From Streptomyces sp. R302 (GTDB taxonomy: Bacteria; Actinomycetota; Actinomycetes; Streptomycetales; Streptomycetaceae), in contig NZ_JABBGE010000010.1 of NCBI RefSeq assembly GCF_012927245.1, positions 186,001 to 250,000 of the forward strand: 64,000 bases of DNA, written 5' to 3'. The notes under the pieces were generated by a model, which saw only the letters and a list, made by a program, of their open reading frames with translations, was not told the DNA's origin and ran no database searches. Shown in pieces: positions 1 to 64,000 of this stretch (positions within the stretch are counted from its first letter, which is position 1; the number at the start of each line of letters is the position of its first letter). Made by a program: the position numbers and the translations under genes.

Positions 1-266
1 GTGTGGAGGATCGCGGTGTTGGCCTTGGACGTGCCCTCGCCGACGTCGTCCGCCGCGTCGACCAGAGCGACCCGCAGCCGGTACCGCGCCAGCGCGCGGG
101 CGATCGCGGCCCCGACGACCCCGGCCCCCACCACGACGACGTCGTACGCGCCCTCCGCCCCGCCGGGCAGGGGGCCGCGCCGACTGACGTGGCCACTGAC
201 GCGCCCGCCACCACCACCCGCCGCCGGCCCGACCGAGCGTGGCGACTCCAGCCCGTTCGCGGCCAC
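1..266 (-). CDS. FAD-dependent oxidoreductase (GlpA/GlpD-like), 5' part only
   Basis: The N-terminal 88 or so residues of a flavoprotein are present; the rest lies beyond the left edge. After a Gly-rich leader of about 40 residues the frame reads YDVVVVGAGVVGAAIARAL, a Rossmann GxGxxG dinucleotide fold, then LVDAADDVGEGTSKANTAI, which resembles the FAD-binding start of glycerol-3-phosphate dehydrogenase-type oxidoreductases. I chose the GTG at 266 because GGACGGCGGCAGGACC precedes it. It lies 47 bases downstream of a glycerol-type sugar kinase on the same strand, so kinase and dehydrogenase probably act in one polyol or glycerol route. The exact substrate cannot be read from this fragment. 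Confidence 0.8.
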   Translation of the reverse strand, partial: MAANGLESPRSVGPAAGGGGGRVSGHVSRRGPLPGGAEGAYDVVVVGAGVVGAAIARALARYRLRVALVDAADDVGEGTSKANTAILH

Positions 267-313
267 GGTCCTGCCGCCGTCCCTGCCGCCCGTCCGGCGG
301 TGCCCGGGGCGGG

Positions 314-1798
314 TCACGCCGAGGCCCCCGACGACCCCGGGGCCCCCGACGCTCCCGGCGCCTCCTGGCGGTCGAGGAGCGCCGCGACCTCCGTCCGGAA
401 GCGGCCGAGCCGGTCCGCCGCCTCGTCCGCCGAGATCGCGGGCTCGTACACGGCGGAGGGTTTCCACGGCGGTACGGCCTGCGGGACGGTGAGGTGCGGG
501 TCGTGGCCGAGGCGGGCCATCGCGCCGACGCCGAGGGCGGTCGCGTCGGGGAGCGCGGAGACCTCCACCGGGAGCTGGAGCAGGTCCGCCTGGGTCTGCA
601 TGAGCAGCGCGGAGCGGGTGAGGCCGCCGTCGGCGCGCAGGGCGTCGAGGGGGGCGCCCCGGTCCGCGGCCGCCGCCTCTGCGAGGTCGACGACCTGCGC
701 GGCGATGCCTTCGACGAGGGCCCGCACCAGGTGTCCGCGGCCGGTGTCGAGGCCCAGGCCGGTGACCGTGCCGCGGGCGTCGGCGCGCCACCAGGGGGCG
801 GCGAGTCCGGCGAGCGCGGGCACGAAGGTGACGCCGCCGCTGTCGGGCACGGAGCCGCCGACGGCGTCCAGGTCCCGCGCGCCGGAGACGACCCCGAGGT
901 CGGTGAGCCAGCGGACGGCGGAGGCGACGGTGTACACCTGCCCGTCGAGGCAGTGCTCGGTACGTCCCCGCAGCCGCCAGGCCACGCAGCCGACGAGGCC
1001 GGTCGTGGTGCGGCGGGGGTGCGGACCGGTGCGGGCGAGGAGGAACGCCCCGGTGCCGTAGGTGCACTTGGCGGCGGCCGGCGCGGTGGCGCTCTGCGCG
1101 AGGAGCGCGGCCTGCTGGTCCACGACGAGCCCGGTGAGCGGCAGCGGCGGCCCGAACGCCGTGGTGGTGCCGACGGGTTCGTCGCAGTCGACGATCCGGG
1201 GGAGTTTCTCGCCGCCGAGGCCGTAGAGGTCGAGGGCGGGTCCGGACCAGGCGACGGCGGCCGGATCGAGCAGGCCGGTGCGGCCGGCCGTGGCCGCGTC
1301 GGTGACGAAGGCGCCCGTCAGCCGGTGGACCAGCCAGGCGTCGCTCGTCGTCACCACCCCGGCGCCGGTGGCGTGGCGACGGATCCAGGCCATCTTCGGC
1401 GCGGCGAAGTAGGGGTCGACGGGCAGGCCCGTCAGGTCCCGCAAGTCGTCATGGTGCGGCGTGAGTTCCGTGCAGATTCCGGCCGCCCTGCGGTCCTGCC
1501 AGACCAGGGCGTCGGTGAGCGCTTCGCCGGTGGCGGGGTCCCAGGAGAGGACCGTCTCGCCCTGGTTGGCGAGGCCCACGGCGACCACCGGTACGCCCGC
1601 CTCGGCGAGCGCGGCGCGGCCCGCCGCGACCACGGAGCCGTACAGTTCGGCGGGGTCGGCCTCGACGCGCCCGCCGGGCAGAGGGCGGGGTCTCACCGGT
1701 GCGGTGCCGGTGCCGAGAACGCCCCGTTCCGGGCACAGGACGAGTGCCTTGGTTCCGGAGGTGCCTTGGTCGACGGCGAGTACCGGGCCGCCCGTCAT
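314..1798 (-). CDS. FGGY-family carbohydrate kinase (glycerol kinase-like)
   Basis: This 494-residue protein is a full-length FGGY sugar kinase that phosphorylates a polyol or sugar with ATP. The phosphate-binding DQGTSGTK lies at residues 10-17, NQGETVLSWDPATGEAL resembles the glycerol kinase substrate loop (NQRET in classical GlpK), and a second actin-like ATPase half follows with YGTGAFLL and DGGLTRSALLMQ. The usual Arg of NQRET is replaced by Gly, so glycerol is not assured; erythritol, xylulose or another polyol is possible. GGGAGCAGG precedes the ATG. The downstream FAD oxidoreductase supports a kinase-dehydrogenase catabolic pair. Confidence 0.9.
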   Translation of the reverse strand: MTGGPVLAVDQGTSGTKALVLCPERGVLGTGTAPVRPRPLPGGRVEADPAELYGSVVAAGRAALAEAGVPVVAVGLANQGETVLSWDPATGEALTDALVWQDRRAAGICTELTPHHDDLRDLTGLPVDPYFAAPKMAWIRRHATGAGVVTTSDAWLVHRLTGAFVTDAATAGRTGLLDPAAVAWSGPALDLYGLGGEKLPRIVDCDEPVGTTTAFGPPLPLTGLVVDQQAALLAQSATAPAAAKCTYGTGAFLLARTGPHPRRTTTGLVGCVAWRLRGRTEHCLDGQVYTVASAVRWLTDLGVVSGARDLDAVGGSVPDSGGVTFVPALAGLAAPWWRADARGTVTGLGLDTGRGHLVRALVEGIAAQVVDLAEAAAADRGAPLDALRADGGLTRSALLMQTQADLLQLPVEVSALPDATALGVGAMARLGHDPHLTVPQAVPPWKPSAVYEPAISADEAADRLGRFRTEVAALLDRQEAPGASGAPGSSGASA

Positions 1799-1944
1799 GT
1801 GCCTGCTCCCGTCGTGGGGTTCGCCGGAGGGAAGGGGTCAGGCTGGTGGGCCGGCGGCTCACCGTCAACCCTCTCCGGGCGAGCCTGTCAGGTCACTCAC
1901 GATTACTTGACGGTAGCTCAAAAGAAGGCGCTGGCCGGATAGTT

Positions 1945-1992
1945 ACGGTCACAAGAATGATCCGGACGGTCACCTTCGGTCGCGCCTATAGT
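1945..1992 (+). promoter_or_regulatory. Putative promoter with 8-bp direct repeats 21 bp apart
   Basis: The 305-base gap between the kinase (minus) and the TPR-like gene (plus) contains two identical ACGGTCAC octamers at 1945-1952 and 1966-1973, exactly 21 bp (two helical turns) apart, followed by a good -10 element TATAGT at 1987-1992. There is no convincing -35, so an activator bound to the repeats is plausible. The distance from the -10 to the short leader ORF at 2060 is compatible with a normal 5' UTR. This is inferred from pattern only. Confidence 0.4.
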
Positions 1993-2059
1993 GAGCGCCG
2001 CTCGCCGACGGACGCGCGGGCGCCGCACCCGCCGCCCGACCGCGCCCGACCGAGGAACG

Positions 2060-2104
2060 ATGACCACGCCCACCGCTCCGCCCGTACCCCGTCCCGCCCG
2101 CTGA
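2060..2104 (+). other. 14-codon leader ORF overlapping the next start (TGATG)
   Basis: A 14-residue frame (MTTPTAPPVPRPAR) begins 3 bases after a GAGGAA ribosome binding site and ends in a TGA that overlaps the ATG of the following gene (TGATG at 2102-2106). The downstream gene has no Shine-Dalgarno sequence of its own, so it probably depends on ribosomes that terminate on this leader. It may be a pure coupling device; nothing suggests a functional peptide. Confidence 0.35.
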
Positions 2105-3138
2105 TGCCCGGACACGGTTTCCGGCCCGTCTTCCACCCTGCGGGCCACGACCACGCCCTGCGCCACGCCCTCCAGGACCTGCGCACCGGCCGCTGGGGCG
2201 AGATGGCGCGGCTCCTCGAAGGCCCGGACGGCGCCGACGGCCCCGACGCCCGGGCGGTCGGCGGCGCGGACGACCGGACCGGCGCCGGACACTGGGACGG
2301 CTGGACGCGGCGTACGCAGGTCCTCGCCACCGTCGCCGCCGGCACCGACGTCGTCCACACCTGGCGCGCCGAACGGCCCGGCAGCGCCGCCGCCTGCGTC
2401 ATGCACGCCCGCGTCGCCGTCGAGCGCGCCGTCCGCGCCCAACGGGGCGGCCACCCGCGCGCCCGCACCCTCCGGCAGGAGGCGTGGACCGCGTGCCGGG
2501 AGGCCGCGGAGCGCGCCCCCGCCGACCCGGTGCCCTGGGTCTGCCTCCTCGCCCTCGCCGCGCTCGACCCCCGCAAGGACGCCCCCGAACACCGCGCCGC
2601 GCCGCCCGCGCCGATGCTGCCGCCCGGACCCTGGGGGCTGCTCGCCGAGGTCGAGCGGCGCGACCCGTACAACCGCGAGGCGTACCACCGCATGCTGCAG
2701 TTCATGTACGGGCGCAGCGAGGGCCCGCTCTCCGAGGCCGTCAACTACGCCCAGTGGGCGGCCGCATGCGCGCCGCGCGGCTCCGCCCTGCACGCCCTGC
2801 CGCTCTACGTGCGGGTCGAGCGCTACCGGCGCGACCGGGGGCACGAACACGCCCTGGACCTGCACTGGGTGGCCGAGGACGCGATCCGCGAGGCCCGGCG
2901 GGCGATGGACGCCTGGTTCCTCTTCTGCGCCGTGCCGGAGGCCTCCCAGCTGGACCTCAACCATCTGGCGCACGCCCTCTTCGGCGCCCTGCGCTTCGCC
3001 GACGCGGCACGGGTCTTCGAGGCCCTCGGCCCGTACTGCACGACCGCGCCCTGGGCCCACCGCACCCCGCGCCCGGCCGACCGCGCCCTCGCCGAGGAGG
3101 TCTTCCTGCGGGCCCGTGCCCGCTGCCTCGCCGGCTGA
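2104..3138 (+). CDS. TPR-like protein of unknown function
   Basis: This is a soluble 344-residue protein, Ala/Arg-rich with no signal peptide. I do not recognise a named family. The middle and C-terminal parts are helical, with tandem segments around EAWTACREAAERAPADPVPW, DPYNREAYHRMLQFMYGR and FGALRFADAARVFEALGPY that look like degenerate tetratricopeptide repeats. The ATG at 2104 is the first plausible start in this frame, and it overlaps the stop of a short leader ORF, implying translational coupling. It lies 33 bases upstream of the amino-acid permease in the same direction, so the two may be co-transcribed. Confidence 0.7.
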   Translation: MPGHGFRPVFHPAGHDHALRHALQDLRTGRWGEMARLLEGPDGADGPDARAVGGADDRTGAGHWDGWTRRTQVLATVAAGTDVVHTWRAERPGSAAACVMHARVAVERAVRAQRGGHPRARTLRQEAWTACREAAERAPADPVPWVCLLALAALDPRKDAPEHRAAPPAPMLPPGPWGLLAEVERRDPYNREAYHRMLQFMYGRSEGPLSEAVNYAQWAAACAPRGSALHALPLYVRVERYRRDRGHEHALDLHWVAEDAIREARRAMDAWFLFCAVPEASQLDLNHLAHALFGALRFADAARVFEALGPYCTTAPWAHRTPRPADRALAEEVFLRARARCLAG

Positions 3139-3171
3139 GCAGACCCGTCCCCCCTTCGGAAAGGTTCCCCG

Positions 3172-4707
3172 ATGTCCCGCCCCATCCCACCCGAGGCACC
3201 GCGCCACCCGTCCCCGGCGTTACCCGACGAGGAGGCCCGGCTGCGCGAGCTCGGCTACCAGCCGGTGCTCGCCCGCCGCATGGGCGGCTTCGGCAACTTC
3301 GCCATCAGCTTCTCGGTCATCTCCGTCCTCTCCGGCTGCATGACCCTCTACGGCTTCGGGCTCGGCACCGGCGGCCCCGCCGTGATGCTCTGGGGCTGGG
3401 CGGGCGTCGGCCTCTTCGTCCTCTGCGTCGGCCTCGCCCTCGCCGAGGTCACCAGCGCCTACCCGACCTCAGGGGCGCTGTACTACATGGCGGACCGGCT
3501 CGGCGGGCGCCGCTGGGGCTGGTACACCGGCTGGCTCAACCTGCTCGGTCTGCTCGGCGCCATCGCCGGCATCGACTACGGCGCGGCCCTCTTCACCGGC
3601 GCCTTCCTCAACCTCCAGTGGGGCTTCGAGCCGACGCCCGGCTCCACCTTCCTGATCTTCCTGGCGATCCTGCTGGTCCACGCCGCCCTCAACCTCTTCG
3701 GCGTGCGCCTCGTCAGCGTGCTCAACTCGATCAGCGTCTGGTGGCACCTCGCGGGCGTCGCCGTGATCGTCGGCGCCCTCACGATCGTCCCCGACCGCCA
3801 CCAGTCGGCCGGCTTCGTCTTCACCGAGTTCGTCAACGACACCGGCTGGGCCAATCCGTTCTACGTCGCCGCGATCGGACTCCTCCTCGCCCAGTACACC
3901 TTCTCCGGCTACGACGCCTCCGCCCATCTCTCCGAGGAGACCGCCAACGCCTCCGTCACGGCGGCCAAGGGCATCGTCCGCGCCATCTGGGTCTCCTGGA
4001 TCGCCGGCTTCGCGCTGCTCGCCGGGCTCACCTTCGCCATCCAGGACTACGCGGGCACCGTCGGCAGCGCGACCGGCGTGCCGCCCGCCCAGATCTTCCT
4101 CGACGCCCTCGGCTCCGGCGGCGCCACCGCCCTGCTCCTCGTCGTCATCGTCGCCCAGCTCTTCTGCGGCAACGCCGAGGTGGCCGCCGCCAGCCGCATG
4201 GTCTTCGCGTTCAGCCGCGACAACGCCCTTCCGGCGTCGGCGACCTGGCGGAAGGTCAGCGCCCGCAACCGGACGCCGGTGCCGGCGGTCTGGCTGTCGG
4301 TCGGCGCCGCCGCGGTGCTCGCCCTGCCGTCGCTGTACTCGCCGACGGCGTACGGCGCGGTCACCGCGATCAACGTCATCGGCATCACACCCGCCTACGC
4401 CATCCCGATCCTCCTGCGGCTGCGGGCCGGGCGCGACTTCACGCCCGGCCCGTGGAGCCTCGGCCGCTGGAGCCGGCCGATCGGCTGGACCGCCGTCGGC
4501 TGGGTCGCGGTCGTGACCGTCCTCTTCTGCCTGCCCCAGAAGAGCCCGGTGACCGTCGACACCATGAACTACGCGGTCATCGCCCTCGCCGTCGTCCTCC
4601 TCCTGGCGACCGTCTGGTGGTACGCCGCCCGCCGGTCGTACGGCACGCCGACCCCGTACGGCGGTACGGCCCGCGAGGAGGCGGAGCTCGCCGAGAACCT
4701 CGTCTGA
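3172..4707 (+). CDS. APC-family amino acid permease with an early TTA codon
   Basis: This 511-residue membrane protein has about twelve hydrophobic helices and belongs to the amino acid-polyamine-organocation superfamily. Its opening LGYQPVLARRMGGFGNFAISF and the SAYPTSGALYYM segment are typical of the GABA/choline-type amino acid permeases, which work as proton symporters in the cytoplasmic membrane. GGAAAGG precedes the ATG. Codon 17 is TTA (3220-3222), the rare leucine codon read only by the bldA tRNA in streptomycetes, so translation should be confined to late or differentiating growth. The convergent GntR/UTRA regulator next door is a candidate controller. The amino-acid substrate is not predictable here. 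Confidence 0.9.
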   Translation: MSRPIPPEAPRHPSPALPDEEARLRELGYQPVLARRMGGFGNFAISFSVISVLSGCMTLYGFGLGTGGPAVMLWGWAGVGLFVLCVGLALAEVTSAYPTSGALYYMADRLGGRRWGWYTGWLNLLGLLGAIAGIDYGAALFTGAFLNLQWGFEPTPGSTFLIFLAILLVHAALNLFGVRLVSVLNSISVWWHLAGVAVIVGALTIVPDRHQSAGFVFTEFVNDTGWANPFYVAAIGLLLAQYTFSGYDASAHLSEETANASVTAAKGIVRAIWVSWIAGFALLAGLTFAIQDYAGTVGSATGVPPAQIFLDALGSGGATALLLVVIVAQLFCGNAEVAAASRMVFAFSRDNALPASATWRKVSARNRTPVPAVWLSVGAAAVLALPSLYSPTAYGAVTAINVIGITPAYAIPILLRLRAGRDFTPGPWSLGRWSRPIGWTAVGWVAVVTVLFCLPQKSPVTVDTMNYAVIALAVVLLLATVWWYAARRSYGTPTPYGGTAREEAELAENLV

Positions 4708-4708
4708 T

Positions 4709-4722
4709 CCCCCGTCAGGGGG
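4709..4722. terminator. Short hairpin between convergent genes
   Basis: CCCCC-GTCA-GGGGG sits directly after the permease stop codon and just before the end of the convergent GntR gene. It can form a 5-bp GC hairpin on either strand and is the only terminator-like structure in this 19-base gap. There is no U-tract, as is common in streptomycetes. Confidence 0.45.
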
Positions 4723-4726
4723 CTTG

Positions 4727-5524
4727 TCAGAGGCTGTACTCGTACGTCCAGGCAGCCTCCCTGGCCGAGAAGTCGATGTCCGTGACCTCCAGGACGTGCC
4801 CGTGCTGGTCGCTCACCACCCGGTGGACGCTCAGCCGGGCCGCACCGCCCGCCGCCGCCCCGGCGGTACCGGGCGGGACCCTGACCGACTCGCGGTGGGT
4901 GGCCCGCAGGCCGGCCTGGTGCATCCAGTGGTACAGCAGTCGCAGGTCCGGCTGGCGCACGCCGTACCGGGCCCGCCGGTAGCGGGCCAGCTGCGGGATC
5001 TCTTCGAGGGCGGCCCGCGAGAACCACGAGACCGCCCGCTGCAGTTCGGGACCCTGCGGGGCGAGGACCCGGTGGCGGTGCACCAGCGTCGGCTCGCCCG
5101 GCGCCAGGTGCAGCCGCGCGGCCAGCGCCGACGGCGGCGGCTCCCAGTCGAGCGAGGCCCGCACCAGGGCCTCCGCCGCGCGCGGCCCGCCGGGGAAGAC
5201 CGGTCGCGCGGCGGACGGGGCCGGCGGCGGCGCGGGCCGCGGCGCCTCCCCGTGCGCGGGGCCGTGCGAGGGGTCGTGCGCGGCGAAGGTGCCGCGCCGG
5301 TCGGTGACCACGAGCCGTTCCTCGCGGAGCAGTTGGAGCGCGCTGCGGACGGTCTGCCGGTTGACGTGGTACCGCTGCGCCAGGGAACGTTCCGAGGGGA
5401 GCCTGCTCCCGGGGGCGAGGGCGTGCCGGACGAGGTCGTCCCGCAGGGCGGCGGCCACCCGCAGATAGCGCGGGACCACCCCCTCCGGGGGCTCGGAATC
5501 GGGCGCGGAATCGGGTACGGCCAT
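4727..5524 (-). CDS. GntR-family (HutC/UTRA) transcriptional regulator
   Basis: This is a 265-residue repressor. An N-terminal winged helix-turn-helix (about residues 18-80; SRLPSERSLAQRYHVNRQTVRSAL is the classical GntR recognition region) is followed by a UTRA ligand-binding domain with the family's LVHRHRVL and DIDFSAREAAW strands. UTRA domains bind small sugars, amino acids or their phosphates and release DNA. AGAAGGGG precedes the ATG. A 16-bp operator-like sequence 61 bases upstream (5585-5600) fits the HutC-subfamily consensus, so autoregulation is likely. Its convergent neighbour, the amino-acid permease, is a possible target. Confidence 0.9.
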   Translation of the reverse strand: MAVPDSAPDSEPPEGVVPRYLRVAAALRDDLVRHALAPGSRLPSERSLAQRYHVNRQTVRSALQLLREERLVVTDRRGTFAAHDPSHGPAHGEAPRPAPPPAPSAARPVFPGGPRAAEALVRASLDWEPPPSALAARLHLAPGEPTLVHRHRVLAPQGPELQRAVSWFSRAALEEIPQLARYRRARYGVRQPDLRLLYHWMHQAGLRATHRESVRVPPGTAGAAAGGAARLSVHRVVSDQHGHVLEVTDIDFSAREAAWTYEYSL

Positions 5525-5584
5525 GATGGACCCCTTCTTCGCTCAGCGTCACCGCGTGGGCCGTATGGGTGATCAATTCCTATC

Positions 5585-5600
5585 ATTGGTCTAAACCATT
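5585..5600. promoter_or_regulatory. HutC/DasR-type operator
   Basis: ATTGGTCTAAACCATT contains the near-perfect dyad TGGTCT-AAACCA and matches the GT-N-TA-N-AC pattern bound by HutC-type GntR regulators. It is one central base away from the TGGTCTAGACCA core published for DasR-responsive elements. It lies in the divergent gap between the GntR gene and the DUF2252 gene, so it may be the autoregulatory site of the local repressor or a site for DasR itself. Confidence 0.55.
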
Positions 5601-5705
5601 CCGCTAGGGCGACCGTGCAGAGTGGCCGAAACCCGCGCGGCGCCCTGTAATGGGGACCAGGCGACAGGACCGGCGATGCCGGCGGAGGAACAGGGGTGAG
5701 GCCGG

Positions 5706-7046
5706 ATGACGACGCCCTCCGAGCGCTCCGCACGCGGCCGCGCGGCCCGCAAGAAGGTCCCGCGGTCCTCGCACGGCCGCTGGATACCGAGCTCGCAGCG
5801 CCCCGACCCGCTCACGGTCCTGGAGAAGCAGGCCGCCGACCGCCTGCCCGACCTCGCACCCGTCCGGTACGGACGGATGGCCGCCTCCCCCTTCGCCTTC
5901 CTGCGGGGCGCCGCCGCCGTCATGGCCGCCGACCTCGGCGCCACCCGGAACACCGGACTCACCGTCCAGCTCTGCGGCGACGCCCATCTGCTCAACTTCG
6001 GCGTCTACGCCTCACCCGAACGGACGCTCCTCTTCGACGTCAACGACTTCGACGAGACCCTCCCCGGCCCCTTCGAATGGGACGTCAAGCGCCTCGCCGC
6101 CAGCATCGCCGTCGCCGCCCTCCAGAACGGCAGCCCGCGCCCCAAGGCCCACCGTGCCGCGCTCGCCGCCGCCGAGGCGTACCGCACCGCCATGCGCCGC
6201 CTCGCCGGCCTCGGGGAACTCACCGTCTGGTACGAGCGGATCTCCGCCGACGACCTCACCGCCCTCGCCCGCCCCCGCGAACGCGAGCGGCTCACCCGCA
6301 ACCTCGCCAAGGCCCGCCGCCGCACCAGCCTCCAGGCCTTCGACAAGCTCACCACCCGGGACGGCGACGGCGAGCGCCGCATCGCCGACGACCCGCCGCT
6401 CCTGGAACGCGTCCCCGACCTCGACCGGGTCGCCCTCGGCAAGATCTTCGGCGACTACCGCAGCTCGCTCTCCGAGGAGCGCCGGGTCCTCCTCGACCGC
6501 TACCGCTTCCGCGACGCCGCCCGCAAGGTCGTCGGCGTCGGCAGCGTCGGCACCCGCTGCTTCGTCGTCCTCCTCGAAGGCCGCGACGACGGCGACCCGC
6601 TGATCCTCCAGATCAAGGAGGCCGGCCGCTCGGTCCTGGAGGCCTACCTCCCGCCCACCGTCTACGACCACCAGGGCCGGCGCGTCGTCTGCGGCCAGCG
6701 CCTCACCCAGGCCGCCAGCGACATCTTCCTCGGCTGGATGACCGGACCCGAGGAACGCCACTTCTACTGGCGGCAGTTGCGCGACATGAAGGGCTCCGCC
6801 GAGGTCGAGACGATGACCCCCGCCCTGCTGCGCGACTACGCCCGGCTGTGCGGCCGCGCCCTGGCCCGCGCCCACGCCCGCTCCGGCGACCGCGTCGCCA
6901 TCGCCGCCTACCTCGGCTCCTCCGACGTCTTCGACCGCGCCGTCGCCGACTTCTCCCTCGCCTACGCGAGCCAGAACGCCGACGACTACGCCACCCTCGG
7001 CGCCGGCATCGCCGCCGGCATGATCACGGCGGCCCCGGGCGTCTGA
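5706..7046 (+). CDS. DUF2252 domain-containing protein
   Basis: This 446-residue cytoplasmic protein is a full-length DUF2252 member. The motifs QLCGDAHLLNFG (about residues 88-99), FDVNDFDETLPGPFEWDVKRL and the late LARAHARSGD are characteristic; they recall the HxDxxxxN and DxD phosphotransferase motifs of the kinase-like fold to which DUF2252 is related. No activity has been firmly assigned to the family, so I name none. GAGGAACAGGGGTGAGG precedes the ATG. It is transcribed alone, divergently from the GntR regulator, and is followed by a long inverted repeat that probably ends transcription. Confidence 0.9.
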   Translation: MTTPSERSARGRAARKKVPRSSHGRWIPSSQRPDPLTVLEKQAADRLPDLAPVRYGRMAASPFAFLRGAAAVMAADLGATRNTGLTVQLCGDAHLLNFGVYASPERTLLFDVNDFDETLPGPFEWDVKRLAASIAVAALQNGSPRPKAHRAALAAAEAYRTAMRRLAGLGELTVWYERISADDLTALARPRERERLTRNLAKARRRTSLQAFDKLTTRDGDGERRIADDPPLLERVPDLDRVALGKIFGDYRSSLSEERRVLLDRYRFRDAARKVVGVGSVGTRCFVVLLEGRDDGDPLILQIKEAGRSVLEAYLPPTVYDHQGRRVVCGQRLTQAASDIFLGWMTGPEERHFYWRQLRDMKGSAEVETMTPALLRDYARLCGRALARAHARSGDRVAIAAYLGSSDVFDRAVADFSLAYASQNADDYATLGAGIAAGMITAAPGV

Positions 7047-7047
7047 C

Positions 7048-7100
7048 GGAGGGCGGGCCCCGGAGCCCGGAGGGCGTGCGGACACCACCGCCCGCCCTCC
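7048..7100. terminator. Long-stem bidirectional terminator
   Basis: GGAGGGCGGGC at 7048-7058 pairs perfectly with GCCCGCCCTCC at 7090-7100, two bases after the DUF2252 stop codon and 13 bases before the end of the convergent monooxygenase gene. The 31-base loop contains a smaller GC-rich hairpin. The position between convergent genes supports a terminator for both. Confidence 0.6.
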
Positions 7101-7113
7101 GACGGCCGGACGG

Positions 7114-8505
7114 TCAGGCGTCCTTCAGCAGCGGCGGCTCCGCCGGGGTCTCCGGCACCGGCGAGAAGAGCACCGCGCGGACGAGCGACGGGGCGAAGAG
7201 GCTGCTCAGCGGGGCCGTCAGGTTCAGGACCGCCCGGAAGTGCGTTCCGACCGCCGGATCGCCCGCCGCCAGCTCCTGGATCCGGCCCAGGTACCAGTCG
7301 GCGAACCTGTCCGCCGGCTGGAGACGGGCCGCGTCGCCCGTGGCGCCCGGCATCTTCTTGTCCGCGCCCGCCGAGATGTCCCAGGCCTGCCGGGACGACT
7401 CCAGGAGCGCCCGCTGCACCCGCGCCGTCGTCGGGACCCGGCGGGTTTCGGCCAGCGCCCGGCGCAGCGCCACCGCGGCGAGCGCCGCCGTCGTCATGCC
7501 CTGTCCGTAGATCGGGTTGAACGCGCACAGCGCGTCGCCGGTGGCGAGGAAACCGGCCGGGCGGCGGCCCGGACGGTCGTACCTGCGGCGGACGTTGGCG
7601 GTCCGCCGGAAGCCGTGGACCGGCGTCACCGGCTCCGCCCCGGCCAGCCACTCGCTGAGCACCGGGTGCGGCAGCCGCTTCGCGTACGCCTCGAACGCCT
7701 CCTCCTCGGTGGGCGGCGCCTCCCCGCGCAGCCCCGAGAAGGTGACCATGTGGTGCCCGTCGCCCAGCGGCACGATCACCCCGCCGTACGTCTGCCGCGG
7801 GCCCGGCACGATGTAGTACCCCTGGGCGTCGGTGGCGGGCACCGCGTCCGTCGCCCGGTAGATCCGGGAGGCGTACGCGAGTCCGGTGTCGAGGGTCTCC
7901 TCGTGCGGGGCCTCCGCGCCGATCCCGGCCAGCCAGTCCGCCGCCTTCGTCGACCGTCCGGAGGCGTCCACCACCAGGTCGGCGGCGAGGGTACGGGGCT
8001 CCTGCCCGGCGCCCGCGCCGCGCTCCCGGAGCCGTACCCCCGTCACCCGCGCGGCCGTGCCGGCCAGGCCCACCGTCTCGGTGCCCTCGACGAGTTCGAT
8101 GCGCGGGTCCGCGAGCACCCGCTGCCGCACCAGCCACTCCAGCTGGGCCCGCGGGCCGCTGTAGAAGTGCGCGGAGGCGGGGGACCGGGTGAACCACTGG
8201 CCCGCCTGCCACTGCACCATGTCCGTCGGCATCCCGACCTTCGGCGCGCCCAGCTCCCGCAGCTCGTCCATGAAGCCGGGCAGCAGTTCGTCGAGCGCCC
8301 GCTGGCCGCCCTCGATGAGCACATGGAGGTGCCGGCCCTGCGGCACCCCCGGCCGGGCGTCGTGCCCCTCGGGCAGCCGGTCGCGCTCCACGACCGTGAC
8401 CCGCTCCGCGTGCTCCGCGAGCACCCGCGCCGCCAGCAGTCCGGCGAGACTTCCCCCGATGACCACCGCGTGTCGTGTGCCGCGGCGCCCCAAGTCGTCG
8501 GCCAT
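7114..8505 (-). CDS. FAD-dependent monooxygenase (UbiH/p-hydroxybenzoate hydroxylase fold)
   Basis: This 463-residue flavoprotein shows the FAD dinucleotide fold HAVVIGGSLAGLLAARVL (residues about 12-29), the mid-protein LVVDASGRSTKAADWL (DG-like motif) and the second FAD motif FLATGDALCAFNPIYGQGM. These mark it as a single-component aromatic or polyketide hydroxylase-like enzyme. It is soluble, with no signal peptide. The ATG at 8505 has GGAGGGAAAGGGCGGGT ahead of it; a longer frame to 8616 lacks a ribosome site. A PadR repressor sits immediately upstream on the same strand. PadR proteins commonly control phenolic or drug-response genes, so this oxidase may be its target. The substrate is unknown. 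Confidence 0.88.
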   Translation of the reverse strand: MADDLGRRGTRHAVVIGGSLAGLLAARVLAEHAERVTVVERDRLPEGHDARPGVPQGRHLHVLIEGGQRALDELLPGFMDELRELGAPKVGMPTDMVQWQAGQWFTRSPASAHFYSGPRAQLEWLVRQRVLADPRIELVEGTETVGLAGTAARVTGVRLRERGAGAGQEPRTLAADLVVDASGRSTKAADWLAGIGAEAPHEETLDTGLAYASRIYRATDAVPATDAQGYYIVPGPRQTYGGVIVPLGDGHHMVTFSGLRGEAPPTEEEAFEAYAKRLPHPVLSEWLAGAEPVTPVHGFRRTANVRRRYDRPGRRPAGFLATGDALCAFNPIYGQGMTTAALAAVALRRALAETRRVPTTARVQRALLESSRQAWDISAGADKKMPGATGDAARLQPADRFADWYLGRIQELAAGDPAVGTHFRAVLNLTAPLSSLFAPSLVRAVLFSPVPETPAEPPLLKDA

Positions 8506-8637
8506 ACCCGCCCTTTCCCTCCGTGGACCATGAAACCGGTACCGACCAGTATCCACGGCGGAGGGGGAGAGCCCCGGCGCGCGCCGGGGGCGGAAGGGCG
8601 CGGGACGGGCGCGCACCCGCCCGTGCGGCCGCTCAGG

Positions 8638-9177
8638 TCAGTCCTCCGGGCCCAGTTCCTCCAGCGCGGCCGTCAGCCACTCCACCCAGAACCGCTCCAG
8701 GTCGAGGCCGCCGCGCAGCACGAGATGGCGCAGCCGGTCGGGCTCGGCGGCGCGCCGCTCGGCCGGGAAGTCGCGCTCCTCGATGCCCGTGTACTCGTCG
8801 AACTGCGCCCGGTGGAGCGCGAGGTGCCGCTCCAGCTCGGCCCGCAGCCCGGCCGAGCCGACCACGGCCGCGGCCCGCATCCGCAGCAGCAGCGCGGACC
8901 GCAGCGGCTTCGGGTCCTCGGCGGCGCCCACCCACTCCCGCAGGAACTCCCGTCCCGCGGGCAGCACTTCGTACTCCTTGCGCTGCCCGCGCACCGGCAC
9001 GGGGGAGGGCAGGGCGCGGATCTGCCCCGCCTCCTCCAGGCGCCCCAGCTCCCGGTAGATCTGCTGGTGCGTCGCCGACCAGAAGTAGCCGATCGACTTG
9101 TCGAAGCGGCGCGTCAGTTCGAGACCGGAGGACGGCTTCTCGAGCAGCGCGGTGAGGATCGCGTGCGGGAGGGACAT
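8638..9177 (-). CDS. PadR-family transcriptional regulator
   Basis: This 179-residue protein is a PadR-type winged-helix repressor. The N-terminal SLPHAILTALLEKPSSGLEL leads into the recognition region YFWSATHQQIYRELGRLEEAG and the wing GQRKEYEVLPAG. A C-terminal helical dimerisation domain follows (virulence-activator-like, roughly residues 95-175). The length fits the PadR-s2 subfamily. It begins only 33 bases after the end of the dienoyl-CoA reductase gene and is followed by the monooxygenase gene on the same strand. It may be read with fadH or from a promoter inside its end. Confidence 0.9.
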   Translation of the reverse strand: MSLPHAILTALLEKPSSGLELTRRFDKSIGYFWSATHQQIYRELGRLEEAGQIRALPSPVPVRGQRKEYEVLPAGREFLREWVGAAEDPKPLRSALLLRMRAAAVVGSAGLRAELERHLALHRAQFDEYTGIEERDFPAERRAAEPDRLRHLVLRGGLDLERFWVEWLTAALEELGPED

Positions 9178-9209
9178 GCGGGCATCCTAGGTCGGGCGGC
9201 CGGCCGCGC

Positions 9210-11327
<2,118 letters not shown>

Positions 11328-11375
11328 TTACTACTCGGTAGAAGCGGTGGCCTGCCGTGGCTGGGCTGAGGGACC

Positions 11376-11909
11376 ATGGGATGGACGCTCACCCACGAGG
11401 GCAGCGCCTTCGTGAACTTCCGGCACTTCGACTTCGCGGAGCCGCGTCCGCACGCGCACGCCTTCCGCTGGCTGGACGTGAAGCACTTCGCCCTCCCCGG
11501 GCGCGCGGCGTCCGCCACGGACCGGGACCTCCTCGCCGCGCTCATCGCACACGAGCAGTTCCGCGACGACTACGCCGGCGGCGGAGTGGACCCCGAGGGC
11601 ACCCGCCACGGCGAGTACTGGCTCCGCTGCGTCACCCCCGAGGCGTACGAGCCGATCGGCCGCGACCGGGCCACCCTCCTCCTGAGGACCTGGGCCGACC
11701 AGCACGGCCCCCTCCCCGCCCCGCTCTCCGAGGCCCTGCGCAGCGAGGCGTACGACGCCCTGGCGGCGGCGGACGCCGTCCACCACCTCGACGGCCTCGG
11801 CGAGGCCGAGTACCACGACTGGGCAAGCGTCCACGGCGAGTTCCACGAACTGGTCCTGATCAACCACGGAACGGGCCGACTCACCCTGCTCGTCGCGGCG
11901 GACGACTGA
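11376..11909 (+). CDS. Hypothetical protein, 177 residues
   Basis: This is a small soluble protein that I do not recognise. It is rich in His, Trp and acidic residues, with clusters such as FVNFRHFDFAEPRPHAHAFRWLD near the N-terminus and GEAEYHDWASVHGEFHELVLI near the C-terminus; no signal peptide or membrane helix is visible. CTGAGGG lies just before the ATG. It stands alone between the divergent fadH gene and a long tandem-repeat region. The strong third-position GC bias supports it as a real gene. Confidence 0.7.
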   Translation: MGWTLTHEGSAFVNFRHFDFAEPRPHAHAFRWLDVKHFALPGRAASATDRDLLAALIAHEQFRDDYAGGGVDPEGTRHGEYWLRCVTPEAYEPIGRDRATLLLRTWADQHGPLPAPLSEALRSEAYDALAAADAVHHLDGLGEAEYHDWASVHGEFHELVLINHGTGRLTLLVAADD

Positions 11910-12000
11910 ACCACAGGGGACGGCCGCCGGGGCCGCGGTCCGGGCCACCGTCCGGGTCGGCCGCCCGTCCAGGCGGCCCGCCCGGGCCGCCGACCAAGCC

Positions 12001-12250
12001 GGCTGCTGGTCGGGCCTGTGCGGTCGGGCCTGTGCGGACCGTCCGTCCGGCCTGTGCCGTCCGTCCGTCCGGCCTGTGCCGTCCGTCCGTCCGGCCTGTG
12101 CCGTCCGGCCTATGCCGTCCGCCCGTCCGGTCTGTGCCGTGCGGTCTGTGCCGTCCGTCCGTCCGGCCTGTGCCGTCCGGCCTGTGCCGGTCGGGCCCGC
12201 GGTGGCGGGGCCGCCGGTCGGGCCTGTGTCGGTGGGATCTGTGCCGGTCG
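12001..12250. repeat. Tandem repeat tract of 14- and 22-base units
   Basis: The 434 bases between the hypothetical gene and cbiO hold no gene I can support. They contain tandem copies of GTCCGGCCTGTGCC. From 12041 to 12188 the unit lengths are 18, 22, 22, 14, 22, 14, 22 and 14; the longer units are the 14-mer preceded by one or two extra GTCC tetramers. Flanking copies drift (CGGTCGGGCCTGTG). The units are imperfect and have no unique spacers, so this is slippage-generated intergenic repeat, not CRISPR. It lies after the ends of two convergent genes. Confidence 0.85.
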
Positions 12251-12343
12251 GGTCTTCGGTGACGGGGGCGCCGACCGGGCCTGCCCCCCGGGCCGATCGC
12301 CCCGCCCGACCGGCCGCGCGACCCGCTCATTCCACCGGACCGC

Positions 12344-13186
12344 TCACCCCACCCTGTCCAGGAGCGCGTCGAGGTCCTCCGCCGTCCGGGGGGTCGGTAC
12401 GCCCTCCGGCAGCAGCCCCTGGGACCGCAGCAGCCGTCCCACCGACACCGCCCATGGGCGGCGCAGGCGCGCCGCGTCGAGGAGGGCGTCGTCGGCCAGC
12501 AGGTCGGCCGCCGGGCCGGTGCGCAGCCCGGCGGGGGAGAGGACGGCGGCCTCGTCGGCCCAGCGAAGGGCCAGGTCCACGTCGTGCGTGGCCATGACCA
12601 CCGTCGTGCCCGCCGCCCGCAGCCGCTCCAGGGTCTCCAGGAGCCGTTCCTGACCGTGCGGGTCGAGACCGGCCGTCGGCTCGTCCATGATCAGGACCCG
12701 GGGCCGCATCGCCACCGCGCCCGCGATCGCCGCCCGCTTCCGCTGCCCGTAGGACAGCAGGTGTGTGGGCCGGTCCGCGAGCGCGGTGATGTCCAGCGCC
12801 TCCAGCGCCTCCGTCACCCGGAGCCGTACCTCGTCCTCCGGCAGCCCCAGGTTCATCGGCCCGAAGGACACGTCCTGCGCCACCGAGGCCGCGAAGAGCT
12901 GGTCGTCCGGGTCCTGCACCACCAGCTGCACGGAGGTCCGCAGCCGGGTCAGCCCCTTCCGGTCGTGCGCCACCTCCGCCCCGTCCAGGAGCAGCGCCCC
13001 GCTCCCGCACCGCAGCCCGCCGCTCAGGAGCCGCAGCAGCGTCGTCTTCCCGCCGCCGTTGCGCCCGAGCAGGGCGACGGCCCGCCCCTCGTGCACGGCG
13101 AAGGAGACATCCGTGAGGACGGCCGGCCCGTCCTCGTACGCGAAACCCGCGCCGACCAGCTCCACGACCGGAGTGGGGGTCGTCAT
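12344..13186 (-). CDS. cbiO: Cobalt ECF transporter ATP-binding subunit CbiO
   Basis: This 280-residue ABC ATPase energises the cobalt importer. The Walker A (LLGRNGGGKTTLL), Q-loop (VVQDPDDQLF, the DQLF form is typical of CbiO/EcfA), signature (LLSYGQRKRAAIAGA, with YGQRK in place of SGGQK), Walker B (VLIMDEPTAGLDP) and H-loop (ATHDVD) all occur in order. It is the last gene of cbiMNQO, overlapping cbiQ by four bases (ATGA), so translation is coupled. The operon is preceded by a cobalamin riboswitch, which shuts it off when coenzyme B12 is plentiful. Confidence 0.95.
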   Translation of the reverse strand: MTTPTPVVELVGAGFAYEDGPAVLTDVSFAVHEGRAVALLGRNGGGKTTLLRLLSGGLRCGSGALLLDGAEVAHDRKGLTRLRTSVQLVVQDPDDQLFAASVAQDVSFGPMNLGLPEDEVRLRVTEALEALDITALADRPTHLLSYGQRKRAAIAGAVAMRPRVLIMDEPTAGLDPHGQERLLETLERLRAAGTTVVMATHDVDLALRWADEAAVLSPAGLRTGPAADLLADDALLDAARLRRPWAVSVGRLLRSQGLLPEGVPTPRTAEDLDALLDRVG

Positions 13187-13932
13187 GGCAGAAGCCTTTC
13201 CAGTACGAGGGTGAGGGCGACGAGCCCCGCGAGGAGGCCGCCCGTCGCCGCGAGGAACGGGCGGGAGACGGACGCCTCGGGCAGCAGGACCCGCAGGGTG
13301 CCGTCGTAACCGCGCCCGGCGAGTCCGGTCTGGAGCCGCTGCGCCCGGTCGAAGGCCCGCACGAACGAGGTGGCGCCGAGCCCCGCCATCGAGCGCCACA
13401 CCGCGGCCCGGGTCGTCGCCCCGAGCCGCGCCGCCTGCGCCTGCCGCACCTTGCTCTGCGCGTCGAGCAGCAGGAACACGATCCGGTACATCACCAGGGC
13501 CACGTCCACCACGGGGGCCGGCACCCCGGCCCGAACGAGCCGCGGCAGCACGTCCGACACCGGCGTCGTGAAGGCGAACAGGAGCACGCCCAGCGAGGCC
13601 GACGCCGTCCGCAGCAGCAGCTCCCCGGCGTGCACCGGACCGTCCGGCGCCCAGGCGACGAGACCGGCGGGCCCGCCCACCGAGAACAGCAGCGGAACGG
13701 CCCCCGTGACGCAGAAGCCCAGCGGGATCCGGAAGGCCCGCCACAGCTGCCGGCCCGGCACACCGGCCGGACCGAGCAGCACGGCGAGGGTCGCCGAGGC
13801 GACCAGGAGCGCCCCCGGCCACGGCGGCAGGCAGACCGCGCACAGCGTCAGACCGAAACCGAGCAGGGCCTTCTCCGCCGGATGGCGGCGGCGCCAGCGA
13901 CTGCTGTGCGCCGCCGCGTCGATCGGCAGCAT
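13183..13932 (-). CDS. cbiQ: Cobalt ECF transporter T component CbiQ
   Basis: This 249-residue integral membrane protein couples the ATPase to the substrate-binding CbiMN complex. Several hydrophobic helices occupy residues about 22-130, and the cytoplasmic region carries coupling-helix motifs of the AxR type near KVRQAQAARLGATT and RAFDRAQRLQTGLAGRGYDG. The RGYDG near the C-terminus is characteristic of CbiQ. Seven bases separate its start from the end of cbiN, and it overlaps cbiO. Its role follows from family membership and from the complete cbiMNQO gene order. Confidence 0.93.
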   Translation of the reverse strand: MLPIDAAAHSSRWRRRHPAEKALLGFGLTLCAVCLPPWPGALLVASATLAVLLGPAGVPGRQLWRAFRIPLGFCVTGAVPLLFSVGGPAGLVAWAPDGPVHAGELLLRTASASLGVLLFAFTTPVSDVLPRLVRAGVPAPVVDVALVMYRIVFLLLDAQSKVRQAQAARLGATTRAAVWRSMAGLGATSFVRAFDRAQRLQTGLAGRGYDGTLRVLLPEASVSRPFLAATGGLLAGLVALTLVLERLLP

Positions 13933-13938
13933 CGGCGG

Positions 13939-14295
13939 CTACGCGTCCTTGTCCGTGTCCGGGACGGTCACGCCGCCCTCCGCACGGGCCGCCGCCCGCT
14001 CCTCGCCCTGCCGCCGGCCGCGCCGCAGCCCGAAGTAGTACGCGAGGACACCGGCGCCGAGCGCCGCCTGCAGGGCGAACAGCGCCGACTCGATCTCGCC
14101 GGACGGCGGCTCGTACAGCGGCGAGAACCACGGCTCGTAGTCCGGTTCGATCTCCGTGATCGCCGTCTCGGCCTCGGCGTCGGCGCCGGTGAACGGCTCC
14201 TCCTTGTGGTCGCCGAGCCCCAGCGCCAGCGGCAGCACGGCCAGCGCCGCCACCAGCAGGAGCAGCAGACCGTTGATCTTCGTGTTCCTGCTCAT
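13939..14295 (-). CDS. cbiN: Cobalt transport protein CbiN
   Basis: This 118-residue protein has two membrane helices (about residues 9-27 and 70-92) enclosing an extracytoplasmic loop rich in Asp and Glu, ending FTGADAEAETAITEIEPDYEPW and containing the YEPWF.PLYEPPSGEIES segment typical of CbiN. CbiN loads Co(II) into CbiM by loop contact. Its ATG overlaps the stop of cbiM (TGATG at 14297-14293), so production is coupled. The basic C-terminal tail after the second helix is cytoplasmic. Confidence 0.9.
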   Translation of the reverse strand: MSRNTKINGLLLLLVAALAVLPLALGLGDHKEEPFTGADAEAETAITEIEPDYEPWFSPLYEPPSGEIESALFALQAALGAGVLAYYFGLRRGRRQGEERAAARAEGGVTVPDTDKDA

Positions 14296-14993
14296 CACGC
14301 CGCCGCCTCCTCGCGCCGCTCGGCCGCCTTCGGCGCGGCGAGCACGCCGAGCCGCAGCAGATCGCCCTTGCTGGACTGGGCGAGCAGCCGCATGACCAGG
14401 ACGGTCAGCAGCCCCTCGCTCACCGCGAGCGGGATCTGCGTCACCGCGAAGATCCCGCCGAACTTGGCGAGCGAGCCCGCCACGCCGCTGCCCGGGTCGG
14501 GGAAGGCGAGGGCCAGCTGGACGCTGGTCACGCAGTAGGTGGAGAGGTCGGCGACGAACGCGCCGAAGAACACCGCCACCATCAGCGGCGCCCCGGACCG
14601 CCGGACCAGCAGGTACGTGCCGTACCCGGCCCACGGTCCGACGATCGCCATCGAGAAGGCGTTCGCGCCCAGCGTGGTCAGCCCGCCGTGGGCGAGCAGC
14701 AGCGCCTGGAACAGCAGGGTGATCGTGCCGAGCACCGCCATGATCGGTGGCCGGAACAGGATGGCGCCCAGTCCCGTACCCGTAGGGTGGGAACAACTGC
14801 CCGTCACCGAGGGCAGTTTGAGCGCGGACAGGACGAACGTGAAGGCGCCCGAGGCGCCGAGCAACAGGGTGGACTCGGGGTTGGCGCGCACCTCGCGGGT
14901 GAGCGCGCGGACCCCGTGGACGACGAACGGAGCCGACGCGACGCCCCAGGCGGCCGCGTGGACGGGGGGCAGATACCCCTCGGCGATATGCAT
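14295..14993 (-). CDS. cbiM: Cobalt transporter S component CbiM
   Basis: This 232-residue membrane protein is the metal-binding component of the cobalt ECF transporter. The start must be the ATG at 14993 because the mature CbiM N-terminus [10 protein letters not shown] supplies the metal ligands (amino group and His2). Upstream in-frame codons run through the riboswitch. [16 protein letters not shown] holds the conserved His in the SHPTGTG loop. GGAGAGGG precedes the start. It heads the cbiMNQO operon and is under a cobalamin riboswitch at about 15035-15204. The expression platform seems to involve bases next to this ribosome site. Confidence 0.95.
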
Positions 14994-15034
14994 GATCGGG
15001 AGACCCTCTCCAGCACCTCGTGGATGGACAACGC

Positions 15035-15204
15035 GCCCTGGCCGGTCTCCTGGCTGACGGTAGTGCCGCCCGACTCCGCCTTCCCACCCCGCGACGGTCT
15101 CCCGCGGCGGAGCAGTGGCTTCCCCGAAGGGACGGAGCTGGACCTCCCGATCACAGTGGCGAGGGCCGCACCGGTACTGCACCGGTTTCCCGAACACCAA
15201 GGCC
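15035..15204 (-). promoter_or_regulatory. Cobalamin riboswitch upstream of cbiMNQO
   Basis: Read on the minus strand the sequence contains, in order, the elements of the adenosylcobalamin aptamer: GGTGTTCGGGAAACCGGTGC, a GTACCGGTGCGGCCCTCGCC segment, GCCACTGTG, a second GAAGCCACTG, and the B12 box AGCCAGGAGACCGGCCA at about 15055-15039. The order and spacing match the family. Downstream, GGTCTCC (14999-15005), which directly abuts the GGAGAGG ribosome site of cbiM, is exactly complementary to GGAGACC inside the B12 box (15044-15050). This suggests a translational switch. High cobalamin is expected to repress cobalt import. Confidence 0.93.
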
Positions 15205-15238
15205 CTGTGACATTAGTGTGTTGACCTGCTTCATCACA

Positions 15239-15993
15239 ATGCGGGGTCGGTCACTCGCGCTCCGAAGCCCCGACGGCCGCCCGCGCTCGGCCCTGTGTTC
15301 GCACCGTGTTCGCACCGAAAGGTCCTGCCGGTCGGCCCAGGTCTTGAACCGGTCGGCGCAGACCCGCGGCAGCATCTCGTTGCTTTGGGTGCCGAGGAAG
15401 ACGCGCAGCGGCGGGGCGTCCGCGTCGACGATTCCGAGGAGCGCCAGGCCTGCGGCGGCCGGGTCGCCGAGGTCCAGCGTCGCGATGAACCCGCCGAGCC
15501 TCTCGCGGACGCCGTCGTACCGTCGTACGCCGGGATCGGCTCCGAATGGACGGCCGACGGCCCGCCCCAGCCGGTGGCGTACGCCCCCGGCTCGACGAGC
15601 GTGACTTTCATGCCGAGGCCCGAGACCTCCCGCGCCGGCGACTCGGTGAGCCCCTCCAGGGCCCACTTCGAGGCGTGGTAGCCGCCGACCAGCGGCCAGG
15701 CGGCGACGCCGCCGGTGGAGGAGATCTGCACGATGTGGCCCCCGCCGCCCCGCTCGCCCAGATGCGGCAGCGCGGCCTGGGTCACCCACAGCGCGCCGAA
15801 CAGGCCGTACCCGGCGTTGTCGACGACCACGTCGAGCCGGCCGAAGTGCTCCCTGGCCCTCCCGACGGCCGCGAACACCGCGTCCTTGTCGGTCACGTCC
15901 AGGGTCAGGGCGAGCACGGCGTCGCCGTACCGCCCGGACAGGTCGGCGAGGCTTCCGGCGTCGCGGGCGGTGGCGACGGCCCGGTCGTCCGCG
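15239..15993 (-). pseudogene. Decayed short-chain dehydrogenase (SDR) gene
   Basis: SDR sequence can be followed over two frames: AVATARDAGSLADL, LDVVVDNAGYGLFG (the NAG motif), VQISSTGG, the catalytic YHASK and VEPGAYATGW in one frame, then VRERLGGFIATLDLGDPA onward in another. The frame changes at an 8-base tandem duplication (CCGTCGTA at 15512-15519 and again at 15520-15527); removing one copy restores AYDGVRERLGGF. The first ~35 residues with the TGxxxGIG cofactor loop are missing, and no stop occurs before the riboswitch region. The truncated 5' end abuts the equally truncated AraC remnant at about 15990. Confidence 0.88.
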
Positions 15994-16600
15994 TCGTGTG
16001 CGGCAGGTTCGCCTACGGGGGCGCGCTCGGACGGCACCCCGTGCTGGCCGCCCTGCCCCGGGTCGTCCACCTCCCCGGCATGAGCGCCGACCCCGAACTC
16101 CAGGCCACGGTACGGCTGATCGCGGCCGAGGCCACCCGCCGGCGCCCGGGTGCGCAGGCCCTCGCGACGCGGCTCACCGACGTGCTCTTCGCGCAGGCCG
16201 TCCGCGCCTGGCTGGAGCGCGGCGCCGACGGCGAACCGGCCGGGCCCTCGTGGCTGACGGCCCTGCGCGACCCGCGGATCGGGACCTCGCTCTCCCTGAT
16301 GCACGAGGAGCCGCAGCGCGCCTGGACGGTGAGGGCCCGGCCCGCGCGGTGGCGATGTCCCGGGCCGCGTTCGCCCGCCGGTTCAAGGACCTCGTCGGCA
16401 GCACCCCGCTCGCCTACCCGGCCGGACTCCGCGTCGACCTCGCCGCCCGCCTCCTCCGCGACACCGACTCCCTGGTCGACGACATCGCCCGATCCGTCGG
16501 CTACGCCTCCGAGTTCGCCTTCTCCCGCGCCTTCTCCCACCGTCACGGCCTCCCGCCGGGTCGCTACCGCCGTCACACACCCGCGCCGGCGGGCGTGTGA
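15993..16600 (+). pseudogene. Decayed AraC-family regulator gene
   Basis: The first frame gives the C-terminal half of an AraC-type cupin domain (VCGRFAYGGALGRHPVLAAL through HEEPQRAWTV). One base is missing near 16331, after which the DNA-binding domain continues in another frame (MSRAAFARRFKDLVGSTPLAY and the second helix-turn-helix VDDIARSVGYASEFAFSRAF) to a stop at 16598-16600. Restoring one base gives AWTVEGPARAVAMSRAAF, the normal family sequence. The N-terminal cupin half is absent. AraC genes of this type are usually divergent from the SDR they control, which is exactly the relic arrangement here. Confidence 0.88.
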
Positions 16601-16675
16601 CGGGCGGTGGACGAGAGGGACACGGGGCGGGCGCATGACACGGTCGGCGCGGGCGGGACACGGTCGGCGTGGGCG

Positions 16676-17083
16676 TCAGACCTTGCGGTAGCCGTACGCC
16701 TCCGAGGCCGCCGCCGCGACCGCGTCGAGGTCGCCGCCGGCGCTCGCCGTCACCAGGGCGGCCACCGCGCCCTCGACGAACGGCGCGTCCACGAGCCGCG
16801 CGCCCGCCGGGAGTTCGTCGCCCTCCGCGAGGAGCGCCTTCACCGTGAGGACCGCGCTGCCCAGGTCCACCAGGAGCGCCACCCCGGCGCCCGCGTCGAC
16901 GGACTTCGCCGCCGCGGCGATCAGCTCGGAGCTCGTACCGAGACCGCCGTCGGGAGCGCCGCCGGCCGCCGCGACCGGCGCCAGGTCACCGCCGCCGGCG
17001 AGCCCGCGCGCCAGCTCCGCGACGGCGGCGGCGACGGCCGCGCTGTGCGAGACCAGCACGATCCCGACCCGCTCCCCGCTCAT
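16676..17083 (-). CDS. dhaM: Dihydroxyacetone kinase phosphotransfer subunit DhaM (EIIA domain)
   Basis: This 135-residue protein has only the mannose-type EIIA domain. VGIVLVSHSAAVAAAV carries the phosphorylated His at residue 13, and SSELIAAAA plus VALLVDLGSAVLT are family hallmarks. DhaM accepts phosphate from HPr of the phosphotransferase system and passes it to ADP bound in DhaL. Longer DhaM forms carry fused HPr and EI domains; these are absent here. It overlaps dhaL by four bases. A 17-base tandem duplication follows the stop codon. Confidence 0.93.
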   Translation of the reverse strand: MSGERVGIVLVSHSAAVAAAVAELARGLAGGGDLAPVAAAGGAPDGGLGTSSELIAAAAKSVDAGAGVALLVDLGSAVLTVKALLAEGDELPAGARLVDAPFVEGAVAALVTASAGGDLDAVAAAASEAYGYRKV

Positions 17084-17691
17084 CCCGCCGCCACCTCCTC
17101 CAGGGCGGCGAACAGCAGCGCCGAGGACGTCGCCCCCGGGTCCTGGTGGCCGACCGACCGCTCGCCGAGATAACTGGCCCGGCCCTTGCGGGCCCGCAGC
17201 GGCACGGTCGCGAGCGCGCCCGCCTCCGCCGCCGACCGCGCGGCGCCGAACGACTCGCGCAGCGCCTCCACGGCTGGCGTCAGCGCGTCCAGCATCGTCT
17301 TGTCGCCGGGGACCGCCCCGCCGAGTGCCCCGACCGCCGCGACCCCGGCGGCCAGCGCGTCCGCCAGCTCCGCCCGCGAGACCTCCCCGGCCCCGCCGAG
17401 CGCCTTCCCGGCCCGCCGCAGCAGCGTCCCGTACAGCGGCCCCGAGGCCCCGCCCACGGTCGCGATCAGCAGCCCGCCGGTGGTGACGAGGACCGCGCCC
17501 GGCGTCGCGGGCGGCTCCTTCGCCAGCGCCTCGGCCACGGCCGTGAACCCGCGCTTCAGGTTGGCCCCGTGGTCCGCGTCGCCGATCGCTGCGTCGAGGT
17601 CGGTGAGCCGCCCCGCCTCCCGCTCGACGGCCGCCGCGACGCCCTCCATCCACCGCACCGCGAAGGCGGCACCGTACGTCTCCGTCGTCAT
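17080..17691 (-). CDS. dhaL: Dihydroxyacetone kinase ADP-binding subunit DhaL
   Basis: This 203-residue all-helical subunit holds Mg-ADP and moves phosphate from DhaM to dihydroxyacetone on DhaK. The Mg ligands are visible in DLDAAIGDADHGANL (Asp33, Asp38, Asp40). The nucleotide-binding GASGPLYGT and GDKTMLDAL, and the C-terminal GHQDPGATS segment, are all conserved. It starts seven bases after dhaK and its end overlaps dhaM, so the three subunits should be made together. Product: dihydroxyacetone phosphate for glycolysis. Confidence 0.95.
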   Translation of the reverse strand: MTTETYGAAFAVRWMEGVAAAVEREAGRLTDLDAAIGDADHGANLKRGFTAVAEALAKEPPATPGAVLVTTGGLLIATVGGASGPLYGTLLRRAGKALGGAGEVSRAELADALAAGVAAVGALGGAVPGDKTMLDALTPAVEALRESFGAARSAAEAGALATVPLRARKGRASYLGERSVGHQDPGATSSALLFAALEEVAAG

Positions 17692-17698
17692 CGCCCGC

Positions 17699-18691
17699 TC
17701 ACCGTCCCCAGCGCAGCGCGGGCGTGGCCACCGGCGCGTCCCACAACCGCAGCAGCTCCTCGTCGGCGGCGCACAGGGTCACCGAACAGCCCGCCATGTC
17801 GAGCGAGGTCACGTAGTTCCCGACCAGCGTGCGCGCCACCGGCACCCGCCGGGCGTCGAGCACGCGCCGCACCTCCGCGTTGAACCCGTACAGCTCCAGG
17901 AGCGGCGTCCCGCCCATCCCGTTCACCAGGAGCAGGACGGGGTCCGAGGGCCGCAGGTCGTCCAGGACGGCGTCGACGGCGACCTCGGCGATCTCCCCGG
18001 CGGTCATCATCCCGCGCCGCTCCCGCCCCGGCTCCCCATGGATCCCGACCCCCAACTCCAGTTCCCCCGGCGGCAGATCGAACGTCGGACCGCCCTTCGC
18101 GGGTGTGCTGCACGCACTCAGCGCCACCCCGAACGACCGCGACCGCGCCACCACCCGCCGCGCCAGCGCCTCCACCCGCTCCAGCGGCGCACCCTCCTCG
18201 GCCGCCGCCCCCGCGATCTTCTCCACGAACAGCGTGGCCCCGGTCCCGCGCCGCCCCGCCGTGTACAGACTGTCCGTCACGGCCACGTCGTCGTCCACGA
18301 GCACCTTGGCCACCTGGATGCCCTCGTCCTCGGCGAGCTCGGCGGCCATCTCGAAGTTCAGCACGTCCCCGGTGTAGTTCTTCACCACGAACAACACCCC
18401 GGCCCCACTGTCCACGGCCGCCGCCGCCCGCACCATCTGCATCGGAACCGGCGACGTGAACACTTCCCCGGGGCACGCCCCGTCCAGCATCCCCGGCCCC
18501 ACGAACCCCGCGTGCAACGGCTCGTGCCCCGACCCGCCCCCCGAGACCAGCGCCACCTTCCCCGCCACCGGCGCGTCCCGCCGCACCACCACCCGCTGCT
18601 CCACGTCCACGGTCAACTCCGGATGCGCCGCGGCAAGCCCCCGCAACCCATCGGCCACGACACTCTCGGGCACATTGATCAGCATCTTCAA
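17699..18691 (-). CDS. dhaK: Dihydroxyacetone kinase substrate-binding subunit DhaK
   Basis: This 330-residue subunit binds dihydroxyacetone covalently through a histidine. LVSGGGSGHEPLHAGFVG is the substrate loop, and the nucleophile lies in GVGIHGEPG. I favour the TTG at 18691 because GAGGAG sits six bases before it and because the reactive His then falls at residue 218, as in the E. coli protein. The ATG at 18685 is the alternative. It is the first gene of dhaKLM. No DhaR-type activator is adjacent. With the glycerol-type kinase at the left edge, it suggests triose/polyol use. Confidence 0.94.
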   Translation of the reverse strand: MKMLINVPESVVADGLRGLAAAHPELTVDVEQRVVVRRDAPVAGKVALVSGGGSGHEPLHAGFVGPGMLDGACPGEVFTSPVPMQMVRAAAAVDSGAGVLFVVKNYTGDVLNFEMAAELAEDEGIQVAKVLVDDDVAVTDSLYTAGRRGTGATLFVEKIAGAAAEEGAPLERVEALARRVVARSRSFGVALSACSTPAKGGPTFDLPPGELELGVGIHGEPGRERRGMMTAGEIAEVAVDAVLDDLRPSDPVLLLVNGMGGTPLLELYGFNAEVRRVLDARRVPVARTLVGNYVTSLDMAGCSVTLCAADEELLRLWDAPVATPALRWGR

Positions 18692-18781
18692 CGGTGTCTC
18701 CTCGCGGGGCTGGCAGGGTCGGGCGTGGATCCATGTCGACCTGGGCAGTATCGACCTTGCGGCGGCGAAGGTCACGCAGAT

Positions 18782-18806
18782 CCGGCGGATCCGCCGGATC
18801 CGGCGG
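18782..18806. promoter_or_regulatory. Overlapping 16-bp palindromes upstream of dhaK
   Basis: CCGGCGGATCCGCCGG (18782-18797) and CCGCCGGATCCGGCGG (18791-18806) are each perfect palindromes and share their central arms. They lie about 90 bases upstream of dhaK. They could be an operator for the dha operon or simply a stable hairpin; the sequence alone does not decide. Confidence 0.3.
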
Positions 18807-18895
18807 ACGCGCGGCTCGCGGACGGCTGTCAGTAGTCTCCCGGCATCCGGCACGGAGGAGCGGGTGCGCGCCACCGCCGAGGACGCCGCGCTGCA

Positions 18896-19276
18896 CTACC
18901 TTCCGGAGCGGCTGGCCAGGCGCGCGCGGCGGGGTGAGAGGCCGACCCCGGCGGGCGTTCCGGAGATCGGGCGGGGACTGGCTGGTGTGCGCCAGGACGG
19001 TCGGGTTGAGGTCCAACCGAGTTCGCGGGTACGGGTGTTGAGGGCGCCTCGGGCCCAGGGGGTTCGGGCCTCGGTGCGTTCCGGTGCGGGCACGCCCAGG
19101 ATTTGCGCGAGCAGAGGCAGCCAGGTGTGCGCGGGGGCCGGCTCGTCGTCCACGACGTTGTATGTGCCCGGGGGGCAGGACAGGGCCCGTACGGCGGCGT
19201 CCGTACTGCCCAGGGCGAGCCCCATGCCGGAGGTGCCGCCGGTGATCAGGACGGTGGGGGCGGTGGATCGCTTCAT
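18896..19276 (-). pseudogene. NAD-dependent epimerase remnant with internal deletion
   Basis: The frame opens like an SDR (MKRSTAPTVLITGGTSGMG, behind AGGAGCGTGGGC) but jumps after about 23 residues directly to the C-terminal part of an extended SDR/epimerase: GTYNVVDDEPAPAHTWLPLL and ALNTRTRELGWTSTRPSWR resemble the substrate-domain end of NAD-epimerase proteins. The catalytic YxxxK and most of the Rossmann fold are missing. The result is about 127 codons, too short for any family member, so a large internal deletion is the simplest reading. The gene is probably non-functional. Confidence 0.75.
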
Positions 19277-19388
19277 GCCCACGCTCCTGGGCGGCGGGGG
19301 CGGGCCGAGGCGGTGCGCGATGAGCCTGGGACCGCCACCGCCACCTTCGGGGAGGGGCGGGTCGGGGTGTGCGACGAGAGGCGCTTGC

Positions 19389-20384
19389 TTACGGGACGGT
19401 CAGCACGATCTTGCCGGTCGTGCCGTTCGTCTCGCCCAGGGCATGGGCCTTGGCCGCCTCGGCGAGCGGGAAGACGGCCTCGACGTGGGCGCGCAGGGCG
19501 CCGGAGGCGACCAGGTCGGCGACGGCGTTCATACCGGCGTGGTCCGCCTCGACGAGGAGGGTCTCCACGCGGACCCCGCGGGCCGCGGCCTTCGCGGCCT
19601 CGTCGGGGTCGTTTCCCGGCATGATCGAGACGAGGAGGCCCCCGGGGCGCAGGACGTCGAGGGAGCGGGCGCGGGTGTCGCCGGAGAGCGGGTCGAGCAC
19701 CATGTCGACGTCCTGGACGGCGTCGCGGAAATCGGTGGTGCGGTAGTCGATCACCTCGTCCGCGCCGATCGAGCGGAGGAACTCGTGCTTGGGGGCGCTG
19801 GCGGTGCCGATGACGTACGCGCCGCGGGCCTTCGCGATCTGGACGGCGAGGTGGCCGACCCCGCCGGCGGCGGCGTGGATCAGGACGCGCTGACCGGCGC
19901 GCACCCCGGCGGTGTCGACGATCGCCTGGTACGCGGTGAGGGCGGCGAGCGGCAGGGCGCCGGCCTGCACGTGGTCGATGCCGGCGGGCTTGGCGGCGAA
20001 GGCGCGGGCCGGGCCCGTCACGTACTCGGCGTGGGAGCCGACGCCGTGCGGGTAGGGCAGCATCCCGAAGACCTCGTCGCCCGGCTTGAACAGGGTGACG
20101 CCGAAGCCGACGGCCTCGACCACGCCGGAGACGTCCCAGCCGAGGACGAGCGGCAGCCGGTCGAGGAAGAGTCCCGAGGCGCGGTGCTTCCAGTCGGTCG
20201 GGTTGACGCCGGAGGCGCGGACGGCGACGAGGATCTCGCTCGGGCCGGGGACGGGACGGGGAAGGTCGACCTGCTTCAGGACGTCGGGGGTGCCGTGGGT
20301 GTCCTGGCTGATGGCGCGCATGGTGCGGGCAGCCGTGGTGGCGGTGGCGGTGGCGGTGGCGGTGGCGGTGTTCGTGTTCGTCAT
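19389..20384 (-). CDS. Zinc-independent quinone oxidoreductase-like MDR enzyme
   Basis: This is a medium-chain dehydrogenase/reductase of the NADPH:quinone oxidoreductase type (331 residues from the ATG at 20384). The GroES-like N-terminal half (MRAISQDTHGTPDVLKQV, VRASGVNPTDWKHRASG) is followed by the NADPH-binding VLIHAAAGGVGHLAVQIAKARGA; zinc ligands are absent. The first 21 residues are a low-complexity Thr-Ala tract encoded by a hexanucleotide repeat, so the conserved protein really begins at MRAISQ (20321), which has no ribosome site. It is divergent from a GlxA-type regulator that probably controls it. Confidence 0.9.
   Translation of the reverse strand: MTNTNTATATATATATTAARTMRAISQDTHGTPDVLKQVDLPRPVPGPSEILVAVRASGVNPTDWKHRASGLFLDRLPLVLGWDVSGVVEAVGFGVTLFKPGDEVFGMLPYPHGVGSHAEYVTGPARAFAAKPAGIDHVQAGALPLAALTAYQAIVDTAGVRAGQRVLIHAAAGGVGHLAVQIAKARGAYVIGTASAPKHEFLRSIGADEVIDYRTTDFRDAVQDVDMVLDPLSGDTRARSLDVLRPGGLLVSIMPGNDPDEAAKAAARGVRVETLLVEADHAGMNAVADLVASGALRAHVEAVFPLAEAAKAHALGETNGTTGKIVLTVP
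20337..20370. repeat. GGTGGC hexanucleotide microsatellite in a coding N-terminus
   Basis: Five full GGTGGC units plus four bases lie inside the first codons of the quinone oxidoreductase-like gene (minus strand), giving alternating Thr-Ala residues. Because the unit is six bases, gain or loss of copies preserves the reading frame and only changes the tail length. Confidence 0.85.
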
Positions 20385-20421
20385 GCCGTCCAGCCTCGTC
20401 GCGGAGCCCACCCCGGTACCA

Positions 20422-20435
20422 TGGCATGAATGCCA
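20422..20435. promoter_or_regulatory. Inverted repeat between divergent oxidoreductase and GlxA-type regulator
   Basis: TGGCAT-GA-ATGCCA is a 6-bp dyad in the 71-base gap between the two divergent start codons, with a further TGCCA half site at 20452-20456 overlapping the regulator start. It is the obvious candidate binding site for the adjacent AraC/GlxA-type regulator controlling itself and the oxidoreductase. Confidence 0.45.
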
Positions 20436-20455
20436 ACTTCCGACGGGATCGTGCC

Positions 20456-21412
20456 ATGAGTGTCCACCGTGTCGTCGTCCTCGCCCTGGACGGGGTGTAC
20501 CCCTTCGAACTCGGCATCCCGAGCCGGGTCTTCGGCGCGCTCCAGGACCGCTACGAGGTCCTGACCTGCTCGGTCGACGGCGGTCCCGTCGCCACGAACG
20601 CCGACTTCTCGGTGACGGTGGGGCACGGCCCCGAGGTCCTCGCGACGGCGGACACCGTGCTGCTGCCGCCGTTCGACCTCTCCCGCCTCTCGCGCGAACT
20701 GCCGCCGGGGGTCGGCGAGGCCCTCAAGACGATCCGCCCTGGCACCCGGATCGTGTCCATCTGCACGGGTGCCTTCGTCCTGGCGGCGGCGGGACTCCTC
20801 GACGGACGCCCGGCCACCACCCACTGGGCCGTCACCGACCTCTTCCGCTCCTGGTACCCGGAGGTCGCGGTCGACCCGGACGTGCTCTTCGTGGACGACG
20901 GCACCCTGCTGACCTCGGCCGGCGCCGCGTCCGGCGTCGACGTCTGTCTCCACCTCGTACGACGGGACCACGGCGCGGCCGTCGCCAACCACGTGGCACG
21001 CGCGTGCGTCGTACCGCCGTGGCGGGACGGCGGGCAGGCCCAGTACATCGAGCACCCCGTGCCCCCGGCGGACGGGAGCGGCACCTCCGCCACCCGCCAG
21101 TGGGCGCTGGAGAACCTCCACGAGCCGCTGACGCTGAGCGAACTCGCCGGGCACGCCCGGATGAGCCTGCGCACCTTCGCGCGGCGCTTCGGCGACGAGG
21201 TCGGGACGAGCCCGGGGCGCTGGCTGATCCAGCAGCGCGTCTCCCGGGCCCAGCACCTCCTGGAGACCACCGACCTGGCCGTCGACGACATCGCCGGCCG
21301 GGTCGGCTTCGCCACCGGCACCTCCCTGCGCGAGCACCTCCACGCGGCCATCGGCGTCTCGCCGATGGCGTACCGCCGCACTTTCCGGGGGGCGTCGGCG
21401 CCGACGGGCTGA
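20456..21412 (+). CDS. GlxA-family transcriptional regulator (DJ-1/PfpI plus AraC HTH)
   Basis: This 318-residue protein has an N-terminal DJ-1/PfpI-like domain (HRVVVLALDGVYPFELGIPS; the cysteine elbow region IVSICTGAFVLAAAGLLDGR) and a C-terminal AraC DNA-binding domain with two helix-turn-helices (LSELAGHARMSLRTFARRF and VDDIAGRVGFATGTSLREHL). It regulates rather than acts as a protease. I start at the ATG at 20456 to match the family N-terminus; an ATG at 20426 lies inside the putative operator. It is divergent from the quinone oxidoreductase-like gene, its probable target. Confidence 0.9.
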   Translation: MSVHRVVVLALDGVYPFELGIPSRVFGALQDRYEVLTCSVDGGPVATNADFSVTVGHGPEVLATADTVLLPPFDLSRLSRELPPGVGEALKTIRPGTRIVSICTGAFVLAAAGLLDGRPATTHWAVTDLFRSWYPEVAVDPDVLFVDDGTLLTSAGAASGVDVCLHLVRRDHGAAVANHVARACVVPPWRDGGQAQYIEHPVPPADGSGTSATRQWALENLHEPLTLSELAGHARMSLRTFARRFGDEVGTSPGRWLIQQRVSRAQHLLETTDLAVDDIAGRVGFATGTSLREHLHAAIGVSPMAYRRTFRGASAPTG

Positions 21413-21416
21413 GCAT

Positions 21417-21530
21417 GAGCCCCTGGCCGCACGAGCCCCCTGGCCGCACGAGCCCCCCGGCCGCACGAGCCCTCCGGCCGCATGAGCCCCCCAGCTGCAC
21501 GAGCCCCCCTGGCCATACGAGCCCCCGGCC
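21417..21530. repeat. Seven tandem 17-base repeats after the GlxA-type gene
   Basis: Units of the form GAGCCCCCTGGCCGCAC repeat about seven times, with drift (for example GAGCCCCCCAGCTGCAC), starting five bases after the stop codon of the regulator gene and ending near the convergent lactonase gene. The tract is intergenic and the units contain no dyads, so it is a slippage repeat of no obvious function. Confidence 0.8.
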
Positions 21531-21559
21531 CGGAAAGCCTCGGCTCAGCAAGGCCTCGG

Positions 21560-22504
21560 CTACAGCCAGGGGCGGTGGCCCGGCCCCGTCGGGTGCGTGC
21601 CGGTGACCCCCATGACCACCGAGTACAGGCTGGTCTCCGCGGTGATGAAGAGGCGGTTGCGCTTGGCGCCGCCCCAGGAGATGTTGGCGACGGCCTCGGG
21701 GACGTTCAGCCGGCCGATCAGCGTGCCGTCGGGGTCGTAGCAGTGCACCCCGTCGTCCATCGCGGCGACCCAGAGCCGGCCGCCGTCGTCGAAGCGGAGG
21801 TTGTCGAAGCGGGCCTTCTCGCGGTCCCCGGTCTTCGCGAAGACCGTGCCCTCGGAGAGGGTGCCGTCCTCGCGGACGTCGAAGGCCCGGATGAAGCCGG
21901 CGCGGGTGTCGGAGACGAACAGGCGCCGTTCGTCGGGCGAGAAGACCAGCCCGTTCGGCGCGCCGAAACCGTCCGCGACGAGCCGCACCTCACCGGTGGC
22001 CGGGTCGATCCGGTAGACGTTGTTGGCGCCGATCTCGCTCTGCGCGCGGTACCCCTCGTAGTCGCTGGTGATGCCGAAGTCCGGGTCGGAGAACCAGATC
22101 GAGCCGTCGGACTTCACGGTCGCGTCGTTCGGGCTGTTCAGCCGCTTGCCCTGCCACCGGTCGGCGAGGACGGTGACGGTGCCGTCGTGCTCGGTCCTGG
22201 TCACCCGGCGGTTGCCCTGCTCGCAGGTGATCAACCGGCCTTCCCGGTCGAGGGTGTTGCCGTTGGTGTGGCCGGCGGAGCGGCGGAAGACGGCGACCGC
22301 GCCGGTCTCCTCGTCCCACCGGAGCATCCGGTCGTTGGGGATGTCGCTCCAGACCACCTGCCGCCACGCGGGTACGTACACCGGCCCCTCGGCCCAGCGG
22401 CAGCCGGTGAAAAGGACCTCCAGCGCGTCGTCGCCGTTCATGCACCGGCCGGTCCGGAACCGCTCGTCGAGCATCTCGTACAGTCCCGGGCGCTCGCTGC
22501 TCAT
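21560..22504 (-). CDS. SMP-30/gluconolactonase family sugar lactonase
   Basis: This is a 314-residue six-bladed beta-propeller lactonase. The metal-binding residues are in EGPVYVPAWRQVVWSDI (Glu), NGNTLDREGRL, LNSPNDATVKSDGSIWFSDPDFGI (Asn) and VSDTRAG (Asp). These enzymes hydrolyse aldonolactones such as gluconolactone in sugar oxidation. No signal peptide is visible. The ATG at 22504 follows GAGGAG by eight bases; the GTG three codons earlier overlaps that ribosome site and is rejected. It is divergent from an Lrp-type regulator, a likely controller. Confidence 0.9.
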   Translation of the reverse strand: MSSERPGLYEMLDERFRTGRCMNGDDALEVLFTGCRWAEGPVYVPAWRQVVWSDIPNDRMLRWDEETGAVAVFRRSAGHTNGNTLDREGRLITCEQGNRRVTRTEHDGTVTVLADRWQGKRLNSPNDATVKSDGSIWFSDPDFGITSDYEGYRAQSEIGANNVYRIDPATGEVRLVADGFGAPNGLVFSPDERRLFVSDTRAGFIRAFDVREDGTLSEGTVFAKTGDREKARFDNLRFDDGGRLWVAAMDDGVHCYDPDGTLIGRLNVPEAVANISWGGAKRNRLFITAETSLYSVVMGVTGTHPTGPGHRPWL

Positions 22505-22629
22505 AGGGTCCACTCCTCACGAGAGACGTCACATGCCGCATCCGGGCCGCGCATTGAACCTCAGTCGGCCCGGAGTTGATATTGCGGGATGAGATACGGT
22601 CTTCGCCAGGAATCAACGAATGGAGAGTT

Positions 22630-23082
22630 GTGGATCACATCGATCGCGCACTGCTGGCCCAGCTTCAGCAGGACGCCACCCAGTCGTACGCCGCCCTCGG
22701 CCGGGCCGTCGGCCTGTCCGCCGGCGCCGCCCACGAACGGGTGCGCAAACTGAGGGAACGCGGCGTCATCCGGCGTACCGTCGCCGACGTGGACCCGGCC
22801 GCCGTGGGCAGCGCCGTCCTCGCCTACGTGATGGTCGACTCCACGTCCTGGATGGGCGATTCGGCGAAGGACTTCGCCGCGCTCCCCGAGATCCTGGAGG
22901 CGCACGTCATCGCCGGCAGCGCCTCGGTCCTGGTCAAGGTCAGGACCGCGACCACCGAGCAACTCCAGGACGTGCTGCGCCGGATCTACGCCATCGACGG
23001 GGTCAGCGGCACCCAGGCCACCGTCGTCCTGGAGACCTTCTTCGAGCGGCCGCTGTCACCGCTGACGGCCGATGCCACGTGA
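22630..23082 (+). CDS. Lrp/AsnC-family transcriptional regulator
   Basis: This 150-residue regulator has an N-terminal winged helix (DHIDRALLAQLQQDATQSYAALGRAVGLSAGAAHERVRKL) and a C-terminal RAM ligand domain (AHVIAGSASVLVKVRTATTEQL). The GTG at 22630 follows GGAGAG closely and gives the standard Lrp N-terminus; the frame extends upstream to 22576 without a ribosome site. The upstream gap has GTTGAT (22575-22580) and ATCAAC (22612-22617) as a possible looped operator. It is divergent from the lactonase. A HAD phosphatase follows 32 bases downstream. Confidence 0.9.
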   Translation: MDHIDRALLAQLQQDATQSYAALGRAVGLSAGAAHERVRKLRERGVIRRTVADVDPAAVGSAVLAYVMVDSTSWMGDSAKDFAALPEILEAHVIAGSASVLVKVRTATTEQLQDVLRRIYAIDGVSGTQATVVLETFFERPLSPLTADAT

Positions 23083-23114
23083 GCCCCGCCCACCTCGCCG
23101 CCTACCCTGCGGGA

Positions 23115-23765
23115 ATGATCAAACCGATAGAGCTCGTGATCTTCGACTGCGACGGCGTCCTCGTCGACAGCGAACGCCTGGCCGTCCGTCTCCAGGTGGC
23201 GCTCGGCGCCGAGTTGGGCTGGCCGCTCACCGCCGACGAGGTGGTCGACCGGTTCATCGGCCGCTCCAAGGAGTCGATCGTCGGGCAGATCGCCGAGCGG
23301 CTCGGCGCGGAGACGGCGGGGCTGTGGTGGCGCCTGCTCATCGAGCGCCACCGGGACGCGGTCGACCTGGGCCTCGACCCGGTGGACGGGCTGCCCGAGG
23401 CGCTCGCCGCCCTCACCCTGCCGACCTGCGTCGCGTCCAGCGGGTCCCACGAGAAGATGCGTCACACCCTGGGCCGCACCGGCCTCTACGGCCACTTCGA
23501 GGGCCGGATCTACAGCGCGAGCGAAGTGCCCAGGGGCAAGCCCGCGCCCGATCTCTTCCTGTACGCCGCCCGCCGCATGGGCGTCGACCCGGCGGCGTGC
23601 GCGGTGGTCGAGGACAGCGGCCCCGGCGTCGCGGCCGCCCGGGCCGCCGGGATGCGGGCCTTCGGGTACGCGGGCGGCCCCACGCCCGCCGTACGCCTCG
23701 AAGGCCCGGGCACCGTCGTCTTCGACGACATGCGCGAACTGCCGGAGCTGCTCGCCGGAGGGTGA
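23115..23765 (+). CDS. HAD-superfamily hydrolase (beta-phosphoglucomutase-like)
   Basis: This 216-residue phosphatase belongs to HAD subfamily IA. Motif I is VIFDCDGVLVDSE (nucleophile Asp13 and Asp15 by count from the start), motif II CVASSGSHEKM, motif III Lys in GKPAPDLFLYAA, and motif IV VVEDSGPGVAAARAAGM. The small helical cap between motifs I and II is typical of beta-phosphoglucomutase and sugar-phosphate phosphatases. It is probably cytoplasmic and acts on a small phosphate ester. It lies just after the Lrp regulator on the same strand. Confidence 0.92.
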   Translation: MIKPIELVIFDCDGVLVDSERLAVRLQVALGAELGWPLTADEVVDRFIGRSKESIVGQIAERLGAETAGLWWRLLIERHRDAVDLGLDPVDGLPEALAALTLPTCVASSGSHEKMRHTLGRTGLYGHFEGRIYSASEVPRGKPAPDLFLYAARRMGVDPAACAVVEDSGPGVAAARAAGMRAFGYAGGPTPAVRLEGPGTVVFDDMRELPELLAGG

Positions 23766-23819
23766 CGCGCCCGGGCGCCCCCGCCGGGGACGCCCCTGAG
23801 GGGAACGGGTCGCCGGCGG

Positions 23820-24431
23820 TCAGTCCGCCGTGGGGACGCCCAGGATCGTGCGCATGCCGTGCAGCGCCCAGCCGTCCGCCTGGTCGTCGCCGTGGAGGAG
23901 CCGCGCCGGAGTGATCCCCGCGGCCAGGGATTCGAGCCCGTAGACGACACGGGGGGTGTCCGTCGTGGGCGGCAGCTCCCCGGCGGCGACGGCGGCGTCG
24001 ATGTCGTGGCGCAGGGTCTCCCGCCAGCGGCCGCGCCCCTCGGCGATCCGGTCGTGCACGGAGCCGGTGCGCCCGTCGTAGTCGTACGTGACCTGGGTGA
24101 GCAGGCAGCCGCCGGAGTAGCCGGGCTCGGCGGCGTACCGCACCCAGGCCGCGCAGACGGCCAGCAGGCGCGGCAGCCCCGCGTCGAGGTGGCGCGCCGG
24201 CAGCCAGACCCGGGTGCGGAAGTCCTCCAGGACCAATTCCACCGTCTCCAGCTGCAGCTTCTCCTTGCTGCGGAACTGGCCGATGACTCCGGCCTTGCTC
24301 ATCCCCAGCCGGTCGGCGAGCCGGCCGATGGTGACGCTGTCCAGACCCTCCAGGGAAGCGAGATCGGCGGCGGCGCGCAGCACCGACCGCCGGGTTTCGA
24401 GGGCCGCCTGAGCTGATGCACGTCCTGCCAT
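23820..24431 (-). CDS. TetR-family transcriptional repressor
   Basis: This 203-residue repressor has the usual helix-turn-helix (VTIGRLADRLGMSKAGVIGQFRSKEKLQ, about residues 32-60) and a TetR_C domain containing YSGGCLLTQVTYDYDGRTG, a pattern seen in regulators of the YxaF/LmrA-like group. It is divergent from the MFS exporter at 24499, and the 67-base gap carries a perfect 19-bp palindrome. The arrangement is the standard drug-efflux repressor pair: ligand binding should release the operator and induce the pump. Confidence 0.92.
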   Translation of the reverse strand: MAGRASAQAALETRRSVLRAAADLASLEGLDSVTIGRLADRLGMSKAGVIGQFRSKEKLQLETVELVLEDFRTRVWLPARHLDAGLPRLLAVCAAWVRYAAEPGYSGGCLLTQVTYDYDGRTGSVHDRIAEGRGRWRETLRHDIDAAVAAGELPPTTDTPRVVYGLESLAAGITPARLLHGDDQADGWALHGMRTILGVPTAD

Positions 24432-24453
24432 GCCGGCGAGTTTAGCAAACGAC

Positions 24454-24472
24454 CGTACGTCATTGACGTACG
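24454..24472. promoter_or_regulatory. Perfect 19-bp TetR operator
   Basis: CGTACGTCATTGACGTACG has two perfect 9-bp arms around a central T and sits in the middle of the tetR-MFS divergent gap. Further GTACG/ACGATCGT elements flank it. Such length and position are typical of TetR dimer sites, and binding would cover both promoters. Confidence 0.8.
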
Positions 24473-24498
24473 AACGATCGTACTCTTAAATCCTCGCC

Positions 24499-26055
24499 AT
24501 GACGCCTGCCGCGGACCCCCGCCGAGCCTCCCTCGCCCTGTCACTCGCCTGTGCCGGCACCTTCCTGAGCTTCCTCGACGCCACGGTGACCAACCTGGCC
24601 GTGCCGCCGATCGCCGACACCTTCGACGCCTCGCTGACCACGGTCTCCTGGGTCGCCACCGCCTATGTCATCCCCTTCGCCGCGCTCCTCGCCCCGGCCG
24701 GCCCGCTGGCCGACGCCGTCGGCCGCGCCCGCCTCTTCCTGATCGGCGTCGCCGCCTTCACGGCGTCGTCCCTGCTGATCGCCGTGGCCCCGAACCTGCC
24801 CGTCCTGCTCGGCGCCCGCGCCGTCCAGGGCCTGGCGGCGGCCCTGCTGGTGCCCGCCTCGCTGGGTCTGGTGCTCGCGGAGATCCCCGCCGAACGCAGG
24901 CGTGCCGCCATCGGCCTGTGGAGCGCCGCGGGCGCCCTGGCCGCCGCGGCCGGGCCCGCACTCGGCGGCGTCGTCGTCGACGCGCTCGACTGGCGCGCCC
25001 TTTTCTGCCTCAACCTGCCCGTCGGCGTCTGGGTGTCGATCGCCGGCAGGAAGCTGCTCACCGGCGAGTCCCGCACCGGCCGGGCGCCCGACCTCGCGGG
25101 CAGCGTGCTGCTCGCCCTCTGCGTCGGCGCGGCGGTGTACGGGCTGACGCGGGGACCCGAGCGCGGCTGGACCTCGGCGCACGTCCTGGTCGCCGCCGGC
25201 GTCACCCCGCTCGCGGCGGTGGCCGCGGTGGCGCGCTCGCTGCGGCATCCACGGCCGGCGCTCCGGCTCGACCTCTTCCGCAGCCGCCCCTTCGCCGTCG
25301 CGAGCGCCGTCTCCGTCGCGTACGGCGCCGCGCTCTTCGCCACGATGCTGCTCGGCGTGCTCTTCATGACCGACGCCTGGAAGTACTCCGCCCTGGAGGC
25401 GGGCCTCGCGATGAGCCCGGCGGCGTTGGCCACCGCCGTGGTCGGCGTCGGCATCGGACGGCTCTCGCTCCCGCTCACCCCGCGCACGATGGTGGTGGCC
25501 GGCTCGGCCCTCGTCGCCGCCTCGACGGCCGTGCTGGCCCTCCTGATCGACACCGAGCCCCGCTTCTGGACGCTGTGGCTCCCGGCCGGAGCGGTGATGG
25601 GAGTCGGCGTCGGACTGGTCACCGTCGGCGTCTCCAGCGCCGCCGCGCTCTCCGCGCCGCCCCAGCAGTTCGCCGCCGCCACCGGCATGGTCATGGCAGC
25701 CCGTCAGGTCGGCGGCGGACTCGGCATCGCCGCCACGGCCGTGATCATCGCGGAGGTCCCGGGCTCGGGAGCGGAGCCGTACGCCGCCGTGTACGGGTTC
25801 ACCACCGCCGTCAACGTGGCCGCCGCGCTCGGCGCACTAGCCCTACGCGCCAAGCCGCAGCCGCAGCCGCAGCCCCCGGCGCAGTCGGAGTCGCAGCTGG
25901 GGTCCCAGTCCCAGCCGCAGCGCCCGTCGCAGTCGCAGCCGCAGTCCCAGTCCCAGTCCCAGCCCGAGTCCGCGGTCGGTCCGTCGCTTGGGCTCGCCGC
26001 CGTGGCCGACGGGGTCCCGGCGGTCCCTCGTGTCCTCGAAGGGGACCAGCGATGA
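24499..26055 (+). CDS. MFS drug exporter (DHA2, EmrB/QacA type) with a Q/S/P-rich tail
   Basis: This 518-residue membrane protein has about 14 hydrophobic helices; FLSFLDATVTNLAVPPIADTF and the motif C-like ALAAAAGPALGGVV are typical of proton-driven multidrug antiporters of the EmrB/QacA group. The last ~65 residues, after the final helix, are an unusual Gln/Ser/Pro tail (repeated QPQ, SQSQ units) encoded by imperfect CAG-CCG/CAG-TCC repeats. It is controlled by the divergent TetR repressor, and overlaps the SGNH hydrolase gene by four bases (ATGA). Confidence 0.92.
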   Translation: MTPAADPRRASLALSLACAGTFLSFLDATVTNLAVPPIADTFDASLTTVSWVATAYVIPFAALLAPAGPLADAVGRARLFLIGVAAFTASSLLIAVAPNLPVLLGARAVQGLAAALLVPASLGLVLAEIPAERRRAAIGLWSAAGALAAAAGPALGGVVVDALDWRALFCLNLPVGVWVSIAGRKLLTGESRTGRAPDLAGSVLLALCVGAAVYGLTRGPERGWTSAHVLVAAGVTPLAAVAAVARSLRHPRPALRLDLFRSRPFAVASAVSVAYGAALFATMLLGVLFMTDAWKYSALEAGLAMSPAALATAVVGVGIGRLSLPLTPRTMVVAGSALVAASTAVLALLIDTEPRFWTLWLPAGAVMGVGVGLVTVGVSSAAALSAPPQQFAAATGMVMAARQVGGGLGIAATAVIIAEVPGSGAEPYAAVYGFTTAVNVAAALGALALRAKPQPQPQPPAQSESQLGSQSQPQRPSQSQPQSQSQSQPESAVGPSLGLAAVADGVPAVPRVLEGDQR

Positions 26056-26768
26056 CCCCGCAGCAGGACCGGACCCCCGTCCAGGACCGGCCGGCCGACC
26101 GCCTCGACCTCGCCGCCGAGTCGTCCGACCCGTACTGCGTCGCCCCGGACACCGCCGCCGAACTGCTCCGCCACCACCCGTGGCAGCGGCTCGCCGTCCT
26201 GGGCGACAGCGTCACCGCCGGCGTGATGGACCCCCTCCCGGGCTACCGCCACCGTTCCTTCGCCGACCGCTTCACCGACGCCCTTGTGGCCACCCGCCCC
26301 GGCTTCGCCGCCGTCAACCTGGCCACGCCCCACCTGCTCCTCGACGAGATCCGGGACCGACAGCTCGGGCCTGCCCTGGAGTTCGGGCCCGACGTGGTGA
26401 TGGTGAGCGCGGGAGGCAACGACGCCTTCCGCAGCTTCGACCCCGCCACGCTCCGGGGCAGCCTCGCCGCGCTCCTCACACCGCTCGCCGGGACCGGAGC
26501 CCTGGTCGTCACGATCGGCCTGTTCGACCTCGCCCGCTCGGGCCTCGTCCCACCGGAACACGCGCCCGGCATGGCCCGCCGCTTCGACGAACTCGACGCC
26601 CTCACCGCCGGCCTGACGCGCGAACTCGGCGGCGTCCACGTCGACACCCACCACCACCCGCTCGCCGCCGACCCCGCGATCTACGCCGCCGACCGCGTGC
26701 ACGCCAACGCCCGAGGCCACGCGGTCGCCTTCGCCGCGATCACGGCCACCCTGGCGCGGCGACACTGA
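26052..26768 (+). CDS. SGNH/GDSL-family hydrolase
   Basis: This 238-residue esterase-like protein shows the SGNH blocks in order: LAVLGDSVTAGV (nucleophile Ser), VMVSAGGNDAF (block III Gly-Asn) and DRVHANARGH (catalytic Asp-x-x-His). No signal peptide is visible, so it is likely cytoplasmic. Its start overlaps the stop of the MFS exporter, so the two are translated together under the TetR repressor. Possible roles are deacylation of the exported compound or detoxification. Confidence 0.9.
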   Translation: MTPQQDRTPVQDRPADRLDLAAESSDPYCVAPDTAAELLRHHPWQRLAVLGDSVTAGVMDPLPGYRHRSFADRFTDALVATRPGFAAVNLATPHLLLDEIRDRQLGPALEFGPDVVMVSAGGNDAFRSFDPATLRGSLAALLTPLAGTGALVVTIGLFDLARSGLVPPEHAPGMARRFDELDALTAGLTRELGGVHVDTHHHPLAADPAIYAADRVHANARGHAVAFAAITATLARRH

Positions 26769-26813
26769 AGCCGCCGGACCGGGGTTCAGGAGCCGGATGA
26801 CAGGAACCGAAGT

Positions 26814-27518
26814 TCAGGAACGAGAGGGCGGCCGCTCCGCGGCAGCGGACTCCTTGGGCTGCTCGGTGAAGTGCAGCCACGCGCTCAGGGCGGCCTGCAG
26901 ATCGAGCACGGCCGCGCGGTCGAGGTCCTCCCCGGCCGCGCCGACGTGCAGCCGCACGGCCCGGCCCGTCACCGTCCATCCCACGGGGCGTGGTCGGGTC
27001 GGGGTGATCGCGGAGCCGTGGGCGAGGGTACGCAGCATCGCCGTGACGCGCGGCGGCAAGGGCCGTCCACGGGGCGCCGGAGCGATGCCCTCGGGCCGGG
27101 TGGGCAGCCCGAGGAGGGTCCGGAACTCCTTGATGGCCGCTTCGAGGGACCGGGGCGTGGTGGGCGCCGCGTCGGTGAAGGCGTGCACCAACTCCCGGTG
27201 CCGCATCCTGTCCTGAGGAGGATGCTCCTTCACGTCGACCCGTACGACGGCCGGCGGGATCAGGGGACGCGTATACCCCTTCCTCGTGTACGCGGCGTGC
27301 TCGGTGCGCAGTTCGGCGATGCGCCGCGCGAGCGGGTTGTCACCCCGGAGGGCCGGAAGCGTCGCGGCCAGCGCGGGTGACGCCACCGGCGGTGACACGC
27401 GCGGCAGTCTCCCGTAGAGACCGTGGGCCCGGTGCAGGACGCCCGTCTCGGTGACCAGCACCGTCACCTGACGCCCGGTGGTGTCGTTGCCCAGCCGGAA
27501 CCCGACGGTCAGTGTCAT
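26814..27518 (-). CDS. Hypothetical protein, 234 residues
   Basis: I do not recognise a family. The protein starts MTLTVGFRLGNDTTGRQVTVL behind GGAAGGGGACAGCG (ATG at 27518; the frame extends to 27605 without a ribosome site). It has an N-terminal beta-rich stretch, a basic Pro-rich middle (AAYTRKGYTRPLIPP) and a C-terminal segment with VTGRAVRLHVGAAGEDLDRAAVLDLQAALSAWL. There is no signal peptide or membrane helix. It is convergent with the MFS-SGNH operon and stands alone. Confidence 0.7.
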   Translation of the reverse strand: MTLTVGFRLGNDTTGRQVTVLVTETGVLHRAHGLYGRLPRVSPPVASPALAATLPALRGDNPLARRIAELRTEHAAYTRKGYTRPLIPPAVVRVDVKEHPPQDRMRHRELVHAFTDAAPTTPRSLEAAIKEFRTLLGLPTRPEGIAPAPRGRPLPPRVTAMLRTLAHGSAITPTRPRPVGWTVTGRAVRLHVGAAGEDLDRAAVLDLQAALSAWLHFTEQPKESAAAERPPSRS

Positions 27519-27647
27519 CGCTGTCCCCTTCCGCTCCGAGGTCACGCTAGCGAGACTCTCCCTCTCCAGGGGAGCGAACCCCGCATTCCCGCCACGACGG
27601 GACACATTCCCCGACCGACCGACCGGACCGGCCGCCTGAGCGGACGG

Positions 27648-28604
27648 TCAGTGGTTCCAGTAGTCGCTGTCCGGCAGTTCGATCCATAGGTCGGGGGGTC
27701 CGAGCACGGCGCGGGCGTCGGTCGGGCGGAGTCCCGCGAAGGCGCACGCGTAGGCGACGGCCCGGTGGTGGTAGAGGTAGGAGGTCAGTACCTCCTCCGG
27801 GGTGTCGTCCTCGTTCGGCCCGCCGCCCGGGTGCAGGTCCCACCCCTCGACCGTCCCGTCCCGGGCGATGCTGCCCTGGTTGCCGCTCTTGGGGTTGGCG
27901 TACAGGCCGTAGCAGTGGGTGCCGGCGGAGAGCCGGGTCAGTACGCCGGGCATCTGGGGTGCGTAGCCCCACGGCTGGGTCACCACGCAGCCGCCCGGTA
28001 CGGATGTGACGCCGACGAAGTGGAGGCTCTCGTCCATGTCGTACTCCAGCGGGTCCTCCAGGAACTCTTCGATGACGTCGTCCGCCATGGGCGCCCCGTC
28101 GAGACGGCGGACCGCTTCGGACGCGTCGATCCCCGCGACGCAGGCCAGCCCCAGGCCGTCGTAGAAGAACTCGCCGAGCGCCGCGCAGAGACGACGGGCC
28201 TCGTCCGCCGCCGCGCGCTCCCCGGCGCCCAGCCGTACTCCCTCCGGGACCGTGAAGAGCTCCGGCGTCGGCCCCGCCAGGCTCAGCCGCCCCGGTGACC
28301 AGCCGCCGAGGGACGGCCGCCACGGATCGGCCCCGGCGGCGACGAGCGCACGAACGTTCTCCACCTTCCCGGACACGACGGCCTCCCAGAGGGCCGTCAC
28401 CCCGCCCTCCAGCGCGTCCACGTCCGCCACGCGCCCGGCCAGCTCCGCCACGACCTCGGGAGACCCGAACAGCGCGGCGCGGTGCAGCGGCCTTCCCCCG
28501 GTCCACCTCTCCGGATCGGCACCCCCGTCGAGCCGTCTGCGGATGTCCTCATGGTCGCTCCAGTCCCACCCCATGCCGGTCCACCCGTGTTCCACCGCAG
28601 TCAC
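27648..28604 (-). CDS. Ankyrin-repeat protein
   Basis: This 318-residue protein begins with ankyrin-type repeats (RPLHRAALFGSPEVVAELAG, GVTALWEAVVSGKVENVRALVAAGADPW) in its first ~110 residues, followed by an uncharacterised domain containing YDMDESLHFVGVTSVPGGCVVTQPWGY and HCYGLYANPKSGNQG. Streptomycetes have several such proteins, and the C-terminal domain resembles a group annotated only as hypothetical. I chose the GTG at 28604 behind GGGAG. No export signal. Function unknown; ankyrin repeats suggest a protein partner. Confidence 0.78.
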   Translation of the reverse strand: MTAVEHGWTGMGWDWSDHEDIRRRLDGGADPERWTGGRPLHRAALFGSPEVVAELAGRVADVDALEGGVTALWEAVVSGKVENVRALVAAGADPWRPSLGGWSPGRLSLAGPTPELFTVPEGVRLGAGERAAADEARRLCAALGEFFYDGLGLACVAGIDASEAVRRLDGAPMADDVIEEFLEDPLEYDMDESLHFVGVTSVPGGCVVTQPWGYAPQMPGVLTRLSAGTHCYGLYANPKSGNQGSIARDGTVEGWDLHPGGGPNEDDTPEEVLTSYLYHHRAVAYACAFAGLRPTDARAVLGPPDLWIELPDSDYWNH

Positions 28605-28725
28605 CGAACTCCCGCCCCCGCCTCTCGACCCGACGTCCTCACCTCTCCACGCTCGCACACGGCTCTGACAACGGGTGCCGGCACGGCAGCTGGCCCCCGC
28701 CGCACAGCGGCAGGGGCCCCGGACC

Positions 28726-29451
28726 CTACTTCAGGTGGCGGTCCAGGAAGCGGCAGCCGTCCTCCAGTTCGAACCACGGCGTGCCGGTGTGCCCGCCGAG
28801 GTTGGCGTGGAGCGTCTTCTCCTCGCTGCCGAAGGCGTCGAAGAGGTCGAGTGCCCGCTGACGGGGGTTGCCCTCGTCGTCCCACTGGAGCAGGAACAAC
28901 AGCGGGATGGTCACCTGCCGTGCCTCCTCGCGCTGAGCGCGGGGCACATAGCCTCCGGCGAAGAATCCGGCGGCCGCGATGCGCGGCTCGACGACCGCGA
29001 GCCGGATGCCGAGCGCGGTCCAGCCGCCGGAGTACCCGACGGGGCCGCCGACCTCGGGCAGCGCGAGGGCCGCGTCCAGCGTGGTCAGCCAGTCCGGGAC
29101 GGCGTTCTCGACCATCGGCCCGATGAAGGACTCGAAGATCTCGTCGACCGGTTCACCCGCCCGCATCGCGCGGCCGAGCTCGGCGCGGGCCTCTTCGGCG
29201 GCGGCGGAACGGGGCCGGTCGCCGCACCCGGCGGCGTCGATGGTGACCACCGCGTAGCCGCGCGCCGCCGTGTGGCGGGCCCTGGCCACAAGCCGGGGAT
29301 CCGCCTGGGGGAGACCGTTGTTGTGGGCCATGAGGATCAGCGGGGCCGGTGTGGTGGACGGAGGCGTCCACAGGGTGCCGGGGATCTCGCCGCGAGTGAA
29401 TGCGCGTTCGAGGACGCCGTCGTCGAGGTGCTGTTCGGAAGTGAAGTGCAC
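28726..29451 (-). CDS. Dienelactone hydrolase-like alpha/beta hydrolase
   Basis: This 241-residue enzyme has the alpha/beta hydrolase core: LILMAHNNGL (oxyanion strand), the nucleophile elbow VGYSGGWTALG and a terminal GGHTGTPWFE carrying the catalytic His. The acidic member is likely in LQWDDEG. Ser replaces the Cys of true dienelactone hydrolases, so it is an esterase-like relative. The start is GTG at 29451 behind GAAAGGCACG. It is cytoplasmic with no clear operon partner; the upstream gap contains a simple repeat. Confidence 0.85.
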   Translation of the reverse strand: MHFTSEQHLDDGVLERAFTRGEIPGTLWTPPSTTPAPLILMAHNNGLPQADPRLVARARHTAARGYAVVTIDAAGCGDRPRSAAAEEARAELGRAMRAGEPVDEIFESFIGPMVENAVPDWLTTLDAALALPEVGGPVGYSGGWTALGIRLAVVEPRIAAAGFFAGGYVPRAQREEARQVTIPLLFLLQWDDEGNPRQRALDLFDAFGSEEKTLHANLGGHTGTPWFELEDGCRFLDRHLK

Positions 29452-29634
29452 GGTCGTGCCTTTCGGGAGTGCTCTGGAACGGCGCTCCCGGACGACGACC
29501 TATCGCCCGACCGTGACTCCGGAGGGGAGCACCCATGTCGATACTGTGTTCACGGGTACCACCTCCTCGTTCTCTCGCACGGCCGGGCGGAAAACTAGCA
29601 AGGCCCACCCACCGCCGCCAAACGGTTTTCGCAC

Positions 29635-29708
29635 CAGGCCAGGCCAGGCCAGGCCTGGCCAGGCAGGCAGGGAAGGCAGGGCAGGCCAAGGCAGGCCAGG
29701 GCAGGGGC
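29635..29708. repeat. GGCCA/GGCA simple-sequence tract
   Basis: The 365-base gap between the hydrolase and the PASTA-like gene holds no gene I can support. Its centre is a run of GGCCA pentamers decaying into GGCAG/GGCAA tetra- and pentamers, typical of slippage. The remainder shows no clear promoter. Confidence 0.8.
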
Positions 29709-29816
29709 CCGGACGGGGGCCGCTCCGGGCGAGAGCTAGCATCCGGTACGTCCGGAGGGGGGCGCCGTACGAGCCTCCCCCGGCCGTCCGTCGTACCTCC
29801 GAGCACGGGGAAGCTT

Positions 29817-31139
29817 GTGTCCGATCCGCTGGCCGACGACCCGCGCACCATCGAGGTCGCGCCGGGCGAAGTCTCCCTCTCCGACGGCCACAAGCAGGCG
29901 CTGCTGCGGGAGCTCAAGGCGGGGGAGGCCGTGCGGGCCGTCTATCACGACGGCTGGGGCTACGCCGTGCTCACCGGGAAGGGGCTGGTCCTCCTCCGGA
30001 ACCTCCTGGCGCCCAAGGCCACGCGGGTGGCCCGGCCGTTGCGGATCCTGCGGCGCTCCTACGGCATGTTCGACGCCGTCGAGATCCTGGTGGCCGGGAA
30101 GCCCCACAAGCTGCACGGCTCGAAGCTCGACCCGAAGGGGAAGCTCCTGGAAGCGGCGGGGGAGCTCCTGCCCCCGGACTCGGCGCTGCGGCCCGGCGGG
30201 GGGAGGCGGACCGCCACGTGGGTGCGGCGGCACCCGGTGTCGATGGCCGTCGCGGCCGCCTCGATGCTGGTCGCCGGGGTGAACGGTGCCGGGCAGACCG
30301 ACGCCGTGGCGCGCGGCGGGACGGACCACGCGCCGACCGTGCCCGACCTCCGGGGTGCCTCCCTGACCACGGCCGCCGGGGAGGCGCGCCGTGCGTCGTG
30401 GCGGGTGGCCGCCGCCGACGCGTCGTCCGCGTTGCGTACGGTGACGGCGTATCGGGCCGGCTGGCGCGTCTGCTTCCAGAACCCCTCTCCCGGCGAGCGG
30501 ACCGGCCATTACGGCAGGACGCTGACGCTCTACGCGGTTCCCGAGACGGAACCGTGCCCGTCCCGACTGGACGGCACCCGGCGCGTGGTGATGCCGGACC
30601 TGGTCGGCGAGCGGCACGACGCCGCGTGGCGGGAGCTCGCCCCCCTCGGCCTCGACAGTGTCACGCGCTTCCACGCGCACACCGGGCAGCGTCTGGACGA
30701 GCGGCGTACGAGCCTGGCGGACTGGCGGGTCTGCCGGCAGCAGCCGGAGGCGGGCATCGAGGTGCCCGTCACCACGCGGGTCGACCTGTGGCTCACCCCC
30801 GAGGGCGCCTCCTGCACCGAGCCCAGCCCGACCCCGAAGCCGACTCCGAAACCGAAGCCGAAACCCAAGCCGAAACCCGAGCCGAAGTCGAAGCCGAACC
30901 CCGAGCCCGAGCCTGAGCCTGAGCCGAAGCCCCAGCCCAAGACGAACCCGAGCCCGAAGTCGACGCCGAAGCCGAGGTCCGAGTCCGGCTCCGGCACGGG
31001 CTCCGGCACCGCCTCTGGGGTCGGTTTCGGCCAGTTCTGCTCTCCCGTGGGTGCCACCGCCACGACCTCCGACGGGCGTCCGGCGAAGTGCTTCATGGGC
31101 AAGGACGGCGCCGCCCGCTGGGGATACCGCTCCGGCTGA
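29817..31139 (+). CDS. Membrane-anchored PASTA-like protein with a long Pro-Lys/Glu stalk
   Basis: This 440-residue protein starts with a cytoplasmic bPH2-like/SHOCT-type domain (residues ~1-130), then one membrane helix (HPVSMAVAAASMLVAGVNG). Two PASTA-like repeats follow outside: PTVPDLRGASLTTAAGEARR and VVMPDLVGERHDAAWRELAP each start with the P-D-L-x-G signature. After these come ~60 residues of Pro-Lys and Pro-Glu repeats and a short C-terminal domain (FGQFCSPVGATATTSDGRPA) with two cysteines seen in excalibur-like or secreted actinobacterial tails. PASTA modules often bind peptidoglycan. The GTG start follows GGGGAAGCTT. Confidence 0.8.
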   Translation: MSDPLADDPRTIEVAPGEVSLSDGHKQALLRELKAGEAVRAVYHDGWGYAVLTGKGLVLLRNLLAPKATRVARPLRILRRSYGMFDAVEILVAGKPHKLHGSKLDPKGKLLEAAGELLPPDSALRPGGGRRTATWVRRHPVSMAVAAASMLVAGVNGAGQTDAVARGGTDHAPTVPDLRGASLTTAAGEARRASWRVAAADASSALRTVTAYRAGWRVCFQNPSPGERTGHYGRTLTLYAVPETEPCPSRLDGTRRVVMPDLVGERHDAAWRELAPLGLDSVTRFHAHTGQRLDERRTSLADWRVCRQQPEAGIEVPVTTRVDLWLTPEGASCTEPSPTPKPTPKPKPKPKPKPEPKSKPNPEPEPEPEPKPQPKTNPSPKSTPKPRSESGSGTGSGTASGVGFGQFCSPVGATATTSDGRPAKCFMGKDGAARWGYRSG

Positions 31140-31287
31140 CCGCTCCGGCGGCATTTCCGCAGGTCAATACGGTGTCGTCCGGGAGCAGGACGACGCCGCA
31201 CGAAAAGCTGCCTCCTGCACGTATTCTCGTTTCCGTCGGGCCGTCACGGCGCGCCGTTCCTTTTGCGCCAAGTCTCAAAACGATCGC

Positions 31288-31316
31288 TTGCACGCCCCGT
31301 ATGCCGAAGCTACGCT
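31288..31316 (+). promoter_or_regulatory. Sigma70-type promoter ahead of the decayed ATP-grasp cluster
   Basis: TTGCAC (31288-31293) and TACGCT (31311-31316) are separated by exactly 17 bases, a good match to the major vegetative promoter of streptomycetes. It lies in a locally less GC-rich 370-base gap and faces the gene cluster that ends in the terminator at 35338. Confidence 0.6.
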
Positions 31317-31335
31317 CTGGCGGCGGAAGGGGAGA

Positions 31336-31359
31336 ATGGGTATGGGGGAATTCAAATGA
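31336..31359 (+). other. 7-codon ORF with strong ribosome site
   Basis: GGAAGGGGAG stands right before ATG at 31336, and the frame closes after MGMGEFK. It begins about 13 bases after the expected transcription start of the promoter at 31288. It may be the stump of a lost gene, a leader peptide, or nothing. A second short frame (MNSARVTGPMTCEDAE, 31420-31470) lacks a ribosome site. Confidence 0.25.
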
Positions 31360-31511
31360 GGCGCAGCTAGAGACCTGTCGATTGGATCGCTGCAGCCGCG
31401 TCCCGTCGCCCCCTCGGCAATGAATTCCGCACGCGTCACTGGCCCGATGACGTGCGAAGACGCCGAGTGAATCCCCAGCATTGCTCAATCCATGGAAGAT
31501 CGGGAAGATCT

Positions 31512-32100
31512 GTGCAGTCCAAGGAATGCGTACTCCTGCTCGGGGCCGACCAGTATCTCCGGGAACGGGCCTTATCGGGAGCGAAGCAGATCACCGATCT
31601 TCCTGTGTGGGCGGCTGCGGAAGATGCCGTACGCAAGCGGAGCCGCACGTTCGACAACATGGTGTCGGCCGCGCTGAACGACTGGACGGTGGACTCCGCG
31701 AACGCCGTCCGCAACGAGCACGCCATGGAGCGGGCCCTCCTGGACGCGGGCGTGCGGAGGCCTCGCCACCCTCCTCGTGCAGTCCGAGGAGGAGCTGCTC
31801 GAAGCCCTCGACGCCATCGGGCTGCCCGTCGTCATCAAGCCGTACGACTTCGGGGGCAGCGTCGGAGTCGTCCTGGCCACCACCCGCGAGGTGGCCGCCC
31901 GGGCGGGCGGCGACGGCATCATGGACCAGGGCGAGCGCGCGTACGCGCTCAACCCCTATCGGGTGCACATCGGTTCGTACTTCGGTGTCGACCTCTGCGA
32001 CCTCTCCCGGTGCGCCAAGAACTGGAACAACAGGGAGGGGCTCGTCGAACTGGGCAGGGACCCGCTCTTCGACGAGGAGGCCTCGCTCCCGGTCCACTGA
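31512..32100 (+). pseudogene. Broken ATP-grasp ligase gene
   Basis: From the GTG at 31512 (behind GGGAAGATCT) the frame gives a pre-ATP-grasp region (CVLLLGADQYLRERALSGAK ... NAVRNEHAMERALLDAGV). Near 31755 the frame shifts by one base and continues as LVQSEEELLEALDAIGLPVVIKP, a clear ATP-grasp lid/lysine strand, then GGSVGVVLATTREVAA. After that the sequence (residues to a stop at 32100) no longer resembles ATP-grasp and I cannot assign it. The catalytic C-terminal half is missing. It contains a TTA codon. The enzyme class would have joined a carboxylate to an amine; it is surely inactive now. Confidence 0.7.
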
Positions 32101-32885
32101 ACTGGCGCATCGCGTCGGCGCAGGGCGGTGGATACGACGTCCTCGCCGTCTCCACCGCCCTCTCCTTCGTGCCCGCCGTCTTCGTCCCGTCGCTGATCCG
32201 CTTCGTGCCGATCGCCGGCGGGGCCAGGACGACCGCCGCGGGACTCGTCGGCGTCGCGCTGACCCTCCTGGTGATCGCGGCGGGCTACACCCACGTCCAG
32301 GTCGTCGTCGCCCTGAACCTCGTCCTGTGGATCTTCTTCTTCCACCTCGAATCGGCCTGGGAGGTCTGGTTCAACGACGAGGCGTCCGGGCTCGACGGTG
32401 ACGCCCTGCGCCGTTTCAGCTACCTTCTCGCCTTCATATTCGTCTGGCCCATCCTGGGTACGTTCAACCTCATGCTGCCCCTGGAGGTCCTGGCCAATGG
32501 CGGGAGCATGCTCACCGTCGGAATCCTGGACATGCTCCTCGGTATCGGAATGGCCGTGGCGGGAACGTTCTGGCTCTTCTTCCCGGCCTTCGGAGTACCG
32601 CACTCCATCGCCATCTTCCTCCTCGGATGCGCCTTCGGATCCCTGCGGGTGATCCTGCGCTCGGAAGCGGCGTCGAATTCCACGCCGCAGCAGGTCGGGG
32701 CGATCGTGGCCCACGCGAACGCCTACTCGCTCCTCCTGCTGTCCGCCGTCCTGGCAGGCGGAAGGTACTTCTCCGGCCAGATCTGGCCGGCCCCGTTCGC
32801 CCTGACGCTGTTGCTCGTTCTCTCATTTCACCGAATCCACGCGGTCCAAGGCCGTCGACCCATTCCGAGTGAGGTGTCCGAATGA
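32097..32885 (+). pseudogene. Truncated multi-pass membrane protein (transporter remnant)
   Basis: About 260 codons encode roughly eight hydrophobic helices (STALSFVPAVFVPSLIRF, VGVALTLLVIAAG, FSYLLAFIFVWPILGTFNL, and so on) resembling part of an MFS-type transporter. No start codon or ribosome site exists at its 5' end, which overlaps the end of the ATP-grasp remnant, and the N-terminal helices seem to be absent. The 3' end is intact and overlaps the next gene by ATGA, so translation of that gene may have depended on it. It was probably the exporter of the cluster product. Confidence 0.6.
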
Positions 32886-34213
32886 CAGTGATCGACGATT
32901 CCCGAGGCGTTCCGCATCTTGTGGAACAGCCGGCGGACATGGACGTCGTCGAGAAGGCGATCGTCCAACTGGTCTCCATGAGACTGGACCACGAACGTTG
33001 TCGCCGCCACGCGCGGTCCACGCCGCCCCTGGCGCTCATGCTCGCCGTCGACCTGCTGTGTTCCATGGAGCGCCCCGCGGCCGTGGAGGCCGCGAAGATC
33101 TGCGACTCCCTCAGGGAGACCGCCCCGGCCGAACCTCGGACCCGGGCCATGCTCTCCGCCGTCGCCTCCTGGGCGGCCGGCGACCTGGTGGCCGCCCGCA
33201 ACGGCTTCCAGACCCTCGTCGACACGTACCCCGGGGACGCCGTCTCGGTCTACGCGGCGCACATGCTCGACTTCTACCTCGGCGACGCGCCGCACATGCT
33301 GGCCTCGATCGAGGGCGCCGTCGGACGGTTCACGGACGACGACCCCGTCAGCGGCTACCTGCACGGCCTCCACGCCTTCGCCCTGGAGGAGAACGGCCTC
33401 ATCACGGCGGCCATGGAGCGCTGCGGAGTCGCCCTCGAAGCGCACTCCGACGACATCTACGCCATGCACGCCCTGGTGCACTGCCTGTACGAGACGGGCC
33501 GTCACGAAGAGGGCGCCCGCTACATCCAGGACTACATGCGCGGCAGGGACGCCTCGACCCCCATGCGCATCCACGTCTGGTGGCACTACGCCCTCTTCGA
33601 GCTGTACGCGGACCGGGTCCAGGACGTACTGGCCTGCTACCGCATCGGCATCCGCCGCAAGACGTCGGCACGCTCGGCCGAGGACCTCGACGCCGTGACG
33701 CTGCTCTGGCGGCTCGGGCTCGTCCGGCCGTCGCTCGACCTCTCCGCGTACTGGCAGTCGCTCTACGAGGACTGGAAGCCGTACACGGAAGAGAACTGGT
33801 ACCTCTTCAACGACTTCCACGCCTACCTCACCTACTGCCGGCTCGGCGACCACGAGCGCGCGGACGCCCTCCTCGAAGCGGTCCTGTCGCGGCCCGAGAA
33901 GGTGTCCGAGGAGATGGTCGACATCTTCCTCGGCTTCCGCTCCTTCACCACCGGCGACTACGCCGACGCGGCGGCCCGGCTGGCCCGCTCCTTCCGTCAC
34001 TCGGCTGCGATGGGCGGCAGCAACGCCCAGCGCGACGTCATCGAGATGACCGGCATCGAGGCCGCCCTGCGCTCCCGGAACTACGAGCTCGCGCGCCACC
34101 TGCGCGACTCCGGCCGGATCTTCCGGCACCAAGGCCCCGTCATCCGGCGCTACGAAGAGCGCCTGGCGGAACTGCGCACATCCGAGAACCATTCACAGGG
34201 GGTACTGAAGTGA
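32882..34213 (+). CDS. TTC38-like tetratricopeptide protein
   Basis: This 443-residue soluble protein is built of helical repeats. The segment HSDDIYAMHALVHCLYETGRHEEG followed by MRIHVWWHYALFELYADRVQDVLACY matches the pattern of the tetratricopeptide repeat protein 38 family (HA.xH.xExxGR..EG and H..WH.AL..L). Bacterial members are uncharacterised and several occur beside secondary-metabolite genes. The reading frame is undamaged. The start overlaps the end of the transporter remnant (ATGA) and its end overlaps the methyltransferase (GTGA), so all were once one operon. Confidence 0.82.
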   Translation: MTVIDDSRGVPHLVEQPADMDVVEKAIVQLVSMRLDHERCRRHARSTPPLALMLAVDLLCSMERPAAVEAAKICDSLRETAPAEPRTRAMLSAVASWAAGDLVAARNGFQTLVDTYPGDAVSVYAAHMLDFYLGDAPHMLASIEGAVGRFTDDDPVSGYLHGLHAFALEENGLITAAMERCGVALEAHSDDIYAMHALVHCLYETGRHEEGARYIQDYMRGRDASTPMRIHVWWHYALFELYADRVQDVLACYRIGIRRKTSARSAEDLDAVTLLWRLGLVRPSLDLSAYWQSLYEDWKPYTEENWYLFNDFHAYLTYCRLGDHERADALLEAVLSRPEKVSEEMVDIFLGFRSFTTGDYADAAARLARSFRHSAAMGGSNAQRDVIEMTGIEAALRSRNYELARHLRDSGRIFRHQGPVIRRYEERLAELRTSENHSQGVLK

Positions 34214-35322
34214 GCCTTTACCAGGCGATAGCCGACGAGGTCGCGCCCGAGGGCATGCAGCTGACCGACATCCGGCTCCAGGACCGCAAGACCGTGTGGC
34301 AGCTGGACGGCACCGCCGGCTTCGTCGTCAAGGTGACCCAGGGACGTGCGGCGATCTTCACGTGCGAGAAGGCCGCCGCGATCACCCTGGAGTCGCTGAA
34401 GGAGAGTTGCGCTCCCTTCGGGGTCGGCGAACCGGTCGAGTGCGACGAGTCGCAGTACCTGCTGGCGATCGGGCTGGTCGACGACACGGCGCTGATGGCC
34501 CTCGGCGGGGAGGCGGACGTCACGGCCTCGCCCGTCGAGTTCTCGCCCACCAGCGACGACGTACGGAACATCGTCGGCTCGATCGACGACTACTACTTCG
34601 GCTACGAGGACCGCTACCGGACCGTGTACGAGAACGGCGCCGAGCTGTGGGAGTCGGAGGAGCCGAACGCCTCGCTCCTCCAGCTGATGCAGGAGCGTCC
34701 GGAGCTCTTCTCCCGGAAGATCATCGACCTCGGCTGCGGCGAGGGCCGCGACTCCCTGTACCTCCTGTCCCAGGGACACGACGTCGTCTCGGTCGACGTG
34801 TCGCACTCGGCCCTCTCCCGTGCGCGCGAGCGGGCCACGGCCGCGAACCTGGACGCCTCCGGGTTCATGGAGCGCGACATCATCTACCTCCGCGGCTTCG
34901 AGGCGGGCAGCTTCGACCTGGCCATGAACATGGGCTGCCTCCACATGCTCGTCGACGACACGCAGCGCGCCGGCCACATCTCCCGCGTCTTCGACATCCT
35001 CCGCCCGGGCGGCCACTTCGTCGTGGACCACTGCGCGAGCGAGTGGGGCAAGGGCTTCTTCTCCATCCCGGACTACGACGAGATCGCCGCCGACCTCGTC
35101 CCCGGCCGCGTCATCCCCCGGAAGATCCGCGTCGCGGACGGCGAGAAGAACATCGGCCTGGAGGTCCTGCCCTACGCGGAGCGGGAGGGCGACGCCCTCG
35201 TCGAGGAGATCAGGCACCACGGCTTCACCCTGGTGAGCAGCACCCACACCGACACCGAAGCCTTCGGCGCGTCGACCCTCCTCCTCTTCCAGAAGCCGGA
35301 ATCCACGACCCCGGCCTCCTGA
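34210..35322 (+). CDS. SAM-dependent methyltransferase with an N-terminal extension
   Basis: This 370-residue protein has a class I methyltransferase domain from about residue 165: KIIDLGCGEGRDSLYLLSQG (motif I, Asp173), VSVDVSHSALSRA (acidic loop), FDLAMNMGCLHML (motif IV-like) and LRPGGHFVVDH (motif VI), resembling the TehB/Methyltransf_25 group. The first ~150 residues (LYQAIADEVAPEG, DRKTVWQLDGTAGFVVKVT) resemble the N-lobe strands of aminoglycoside-phosphotransferase-like kinases, but no catalytic loop follows. The GTG start overlaps the upstream stop. A strong terminator follows. It is likely a tailoring or self-resistance enzyme of the cluster. Confidence 0.85.
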   Translation: MSLYQAIADEVAPEGMQLTDIRLQDRKTVWQLDGTAGFVVKVTQGRAAIFTCEKAAAITLESLKESCAPFGVGEPVECDESQYLLAIGLVDDTALMALGGEADVTASPVEFSPTSDDVRNIVGSIDDYYFGYEDRYRTVYENGAELWESEEPNASLLQLMQERPELFSRKIIDLGCGEGRDSLYLLSQGHDVVSVDVSHSALSRARERATAANLDASGFMERDIIYLRGFEAGSFDLAMNMGCLHMLVDDTQRAGHISRVFDILRPGGHFVVDHCASEWGKGFFSIPDYDEIAADLVPGRVIPRKIRVADGEKNIGLEVLPYAEREGDALVEEIRHHGFTLVSSTHTDTEAFGASTLLLFQKPESTTPAS

Positions 35323-35337
35323 CCCTCACACCCGTCC

Positions 35338-35377
35338 GTGCGGCGGCGCCCCGGATCCTCCCGGGGCGCCGCCGCAC
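35338..35377 (+). terminator. Strong terminator closing the TTC38-methyltransferase operon
   Basis: A perfect 17-bp stem, GTGCGGCGGCGCCCCGG (35338-35354) and its complement (35361-35377), surrounds a 6-base ATCCTC loop 15 bases after the methyltransferase stop codon. There is no T-run. Confidence 0.85.
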
Positions 35378-35574
35378 GTGCGCTTGAGCCCTTCCTCCCG
35401 AGTCAGTTCCTAGCGCACGCGTGCCCGGGTGTCAGTCCGTAATCTTCCGGGTCCCGGTCCGCCGGGGGCGTTGCTAGCTTCCGGACCGTTCGACCGTTCG
35501 ACCGTACGGTCCGGGGGTGCGGGGCGGGAGCCCCGGTGCCTTCCGGGCCCCATGTTCTCGACCCGGAGGTCACG

Positions 35575-36558
35575 TTGAGCGCGCAGCATCCCTCGCGCAG
35601 GAACATCCTCAAGTCCGCGGGCGGCCTGTCGGCCGCCCTGGCGCTGGGCGGCGCGGGTGTCGTCGCCGCGGCCGGGCCGGCCGCCGCCGTCGGCGACGGT
35701 TTCGGGCTGCGGATCGTGGAGCGCGGCGAGGCCGACCACCGCATGTGGTACTACCGGTTCGCCACCGACGCCATCGGCTGGAACCCGGCCGTGAACGTGC
35801 TCCTTCCCGACGACTACCACTGGAGCGGCCGCCGCTACCCCGTGCTGTACCTGCTCCACGGCGGCGAGCAGGACTTCATCACCTTCGACCGCGAGGGTGT
35901 CCGCGCCTGGACCGCGGGCAAGCCGCTCATCGTGGTCATGCCCGACGGCGGGCGGACGGGCTGGTACTCCAACCCGGTCAGCTCCAACGTCGGCCCGCGC
36001 AACTGGGAGCACTTCCACATCGCGCAGCTGATCCCGTGGATCGACGCGAACTTCCGCACCTACGCCGAGTACGACGGCCGTGCCGTGTCCGGCTTCTCCA
36101 TGGGCGGCTTCGGCGCGCTGAAGTACGCGGCCAAGTACTACGGCCACTTCGCCTCCGTCAGCGCCCACTCGGGCCCGGCCAGCCTCCGCCGCGACAACGG
36201 CATGGTGGTCCACTGGGCCAACGCCACCTCCGCGGCGCTCGAACTGGGCGGCGGCACGGTCTACGGCGCGCCGTTCTGGGACGAGGCGCGCGTGAGCGCC
36301 GACAACCCGGTCCAGCGGATCGAGAGCTACCGCCACAAGCGGGTCTTCCTGGTCGCCGGCACCAGCCCGGACCCGGTCAACTGGTTCGACAGCGCCAACG
36401 AGTCCCATGTCCTCTGGGGGCAGCGGGAGTTCCGTTCTCTCCTCGGAAACGCGGGCATCCCGCACGAGTGGCACGAGCTGCCCGGCGGCCACTACATCCG
36501 CCACGACATGATGCAGCGCGACATCGACGGCGTCATCCAGCGGCTCCGCAAGGCGTGA
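35575..36558 (+). CDS. Tat-exported esterase (esterase D/antigen 85-like)
   Basis: This 327-residue secreted alpha/beta hydrolase begins with a twin-arginine signal (SRRNILKSAGGLSAALALGG, cleavage near AAA). The hydrolase part has LYLLHGGEQDF (oxyanion), the nucleophile in VSGFSMGGFGALKYA and the terminal His in PGGHYIRHD, as in the esterase D/mycolyltransferase group. Streptomycetes lack mycolates, so acylester hydrolysis is more likely. The TTG at 35575 is chosen because GGAGGT lies seven bases upstream; an earlier GTG has no ribosome site. It leads the run of propeller-bearing secreted proteins and is related to the esterase at 45480. Confidence 0.87.
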   Translation: MSAQHPSRRNILKSAGGLSAALALGGAGVVAAAGPAAAVGDGFGLRIVERGEADHRMWYYRFATDAIGWNPAVNVLLPDDYHWSGRRYPVLYLLHGGEQDFITFDREGVRAWTAGKPLIVVMPDGGRTGWYSNPVSSNVGPRNWEHFHIAQLIPWIDANFRTYAEYDGRAVSGFSMGGFGALKYAAKYYGHFASVSAHSGPASLRRDNGMVVHWANATSAALELGGGTVYGAPFWDEARVSADNPVQRIESYRHKRVFLVAGTSPDPVNWFDSANESHVLWGQREFRSLLGNAGIPHEWHELPGGHYIRHDMMQRDIDGVIQRLRKA

Positions 36559-36632
36559 GCCCCGGTGCGCGGCGCGCCCACGCGGCGCGCCGCGCACCTC
36601 TGACGTACCACCCCCACCCAAGGAGACCGCAG

Positions 36633-38135
36633 GTGACGAGTGTTCGACGCCCCGCAGCGGGCGGCCCCCGGCCCCGGCCCTCCCGACGCCGTGCCCCGCA
36701 CCGGATCGCCGCGTCGGCCCTCACGTCGCTGCTGCTCGCCGCCGGCGCCCTCGCCGGCGCGTCTCCGGCGCACGCGGCCGGGAGCGATCTGTGCGCCCAG
36801 GTCGGCTACCAGGCCGGTTTCCGGGGCGAGGCGCTGGTGACGGCCGTGGCCGTGGCCCTCGCCGAGTCCAGCTGCAACCCGCTGGCGTCCAACACGCAGA
36901 ACAACTCGCCCGCCTCCACCGACCGCGGCCTGTGGCAGATCAACGACTACTGGCACTCCGAGGTCGACGACGCCTGCGCCTACGACGCGCAGTGCAACGC
37001 GCACGCGGCCTTCGACATCTCCTCCGGCGGTACGAACTGGCAGCCCTGGTCCACCTACAACCAGAACCTGCACGAGCGGCACCTGGACGAGGCGCGGGCC
37101 GCGGTCGACCGGCTCGGGCACCCGGGGGAGCCCGGGCCCGCCCCGCTGGTGTACCCGGCCGAGTCGGGCCGGGTCGTCTCCGCCCGCTCGGCGGACGGCC
37201 GCCTGGAGGTGTTCGCCGCGGGCGCCGACGGCGTGCACCACGCCTGGCAGGTCGAGGTGAACGGCGCCTGGTCGGCCTGGGAGCCGCTCGGCGGTCCGGC
37301 CGGCGCGGAGCTGGCCATCGCGCCCGACGCGGACGGCCGCCTGGAGCTCTTCGCGATCGACGGGAACACCTTCCAGCACCGCTACCAGGTGTCCCCGTCC
37401 GGCGGCTGGTCGGGCTGGGAGACCTTCGGCGGGGGCGGCACGGACGCGGCGGCAGGGGTGAACGCCGACGGCCGGATCGAGGTGTTCGCCTCCGGTCCCG
37501 CCGGTCTGTTCCACAAGTACCAGACGGCGCCGAACGGCGGCTGGTCGGAGTGGGAGCCGACCGGGGGCGGGCCCGCCGACGCCCGGGTGGAGATGGAGAA
37601 GTCCCGCGACGGACGCCTCGAGGTATTCGCCCTCAACGGGGACGTCTTCCAGCACCAGTACCAGACGTCCCCCAACGGCGGCTGGTCCCCGTGGGACGCC
37701 TTCGGCGGCGGCGGGCACGACCTGACCGTGGACCACAACGCCGACGGACGCCTTGAGGTCTTCGCCTCCGGACCGGTCGGCGTCTTCCACAAGTACCAGA
37801 CCAGCCCCACGAGTTGGTCCGAATGGGAGTCGACGGGAGGGCCCGCGGACGCGCGCCTCACGAGTGAGCGCAGCCCGGACGGGCGGGTCGAGGTCTTCGC
37901 GATCAACGGCACCACCGCCGCGCACACCTGGCAGACCGGGGTCAACGCCCCGTACAGCGCCTGGGAGACCTTCGGCACCGGCGGCACGGAGGTCGCGGCC
38001 GCCACGAACGCCGACGGCCGGATCGAGGTCTTCGGAGCCAACCCCACCGGCACCTTCCACCGGTGGCAGACCGGCTTCTCCACCTGGTCGGCCTGGGGCT
38101 GGGTCAACGACTCCGCGGGTCCGGGACTCGACTGA
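36633..38135 (+). CDS. Secreted lysozyme-like hydrolase with PLL-type beta-propeller
   Basis: This 500-residue exported protein has a Sec-type signal (SLLLAAGALAGASPAHAA). A small transglycosylase-like domain follows (SDLCAQVGYQAGFRGEALVT, catalytic Glu in VAVALAESSCNP, then DRGLWQINDYW, about residues 50-165), then seven or so 40-50-residue repeats with alternating DGRLEVFA...FQHRYQ..SGGWSGWE...GG motifs. These repeats resemble the PLL/tectonin lectin propellers that bind fucosylated or O-methylated glycans. A model is glycan-targeted wall lysis. GTG at 36633 follows AAGGAGACC. It lies two bases from the next gene's start. Confidence 0.85.
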   Translation: MTSVRRPAAGGPRPRPSRRRAPHRIAASALTSLLLAAGALAGASPAHAAGSDLCAQVGYQAGFRGEALVTAVAVALAESSCNPLASNTQNNSPASTDRGLWQINDYWHSEVDDACAYDAQCNAHAAFDISSGGTNWQPWSTYNQNLHERHLDEARAAVDRLGHPGEPGPAPLVYPAESGRVVSARSADGRLEVFAAGADGVHHAWQVEVNGAWSAWEPLGGPAGAELAIAPDADGRLELFAIDGNTFQHRYQVSPSGGWSGWETFGGGGTDAAAGVNADGRIEVFASGPAGLFHKYQTAPNGGWSEWEPTGGGPADARVEMEKSRDGRLEVFALNGDVFQHQYQTSPNGGWSPWDAFGGGGHDLTVDHNADGRLEVFASGPVGVFHKYQTSPTSWSEWESTGGPADARLTSERSPDGRVEVFAINGTTAAHTWQTGVNAPYSAWETFGTGGTEVAAATNADGRIEVFGANPTGTFHRWQTGFSTWSAWGWVNDSAGPGLD

Positions 38136-38136
38136 C

Positions 38137-40182
38137 ATGCGGCCGGTCAGCAGACGGAACCTGCTGCGGGGCGCCGCAGCGGCGGGGGCCCTTCCTCTCC
38201 TGGGCGCGACCCCTGCCCCTGCCGCTCCCGCCCCCACCATGCCCTTCCCGCCCGCCCGTTGGATCGGCTCGGGTCCCTTCACCCACGTGTACGACGCCTC
38301 CACCTCCACGGCGCGGCGCTACCTTAACGACCACACGCTCATCAAGTCCCAGGACCGCTGGCACCTGTTCAGCATCGTGGGGAACAGCGCACCGCCCGGC
38401 GAGTCCCCGGACAGCGGCGCCGAGACCGCCTTCGCGCACGCCTCCGCGCCCACGCCGTACGGCCCGTGGACCACCCACGCCGACGCCCTCACCGTCGACC
38501 CCGCCTACCACGGCGAGGAACACCTGTGGGCGCCGCACGTCGTCGAGGCGGGCGGCAGGTTCTGGATGTTCTACGCGGCGGGCGGACAGGGCGGGCAGGG
38601 CGGCGCGGCGGTCAACCTCGCCACGTCCACCGACCTGTCCACCTGGACGCGCGAACCGTCGGGGCCGCTGTTCCGGGGGCTCGCCGCCCGCGATCCGATG
38701 GTGCTGCGGGTCGGCGGCGAGTGGGTCATGTACTACACGGAGCTCTCGGGCCCGGGCGGCCGGCACATCGTGGCGTACCGGCGCTCCGACGACCTCGTCC
38801 ACTGGAGCGCCCCGGGCACCGCCTTCGCCGACGCGAGCACGGACGCCACCGTCTCGGTCACCGAGTCGCCGTACGTGGTGGAACGGGACGGCTGGTACTA
38901 CCTGTTCATCGGCCCGAGGGGCGGCTACGAGGGGACCGACGTCCTGGCGTCGCGCGACCCCTTCCGCTTCGACCTCGCGGGCTGGGCGGGCCATGTGCCC
39001 GGACACGCCGTCGAGGCGGTCGCCGACGGCGATACCTGGTACGTCACGGCCGCGGGCTGGTTCCGGCAGGGCCTGTACGTGGCGCCGCTGGAGTGGCGGG
39101 ACACGCCGCCGACCTGGCAGAGCCCGGACAATCCGGTGGCCGGCCTCGACGCCGCCGGCCGCCTGACCGTCTTCGCGCTGGACGCTGCCGACCGCTCGAT
39201 GCTGCGGCGCGTCCAGCTCGACCCGGCCGCCGACCTGTGGTCGGGGTGGGAGCGGTTCGGCGGCCCGGCCGGCGCGGTCCCGACCCTCGGGCGGGGTGCG
39301 GACGGACGCCTTGAGGTGTTCTCGCTCGCTCCCGGCGGCGTGAACCTGCACCACCGGGTCCAGCGGCCGGACGGCGGCTGGTACGACTGGGAGGAGTTCG
39401 GCGGCCCCGCCGGTGCCGCACCCGCCGTCGCCCGTGACGCCTCGGGCCGTCTGGAGGTCTTCGCCCTGGCGCCCGGCGGCACCTCCTTCGCGCGGCGTCG
39501 GCAGACGGCGCCGGGTTCGCTCGTCTGGGACCCGTGGGAGCCCGGCTTCGGCGGTGCCGCCGGGGCGCCGCCGGTGGTCGGCGTCAACGCCGACGGCCGC
39601 CTCGAGGTGTTCGCGCTGAGTCCGGGAGGTGCGGGCATACGCCACCGGTGGCAGGAGGCGCCCGGGGGAGCGTGGACACCGGCGTGGCACTCGTTCGGCG
39701 GCCCGGCCGGCACCGCGCCGCGCGCCGCACGCGACGGCAGCGGCCGGCTGACGGTCGCCGCCGTCGGTCCCTCCGGCGTGGGCACCTTCACCCGACGGCA
39801 GTCCGTGCCGAGCGGCGGCTGGGACGCGTGGCTGCCGCTGTTCGGCTGGAGCGCGGGCGCCCCCGCCCTCGCCGTCAACGCCGACGGCCGCCTCGAAGCC
39901 TTCTCGCTGACGCCCGGCGGCGCCCGGCTCGCCCACCGCTGGCAGCTCTCCCCGGGCGGAACGTGGGACGCCGGGCGCGAGTTCGGCGAACCGGGCCTCC
40001 GCCTCGCCGCCACGCCCACCGCCGCCGTGGACGCCACGGGACGGATCCACGTCTTCGCCGTCACCCCGGAGGGCGGGGTACGGACCCGTGTCCAGGCGCG
40101 GCCGAGTGGCGAGTGGCAGCCGTGGACCGCGTTCGGCGACCGTCCGATCGCCCCCGTCGTCGCGGGCGCCCCCGTCCCCTGA
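38137..40182 (+). CDS. Tat-exported GH43-like enzyme with PLL-type propeller
   Basis: This 681-residue protein opens with a twin-arginine signal (SRRNLLRGAAAAGALPLLG). Residues ~40-330 form a five-bladed glycosidase-like domain of the GH43/GH32 kind: NDHTLIKSQDRWHLF, HLWAPHVVEAGGRFWMFYA, RDPMVLRVGGEWVMYYT and TESPYVVERDGWYYLFIG supply the usual Asp/Asp/Glu set. The C-terminal half repeats ADGRLEVFSLAPGG...HRVQ...WYDWEEFGGPAG seven times, a variant of the propeller of its neighbours. It starts one base after the previous stop, so it is coupled. Likely an extracellular arabinan- or fructan-active enzyme; the sugar is not predictable. Confidence 0.85.
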   Translation: MRPVSRRNLLRGAAAAGALPLLGATPAPAAPAPTMPFPPARWIGSGPFTHVYDASTSTARRYLNDHTLIKSQDRWHLFSIVGNSAPPGESPDSGAETAFAHASAPTPYGPWTTHADALTVDPAYHGEEHLWAPHVVEAGGRFWMFYAAGGQGGQGGAAVNLATSTDLSTWTREPSGPLFRGLAARDPMVLRVGGEWVMYYTELSGPGGRHIVAYRRSDDLVHWSAPGTAFADASTDATVSVTESPYVVERDGWYYLFIGPRGGYEGTDVLASRDPFRFDLAGWAGHVPGHAVEAVADGDTWYVTAAGWFRQGLYVAPLEWRDTPPTWQSPDNPVAGLDAAGRLTVFALDAADRSMLRRVQLDPAADLWSGWERFGGPAGAVPTLGRGADGRLEVFSLAPGGVNLHHRVQRPDGGWYDWEEFGGPAGAAPAVARDASGRLEVFALAPGGTSFARRRQTAPGSLVWDPWEPGFGGAAGAPPVVGVNADGRLEVFALSPGGAGIRHRWQEAPGGAWTPAWHSFGGPAGTAPRAARDGSGRLTVAAVGPSGVGTFTRRQSVPSGGWDAWLPLFGWSAGAPALAVNADGRLEAFSLTPGGARLAHRWQLSPGGTWDAGREFGEPGLRLAATPTAAVDATGRIHVFAVTPEGGVRTRVQARPSGEWQPWTAFGDRPIAPVVAGAPVP

Positions 40183-40692
40183 GTTCGGGGGCGCCGCCGG
40201 TCCCGGCGTACGGATCGCGCCACGCGGCGGATGGCGAAAGGCCCCCGAACAGGCCGGAAGGACCGCGGGGGAGGCCCGGCCGACCGCCCGGGGTCGTGAC
40301 CTTTCCCACCTTGCGGACGGGAGCGGGGCCGTTCGGCGGCCCCGCCCCGGACGCGACGCCGTGCCGAGCCCGAGCGGTCCGCCGAGACCTCGTACGCGCG
40401 GGCGACCTCCGGAACACCTGCTTCCGCCGCCCGGAAAACTGGAAAAGCGTTCTAAAAGCTGTCTGTCGCCGAGGAAGGAGGTGTCTCCCGTCACAGACGG
40501 CGTCCCGCCCCCGGCCGCCGTCCGGCGCCCCCCGGGACCGCCTCGCCGGGTCGCCGGAGCAGACCCCGACCCGGCCCCGGAGCGGCCCGGTCCGAGGCCG
40601 CCGCCGGGTGGCCGAAGCGTGCCGGTACACCCCGGTAAGGGGTGGGTATCGTTCCGCTCGTCCGGCAGGCGGGCGATGCGGAAGGGGGCGCG
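40183..40692. other. Intergenic region with a hairpin and an A-rich patch
   Basis: This 510-base stretch has no gene I can defend. GCGGGGCCG-TTCGG-CGGCCCCGC at 40323-40345 is a perfect 9-bp hairpin, a candidate terminator for the propeller operon. An unusually A-rich patch (GGAAAACTGGAAAAGCG, 40432-40450) may hold the promoter of the FHA-kinase operon, and AAGGAGG lies near 40476. A Pro/Arg-rich frame runs from there to 40696, overlapping the FHA gene start by ATGA, but its weak codon bias argues against it. Confidence 0.5.
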
Positions 40693-41493
40693 ATGAGCGG
40701 CGTGGTCGTACATCTGCCGCGGGGCGGCGGAGGCGCCGACGGCGGCGAACTGCGGGCCGAGGCGGTGACGTTGAGGCTCGGTCCCGGCGAGGCCGCGCGC
40801 TTCGGCCGCGGCTCCCCGGGCACACCGGTCGAACTGCGCCTCGCCGACGCCGCGGTCTCCCGGCTCGCCGGGGAGATCCGCGTGACCGACGACCACTGGC
40901 AGCTGACCAACCACAGCGACACCCACACCTACCTCGTGGAGAACCCGGAGGGGGCGGGCGAGTACCTCAGGGTCCCGCCGCGCCGGGTCGGCGCACCCGT
41001 CCCCTTCGAGTTCGCCCGGGTCGTCCTGCCCACTCGGGGCGAACTCCCCGTCGCCTTCCAGGTGTTCGCGCCCGACCACGTGTACCTCGACCCCGGGGCC
41101 GTCGGCGGCCCCTGGGAGAGCCGCACGGTCACCGCGTACTCCCTCGACGAGACCGCCACCTACTTCCTCGTCCTCGTCGCGCTCTGCGAACCGCGGCTGC
41201 GCGACCAGTCCCGCGTCGCCGTCCCCACCACGCCCCAGATCGTCGACCGGCTCCGGGCCCACGCCGACCGCGCCCCGCTCTCCGCGCGGGCCGTCAGCTC
41301 GCACATCGACTACCTCGCCGAGGAGAAGCTGCGCATCGACGGCCGCGCGCAGGGCCAGGGCGACCGCCGCAACGGCAAACGCGAGGAGATCGTCGGGCTC
41401 GCGCTCCGCTTCGGACTCGTACGGGAGGAACACCTCGCGCTGCTGCCGCCCGCACCCCGGGCGGCCGGACCCGCCCGGAACGCCGCGCGATGA
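40693..41493 (+). CDS. FHA-domain protein partnered with a Ser/Thr kinase
   Basis: This 266-residue cytoplasmic protein has an N-terminal forkhead-associated fold: ARFGRGSPGTPVELRLADAAVSRLAGEIRV contains the GR, S-R and phosphothreonine-contacting positions, and WQLTNHSDTHTYLVEN the distal strands. The C-terminal ~110 residues (VALCEPRLRDQSRVAVPTTPQIVDRL ... AVSSHIDYLAEEKLRI) look like a winged helix. FHA domains bind phosphothreonine peptides. It overlaps the kinase gene by four bases, so the two are made together. The kinase probably phosphorylates it or a shared partner. GAAGGGGGC precedes the ATG. Confidence 0.85.
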   Translation: MSGVVVHLPRGGGGADGGELRAEAVTLRLGPGEAARFGRGSPGTPVELRLADAAVSRLAGEIRVTDDHWQLTNHSDTHTYLVENPEGAGEYLRVPPRRVGAPVPFEFARVVLPTRGELPVAFQVFAPDHVYLDPGAVGGPWESRTVTAYSLDETATYFLVLVALCEPRLRDQSRVAVPTTPQIVDRLRAHADRAPLSARAVSSHIDYLAEEKLRIDGRAQGQGDRRNGKREEIVGLALRFGLVREEHLALLPPAPRAAGPARNAAR

Positions 41494-42899
41494 CCTCCCT
41501 CCACGTACGCGCCGACACGCCGGGCCGGGACGACCTTCCGGAAGGGCTCCCGCCCGGCCGCCGGGTGGGGGAGTGGGAGGTCGTCGAGCAGATCGGCACC
41601 GGCGGCTGGTCCACGGTCTACGCGGCGCGCCCGGCTCCCGGCCACGCACGGACCGGCTCCGCGGCACGGCCGCCGGAGACCACCGCCGTCGCCCTCAAGA
41701 TCATGCCGACCGCCGGGCTCGCACCCCTCCAGGCACGCAGGATCGTGGAGTCGGCGCGCCGCGAGGTCGCCCTCGGCCGCGGGGCCGGACACCCCCGGCT
41801 GATCGGCCTCCTGGACTCCTTCGCGCTCTCCGCACCGGACCACCCCTCGCTGGACGGCGCCATGGTGCTCGTCATGGAGCGGGCCGCCGGCAGCCTGCGC
41901 GACCTCCTCGACGCGGGCGCCGCCGAGGCCGACCTCGACCGCGTCGCCACGGGCATCTGCGAAGGGCTCGCCCACCTCCACGGCGCGGGATGGGTCCACG
42001 CCGACCTCAAACCGGAGAACGTCCTCCTCGGCGAGGACGGCTCCGTGAAGCTCTCCGACTTCGGCCTCGCCACCGAACTCACCGGCACCCACGCCTACGT
42101 ACCGCCCCTCGGCACGCTCGACTACATGCCGCCGGAACGCCGGCGGGCTCCCCTGGGAGAGCTCGGGATCCAGGTCCGCACCAGCGCCGACGTCTGGGCC
42201 CTCGGCATCGTCCTCCACGAGCTCTTCGCCGGCGGCGCCCGGCCGTTCCCCGGCGCCACGCCGATCGCCCGGAGCGCCGCCGCCCAGGAGTACGCGGCGG
42301 GTCGCGCCCCCCTCCGCCTCGACCCCGCCGTGCCGCCGTTCTGGCGCGGCATCGTCGCCGACTGCCTCGCCCCCACCCACGCCTCCCGCGCCCCGCACAC
42401 GGCCGAGAGCCTCCTCGCCCGCATCGCCGCCCGGCGGCCCGACGGACCCGGAGCCCCCCGGCGCGCGTTCCGCCGCGGGACCCGCGCGGCGGTACTCGCC
42501 GCCGTCCTCTGCGGCACCGGCGCCGCCCTCTGCGCCGACACGACCGGGCACGGCCCCGGCGCGCCGGCCGGCACCGTCCGGGTCTTCAACGCGGAGCGCG
42601 GCTGTCAGGAACGGGCCGACCGCGACCGGCACTGCAGCCTCGGCCTGGCGATCGACCCCCACCGCCCCTACACGGCCGAGAACGTCGTACGGACCAGGGT
42701 CTGGCACGGCGACCTCCTCACCGTCGACTGCCGCGTCGACGACGGTCAGCCCATCGTCGACGAGGAGGACACGCGGTCCACCCGCTGGTTCCGCGTCCGC
42801 CTCTCCCACGCCTCCGTACCCCCCGACGCCTGGCTCCCCGCCGTCCGCACCAGGGACAGTCCCGCCCTGCCGGCATGCCGCCCGCCCGCCTCCCGCTGA
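41490..42899 (+). CDS. Membrane Ser/Thr protein kinase with HAD catalytic loop
   Basis: This 469-residue protein has a Hanks-type kinase domain (about residues 25-310): IGTGGWSTVYAA (glycine loop), VALKIM (Lys), HADLKPENVLL (catalytic Asp172), SDFGLATEL, GTLDYMPPERR and DVWALGIVLHEL. The usual HRD Arg is Ala here, so it is a non-RD kinase that may not need activation-loop phosphorylation. One membrane helix (AVLAAVLCGTGAALCA) leads to a ~100-residue outer domain with four cysteines but no PASTA repeats. It is coupled to the FHA gene. Confidence 0.9.
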   Translation: MTSLHVRADTPGRDDLPEGLPPGRRVGEWEVVEQIGTGGWSTVYAARPAPGHARTGSAARPPETTAVALKIMPTAGLAPLQARRIVESARREVALGRGAGHPRLIGLLDSFALSAPDHPSLDGAMVLVMERAAGSLRDLLDAGAAEADLDRVATGICEGLAHLHGAGWVHADLKPENVLLGEDGSVKLSDFGLATELTGTHAYVPPLGTLDYMPPERRRAPLGELGIQVRTSADVWALGIVLHELFAGGARPFPGATPIARSAAAQEYAAGRAPLRLDPAVPPFWRGIVADCLAPTHASRAPHTAESLLARIAARRPDGPGAPRRAFRRGTRAAVLAAVLCGTGAALCADTTGHGPGAPAGTVRVFNAERGCQERADRDRHCSLGLAIDPHRPYTAENVVRTRVWHGDLLTVDCRVDDGQPIVDEEDTRSTRWFRVRLSHASVPPDAWLPAVRTRDSPALPACRPPASR

Positions 42900-42917
42900 C
42901 CGTCACCGGCCGGTGCC

Positions 42918-42948
42918 TCATCGGTATTTCATCGCCCCTTCCTAGCGT
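42918..42948 (+). promoter_or_regulatory. SARP-type promoter of the acylase-esterase operon
   Basis: TCATCGG (42918-42924) and TCATCGC (42929-42935) are direct heptamer repeats with an 11-bp period; a 7-base CCCTTCC spacer leads to a -10 element TAGCGT (42943-42948). There is no -35 hexamer. This is the architecture of SARP-activated promoters, in which the activator occupies the repeats over the -35 region. A nearly identical element with the same spacing precedes the C40-propeller gene (48275-48305). Confidence 0.7.
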
Positions 42949-42993
42949 GGCCGCGTCCGGACGCAGACCCGGACCTCACGGAGGGGCGTAACG

Positions 42994-45483
42994 ATGGCAC
43001 GGAGAAGACGAAGGGCGAGACTGCCGGTGGCGGTCGCGGCCCTGGCGGCGGTGGCGAGCACCATCGCGGCCGGCGGGACACCGGCCGGTGCCGCCGCGAC
43101 GGCACCGGAGCGGCCGACGATCCGCTACACCGAGTACGGGATCCCGCACATCATCGCCTCCGACTGGGAGGGACTGGGCACGGGATACGGATACGCGGCG
43201 GCCAAGGACAACATCTGCACCCTGGCCGACACCTATCTGATGGTCAACGCCGAGCGCTCCCGCCACCTGGGGCCCGACGGCAGGACGAGCCCCGGCCAGA
43301 ACCAGAACACCACCACCAACCTCAACAGCGACCTGTACTTCCAGCGGATCAAGGACGACGGCGTCGTGGAGCGACTGCTGGCCCAGCCGGCGCCCGACGG
43401 TCCTGAACCCCAGGTCGAGGAGGCCATCCGCGGCTACGTCCAGGGATACAACCGGTACCTGGCGGAGACGGGCGTGGAGAACCTCTCCGACCCGGCCTGC
43501 CGCGGCGCGGCCTGGGTACGGCCGATCACCGAACTCGACGTCTACCGGCACGCCCACGCCGAGATCATGATGGGCAGCGCCGACCCGCTCCTCGACGGCC
43601 AGGTCACCGCCGCGCCCCCGGGGGCGTCGGCGGCGGCGGTGCCCGCGCCCTCGGCGGAGGAGCGCGCGCGGACCGCGAAGAAGACGGCCAAGGCCATCGG
43701 CGAGGCGCTCGCGGAGAGCCGCCGGCAGGGCATGGGCAGCAACGCGCTCGCGGTCGGCTCGCAGGGCGTCTCCGGCGGCACCGGCATGCTCCTCGCCAAC
43801 CCGCACTTCCCGTGGCACGGCAAGAACCGCATGTGGCAGAGCCATCTGACGATCCCGGGCGAGGTGAACGTCTCCGGGGCCAGCCTCCTCGGCCTTCCCG
43901 CGGTGAACATCGGGCACAACGACGACGTCGCCTGGAGCCACACCGTCGCGACGGTCGCGCCGTTCGGCCTCTTCGACGTGCAGGTCGACCCGCTGAACCC
44001 GACCATGTACCTGGTCGACGGCGCCTGGGAACGGATGAAGTCGCAGCAGGTCTCCGTCGCGGTGCGCAACGCGGACGGCACGACCGGCACGGTCACCCGG
44101 ACCCTGTGGTCCACCCGCTACGGGCCCATCACCACCTCGATCCTCGGCTACCCGCTGCCCTGGGTCGTCAGCGCCCACGCGGTACGCGACGTGAACCGGG
44201 ACAACCTGCGCGCCCTGAACACCTGGTTCGGTCTCGACCGGGCGAAGGACGTCCACGAGGTGGTGGACGTCCTGGAGACCACCCAGGGCGTCCCCTTCTT
44301 CAACACGGTCGCCACCGACCGCAAGGGCAACGCGCTCTACGCCGACATCCAGGCCGTCCCGAACATCACCGACGCGCACGCGCAGTCCTGCCTCACCGAG
44401 ACCGGCAAGCTGCTGTTCCACCAGGCGCTGCCGCTGTCGAACGTGCCGCCGGTCTCCATCCTCGACGGCAAGCGCAGCGCCTGCGACTGGCCCGACGACC
44501 CGAACGCGGCCGCACCCGGCCTCCTCGATCCGGCGAAGCAACCCCGCCTGATCCGCACCGACTTCGTCGGCAACGCCAACGACAGCCCCTGGCTGCCCAA
44601 CCCGGAGCAGCCGCTGACCTTCCCCCGCGTCATGGGCGACATGGCCGCGCCCCGCTCGCTGCGCACCCAGGAACTGCTCCTGACCGCGCGGAAGCGGATC
44701 GACGGGACCGACGGCCTTCCCGGCCGGGGCTTCACGCCGGAGACCATGGGGAAGCTGCTCTTCGCGGACAACAGCCGGGCGGCGGACCTCACGCTCGACA
44801 CCACGGTGGCGGCGTGCCGGGCGGTCGCCTTCGGGCTCGTCCTGGTGGACGGCAACCTCGTCGACATCAGGGAGGCCTGCCCGGTCCTGGCGGGCTGGAA
44901 GAGCCACGACTACACGGCGGACAGCCGGGGTTCCTGGCTGTTCGCGAACTACTGGCACCATCTGCAGGGTTCACAGCGCCTGGAGAAGCTGCCCTGGCGG
45001 GTCCCGTTCGACGCAAACGACCCGGTGCACACGCCCAATTCGCTCGACGGCGGCAGCTCCGCCGTCCGCGACTCCCTCGCGCGGGCCGTGCTCGCCATGC
45101 GCAAGGCCGGCATCCCGCTGGACGGGGCGCTCTCGGACGTGCAGAGGATCACCCGCGGCGGCGAGCAGATCCCGGTCCACGGCTCGTACGGAGTCCTCGG
45201 GGTGCTGAACGTGATCGAGCCCGGCCAGGTGGACGGCAGGCTCGACATCGTCTTCGGATCCAGCTTCGTCCAGCAGGTGCGGTTCACCGCCGAGGGGCCG
45301 CCGGAGACGTACTCCGTCCTGGCCTACTCCCAGTCGGCGAACCCGAACTCGCCGCACCACGCCGACCAGACGAAGTTGTTCGCGGCCGGCGGCTGGGTGA
45401 CCGAACGGTTCACCGAGGAACAGATCGCGGCCACCCCGGACCTGAAGGTCGTGGTCCTGGACACGAAGGGAACAGCACGATGA
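42994..45483 (+). CDS. Secreted penicillin acylase-family N-acyl amidohydrolase
   Basis: This 829-residue exported enzyme is an N-terminal nucleophile hydrolase. After a signal peptide (cleaved near AAG/GTPAGAAA) comes the alpha subunit, an internal linker, and the beta subunit starting at the autocatalytic Ser249 in GMG-SNALAVG. ANPHFPWHG and the later IGHNDDVAWSHT are family hallmarks. It most resembles the actinobacterial aculeacin A/acyl-homoserine lactone acylases, which remove fatty acyl chains from lipopeptides, penicillins or quorum signals. The ATG follows GAGGGG. It leads an operon with an esterase and is preceded by a SARP-like promoter. Confidence 0.93.
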   Translation: MARRRRRARLPVAVAALAAVASTIAAGGTPAGAAATAPERPTIRYTEYGIPHIIASDWEGLGTGYGYAAAKDNICTLADTYLMVNAERSRHLGPDGRTSPGQNQNTTTNLNSDLYFQRIKDDGVVERLLAQPAPDGPEPQVEEAIRGYVQGYNRYLAETGVENLSDPACRGAAWVRPITELDVYRHAHAEIMMGSADPLLDGQVTAAPPGASAAAVPAPSAEERARTAKKTAKAIGEALAESRRQGMGSNALAVGSQGVSGGTGMLLANPHFPWHGKNRMWQSHLTIPGEVNVSGASLLGLPAVNIGHNDDVAWSHTVATVAPFGLFDVQVDPLNPTMYLVDGAWERMKSQQVSVAVRNADGTTGTVTRTLWSTRYGPITTSILGYPLPWVVSAHAVRDVNRDNLRALNTWFGLDRAKDVHEVVDVLETTQGVPFFNTVATDRKGNALYADIQAVPNITDAHAQSCLTETGKLLFHQALPLSNVPPVSILDGKRSACDWPDDPNAAAPGLLDPAKQPRLIRTDFVGNANDSPWLPNPEQPLTFPRVMGDMAAPRSLRTQELLLTARKRIDGTDGLPGRGFTPETMGKLLFADNSRAADLTLDTTVAACRAVAFGLVLVDGNLVDIREACPVLAGWKSHDYTADSRGSWLFANYWHHLQGSQRLEKLPWRVPFDANDPVHTPNSLDGGSSAVRDSLARAVLAMRKAGIPLDGALSDVQRITRGGEQIPVHGSYGVLGVLNVIEPGQVDGRLDIVFGSSFVQQVRFTAEGPPETYSVLAYSQSANPNSPHHADQTKLFAAGGWVTERFTEEQIAATPDLKVVVLDTKGTAR

Positions 45484-46556
45484 AGAGGACAACGCTCTGG
45501 TGGAGGACGGCGGTGGCGTGGGCGGTCGCCGCCGTGGCCGTCATCGCGCCCGTCGGCTCGGCCCGCGCCGACGCCGGCACCACCCCGCCGAACCTGCCGG
45601 ACGGTTTCGGCCTGACCCAGGTCGCGCCCGCCGTGGGCGACGCCCACGCCTTCCACCTCACGGTCACCACGCCCCAGGTGTCGGGCGAACAGCACATCAA
45701 GATCATTCTCCCGCGCGGCTACTACGACGACCCGGAACGGCGCTACCCGGTCCTGTACTTCCTGCACGGCTCGCCCGACGACCCCGTCAACCAGACCTAC
45801 CCGGCCCTGTCGATGTCGGACCGGATGATCACCGTCATCCCCGACGGCGGCGCGCGGAGCTGGTACGCGAACTGGCTCAACCAGAAGACCGTCCTCGGCG
45901 CCCAGAACTGGGAGACCTTCCACCTGGAGCAGGTGATCCCGTTCGTCGACGCGAACCTGCGGACCCTCGCGACCAAGAAGTCCCGGGCGGTCGCCGGCAT
46001 CTCCATGGGCGGCTTCGGGGCCTTCCACTACGCCCAGGCCCGCCCCGACCTCTTCGGCCAGACCGCTTCCCTCTCGGGAGACATCGACCTGTCGGCCAAC
46101 TCCATGGACCTGCGCATGGCCGTCGTCGCCTCCGTCACCGACGCCATGGGCGCGGTGTGCGCCTCCTCGTCCGGCTACTGCGACCCGGAGAACTCGGCGT
46201 ACAAGCCCGGCGTGGACAGCGACGCCCTGTTCGGCTCGCCCTACCCGGTGTTCAACGTCGACTGGCGGTGGAACCAGGTCGACCCGTCGCAGCACATGGA
46301 CCGGCTCCGGGGCATCGGCATCTCGATCTACACCGGCGACGGCGGCGGTTCGCCCCTGAACCCGGAGTTCTGGGTCTCGGGCGCGTCCAAGAACGTCAAG
46401 GCCCGCCTGGACGCCCTGGGCATGCCGTACTACTTCGTGAACTACGGTGACGGCTCCGGCTGGGGCACCCAGTGCGACGGCGGCCACAACTCCGGTTGCT
46501 GGACGCAGTCCCTGCTCGACCTGATCCCCAGGCTGGAACGGGCCTTCGCCTCCTGA
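45480..46556 (+). CDS. Secreted esterase (esterase D/antigen 85-like)
   Basis: This 358-residue protein has a Sec signal (VAWAVAAVAVIAPVGSARA) and an alpha/beta hydrolase domain with LYFLHGSPDDP, GARSWYANWLN, the nucleophile in VAGISMGGFGAFHYA and a C-terminal CDGGHNSGCW carrying the catalytic His between two cysteines that may pair. It shares the fold and many motifs with the Tat-exported esterase at 35575 but uses a different export route. The start overlaps the acylase stop by four bases, so the two enzymes are co-expressed under the SARP-like promoter. A perfect 21-bp terminator stem follows. Confidence 0.9.
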   Translation: MKRTTLWWRTAVAWAVAAVAVIAPVGSARADAGTTPPNLPDGFGLTQVAPAVGDAHAFHLTVTTPQVSGEQHIKIILPRGYYDDPERRYPVLYFLHGSPDDPVNQTYPALSMSDRMITVIPDGGARSWYANWLNQKTVLGAQNWETFHLEQVIPFVDANLRTLATKKSRAVAGISMGGFGAFHYAQARPDLFGQTASLSGDIDLSANSMDLRMAVVASVTDAMGAVCASSSGYCDPENSAYKPGVDSDALFGSPYPVFNVDWRWNQVDPSQHMDRLRGIGISIYTGDGGGSPLNPEFWVSGASKNVKARLDALGMPYYFVNYGDGSGWGTQCDGGHNSGCWTQSLLDLIPRLERAFAS

Positions 46557-46571
46557 CCGTACGGTACGGGC

Positions 46572-46621
46572 GCCCGTCGCCGCCCCGCTCCCGACCGCAG
46601 GGGAGCGGGGCGGCGACGGGC
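46572..46621. terminator. 21-bp perfect stem terminator
   Basis: GCCCGTCGCCGCCCCGCTCCC (21 bases, 46572-46592) is perfectly complementary to 46601-46621, with an 8-base loop. It lies 16 bases after the esterase stop codon and before the end of the convergent C40-propeller gene, so it can stop transcription from both sides. Confidence 0.9.
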
Positions 46622-46642
46622 TTCCCGCCACGGCGTCCGACC

Positions 46643-46686
46643 GACCGGTGGGACCGGTGGGGCCGGTGGGGCCGGTGGGACCGGTC
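46643..46686. repeat. Five tandem 9-base repeats
   Basis: Units GGACCGGTG or GGGCCGGTG repeat about five times in the short gap before the end of the C40-propeller gene. Alternating A and G at one position make the array symmetrical. No function is evident. Confidence 0.75.
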
Positions 46687-46690
46687 AGGG

Positions 46691-48247
46691 TCAGGGCATC
46701 GCGGGCCCGGAGCCGTTCAGCCAGGCCCATTCCGACCAGTCGGCGAAGCTCGTCTGCCAGCGGTGGTAGACGCCGGCGTGGCTGGTGCCGAAGACCTCGA
46801 TGCGTCCGTCGGCGTTGGCGGACGCGGCGATCTCGGTGCCGCCGCCGCCGAAGGTCTCCCAGGCCGAGAACGGCGCGTTCCGCCCCGTCTGCCAGGAGTG
46901 GCTCGCCGTCGTCGCGTTGATCGCGAACACCTCGACGCGGTCGTCGACCGTCCGCGCGGTGGTCAGCTCGGCGTCGGGGATCCCGCCGGTGCCCGTCCAC
47001 TCCGACCACGAGGCGGGACCGGTCTGCCACTTGTGGAAGACGCCGTCGGCGTTCGAGGCGAACACCTCCAGACGGCCGTCCTGGTTGTGGCTGACGGCGA
47101 GGTCGTGCCCGCCGCCGCCGAAGTTCTCCCAGCCGGACCAGCCGCCGTCGACGGCGGTCTGGTACAGGTGGCCGAAGGTCGAGTCCGACAGGGCGAAGAC
47201 CTCCAGGCGCCCGTCGGGCGCGGACTCCATGGCGAGCCGCGAGAGCGCCGGGCCGCCGGCGACGCCCTCCCAGGACGACCAGCCGCCGCTGGGCGCCGTC
47301 TGCCAGCGGTGGAACACGCCGTCGGCGTTGGACGCGAACACCTCGACGCGGCCGTCGGCGTTGGCGCCCGCGGCCAGCCGGTATCCGCCGGTGCCGAAGT
47401 TCGCCCAGCCGGACCAGCCCGCGCTGGGCGCGGTCTGCCACATGTGGTCGAAGGTGGCGTCCGAGAGCGCGAACAGTTCGAGCCGGCCGTCCGCGTTGGC
47501 CGCGAGGGCCAGCTGCGCATTGCGCGGGCCGCCCTTGAACTGCCACGGCGACCAGCCGCCGTTCACCTCGGTCTGCCAGGAGTGGTACACGCCGTCGGCA
47601 CCGGCGGCGAAGGCTTCGAGGCGTCCGTCGGCGGACCGCGCGGACACCACCCGGCCCGAGCCGTTGGGGTGCGCCCTGCGCGTCTCGGCCTCGTCGACGA
47701 TGTTGTGGTATCGCCGGGCCTTGTAGTCGCCGTTCGGATGGCCGTCGATCGTGGCGGCGCCGATGTTCCCGTAGAAGTGCCCCGGCGGTTCGACGCCGCT
47801 GGAGCCGCCGCCGAAGCTGTAGTAGGAGAAGCCGCCCTGGTCGTCCACCCACTCGTGGAAGACGATCACGTGGTTGTAGAACGAGTTGAGGATGTCACCG
47901 GCCCGCAGCTCGCCGCGCGCGATCTCGTACGAGAAGTTCGGCAGGCCCTGCGTGCTGGGGTTGGCGTCGAGGTGCCAGGCCATGGCCACGAACCCGGAGC
48001 AGTCGGTGCGGTAGTCGTAGTCGCCTCCGGGGCCCGGCCAGTAGGCCCTCTGGCTGTACGGCGGCGCCTGGTCCACCCAGATCTGCGCACGCTGGATCAC
48101 CTCGCTCCGGGTGATCGGGCCGCCGCGGTCGGAGGCGGCCGCGGCCGTGACGCGCGCCGCGGCGGGCGGCGCGACGCCGGCCAGCAGCAGCGCGCCGGCC
48201 AGCAGGGGAAGGAGGAACCCGCCCCACCATGATCGTGACTTCTTCAC
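46691..48247 (-). CDS. Secreted C40-type cysteine hydrolase with PLL-type propeller
   Basis: This 518-residue exported protein has a Sec signal (LLPLLAGALLLAGVAPPAAA). A small amidase/NlpC-like domain follows: YRTDCSGFVAMAWHL holds the catalytic Cys and YNHVIVFHEWVD the His (about residues 75-135). From residue ~190 come about seven propeller repeats (ADGRLEAFAAGADGVYHSWQ...GGWSPW) very close to those of the lysozyme-like protein at 36633. Together these suggest a glycan-targeted peptidoglycan amidase. The GTG at 48247 follows GGGAGG. Its promoter repeats that of the acylase operon. Confidence 0.88.
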   Translation of the reverse strand: MKKSRSWWGGFLLPLLAGALLLAGVAPPAAARVTAAAASDRGGPITRSEVIQRAQIWVDQAPPYSQRAYWPGPGGDYDYRTDCSGFVAMAWHLDANPSTQGLPNFSYEIARGELRAGDILNSFYNHVIVFHEWVDDQGGFSYYSFGGGSSGVEPPGHFYGNIGAATIDGHPNGDYKARRYHNIVDEAETRRAHPNGSGRVVSARSADGRLEAFAAGADGVYHSWQTEVNGGWSPWQFKGGPRNAQLALAANADGRLELFALSDATFDHMWQTAPSAGWSGWANFGTGGYRLAAGANADGRVEVFASNADGVFHRWQTAPSGGWSSWEGVAGGPALSRLAMESAPDGRLEVFALSDSTFGHLYQTAVDGGWSGWENFGGGGHDLAVSHNQDGRLEVFASNADGVFHKWQTGPASWSEWTGTGGIPDAELTTARTVDDRVEVFAINATTASHSWQTGRNAPFSAWETFGGGGTEIAASANADGRIEVFGTSHAGVYHRWQTSFADWSEWAWLNGSGPAMP

Positions 48248-48274
48248 TCGGACCTCCCAGGTCGTCGGCGGCCG

Positions 48275-48305
48275 ACCTTAGGAAGGGGCGATGAAATACG
48301 GATGG
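48275..48305 (-). promoter_or_regulatory. SARP-type promoter of the C40-propeller gene
   Basis: On the minus strand CCATCCG-TATT-TCATCGC-CCCTTCC-TAAGGT reproduces, in the same spacing, the promoter at 42918-42948; 27 of 31 positions agree. The heptamers keep an 11-bp period, and the -10 is TAAGGT (48280-48275), about 30 bases before the GTG. The SARP gene starting at 49483 lies immediately upstream. Confidence 0.7.
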
Positions 48306-48376
48306 AATGGCCGGGGGGGAGGAGGGACGGCGGGGCTCCCGGTCCGGGAGCCGGGGACGGCGCTCCACGCGCGAGG

Positions 48377-49483
48377 TCAGGCGAACGGCATCGACGCGTC
48401 CGCACCCACCGGCCGGCCGAGCCCGGTCTCGTCCCCGCACAGGATCATCCGGCGGGTCCGGCGCAGCAGCATGCTCGGGGTGACCCCCAGGTCGTCGGCG
48501 AGCCGCCGGCAGGTGCGGTCGAACACGGCGAGCGCCTCCGCCTGCCGGCCGGTGCGGTACAGGGCGCGCATCAGCAGCGCCGCGACCGGCTCGTTCCACG
48601 GCTGCTCCGCGGACAGCGCGAACAGCTCGGCCACGGCGTCCGCGCACCGGCCGAGCCGCAGTTGGCACTCCGCCTTCCACCGCGCGAGGGCGATCCTGCG
48701 CTCGCCGAGCCGCACCCGCTCCAGCTCGGCGAGCGGCCCGGGCAGCCCGTCCAGCGGCTCGCCCCGGAACAGCCCGAGCGCCCGCGAGCAGAGGCGTACC
48801 ACCTCGGCCGGATCGTCCGCCCGGTCCGCCGCCCCGACGGCGGCCACCAGCTTCTCCAACCGGGCCAGGTCCACGTCGACCCTGCCCGGGACCAGGCGGT
48901 AGCCGCGGCGCCGGTCGTGCTCGATGACGGTGTCCGGTCCTTCGTCGGTACGCAGGGTCCCGCGCAGCCGGTAGACGTACACCGGCACCACGTTGGCGGC
49001 CGGCGGCTCCATGCCCCAGATGCCGTCGAGGAGTTCCTGCCGGCTCAGCGTCCGCCCCGCCTCCATCGCCAGCGCGGCCAGGACGGCCTGCTGGCGCGGA
49101 TGCCCCAGACCCAGTGGCCGTCCGTCCCGCCACGCCCGCAGCGGGCCGAGGACCGAGATCCGGATCTCCGGCGCGCCGTCCCCGCGGGTACGGGCCCGCG
49201 GCACCGACCGGTCCGCGGGCCGCGCCCGGGGGCCGTGCCCCGGCGCGACCAGGCCCGCGTCGAAGGCGTGGACGATCGCGGCGGCCCGGTCCCGCAGACC
49301 CAGCTTCACGAGGATCCGCGCGAGGTGCTCGGCCACCCTCTCCTCGGGGAGGGCGAGCGAGGCGGCGATCTCGTCGTCCCGCAGGCCGCAGCCGACCGCG
49401 GTCAGCACCCGGCGCTCCAGCGGCCCGAGCGCGACGGCGGTCGGCCGGCAGGTGGGTCGGCCGGTGGCGGTCGTCGGCAACAT
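48377..49483 (-). CDS. LuxR-SARP fusion regulator
   Basis: This 368-residue regulator joins two DNA-binding modules. Residues ~15-75 form a LuxR/GerE-like helix-turn-helix (LGPLERRVLTAVGCGLRDDEIAASLALPEERVAEHLARILVKLG). Residues ~110-190 are an OmpR-type winged helix (ISVLGPLRAWRDGRPLGLGHPRQQAVLAAL) and ~200-350 a bacterial transcriptional activation (BTAD) domain (VDLARLEKLVAAVGAA ... WNEPVAALLMRALYRTGRQAEAL). The last two define SARP activators. GGAGG lies close before the ATG at 49483; longer frames lack a ribosome site. SARP-like repeats precede the adjacent propeller gene and the acylase operon, its likely targets. Confidence 0.88.
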   Translation of the reverse strand: MLPTTATGRPTCRPTAVALGPLERRVLTAVGCGLRDDEIAASLALPEERVAEHLARILVKLGLRDRAAAIVHAFDAGLVAPGHGPRARPADRSVPRARTRGDGAPEIRISVLGPLRAWRDGRPLGLGHPRQQAVLAALAMEAGRTLSRQELLDGIWGMEPPAANVVPVYVYRLRGTLRTDEGPDTVIEHDRRRGYRLVPGRVDVDLARLEKLVAAVGAADRADDPAEVVRLCSRALGLFRGEPLDGLPGPLAELERVRLGERRIALARWKAECQLRLGRCADAVAELFALSAEQPWNEPVAALLMRALYRTGRQAEALAVFDRTCRRLADDLGVTPSMLLRRTRRMILCGDETGLGRPVGADASMPFA

Positions 49484-49598
49484 GCTCCTCCGGCTCCGTG
49501 CTGCTCGTTCGGGCGGGCTCCGCCGACACGGTAGGAGGAGGCGCGGACGCCACGGCATCCGGAACGATCCGGAGTGACGGCCGTCCGCCACGGGGTGA

Positions 49599-50171
49599 CT
49601 ACGGGGTGAGCCAGCGGCGGAGCACTCTGCTGACGGCCGGCATCGACACGTACGTCATGAACACGTTGAAGACGCAGGCGGTGACCAGACTGCCGAGGAG
49701 GAGGGGGAGACCGGTGAGACGGGGCGTCAGGAAGAGGCCGCCGAGGACGGAGATCGGGTAGATCGCCAGGGTCGCGCTCACCGCCATCTTCCAGCGCGGC
49801 GGCGCGGGCCGGGTGGAACCCGGCTCGGCGAACCACGTCTCCATACCGGTCAGCTTCCGCCGCGCGATCTCGGTGTGGTGGTGCCCCTCGCAGTCGGCGA
49901 ACCAGGCCGCCCGCTCCGGCGACTCCTGCCAGGTCCGGCAGGCCTCCGCGTCCCGGAACCGGTGCACCAGGAACCAGGGGGCGTCGCCGCCGGAGGAACG
50001 GAAGAGCCCGTACCCGAGGTGGCCGGGGAAGGTCGCGGCGGTGTCGAGGATGCCCCGCGCCCACGACTGGAACGAGGCCTCGTGGCCGGGCTCCACCCGG
50101 CGGGCTATCAGCAGGGTCACCTCGCCGGTGTCGGCGGGGACGGTGGCGTGCTCAAGGCTGACCGCGGTCAA
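49599..50171 (-). CDS. Antibiotic biosynthesis monooxygenase (ABM) domain protein with two membrane helices
   Basis: This 190-residue protein has a ferredoxin-like ABM domain (VTLLIARRVEPGHEASFQSWARGI ... WFLVHRFRDAEACRTWQESPER) in its first ~110 residues, followed by two hydrophobic helices (VSATLAIYPISVLGGLFL and LPLLLGSLVTACVFNVFMTYVS). This membrane-anchored form is common in bacteria and has no established substrate. I take the TTG at 50171 as start because GAGGAG is five bases upstream; the frame to 50237 has no such site. It is transcribed alone ahead of the SARP gene. Confidence 0.85.
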   Translation of the reverse strand: MTAVSLEHATVPADTGEVTLLIARRVEPGHEASFQSWARGILDTAATFPGHLGYGLFRSSGGDAPWFLVHRFRDAEACRTWQESPERAAWFADCEGHHHTEIARRKLTGMETWFAEPGSTRPAPPRWKMAVSATLAIYPISVLGGLFLTPRLTGLPLLLGSLVTACVFNVFMTYVSMPAVSRVLRRWLTP

Positions 50172-50365
50172 CTCGACTCCTCGTGATCTCACCGCGCCCG
50201 CGCCCACTCTACCGACGAGCCGGAACCGGACAGGCACGGGAAGGGCCGCACAGGACGGGACAGGCCCCGACGCCCGAGGTATGCCCTTGACGTGTGCCCC
50301 CTCCGGCGAGACCCCGATTCCCGGCCGCCACGGCGCGGCGGGCGGCGGTTCCTGCTCGCCGTCCC

Positions 50366-50569
50366 GTTCGGACGGCGTGACGGAGGCCCGCGACGACAGC
50401 CGCGCCTTCTACCCCCTCTCGGAACGCCTCGCGGCCTGGGGCGGCGCCGGGGACGACCCGCCGGCGCTCCTCCCGGCTGCCGACCGACCTCCGGACGTAC
50501 GCGGGCGGCCACCTCGGCGACGACGCGGCCCTCGTCGCCGTACGGCGGACCGGCCCCGGATCCGGCCCC
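50366..50569 (+). pseudogene. SpoIIE-type phosphatase C-terminal remnant
   Basis: Two frames together match the end of a PP2C/SpoIIE-type phosphatase: SDGVTEARDDSRAFYPLSERLAAW in one, then LPTDLRTYAGGHLGDDAALVAVRRT in another, after a frameshift near 50470. The upstream catalytic core is missing. This is a small gene relic; the motifs SDGVTEARD and DDAALV.VRR are what identify it. Confidence 0.65.
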
Positions 50570-50589
50570 CGCGTGAGGTCTTCTCCCCC

Positions 50590-50957
50590 AGGCGCGTTCC
50601 ACGGTCTCGCCCCGGGCGAGCATGTCGCCCCGGTCGGTGGCGAAGAAGGCCTTCCGGGTCCGCGTCAGGATCTCGGCGGCCCGCTCGGCGAGTCGCCGAG
50701 CCGCAGCCGGAGGACACCGCTGCGGACCTCGACGTAGAGGCGGACCTCGACGTAGAGGCGGTGCGACTCCGCCCCCGCCGCGAGGGCCGCCTCCGCGTCC
50801 GGTGCCGCGTGGTGCCTCGTCCACCGGTCGTACGGGCGCGCTCCTGGCCGGCACGGACCGCCGACCCGAGCACGGTCTTCTCCTGGTAGCGGTGGCCGAC
50901 GACGCCGCCCGGCAAGGTTCCGATGACGGCGATGGCCGCCGCGATGATCCCCGACAC
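50590..50957 (-). pseudogene. Frameshifted membrane-associated hypothetical gene
   Basis: The first frame (GTG at 50957) opens with a membrane helix, SGIIAAAIAVIGTLPGGVVGHRYQE, a start known from a group of streptomycete proteins of unknown function. It then passes to a second frame (HAAPDAEAALAAGAESHRLYVEVR) and a third (RRLAERAAEILTRTRKAFFA). An 18-base tandem duplication (50723-50740 and 50741-50758) repeats LYVEVR. At least two frameshifts mean no full protein is made. Confidence 0.6.
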
Positions 50958-51015
50958 GGCGACGGTCGACCCTCCGGCGGCCCGCCCCGACAGGGCGCGA
51001 ACGGGCCACCGTCCG

Positions 51016-51840
51016 TCAGTCGTCCCGACGCGCCGTGCCCAGGAACCGGATGTGGGGGCGGCCGTCCGGGTCGGGGTGGGTGACGGCGGCGCGGACCCCG
51101 TAGACGTCCGCGACGAGCCGCTCGGTGAGGACCTCGCGGACCGGCCCGGCCGCCACCACCCGCCCCTCGCGCAGCACCACCAGGTGGTCGCAGTGCATCG
51201 CGGCGAGGTTGAGGTCGTGCAGCGCGACGACGCAGGTCAGCGGCAGGGCCGAGACCAGGGCCAGGAGGTCCAGCTGGTGCTGGATGTCGAGGTGGTTCGT
51301 CGGCTCGTCGAGGAGCAGTTCGCGCGGCTCCTGCGCGAGGGCGCGGGCGATCTGGACGCGCTGGCGCTCGCCGCCGGAGAGGGTCCGCCAGGTGCGGTGG
51401 GCCCGGTCGGTGAGTCCGGTGCGGGCCAGGGCGGACCGTACGGCCTCCTCGTCGGCGGCCGTCGCGGGCGACCAGGCCCGGCGGTGCGGGATGCGGCCGA
51501 GGCGTACGGCGTCGGCCACCGTCAGGTCCACCTGCGTGTCGGCGTGCTGCTCGACGACCGCGACGCGCCGGGCGAGCGCGCGGCGCGGCACGGCGGAGAG
51601 CGGCGCGCCGTCCAGGGTCACGACCCCGGCGTCCGGTGCCAGGACGCCCGCCAGGACGCGCAGGATGGTGGACTTCCCCGAGCCGTTCGGGCCGAGCAGC
51701 CCGGTGAGCGTGCCCGGGCGCGGCGCCAGTGTCACGCCGTCGAGGACCAGGGCGCCCCCGGCCGTCCGGGAGACCCTGTCGGCGCGGAGCCCCGTACCGG
51801 CGTCGACGGGAGGGGTGAGGGCCGGCAGTGTGTCGGTCAT
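51016..51840 (-). CDS. ABC transporter ATPase, BtuD/FecE type
   Basis: This 274-residue ATPase belongs to the iron-siderophore/cobalamin importer class. LLGPNGSGKSTILRVLAG (Walker A), VAVVEQHADTQVDLTVADAV (Q-loop), TLSGGERQRVQIARAL (signature), LLLDEPTNHLDI (Walker B) and VVALHDLNLAA (H-loop) occur in order. It is the last gene of a substrate-binding protein-permease-ATPase operon and overlaps the permease by four bases. Because the operon is preceded by a cobalamin riboswitch, a corrinoid or cobalt chelate is the most likely cargo. Confidence 0.92.
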   Translation of the reverse strand: MTDTLPALTPPVDAGTGLRADRVSRTAGGALVLDGVTLAPRPGTLTGLLGPNGSGKSTILRVLAGVLAPDAGVVTLDGAPLSAVPRRALARRVAVVEQHADTQVDLTVADAVRLGRIPHRRAWSPATAADEEAVRSALARTGLTDRAHRTWRTLSGGERQRVQIARALAQEPRELLLDEPTNHLDIQHQLDLLALVSALPLTCVVALHDLNLAAMHCDHLVVLREGRVVAAGPVREVLTERLVADVYGVRAAVTHPDPDGRPHIRFLGTARRDD

Positions 51841-52934
51841 CGGCTGCTCCGGGTGCGGTACAGGACGACGACGAAGGCGGGGACGCCGATCAGCGACGTC
51901 ACCACGCCGACCGGCACCTCCTGCGGGTCGAGGACCGTACGGGCGAGGGTGTCGGCCCAGACGAGGAAGACGGCGCCGGCGAGCGCCGTCAGCGGCAGCA
52001 GCCGGGCGTGTCCAGGGCCGGTGAGGGCGCGGACCGCGTGCGGCAGGACCAGGCCGACGAAGCCGATCGCGCCCGCCGAGGACACCAGGACGGCGGTCAG
52101 CAGGGCGGTCACGGCGAGGAGGACGAGGCGGGTCCGCGCCACGGACACGCCCAGCGTCGCCGCCGCGTCCTCGCCGAACGCGAAGGCGTCGAGCGTACGG
52201 GCGTGTCCGCCGCACACGAGGAGCGCGCCGGCGAGGACGGCCGCGCACACCGCGACGTCGGTCCAGTCCGCCCCGCTGAGCGAGCCGAGCAGCCAGAAGA
52301 GGACGCCCCGCGTGGTCTCGGCGTCGGCGGCGGTCATCACGACGAAGGAGGTCAGGGCGGAGAAGAGCTGCATCGCCGCGACCCCCGCGAGGACGACGCG
52401 GTCCGTCGACCCGCCGAGGGTGTGGCTCAGCAGCAGGACGAGGGCGAAGGAGCAGACCGCGCCCAGGAAGGCGCCGCCGGTGACGGACACCAGGCCGCCG
52501 CCGGCGCCGAGGACGACGACCGCGACCGCACCGGTCGACGCGCCGGAGGAGACGCCGAGGACGAAGGGGTCGGCGAGCGGATTGCGCAGCAGGGACTGCA
52601 TCACCGCGCCGCAGACGGCGAGCCCGGCCCCGCACACGGCGGCGAGGAGGGTGCGCGGCAGTCGCAGGTCCCAGACGATGCCCTCGCGGATCGCACTCAG
52701 TCCCGACGGCTCCCCGCCGAGGTGGGAGGCGACGACGGACCAGGCGTCGGCGACCCGGATGTCGGCCGGGCCGATGGTGACGGCGAGCGCGACCGAGACG
52801 CAGAGGAGAGCGGCCCCGACGGCCCCGGCGAGCGGCATGAGCGGCGTGCGCGGAGTGAGCGCGCGGGAAGAGCGCGCGGAGGTCGCTTCGCGCGCCCGTG
52901 CCGAGGTCACGTCGCGCACCCGTGCCGAGGTCAC
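51837..52934 (-). CDS. ABC transporter permease, BtuC/FecCD type
   Basis: This 365-residue membrane protein has about ten helices and the FecCD hallmarks LRLPRTLLAAVCGAGLAVCGAVMQSLLRNPLADPF... and AGAIGFVGLVLPHAVRAL. I start at GTG 52934, which overlaps the previous stop (GTGA). The region is a 24-base tandem repeat, so a second in-frame GTG at 52910 is equally placed and the N-terminus reads VTSARVRDVTSARAREATSAR before the first helix. It forms a dimer importing the ligand delivered by the adjacent binding lipoprotein. Confidence 0.9.
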   Translation of the reverse strand: MTSARVRDVTSARAREATSARSSRALTPRTPLMPLAGAVGAALLCVSVALAVTIGPADIRVADAWSVVASHLGGEPSGLSAIREGIVWDLRLPRTLLAAVCGAGLAVCGAVMQSLLRNPLADPFVLGVSSGASTGAVAVVVLGAGGGLVSVTGGAFLGAVCSFALVLLLSHTLGGSTDRVVLAGVAAMQLFSALTSFVVMTAADAETTRGVLFWLLGSLSGADWTDVAVCAAVLAGALLVCGGHARTLDAFAFGEDAAATLGVSVARTRLVLLAVTALLTAVLVSSAGAIGFVGLVLPHAVRALTGPGHARLLPLTALAGAVFLVWADTLARTVLDPQEVPVGVVTSLIGVPAFVVVLYRTRSSR

Positions 52935-53992
52935 TTCGCGAACCCGTGCGCGCGCAGGGCCGCGGCCAGCTGCTCGATGCCCTCCACGGTGCGGATGGTG
53001 GGGTTCATGGCCTGCCCGCTGAGGATCACGTACCGCTTCTTCCGGACCGCCGTCATGTTCCGGGTGACCGGGTGCGACTCCAGGAACTCGATCTTCTTCG
53101 CGGCGCTCTCGGCCGACTGGGCCCTGCGGGTCAGGTCGGCGATCACCAGCACGTCGGGGTCGCGGTCCACCACCGTCTCCCAGTTGATCTGCGGCCACTC
53201 CTCCTTCGTGTCGTCGAAGACGTTCTTCACGCCGAGCGTGCCGCTCATGATCCCCGGCGCGCCGCAGCAGCCGGCCATGTACGGCCCCTGGGAGTCGGAG
53301 AACCAGTACAGGACGGACGCGTCGCCGAAGTCGGCGCCCGCCTTGGCCTTCTCCACCCGGGCGCGGAGCTCCCCGACGAGTTTCTCGCCGCGCTCCGGCA
53401 CCCCGAAGACCCGTGCCAGGTCGCGGACTTCGCCGTACACGACGTCCATGGTGAGCGGCTCGGTGCGCACGCCGTCGCCGTCGCCGCCGTTGTCCTTGCC
53501 GACGCAGTCGGCGGGGGAGAGGTAGGTGGGGACGCCGAGCTTCGTGAACTGCTCGCGGGGCGCCACACCGCCCTTGCCGAGGGTGTAGAGGAACGAGGCG
53601 CTGACGAAGTCGGGTTCGGCGTCGAGCACCTTCTCGAACGACGGGTAGCGCTCGGCGAGCCGGGGCACGGACGCGTTCGCCTTCTCCAGACCCTTGAGCA
53701 CCGGGTCCGTCCAGGTGGCGGTGCCCGCCATCCGGTCGGCGAGGCCGAGGGAGAGCAGGATCTCGGCCGAGCCCTGGTCGAGGGCGACGGCCCGGCGGGG
53801 CGCTGCGGGGACCTCGACCCGCTGTCCGCAGTTGTCGAGGCGGACGGGATACCCGGCGGCGTCCGTCCCCTTCGCTCCGGACGGGCCCGGCGACGCCGTC
53901 CCGCCGGAGCCGCAGCCGGCCACGAGCACGGCACCGGCCACGAGCAGCGCGGCGGAACGGAAGGGGCGAGGGGCAGGGTGTGCGAAGGGCAC
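52931..53992 (-). CDS. Corrinoid-type ABC transporter substrate-binding lipoprotein
   Basis: This 353-residue lipoprotein (lipobox LVAG-C27) is a cluster A-III binding protein of the BtuF/FhuD type: the N-terminal lobe opens VEVPAAPRRAVALDQGSAEILLSLGLADRM and a C-terminal lobe has GTLGVKNVFDDTKEEWPQINWETVVDRDPDVLVIAD. An unusual YMAGCCGAPGIM segment with two adjacent cysteines lies between the lobes. The start is GTG at 53992 with AGAGGA nine bases upstream. A cobalamin riboswitch in the 5' leader suggests a corrinoid or cobalt-chelate ligand. Confidence 0.9.
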   Translation of the reverse strand: MPFAHPAPRPFRSAALLVAGAVLVAGCGSGGTASPGPSGAKGTDAAGYPVRLDNCGQRVEVPAAPRRAVALDQGSAEILLSLGLADRMAGTATWTDPVLKGLEKANASVPRLAERYPSFEKVLDAEPDFVSASFLYTLGKGGVAPREQFTKLGVPTYLSPADCVGKDNGGDGDGVRTEPLTMDVVYGEVRDLARVFGVPERGEKLVGELRARVEKAKAGADFGDASVLYWFSDSQGPYMAGCCGAPGIMSGTLGVKNVFDDTKEEWPQINWETVVDRDPDVLVIADLTRRAQSAESAAKKIEFLESHPVTRNMTAVRKKRYVILSGQAMNPTIRTVEGIEQLAAALRAHGFAK

Positions 53993-54069
53993 GGGGAAGA
54001 GTCCTCTGCGTCACGGCTCATGCGCGGAGCCTGATGTACGGTGCTCCCCGGGCGCCGTACGACCGCCGC

Positions 54070-54235
54070 CCGGGCCGCCAGCAGGTCTTCGGACTCGGGG
54101 TCGTCCGGACGGAACGCCTTCCCAGACCCCGCTCGGGGCCCAGTGGCCGATGTCCCGCCCGTCACCCTCACCGCTGCGCGTCAGCTCCGGATTCCCACCG
54201 GATTCCCTGACCCGTGCGCGTACCGCGTGGATACG
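54070..54235 (-). promoter_or_regulatory. Cobalamin riboswitch upstream of the SBP-permease-ATPase operon
   Basis: On the minus strand the leader contains GTCAGGGAATCCGGTGGGAA with ATCCGGAGCTGACGCGCAGC (G-element, about 54220-54175), GGCCACTGGG with the hairpin CCCCGAGCGGGG (about 54149-54125), GGGAAGGCG, and the B12 box GAGTCCGAAGACCTGCTGGC (54096-54077). These are the conserved aptamer elements in family order. Below it, CCCGGGC/GCCCGGG and GTACGG/CCGTAC inverted repeats (about 54035-54074) could form the expression platform. High adenosylcobalamin should switch the operon off. Confidence 0.93.
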
Positions 54236-54296
54236 TGCAGAGGTACGACTGGCCTCGGCAAATTACCACAGCGGGATCTTGCCCCTTTTCTACGGG

Positions 54297-54680
54297 CTAC
54301 TGGCCGGTGCCGGACGACGCGCCGAGCTCGGCCGGCAGGTCGCGGACGCCGAGGCGCAGGTGCTCGACGTGGTGCAGCGCCTGGTCGAGGAGTTCGGCGA
54401 CGTGGTTGTCGTAGAGGGCGTAGACGATCGAGCGGCCGTGGCGCTCGCCCGTCACCAGTCCGAGGTTGCGCAGCAGGCGCAGTTGGTGGGAGCAGGCGGA
54501 GGGCTCCATGCCGACGGCCGTCGCCAACTCGCCGACCGAGGAGGGCCCTTCGCGCAGGCGCGCCAGGATGTACAGCCGCGAGGGCGTGGCGAGGGCCTGG
54601 AGCGTCGCGGCGACGTCCGTGGCGCCGACCGCGTCGAGGCGTTCGCGGGTGGTGCTGGTGGCAATCGGTCCGTGGCCCAT
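54297..54680 (-). CDS. ArsR/SmtB-family metal sensor (NmtR/CmtR-like)
   Basis: This 127-residue repressor has a winged helix (LATPSRLYILARLREGPSSVGELATAVGMEPSACSHQLRLL RNLG). Its C-terminal helix reads YDNHVAELLDQALHHVEHL, with an Asp-x-His and a His-His-x-x-His set as in the alpha5 metal site of SmtB and the Ni/Co sensor NmtR; no Cys pair for soft metals is seen. It is divergent from the P1B-4 ATPase, and the gap holds an SmtB-type operator. It should release DNA when cobalt (or nickel/zinc) rises. Confidence 0.9.
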   Translation of the reverse strand: MGHGPIATSTTRERLDAVGATDVAATLQALATPSRLYILARLREGPSSVGELATAVGMEPSACSHQLRLLRNLGLVTGERHGRSIVYALYDNHVAELLDQALHHVEHLRLGVRDLPAELGASSGTGQ

Positions 54681-54699
54681 GTGACCATGATACGGAAGA

Positions 54700-54721
54700 C
54701 ACCTGAAGACCTATTCATGTG
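54700..54721. promoter_or_regulatory. SmtB/NmtR-type operator
   Basis: CACCTGAA-GACCTA-TTCATGTG is an imperfect 8-bp dyad (one mismatch) with a 6-base centre. The TGAA-N6-TTCA core matches the sites bound by SmtB-family sensors. It lies between the divergent sensor and P-type ATPase genes, only 20 bases from the sensor start. Confidence 0.75.
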
Positions 54722-54775
54722 TTCCTGTATGGTGGGCGCATCGTCCCACCGGCCCCCGTGAAGGGTTGCTTCGCC

Positions 54776-56821
54776 ATGTCCTCAGTCCTGCGGAGCCCCG
54801 GGCCGCAGACCCCCGTCGCCCCGTCGTCGCACCCGGACCGCGTACCGCCCCGACGGCGCACCCGCGTCCTGGCGCTGCCCGAGGCCCGCTGGGCGCTCGC
54901 GGCCCTGCTGCTGTTCCTTGCCGCCCTCCCGCTGTACCTGCTCGACGCGCCGGCCTGGCTGTGGGGCCCGCTGTTCGCGGCCACGTACGCCACCGGCGGC
55001 TGGGAGCCGGGCTGGGAGGGGCTGAAGGCCCTCGGGGAACGGACCCTGGACGTGGACCTCCTGATGGTGGTCGCCGCGCTCGGCGCCGCCGCCATCGGGC
55101 AGGTCCTCGACGGCGCGCTGCTCATCGTCATCTTCGCGACCTCCGGCGCGCTGGAGGCCGTCGCCACCGCCCGGACCGCCGACTCCGTACGCGGCCTGCT
55201 CGACCTGGCGCCGGAGACGGCGACACGGCTCGCGGACGACGGCACGGAGGAGGTCGTCCCGGCCGGCTCCCTCGCCGTCGGCGACGTCGTCCTCGTCCGG
55301 CCCGGCGAACGGATCGGCGGCGACGGCCGCGTGCTCGACGGCGCGAGCGACGTCGACCAGGCCACCATCACCGGCGAACCGCTGCCCGTGGCCAAACAGC
55401 CGGGCGACGAGGTCTTCGCCGGCACCCTGAACGGCTCCGGTGCCCTGCGCGTACGGGTCGAGCGCGACCCCTCCGAGTCGGTGATCGCCCGGATCGTCGC
55501 GATGGTCGAGGAAGCCGCGGGGACCAAGGCGCCGACCCAGCTCTTCATCGAGAAGGTCGAACAGCGCTACAGCCTCGCCATGGTCGCCGTCACCCTGCTG
55601 ATCTTCACGATCCCGCTGCTCCTGGGCTCCGACCTCCGGTCCACCCTGCTCCGGGCCATGACCTTCATGATCGTGGCCTCCCCGTGCGCCGTCGTCCTCG
55701 CCACCATGCCCCCGCTCCTCTCCGCCATGGCCAACGCCGGCCGCCACGGCGTCCTGGTGAAGTCCGCCGTGGTCATGGAGCGCCTGGGCCAGATCGACGC
55801 GGTGGCCCTCGACAAGACCGGCACCCTCACCGAGGGCACTCCGCACGTCACCGACGTCCACCCCCTGGCCGCCCGGGGTCACGACGTGGACGCCCTCGAC
55901 GCCGACGTCGAAGCCTTCGACGCCGAAGACTTCGACGCCGACGCGCTCCTGCGGTTCGCCGCCGCGGCCGAGTACCCCAGCGAGCACCCCCTCGCCCGCG
56001 CCGTCGTGGAAGCGGCCCGCGCGCGGGGAGTGGAGCCGCCGGCGGCCGAGGACTTCGCCTCCACCCCCGGCACGGGCGTCACCGCCACCGTCGACGGCCG
56101 GACCGTCGCCGTCGGCAGCCCCGCCCGCCTCCTCGGCGACCCCGCGCACCCGGCCGCCGTCCTCGCCGCCGGACTGGAGGCGGAGGGGCGTACCGCCGTC
56201 GTGGTCACCGTCGACGGACGACCGGCCGGTGTCCTCGGGATCGCCGACCGGCTCCGCCCCGGGGCCGCCGCCGCGACCCGCGCCCTCGCCGGACTGACCG
56301 GCCGCGCGCCGGTCCTGGTCACCGGTGACAACCCGCGCGCCGCCGCCCGCCTCGCCGCCGACGTCGGCATCACCGACGTACGGGCCGGGCTGCTGCCCCA
56401 GGACAAGGTCGCCGCCGTCCACGAGCTCCGGGACGCGGGTGCCAAGGTCCTGGTCGTCGGGGACGGCGTCAACGACGCCCCCGCCCTCGCCGCCGCCCAC
56501 ATCGGCGTCGCCATGGGCCGGGCGGGCTCGGACCTCGCCCTGGAGACCGCCGACGCCGTCGTCGTACGTGACGAACTCGCCGCCATCCCCACCGTGGTGA
56601 ACCTGTCCCGCAGGGCCCGCGCGCTCGTGATCCAGAACCTCGTGATCGCGGGAACGTTCATCGCCGTGCTGGCCGTCTGGGACCTCGTCGGTACGCTGCC
56701 CCTGCCCTTGGGCGTCGCCGGCCACGAAGGCTCCACCGTCCTCGTCGGCCTCAACGGCCTGCGCCTGCTCGCCGACGGCGCCTGGCGCCGTTCCCGCCCG
56801 ACCCCCCACCAGGAGACGTGA
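54776..56821 (+). CDS. Cobalt-type P1B-4 heavy-metal efflux ATPase
   Basis: This 681-residue ATPase exports a divalent metal. It has about six membrane helices, with the metal motif SPC (Ser302-Cys304) instead of the CPC of copper/zinc pumps and a HEGS motif (His650) in the last helix. SPC plus HEGG-like is the signature of the P1B-4 (CtpD/CoaT) group, which moves Co(II). ATITGEPLPV, the phosphorylated Asp346 in DKTGT and GDGVNDAPAL complete the catalytic set. No N-terminal metal-binding domain is present. An Asp-rich insert lies in the nucleotide domain. It is controlled by the divergent ArsR sensor. Confidence 0.92.
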   Translation: MSSVLRSPGPQTPVAPSSHPDRVPPRRRTRVLALPEARWALAALLLFLAALPLYLLDAPAWLWGPLFAATYATGGWEPGWEGLKALGERTLDVDLLMVVAALGAAAIGQVLDGALLIVIFATSGALEAVATARTADSVRGLLDLAPETATRLADDGTEEVVPAGSLAVGDVVLVRPGERIGGDGRVLDGASDVDQATITGEPLPVAKQPGDEVFAGTLNGSGALRVRVERDPSESVIARIVAMVEEAAGTKAPTQLFIEKVEQRYSLAMVAVTLLIFTIPLLLGSDLRSTLLRAMTFMIVASPCAVVLATMPPLLSAMANAGRHGVLVKSAVVMERLGQIDAVALDKTGTLTEGTPHVTDVHPLAARGHDVDALDADVEAFDAEDFDADALLRFAAAAEYPSEHPLARAVVEAARARGVEPPAAEDFASTPGTGVTATVDGRTVAVGSPARLLGDPAHPAAVLAAGLEAEGRTAVVVTVDGRPAGVLGIADRLRPGAAAATRALAGLTGRAPVLVTGDNPRAAARLAADVGITDVRAGLLPQDKVAAVHELRDAGAKVLVVGDGVNDAPALAAAHIGVAMGRAGSDLALETADAVVVRDELAAIPTVVNLSRRARALVIQNLVIAGTFIAVLAVWDLVGTLPLPLGVAGHEGSTVLVGLNGLRLLADGAWRRSRPTPHQET

Positions 56822-57240
56822 TGAGCCGCCGCACCGACAAGCGCAGGACAGCCGTCGCCGGCGCGTCCGCCACCTGCACGGTGACCGTGTGCCGCGGCTG
56901 CTGCTGCGGCACGCCCAAGATCCCCGGCGTCGACCACGCGGCCCAGCTCGCCGCCCTGCGCCGCGCCGTGCCGGACGGCGCCCGGGTCCGGGTCACCGGC
57001 TGCCTGGACTCCTGCGAGCGGGCGAACGTCGTCGTCGTCCAGCCCTCCGCCGCCGGACGGGCGGCGGGCGGCCGCCCGGTCTGGCTCGGCCTCGTCAACG
57101 ACCCGGACGCCGCCCAGGACATCGCCGACTGGATAGAGGCCGGCGGCCCCGGCCTCGCCGACCCCCCGGGCGTCCTCGACCTCTACGCCTTCAGCCCGTC
57201 CCGCCGCGTCCGCGCCGAACTCCCCGACGCCGAGGCGTAG
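56821..57240 (+). CDS. Thioredoxin-like (2Fe-2S) ferredoxin
   Basis: This 139-residue protein has a thioredoxin-like ferredoxin fold: CRGCCCG near residue 22 and GCLDSCERAN near residue 60 provide the paired cysteines that bind a 2Fe-2S cluster. The ATG overlaps the ATPase stop (TGATG) and has AGGAG five bases before it. Such ferredoxins often appear beside cobalamin or cobalt genes in actinobacteria, and coupling to the cobalt pump suggests a role in cobalt stress, for instance Fe-S repair. That role is inference. Confidence 0.85.
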   Translation: MSRRTDKRRTAVAGASATCTVTVCRGCCCGTPKIPGVDHAAQLAALRRAVPDGARVRVTGCLDSCERANVVVVQPSAAGRAAGGRPVWLGLVNDPDAAQDIADWIEAGGPGLADPPGVLDLYAFSPSRRVRAELPDAEA

Positions 57241-57270
57241 CGACACGAGCAACGACGCATCGACATAAAT

Positions 57271-57307
57271 AACTGTCGTAATGACATTGCGACAGTTAGA
57301 GTTGTCG
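57271..57307 (+). promoter_or_regulatory. CGACAGTT operator cluster
   Basis: AACTGTCG (57271-57278) and CGACAGTT (57290-57297) form a perfect 8-bp inverted repeat with an 11-base centre. A third related half, AGTTGTCG (57300-57307), ends two bases before the ATG of the next gene, and CGACAT/CGACG halves lie just upstream. Such dense half-sites suggest autoregulation by the HTH-like protein that follows. Confidence 0.5.
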
Positions 57308-57308
57308 T

Positions 57309-57950
57309 ATGAGCGATGCGACAGGGGCGGGCATCCCGACCCCCGACAAGACCGACGACGACTTCTGGGCCGCCTTCGCGAACCTGGTCGAGCCTCCTTG
57401 GAGCGAGCCCACCCAGGACGACGCCTTCACCATGGACGAGCGGGTCCACGAGGCGGTCCGTGCCCTGGCCGAGCGGATCTCGACCCGCCTCCTCGCCTAC
57501 CGCGCCGAGGGCAAGGCGCACGATCCGGTCCTCATGGCCGCGCCCGACGTGCAGCTGGCCGTCCTGCGGTCCCTGTACGAGGCCAAGCGGTCCGTCGACC
57601 GGCTCGCGGAGTCCGCCGCCACCGTGGCGGGCCGCAGCGGGGCCAACTACGCCCAGCTCGGCGCCGCTTGGGGCGGGATCAAGCGCCAGTCCGCCCGTGT
57701 CAAGTGGCCGCACGCCGTGGTCAGGAAGTCCTCCGCCGAGTCCATCCCGCTCCACTACGCGGGCGGCACCGCCGTCGTCCACCACGACCCCGACGCCGAC
57801 GCCTGGTGGTACGCCGCCACCGCCGCGGACCAGGCGGAGGAGGAGTCCCAGCCGGTGCACGGCACCTACGCGGAGGCGATCGCCGGGGCGACCGAGTTCC
57901 TGCTCGCGCACGCCCTTCCCGACGGGGAGCGGCAGGAGCCGCCGGCCTGA
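57309..57950 (+). CDS. HTH-like protein of unknown function
   Basis: I do not recognise a named family for this 213-residue protein. Residues ~88-128 (SVDRLAESAATVAGRSGANYAQLGAAWGGIKRQSARVKWP) have the pattern of the helix-turn-helix found in several streptomycete proteins (SxAExGxALGxxRQxA...RW), so it probably binds DNA. A C-terminal beta-rich domain (LHYAGGTAVVHHDPDADAWWYAA) follows. The start lies right below a set of CGACAGTT sites. It has no signal peptide. An autoregulated small regulator is the best guess. Confidence 0.7.
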   Translation: MSDATGAGIPTPDKTDDDFWAAFANLVEPPWSEPTQDDAFTMDERVHEAVRALAERISTRLLAYRAEGKAHDPVLMAAPDVQLAVLRSLYEAKRSVDRLAESAATVAGRSGANYAQLGAAWGGIKRQSARVKWPHAVVRKSSAESIPLHYAGGTAVVHHDPDADAWWYAATAADQAEEESQPVHGTYAEAIAGATEFLLAHALPDGERQEPPA

Positions 57951-58427
57951 GCCGCGGGCGGCGGGCCTCGGTCGTGCGCGAGGCGCCCCCGTCCGGGCGA
58001 GGGTGACGCCCAGCTCCCGACAGGGCCCTCGACCTCGCCCGAGCGGACCGAGCCGCCCGGCCCGGCGATCGTGGCGACGCCGTGCCGGTGGGCTGGGTGA
58101 CGCCGTCGCGGAAGGGCAGCAAACCGCCGGAGGCGGAGGTGACCCCGGCCGGAAGCCCAGTCCCTGGACGAGCGGGTGTCGGCGCAGCCACCAGGTGAGG
58201 GTCCGGCCGCCGCAGGCCCCGTCGGTGAGCGTGCCGACGGGCGCGGCGGTGAGCGGGTCCGGGCCCGAGCGGGACCCGGTCGCCCGGGCGGTCGACGTCG
58301 GGTCCGAGGATCGGGCCGTTTCCCCGCGGTGCGCCACGTGCGCCGGTCACGACCCGTGATCACGATACGAAGCGGCTGCCGGGCAGGGGTGTTGAGGGAC
58401 CGGGGATACGCGGCGGGCACTCGGAGA
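57951..58427. other. Intergenic region without a supportable gene
   Basis: This 477-base stretch has open frames on both strands but none with a convincing start, codon bias or family motifs. Short stretches of minus-strand frames that continue from one to another (for example LTWWLRRHPLVQGLGFRPG and GLLPFRDGVTQPTG) hint at a decayed gene, but I cannot name it. Confidence 0.4.
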
Positions 58428-58712
58428 TCAGAGGAAGCCACCGTCACCGCCACCGCCCTCGTCCCGGTCCCGGTCCGTACGGCGGCCGCGCTGGGACGGC
58501 GGTGCGGGATAGCGGGACAGCAGGGCGTCGATCTTCGCGAGGGCGGCGGCCGTGGCCATGAGGACGACGGCGGTGGCGGCGAGGCCGATGCCGGGGTGCA
58601 GCCCGCTCGCGTGCAGGATCACGCCGATGCCCAGGCTCGCGGGGACCCCGAGTCCGGCCACGACGACCTGGAGCACCTCCAGCCGTTTCCGGGCGCCCGA
58701 CCGGCCGGCCAT
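58428..58712 (-). CDS. Small membrane protein with two helices
   Basis: This 94-residue protein has two hydrophobic helices (LEVLQVVVAGLGVPASLGIGVI and GIGLAATAVVLMATAAALA) and a basic, Gly-rich cytoplasmic tail. GAAGGGGTACCG precedes the ATG at 58712. I do not recognise the family. It stands divergently from the DUF1876 gene, with about 200 bases between them. Confidence 0.65.
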   Translation of the reverse strand: MAGRSGARKRLEVLQVVVAGLGVPASLGIGVILHASGLHPGIGLAATAVVLMATAAALAKIDALLSRYPAPPSQRGRRTDRDRDEGGGGDGGFL

Positions 58713-58918
58713 AGCGGTACCCCTTCGCCGTGACGTGTCCGTGCTCCGTGCGGGGGGTGGTTCCCGCGCCACCCGTGCGGAACACGCGCCTCCGCGCTCC
58801 GTCGCTCCCCGTGCGCCCCGGCCCCGGCGGGCGGATCCTGGAAGGAGCGGGGGGAGCAGCGCCCCGGGCGCCGCAGGGCGGCCCCGGCGGTGCCGACCGG
58901 CGTGCGAGGAGGCAGACC

Positions 58919-59218
58919 ATGACGCGGAACCTGGAATGGAGGGTCGGCCTGGAGCTGAGCGAGGAGGCGGGCCGCACCGAGGCCGAGGCCCGGCTCGACA
59001 CGGGGACGGCGACCTTCACGGGGCACGGATCGGCCCGTTGCAACCCGACGGACACCGACGTGCCCGTGATCGGCGACGAGCTGGCCGCGAGCCGGGCCAT
59101 GAAGGACCTGGCGGGCAAGCTGATGCGCGAGGCCAACCGCGAGATGGAGGCGGTGGGCGCCGGGACCGTACCGTCGCGCACGGGTCCCGGATACGGCTGG
59201 CCGGAGGCGGTCTCCTGA
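58919..59218 (+). CDS. DUF1876 domain protein
   Basis: This 99-residue protein is a complete DUF1876 member: LEWRVGLELSEEAGRTEAEA, LDTGTATFTGHGSARCNPTD and VPVIGDELAASRAMKDLAGKLM are the conserved segments of this small actinobacterial family, whose fold resembles a dsRNA-binding domain and whose role is unknown. GAGGAGG precedes the ATG. A 10-bp inverted repeat after the gene may end transcription. Confidence 0.9.
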   Translation: MTRNLEWRVGLELSEEAGRTEAEARLDTGTATFTGHGSARCNPTDTDVPVIGDELAASRAMKDLAGKLMREANREMEAVGAGTVPSRTGPGYGWPEAVS

Positions 59219-59258
59219 AGAGCGTGGCGCCCTGAGGAGCCCGCCGCCAGGCGGGCCA

Positions 59259-59296
59259 CGGCCCGGCGTGCGAGCCGCACTGCTCCCGCCGGGCCG
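59259..59296. terminator. Hairpin between the DUF1876 and CBS-BON genes
   Basis: CGGCCCGGCG (59259-59268) and CGCCGGGCCG (59287-59296) form a perfect 10-bp stem with an 18-base loop, 41 bases after the DUF1876 stop and ahead of the convergent CBS gene end. Four CTTCCGCC copies follow at about 59334-59360. Confidence 0.55.
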
Positions 59297-59365
59297 CGGT
59301 CCGTCCCGTACAGCCTCCCCCTCGGCGCTGGCCTTCCGCCCTTCCGCCCTTCCGCCCTTCCGTGG

Positions 59366-59962
59366 TTACGCTTCGGGCGTCTCGACCACCAGGTGGTCGA
59401 CGACCTCGACCACCCCGTCCACCGACTCGCAGAGCCGTACGAGCATCGGTCCGAGGTCCTTCCGCCCCAGGGTGCCGCTGAGCGTGACCCGGCCCTCGTC
59501 GACGTCGATGTGGACGGCGGCGGGGGAGAGGCCGAGGATGCGGACCACGACGTCCTCGCGGATCTCCTCCTGGATCGACCGGTCACGGCGCAGGAAGAGC
59601 TGGAGCAGGTCGCTGCGGCTGAGGACGCCGATGAGCCGTCCGTCCGCGTCCACGACCGGCAGCCGCTTGACGCGGTGCCGCTCCATGAGCCGGGCCGCCT
59701 CGACGGCCGTCCAGGACGGGCGTGCGGTGCGCACGGGGCTCGACATCATCGCCTCGGCGGTGCTGGGGCCGTCCTTGGCGGTGTGCCGGCGCAGCAGGTC
59801 CGCCTCCGAGACCACGCCCACGGGCCGGTTCTCGTCGTCGACGACCGGGACGGCCGTGATGCCGTACTCGTCGAGGAGCCGCGCGATCTCCTTGAACGGT
59901 GTCCCGCGCTGGACCGCGACCGCCGTCGGCGTCATCAGGTCCGCGACACTGCGGTTCCTCAT
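59366..59962 (-). CDS. CBS-CBS-BON protein
   Basis: This 198-residue protein consists of two CBS modules (VADLMTPTAVAVQRGTPFKEIA ... DENRPVGVVSEADLL, and MSSPVRTARPSWTAVEAARL ... ADGRLIGVLSRSDLL) and a C-terminal BON domain (VTLSGTLGRKDLGPMLVRLCESVDGVVEVVDHL). CBS pairs sense adenine nucleotides; this combination is common in streptomycetes as a stand-alone sensor. I start at the ATG at 59962, where the CBS family sequence begins; a longer start at 59998 is possible. Confidence 0.88.
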   Translation of the reverse strand: MRNRSVADLMTPTAVAVQRGTPFKEIARLLDEYGITAVPVVDDENRPVGVVSEADLLRRHTAKDGPSTAEAMMSSPVRTARPSWTAVEAARLMERHRVKRLPVVDADGRLIGVLSRSDLLQLFLRRDRSIQEEIREDVVVRILGLSPAAVHIDVDEGRVTLSGTLGRKDLGPMLVRLCESVDGVVEVVDHLVVETPEA

Positions 59963-60151
59963 CGTCCGTTCCGTCCCTTCTGCGGGTGATGGTTCCATGA
60001 TCCCGCATCGGCTCGGGAGGCGGTACGGCCGGGGTGGCCGAAGGAGGGGGGAACAGGGGTGCGGGAGACGTCTTGTGGGCGGCGCGGGTCCGTGGTTACC
60101 TGCGGGTTACCTCCGGTAAGTCGCTGTCCCCACACGGAAGAAGGCTGCCCC

Positions 60152-61441
60152 ATGCCCTCGGCTCGTACGACCCGGACCCGCCGTATCGCGGTCGCCCTCG
60201 CCGCCTCCCTCACCGCCTCCCTCACCCTCCTCGCCCCCGCCGTCGCCGCCCCCGCCGCCCTCGCGGACACCGCCCCCGCGAAGGCCGCCGACGCGGCCCT
60301 GCGCGAGGTCATGTTCGTCGGCAACAACTGGGACGGCACCGCCGATGTCATCGCCTCCCGCGGCGACTTCCACCGCATCGGCCGGGTGAACGTCGTCCCC
60401 GACAAGGAGGAGCGCCTCCGCGAGATCTACCTCAACCCCGTCAAGCTCGCCTTCTTCCTCGGCGTCCGCAGCGGACCGGGCGAGGGCCACGACCAGTTCG
60501 TCGACGACATGTACGCCACCCCCGACGGCGGCTCCATGGTCGTCTCCCGCCCCAGCTTCGCGGACGTCGTCTCCATCGACCTCCGCACCGGACGCGTCAA
60601 CTGGCGCTTCCCCGTGGCTGGTTACCGCTCCGACCACATGGCGGTCTCGCCGGACGGCACCCGCGTCGCCGTCTCCGCCTCCACGGCGAACACCGTGCAC
60701 GTCCTCGACATCGCCACCGGCCGTCAGCTCGGCAGCTTCAAGACCGGCGACAAGCCCCACGAGAACGTCTTCACCGCCGACGGCCGCCTCTGGAACATGT
60801 CGATCGGCGAGGTCACCACCGCCCTCGACGCGCCCTGGCTCGACTGGACCAAGGGCGACCGGAGGATCACCGTGGTGGACGCGACGACCTTCGAGACGGT
60901 CCGCGTGATCGACATGCGCTCCCGCCTCGACGCCTTCGGCCGCGACGACCTCTCCGACGCCGTCCGCCCCCTCGTCTTCACCCCGGACGAGAAGAAGCTC
61001 TACTTCCAGGTCTCCTTCCTCAACGGCTTCCTGGAGTACGACGTCGAGAGCGACCGCGTCACCCGCCTCAAGGCCCTGCCGGGCAACCCCGACACCGACC
61101 CCGACCGCACCACCTGGGTCAACGACTCGCGCCACCACGGCCTTTCGATCAGCCCCGACGGCAGCAAGCTCTGCGTCGCCGGCACCATGGACGACTACGC
61201 GACCGTCGTCGACCGCGCCACCCTCGCCCAGGGCCCGCTCGTCCCCACCAGCAAGCCCTACTGGGCCACCGTGAGCGGCGACGGCAAGGCCTGCGTCGTC
61301 TCCGAGAGCGGCGCCGACCGCGTCAGCGCCATCGACTTCACCACCGGCGAGCGCGTGGCTTCGGTGGAGGTGGGCGACCACCCCCAACGAGTCCGCCTCG
61401 CCCACGTACCGGCAGACTGGACGGGCCCGACCGAGGGCTGA
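60152..61441 (+). CDS. Secreted YncE-like beta-propeller protein
   Basis: This 429-residue exported protein has a Sec signal (ALAASLTASLTLLAPAVAAPAALA) and a seven-bladed YVTN/YncE-like propeller: SMVVSRPSFADVVSIDLRTG, AVSPDGTRVAVSASTANTVHVLDIATG, HGLSISPDGSKLCVAG and CVVSESGADRVSAIDFTTGERVASVEVG are the repeated blades. It lacks catalytic residues and probably binds a ligand or surface component outside the cell. GAAGAAGG stands seven bases before the ATG; the frame to 60059 has no ribosome site. A perfect terminator follows. Confidence 0.88.
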   Translation: MPSARTTRTRRIAVALAASLTASLTLLAPAVAAPAALADTAPAKAADAALREVMFVGNNWDGTADVIASRGDFHRIGRVNVVPDKEERLREIYLNPVKLAFFLGVRSGPGEGHDQFVDDMYATPDGGSMVVSRPSFADVVSIDLRTGRVNWRFPVAGYRSDHMAVSPDGTRVAVSASTANTVHVLDIATGRQLGSFKTGDKPHENVFTADGRLWNMSIGEVTTALDAPWLDWTKGDRRITVVDATTFETVRVIDMRSRLDAFGRDDLSDAVRPLVFTPDEKKLYFQVSFLNGFLEYDVESDRVTRLKALPGNPDTDPDRTTWVNDSRHHGLSISPDGSKLCVAGTMDDYATVVDRATLAQGPLVPTSKPYWATVSGDGKACVVSESGADRVSAIDFTTGERVASVEVGDHPQRVRLAHVPADWTGPTEG

Positions 61442-61490
61442 CCCCCTGCCGACGGCGTCCCTTGCCGGGCCAGGGTTTTCCGCGTCTGAA

Positions 61491-61528
61491 CCCGCACCTG
61501 CCGTACGGCTCCGTACGGCAGGTGCGGG
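61491..61528. terminator. 18-bp perfect stem between convergent genes
   Basis: CCCGCACCTGCCGTACGG and its exact complement (61511-61528) surround a 2-base CT centre (61509-61510). It lies between the ends of the YncE-like gene (plus) and the M19 peptidase gene (minus), so it should serve both strands. Confidence 0.85.
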
Positions 61529-61540
61529 CCCGGGCCCCGC

Positions 61541-63616
61541 TCAGGAGCGCGTAACCGCGACCTCATACAGCGAGTACCCCCACTGCGTGGCCCGCCGCTC
61601 CCCGTGCACCCGCACGTACCGCGCCGGCGTCGACGCGAACTCGGCCGTGTCGAACCCCCCGTCCCCGGCGGCCGTCGACCACACCGACCGCCAGTTCTCC
61701 CCGTCCTCGGAGACCTCGATCCGGTACTGCCGGGCGTACGCCCGCTCCCAGTCCAGCGTCACCCGCCCGACCCGCCGGACCTCGCCGAGGTCCACCCGGA
61801 GCCACTGGTCGTCCGACCAGTCGCTGGCCCAGCGCGTACCGGTGTCGCCGTCGAAGGCGCGCCCGGAGGCGTAGCTGACGAACGGGTTCCACTCGGTGCT
61901 GCTCGCCGAAGTCGGCACGCCGGCCGCGAGGTTGACCCCCGGCTCGTGCCGCTCCGTCGCCCGCCAGGTCCGCAGGTAGGACTCGGCGCCGAGCGCCAGG
62001 TCGTCGATGACGTCAGGACCGCCCGGGGTGAGCCGGATCTGCTCGATCCAGTCCGGGACGAGACCGGCGTGCGCGGCCCCGTCCGTGTTGAGGTCCCAGG
62101 TCCGCTCGCCGGTCACCTGACGGTCGAGGACCGTGCCGCCGTCGAAGCTGCGGTACGGGTACGTGACCGCGTTCGGCGCGTCCGTGCCGACCGGTCCCGG
62201 CCAGCCGCCGACGCCGTTCATGTCGGTGCCGTAGCCGAGGCCGACGCCGTACTTCTCGCGCAGCTCGGCCTTCCCGTTCGCCTCGCCGATGAAGCCCTGC
62301 GCGGCGTGCATGTACGGCGCCGTGAACCCGCCCAGCTTGTAGAGCCGTTCGGTCCAGTCGAGGTCCATCCAGCTGTGCGTGGACAGGACGCCCGGGTACT
62401 CCTCGGCCTCCAGCATGTCGAGGGCCCGGCCGGCCGCCTTCACGCTCATGTGGTCGAGCTCCAGCATCATGCCCCGGTCCATCATGCCCCGCAGCGCGTA
62501 CTCGCCGAGCCGGGTCAGTCCGCGGGTGTTGCAGCGGGCGTCGGAGGCGTAACCGGGCACGCTCACCCCGGCGGGCAGCTTCTCCGCCATCGCGGCGGGC
62601 GCGACGAGCCCGATCGGGTTGTCCTGCTGCGGTCCGGCGCACTTCTCGGTCGACCAGAAGGTGCCGGTGGAAAGGAACTGGCCGATGTTGACCGCCACAC
62701 CGGTCGTCCCGCTGTCGAAGCGGACGCCGCAGAGCGCGTTGTCGAACTTGTGGCACAGGAACATGCTGCGCACGCCGAGCTGGTAGAGCTCGTCCAGGCC
62801 GCGGTCGATGTCGGCCTTGTCGCACTGGGCGACGTCGAGGATCTGCTTGCAGCCGAACGGCTCCGAGGTCTCCACGCCGAGGACGACGGCGAGCTTGCCC
62901 TGCTCGATCACCGAGCGGGCCTGGTCGGCGCTGGTGACGATGCGGAACCAGCCCTTGCCCGGGCCGCCGAACATCGAGTCGACGTAGTCCTGCATCTCAT
63001 AGGTCTTGCGGGCCTCCAGGCGGATGGCCTCCATCTCGTCGCAGCCGCGGTCCCGGGGCATGATCGAGCACAACAGCCCGTTGGAGACCAGGTCGTTGAC
63101 GAGCACGCGCTGACCGCCCCGCCACGCCCGCTCCAGCCAGGCGTAGTAGTTCTGCTGGTGCGTCAGCGAGTTGTGCGCCGGCCAGTCGGCGAAGGTCGGC
63201 CAGCCGTCCGGGTCGTGCTTGCCGTTCGCCCCGCCCGTCAGGTTCTCGAAGAGGGCGCCCGAGCCGTCCGGATAGTGCTCGGGACAGTCCTTCAGGGCGT
63301 CGGCCGCCCCGGCGGTGGAGAAGGGCTTGCCGCAGATCAGCCGGCCGCCGAAGCCCTCGTTGGACATCACGTGGTTGTGCGCGTCGACGAAGCCGCGCAC
63401 CCGCCCCTGGGCGTCGGTGCCGGTGAACGGCGCGCCCGTGGCGTTGATCTGCGAATCGGGCGCCGGCCGCGCCGCCGGCTCCCACCACGACGGACCGGCG
63501 GCGGGGACCGGCGCGGCACCGAAGAGCACGGCCGCGAGCGCGAGGAAGAGGGACACGAGGCCGAGGCGGCGCGTCCGGGTCGTACGTGGGGACATCCAGG
63601 TCGTACGTGGGGACAT
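61541..63616 (-). CDS. Secreted M19 dipeptidase-like amidohydrolase with discoidin domain
   Basis: This 691-residue exported enzyme has a signal peptide (VSLFLALAAVLFGAAPVPAAG) and an amidohydrolase barrel resembling renal dipeptidase (peptidase M19): VDAHNHVMSNEGFGG gives the metal His pair, MMLELDHMSVKAAGRA and VLSTHSWMDL further ligands. The last ~140 residues (GVPTSASSTEWNPFVSYASGRAFDGDTGTRWASDW ... YVRVHGERRATQWGYSLYEVAV) are an F5/8-type C (CBM32) domain. The ATG at 63616 has GGAGG ten bases upstream; a 21-base duplication repeats MSPRTT(W/R), so the second ATG at 63595 is also possible. Confidence 0.9.
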   Translation of the reverse strand: MSPRTTWMSPRTTRTRRLGLVSLFLALAAVLFGAAPVPAAGPSWWEPAARPAPDSQINATGAPFTGTDAQGRVRGFVDAHNHVMSNEGFGGRLICGKPFSTAGAADALKDCPEHYPDGSGALFENLTGGANGKHDPDGWPTFADWPAHNSLTHQQNYYAWLERAWRGGQRVLVNDLVSNGLLCSIMPRDRGCDEMEAIRLEARKTYEMQDYVDSMFGGPGKGWFRIVTSADQARSVIEQGKLAVVLGVETSEPFGCKQILDVAQCDKADIDRGLDELYQLGVRSMFLCHKFDNALCGVRFDSGTTGVAVNIGQFLSTGTFWSTEKCAGPQQDNPIGLVAPAAMAEKLPAGVSVPGYASDARCNTRGLTRLGEYALRGMMDRGMMLELDHMSVKAAGRALDMLEAEEYPGVLSTHSWMDLDWTERLYKLGGFTAPYMHAAQGFIGEANGKAELREKYGVGLGYGTDMNGVGGWPGPVGTDAPNAVTYPYRSFDGGTVLDRQVTGERTWDLNTDGAAHAGLVPDWIEQIRLTPGGPDVIDDLALGAESYLRTWRATERHEPGVNLAAGVPTSASSTEWNPFVSYASGRAFDGDTGTRWASDWSDDQWLRVDLGEVRRVGRVTLDWERAYARQYRIEVSEDGENWRSVWSTAAGDGGFDTAEFASTPARYVRVHGERRATQWGYSLYEVAVTRS

Positions 63617-63770
63617 GGTCGGGAAGCCTCCGGTCGGTGGGGGTGTACCGGGCGCCCCGAGGATCGCGGTGTTGAAGGACCGAGTCAAGAGTCCAGGACA
63701 AACGACCTACTGGTGAGTTCGGGTTTTCCCGGGAGCGGCCTTGAGGCAGCTCCGCGGGGACTCCCCGGGC

Positions 63771-64000
63771 TCACCCCTCGATCAGCAGAACCAGCTGATC
63801 GGCAGTCAACTCCAGCTGCTCCTCGGCGGCTTGCTCGTCCCCGAGTACCAGGTACTGGAGCGTCATCCCGTCCACCGCCGCCGCGAGGTGCCGGGCCAGC
63901 GTCGGCACCGGGACCTTCGGCTCGGACCCGCGTACCGCCCCCACCTGCTCCACCAGCGCCGTCGCGGACCGTACGTACTGCTCGTACTGGGCCCGCGCCA
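63771..64000 (-). CDS. TetR-family regulator, C-terminal part only
   Basis: The frame enters from the right edge and reads ARAQYEQYVRSATALVEQVGA then LARHLAAAVDGMTLQYLVLGDEQAA to a stop at 63771, which resembles the ligand-domain end of TetR regulators (LARxLxAALDGLTLQ). The DNA-binding part is outside the window. A small CGGGG-ACT-CCCCG hairpin after the stop (63755-63767) may be its terminator. Confidence 0.8.
   Translation of the reverse strand, partial: ARAQYEQYVRSATALVEQVGAVRGSEPKVPVPTLARHLAAAVDGMTLQYLVLGDEQAAEEQLELTADQLVLLIEG

What the first reader, a model, noticed from the sequence alone, without database searches (positions are those of the whole stretch)
42918..48305. Two secreted-enzyme operons share a SARP-type promoter, with a SARP gene next door
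Upstream of the acylase-esterase operon (42918-42948) and of the divergent C40-propeller gene (48305-48275, minus) the same 31-base element recurs with 27 identities: heptamers TCATCGG/CCATCCG and TCATCGC with an 11-bp period, a CCCTTCC spacer and a TAnnnT -10, and no -35. This is the known SARP-binding layout. A LuxR-SARP fusion gene lies directly upstream of the second site. SARPs usually govern antibiotic clusters; a SARP regulon of extracellular acylase and propeller-hydrolases would be unusual.
Basis: partly seen in the sequence, partly recalled or inferred. Interest (0 to 1): 0.78.

Follow-up and report, generated by a model that had tools for sequence, protein, structure and literature searches.

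The report
LuxR-SARP regulon of secreted hydrolases
Two neighbouring sets of secreted-enzyme genes in a Streptomyces share an on-switch of the type read by antibiotic-activating 'SARP' proteins; the same switch recurs beside the same regulator in dozens of other genomes, so this SARP very probably controls extracellular hydrolases rather than an antibiotic.

Summary
In detail: the two 31-bp elements are there (27/31 identical), never occur in shuffles, and are the only two good matches in the 7.9-Mb genome. Comparative genomics makes the link convincing. The neighbouring regulator (LuxR/GerE + OmpR-type DNA-binding + BTAD, 368 aa) has orthologues at 80 further loci. There, TCATCG-N5-TCATCG (at most 1 mismatch) precedes 33/35 acylase, 30/30 cutinase-like and 13/16 propeller-protein genes, against 1/623 other genes. 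The -10 (NANNNT) lies exactly 8 bp after the second repeat in every one of these acylase, cutinase, propeller, esterase and C40 promoters: the published SARP geometry. In a separate scan of 199 genomes, 22 of 35 perfect boxes lie within about 7 kb of this SARP gene (0.007 expected); all 22 have the spaced -10, against 0 of 9 in genomes without it. Best explanation: the LuxR-SARP binds these boxes as a side-by-side dimer and activates the acylase-esterase operon and the C40-propeller gene. SARP-type regulators outside antibiotic clusters are known (EmbR), so this is a new variant of a known kind: a SARP subclass with its own box and a conserved exo-enzyme regulon. Binding, signal and enzyme substrates are untested.

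The parts
42918..42948 (+). Box A: SARP-type promoter element. Repeats TCATCG 42918-42923 and TCATCG 42929-42934, 8-bp spacer, -10 TAGCGT 42943-42948; predicted start of transcription near 42955
   Evidence: orthologous boxes upstream of 33/35 acylase genes
42994..45483 (+). Secreted Ntn-hydrolase acylase (Penicil_amidase family), nearest solved relatives MacQ and PvdQ; nucleophile Ser249, His271
   Evidence: Pfam PF01804 E 6e-126; PDB search; NCBIfam PvdQ 573 bits, below cut-off 950
45480..46556 (+). Secreted esterase (PF00756; PS1/Ag85-like and CE1-like), overlapping the acylase stop codon, hence same operon
46572..46621 (.). Very stable G+C-rich hairpin between the two convergent units, probably a shared two-way terminator (no clear U tract)
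   Evidence: fold z-score -6.4
46691..48247 (-). Secreted protein: N-terminal C40-like Cys/His domain (DCSGFV, NHVIVFHEW; by motif reading) plus propeller repeats (FG-GAP-like)
   Evidence: relatives with a swapped N-terminal domain
48275..48305 (-). Box B: repeats CCATCC 48305-48300 and TCATCG 48294-48289, 8-bp spacer, -10 TAAGGT 48280-48275; predicted start of transcription near 48268
   Evidence: same box upstream of the C40-type orthologues in L022, L023, L024, L029
48377..49483 (-). LuxR-SARP regulator, 368 aa: GerE helix-turn-helix 21-73, linker, OmpR-type winged helix 105-202, BTAD 204-348. No box upstream of it
   Evidence: box upstream of 0/80 orthologues

Best explanation
The gene at 48377-49483 encodes a single-copy LuxR-SARP activator. 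Two SARP protomers (OmpR-type winged helix plus BTAD) bind side by side on the two TCATCG repeats, 11 bp apart, in box A and box B. The box takes the place of a -35 element (about -37 to -21) and ends exactly 8 bp before the -10, so the protein offers a docking point for sigma region 4 and RNA polymerase, as AfsR does at afsS. This switches on the acylase-esterase operon and the C40-propeller gene together; in this genome that is the whole regulon detected. Shown: the elements, their geometry and conservation, their tight association with this SARP, and the predicted SARP fold. Inferred: direct binding, activation, the dimer mode, and that the N-terminal LuxR domain (as conserved as the SARP part) gates or co-anchors the protein. 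The likely role is a coordinated extracellular set for deacylation, ester cleavage and wall cleavage (attack or scavenging), not antibiotic synthesis. The signal is unknown.
For: In 80 SARP loci the box (at most 1 mismatch) precedes 33/35 acylase, 30/30 cutinase-like, 13/16 propeller-protein genes against 1/623 other genes. The -10 sits at one fixed offset, 8 bp after repeat 2, in 35/35, 30/30, 13/13, 7/7 and 4/4 promoters, the SARP rule stated in PMC10936776. In 199 genomes 22 of 35 perfect boxes lie within about 7 kb of the SARP orthologue, 0.007 expected, and all 22 have the spaced -10 against 0 of 9 in genomes without it. The acylase orthologue occurs in 10 of 199 genomes, all 10 with the SARP (hypergeometric p 5e-11). 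Box columns carry 1.7-2.0 bits, DNA 20-60 bp upstream 0.2-0.4. Non-homologous targets share only the box, including a beta-lactamase-family gene in Actinocatenispora. Model matches AfsR bound to afsS, TM 0.89 on the target. Of 12 SARP-domain proteins in this genome only this one has the VxPxYVYxLR helix shared with LuxR-less SARPs beside TCATCG boxes.
Against: No binding or expression data. SARP and targets are physically linked, so co-occurrence alone does not name the binder; related genomes are not independent. Box B is weaker in repeat 1 (CCATCC). Some SARP loci, mostly in the PE-PPE clade, have degenerate boxes or none found. Only part of the AfsR DNA-contact residues are kept (W74, P79, R94; K95 in 85% of orthologues but Gly here; Q48 and T88 differ).
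Confidence: 0.87

Rival explanations
1. The boxes are read by another SARP of the cell, most obviously AfsR, and the LuxR-SARP next door has other targets.
For: AfsR is near-universal in Streptomyces (PMC10972967) and is present here (L151); its box has the same register (TTCA at -27, repeats 11 bp apart; PMC10936776), and the cutinase promoters share the afsS -10 CACTGT.
Against: AfsR binding is lost when T-27 is changed to A (PMC10936776), yet 30/30 cutinase boxes have G at -27. Boxes with a spaced -10 are absent from SARP-less genomes, although AfsR should be there. The recognition helix of AfsR (VRTYASRLRK) differs; the helix type found beside TCATCG boxes is that of the LuxR-SARP.
Confidence: 0.07
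2. The N-terminal LuxR helix-turn-helix, not the winged helix, reads the TCATCG repeats.
For: The LuxR domain is as conserved as the SARP domains (0.83 against 0.78 and 0.80) and models as a complete four-helix LuxR DNA-binding domain.
Against: LuxR-less large SARPs related in the winged helix sit beside the same TCATCG boxes (L150, L102). Direct 11-bp repeats placed 8 bp from the -10 are the SARP signature; LuxR sites are as a rule inverted repeats (general knowledge). The Lys usual in LuxR recognition helices is Ala here (general knowledge).
Confidence: 0.04
3. The two elements are chance or a recent duplication of promoter DNA without regulatory meaning.
For: They lie within 5.4 kb of each other, and a promoter duplication could make two copies.
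Against: 0 in shuffles; the box alone stays conserved over divergent flanks in 35, 30 and 13 orthologous promoters and recurs upstream of non-homologous genes.
Confidence: 0.01

Closest known systems
AfsR and the afs box of afsS (Streptomyces coelicolor)
   Same: Same winged-helix plus BTAD fold (TM 0.89 on the target), 11-bp direct repeats, last repeat 8 bp from a weak -10, repeats in place of the -35 (PMC10936776)
   Different: [quoted passage not shown] its recognition helix and repeat sequence differ; it acts on antibiotic production through afsS
Small SARPs such as ActII-ORF4 and RedD
   Same: Winged helix plus BTAD, heptamer repeats, activator logic (PMC10972967)
   Different: They lack the N-terminal LuxR domain and sit in biosynthetic clusters (82% of small SARPs, PMC12224297); here no biosynthetic genes recur widely
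SARP-LAL regulators (PimR, SanG)
   Same: SARP domain combined with something called LuxR
   Different: Their extra part is a C-terminal ATPase half lacking the LuxR helix-turn-helix (PMC10972967); here a true LuxR helix-turn-helix is N-terminal and there is no ATPase
EmbR of Mycobacterium tuberculosis
   Same: SARP-family regulator (PDB 2fez match) that acts outside antibiotic synthesis (PMC9239209)
   Different: EmbR is longer (388 aa) with, from general knowledge, a C-terminal FHA domain; no LuxR domain, other genes. That SARPs can act outside antibiotics is therefore not new in itself
PvdQ and MacQ acylases
   Same: The acylase is their relative (PDB 5c9i E 6e-143) with the Ntn nucleophile Ser249 aligned to residue 1 of the PvdQ beta chain
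   Different: Below the NCBIfam PvdQ equivalog cut-off (573 against 950 bits); substrate unknown; regulation by a SARP not found in the papers searched

Membership tests
SARP family (regulator) | OmpR-type DNA-binding domain followed by BTAD | tested here: met
   Pfam PF00486 and PF03704 above cut-offs; AlphaFold2 model matches AfsR and EmbR
SARP family (regulator) | DNA-contact residues listed for AfsR (Q48, W74, P79, T88, R94, K95) | tested here: inconclusive
   W156, P161, R174 invariant; K95 is Lys in 85% of orthologues but Gly here; Q48 aligns with Arg, T88 with Val/Ile
SARP family (regulator) | Binds its promoter DNA and activates transcription | not testable with these tools
   needs gel shift, footprint and mutant
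SARP-type promoter box | Direct repeats with 11-bp period | tested here: met
   114 pairs at this spacing in 61/80 loci against 6-14 at other spacings off the codon period
SARP-type promoter box | Last repeat 8 bp from the -10 element | tested here: met
   NANNNT at the same offset in 35/35, 30/30, 13/13, 7/7 and 4/4 promoters
Small SARP subclass | Only the winged helix and BTAD | tested here: not met
   additional N-terminal GerE domain, conserved in orthologues
SARP-LAL subclass | C-terminal ATPase (AAA) half | tested here: not met
   protein ends after BTAD at 368 aa
Antibiotic-cluster activator | Lies in a biosynthetic gene cluster | tested here: not met
   recurrent neighbours are secreted hydrolases; a ketosynthase-like gene recurs in only 6 of 80 loci. 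Distant target clusters are not excluded by this
PvdQ acylase (equivalog) | Score above the NCBIfam cut-off | tested here: not met
   573 bits against 950; it is a superfamily relative

The most novel reading that the evidence does not exclude
A distinct SARP lineage, with its own recognition helix (VxPxYVYxLR) and box (TCATCG-N5-TCATCG-N8-NANNNT), is dedicated across Streptomycetaceae to an exo-enzyme set (acylase, esterases, cutinase, propeller-bearing wall hydrolases) used on other organisms' envelopes or lipids, with the N-terminal LuxR domain as a second DNA-binding or signal input.
Probability: 0.4. Interest if true: 0.7.

Novelty: new variant of a known kind. Interest (0 to 1): 0.6.

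Why it matters
SARP genes are used as beacons for antibiotic clusters; this SARP family points to secreted hydrolases instead, so it would mislead such mining and widens the known role of SARPs in Streptomyces. It offers a sharp, testable box, a small regulon (two transcription units here), and natural variation of box and recognition helix for studying SARP specificity. It also ties a PvdQ/MacQ-like acylase, of interest for quorum quenching and lipopeptide deacylation, to a defined switch that could be turned on by expressing the SARP.

Tried and rejected
Chance or duplication: rejected by shuffles, the genome scan and conservation over divergent flanks. A larger regulon in this genome: the extra hits carry 3 mismatches (L003, L004, L021) or lie inside a coding sequence (L128). 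Autoregulation through the box: 0/80 SARP upstream regions. Link to a biosynthetic cluster: the only recurrent biosynthetic-looking neighbour is a ketosynthase-like gene in 6 of 80 loci. The monooxygenase-like (ABM) gene 49599-50237 upstream of the SARP has a relative in only 1 of 80 loci and is not part of the system. Cutinase-like target in this genome: not found, but that search had no positive control. The repeat-spacing test was confounded by codon period, so only spacings off multiples of three were compared. Two 'far' sites in SARP-bearing genomes (G052, G191 L102) did not fit the two-repeat geometry. Literature searches found no paper on this LuxR-SARP or its box, within an open-access library only.

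Full report
CHECK OF THE OBSERVATION. The two elements are present at the stated coordinates and share 27 of 31 bases. Dinucleotide shuffles of the window give no match. In the whole genome (7.95 Mb) the 18-base core at up to 3 mismatches has four hits, two of which are these sites; a 31-base degenerate form finds the two sites and one 3-mismatch hit. The neighbouring protein carries GerE, Trans_reg_C and BTAD. Corrections: the C40-propeller gene faces the acylase-esterase operon (convergent, with a strong hairpin between them), it is a single gene, and the SARP starts most likely at ATG 49483, judged from orthologues.

ANATOMY. Acylase 42994-45483 and esterase 45480-46556 overlap by ATGA and form one operon behind box A. 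The C40-propeller gene 46691-48247 (minus) lies behind box B, which begins 72 bp after the end of the SARP gene. With the -10 taken as -12 to -7, transcription should start near 42955 and 48268 (inference). All three products begin with a Sec-type signal peptide (read from the sequence). The acylase is closest among solved structures to MacQ and PvdQ but misses the PvdQ equivalog cut-off; the esterase is nearest to the mycolyltransferase-like PS1 and to CE1 feruloyl esterases.

COMPARATIVE TEST 1: ORTHOLOGOUS LOCI. A first scan of 393 same-genus genomes with the core found 8 further genomes and 0 in the reversed control. In six of these the element precedes the acylase-esterase unit or what remains of it; in two it precedes a PE-PPE/cutinase-type esterase. 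A SARP orthologue lies in each of the five long loci examined, in one of them (L014) split over two frames. A scan with the SARP alignment gave 80 named loci, mostly Streptomyces and Kitasatospora. There TCATCG-N5-TCATCG occurs 114 times against 6-14 for other spacings off the codon period. Best match in the 250 bp upstream at no more than 1 mismatch: acylase 33/35, cutinase-like 30/30, propeller protein 13/16, PE-PPE esterase 6/25 (15/25 at 2), esterase with a site of its own 6/38 (most are second in the operon), SARP 0/80, kinase and GH43 neighbours 0, other genes 1/623. The -10 NANNNT falls at one fixed offset in 35/35, 30/30, 13/13, 7/7 and 4/4 promoters. The repeats hold 1.7-2.0 bits per column, the DNA 20-60 bp upstream 0.2-0.4. 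At L096 (Actinocatenispora, another family) the same box precedes a beta-lactamase-family gene whose product appears secreted.

COMPARATIVE TEST 2: A SCAN NOT SELECTED BY THE SARP. In 199 genomes the pattern YCATCGNNATKTCATCG has 35 perfect matches in 22 genomes, the reversed pattern none. The SARP orthologue is in 23 genomes. Twenty-two of the 35 sites lie within about 7 kb of it; 0.007 would be expected. All 22 have the spaced -10. Of nine sites in genomes without the orthologue none has it at that place, and three lie in predicted coding sequence. One of the nine (G014) turned out to be a three-repeat version, third repeat 8 bp from TAGCGT, upstream of a PE-PPE esterase and beside a large SARP without LuxR domain, 52% identical in the SARP part. 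The acylase orthologue occurs in 10 genomes, all 10 with the SARP.

THE REGULATOR. The AlphaFold2 model from 39 orthologues (mean pLDDT 86) has a LuxR-type helix-turn-helix, a disordered linker, an OmpR-type winged helix and an all-helical BTAD. It matches AfsR from the afsS initiation complex (TM 0.89 on the target) and EmbR; its N-terminal part matches LiaR and VraR DNA-binding domains (TM 0.84-0.89). The LuxR domain is as conserved as the rest. The recognition-helix stretch VxPxYVYxLR is found in none of the 11 other SARP-domain proteins of this genome, but a very similar stretch recurs in the LuxR-less SARPs next to TCATCG boxes. So the winged helix most likely reads the box, and this protein is the matching reader in this cell. 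A tree of 81 SARPs puts the window in a well-supported clade of loci with acylase or cutinase; a second group of loci has a PE-PPE esterase and a predicted ATPase instead.

MECHANISM. Published SARP promoters have repeats 11 bp apart, the last 8 bp from the -10, and AfsR docks sigma region 4 in place of a -35 contact (PMC10936776). The layout here is the same, so activation of both transcription units by a side-by-side dimer is the best explanation (0.87). Rivals are AfsR or another SARP (against: G at -27 in 30/30 cutinase boxes, and no spaced boxes in genomes without this SARP family), and reading by the LuxR domain (against: LuxR-less relatives with the same box). The role of the LuxR domain and the signal are unknown.

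LIMITS. The statistics treat related genomes as independent. The SARP and its targets are physically linked, so association does not by itself identify the binder; different target families next to the same SARP and box, and the helix comparison, carry that step. No binding, expression or enzyme data exist here. The C40 assignment rests on motif reading, not on a profile match.

NOVELTY. Four SARP subclasses are described: small, medium, large and SARP-LAL (PMC12224297). This one fits none of them because of its N-terminal LuxR domain. SARP-type regulators outside antibiotic synthesis are known (EmbR, PMC9239209). I therefore call it a new variant of a known kind.

Noticed in passing
L015 4378/4399, L017 15340/15360, L018 9920/9943: In many relatives two boxes stand back to back about 20-40 bp apart and drive divergent genes (cutinase-like esterase one way, propeller protein or acylase the other). 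This genome appears to lack the cutinase-like gene.
   Followed up: partly
window 46691-48247 against L015 4494-6215: Behind the same promoter box the propeller part is about 80% identical while the N-terminal catalytic part is swapped (C40-like here, an unrelated domain in L015): a module exchange under a conserved switch.
   Followed up: partly
L150 (G014) 4856-7795 with box at 8825; L102 (G191) box at 1501: Large SARPs without a LuxR domain, with the same recognition-helix type, lie next to three-repeat TCATCG boxes; the third repeat is again 8 bp from the -10. The box class is wider than the LuxR-SARP.
   Followed up: partly
window 35575-42899: Upstream cluster of a TAT-type esterase, a lysozyme-like propeller protein, a GH43-like propeller protein, a small FHA-like protein and a Ser/Thr kinase; kinase, FHA-like and GH43 genes recur near the SARP in 10-18 of 80 loci but have no box.
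   Followed up: partly
L086 7435-9012 and 27 other loci: A gene for a NACHT-like ATPase (by motif reading; no Pfam hit) lies about 2 kb from the SARP in 28 of 80 loci, mostly those with the PE-PPE esterase; possibly a signalling partner.
   Followed up: no
window 48275-48260 (minus) and propeller promoters of other loci: Directly after the -10 the propeller promoters keep GTCGGCCGCCGAC, a palindrome that could be an operator for a second regulator.
   Followed up: no
L014 13654-14680; L010 21-1301: The SARP gene of G311 is split over two frames (pseudogene or sequencing error); in G102 the box and the esterase remain but no acylase match follows.
   Followed up: no
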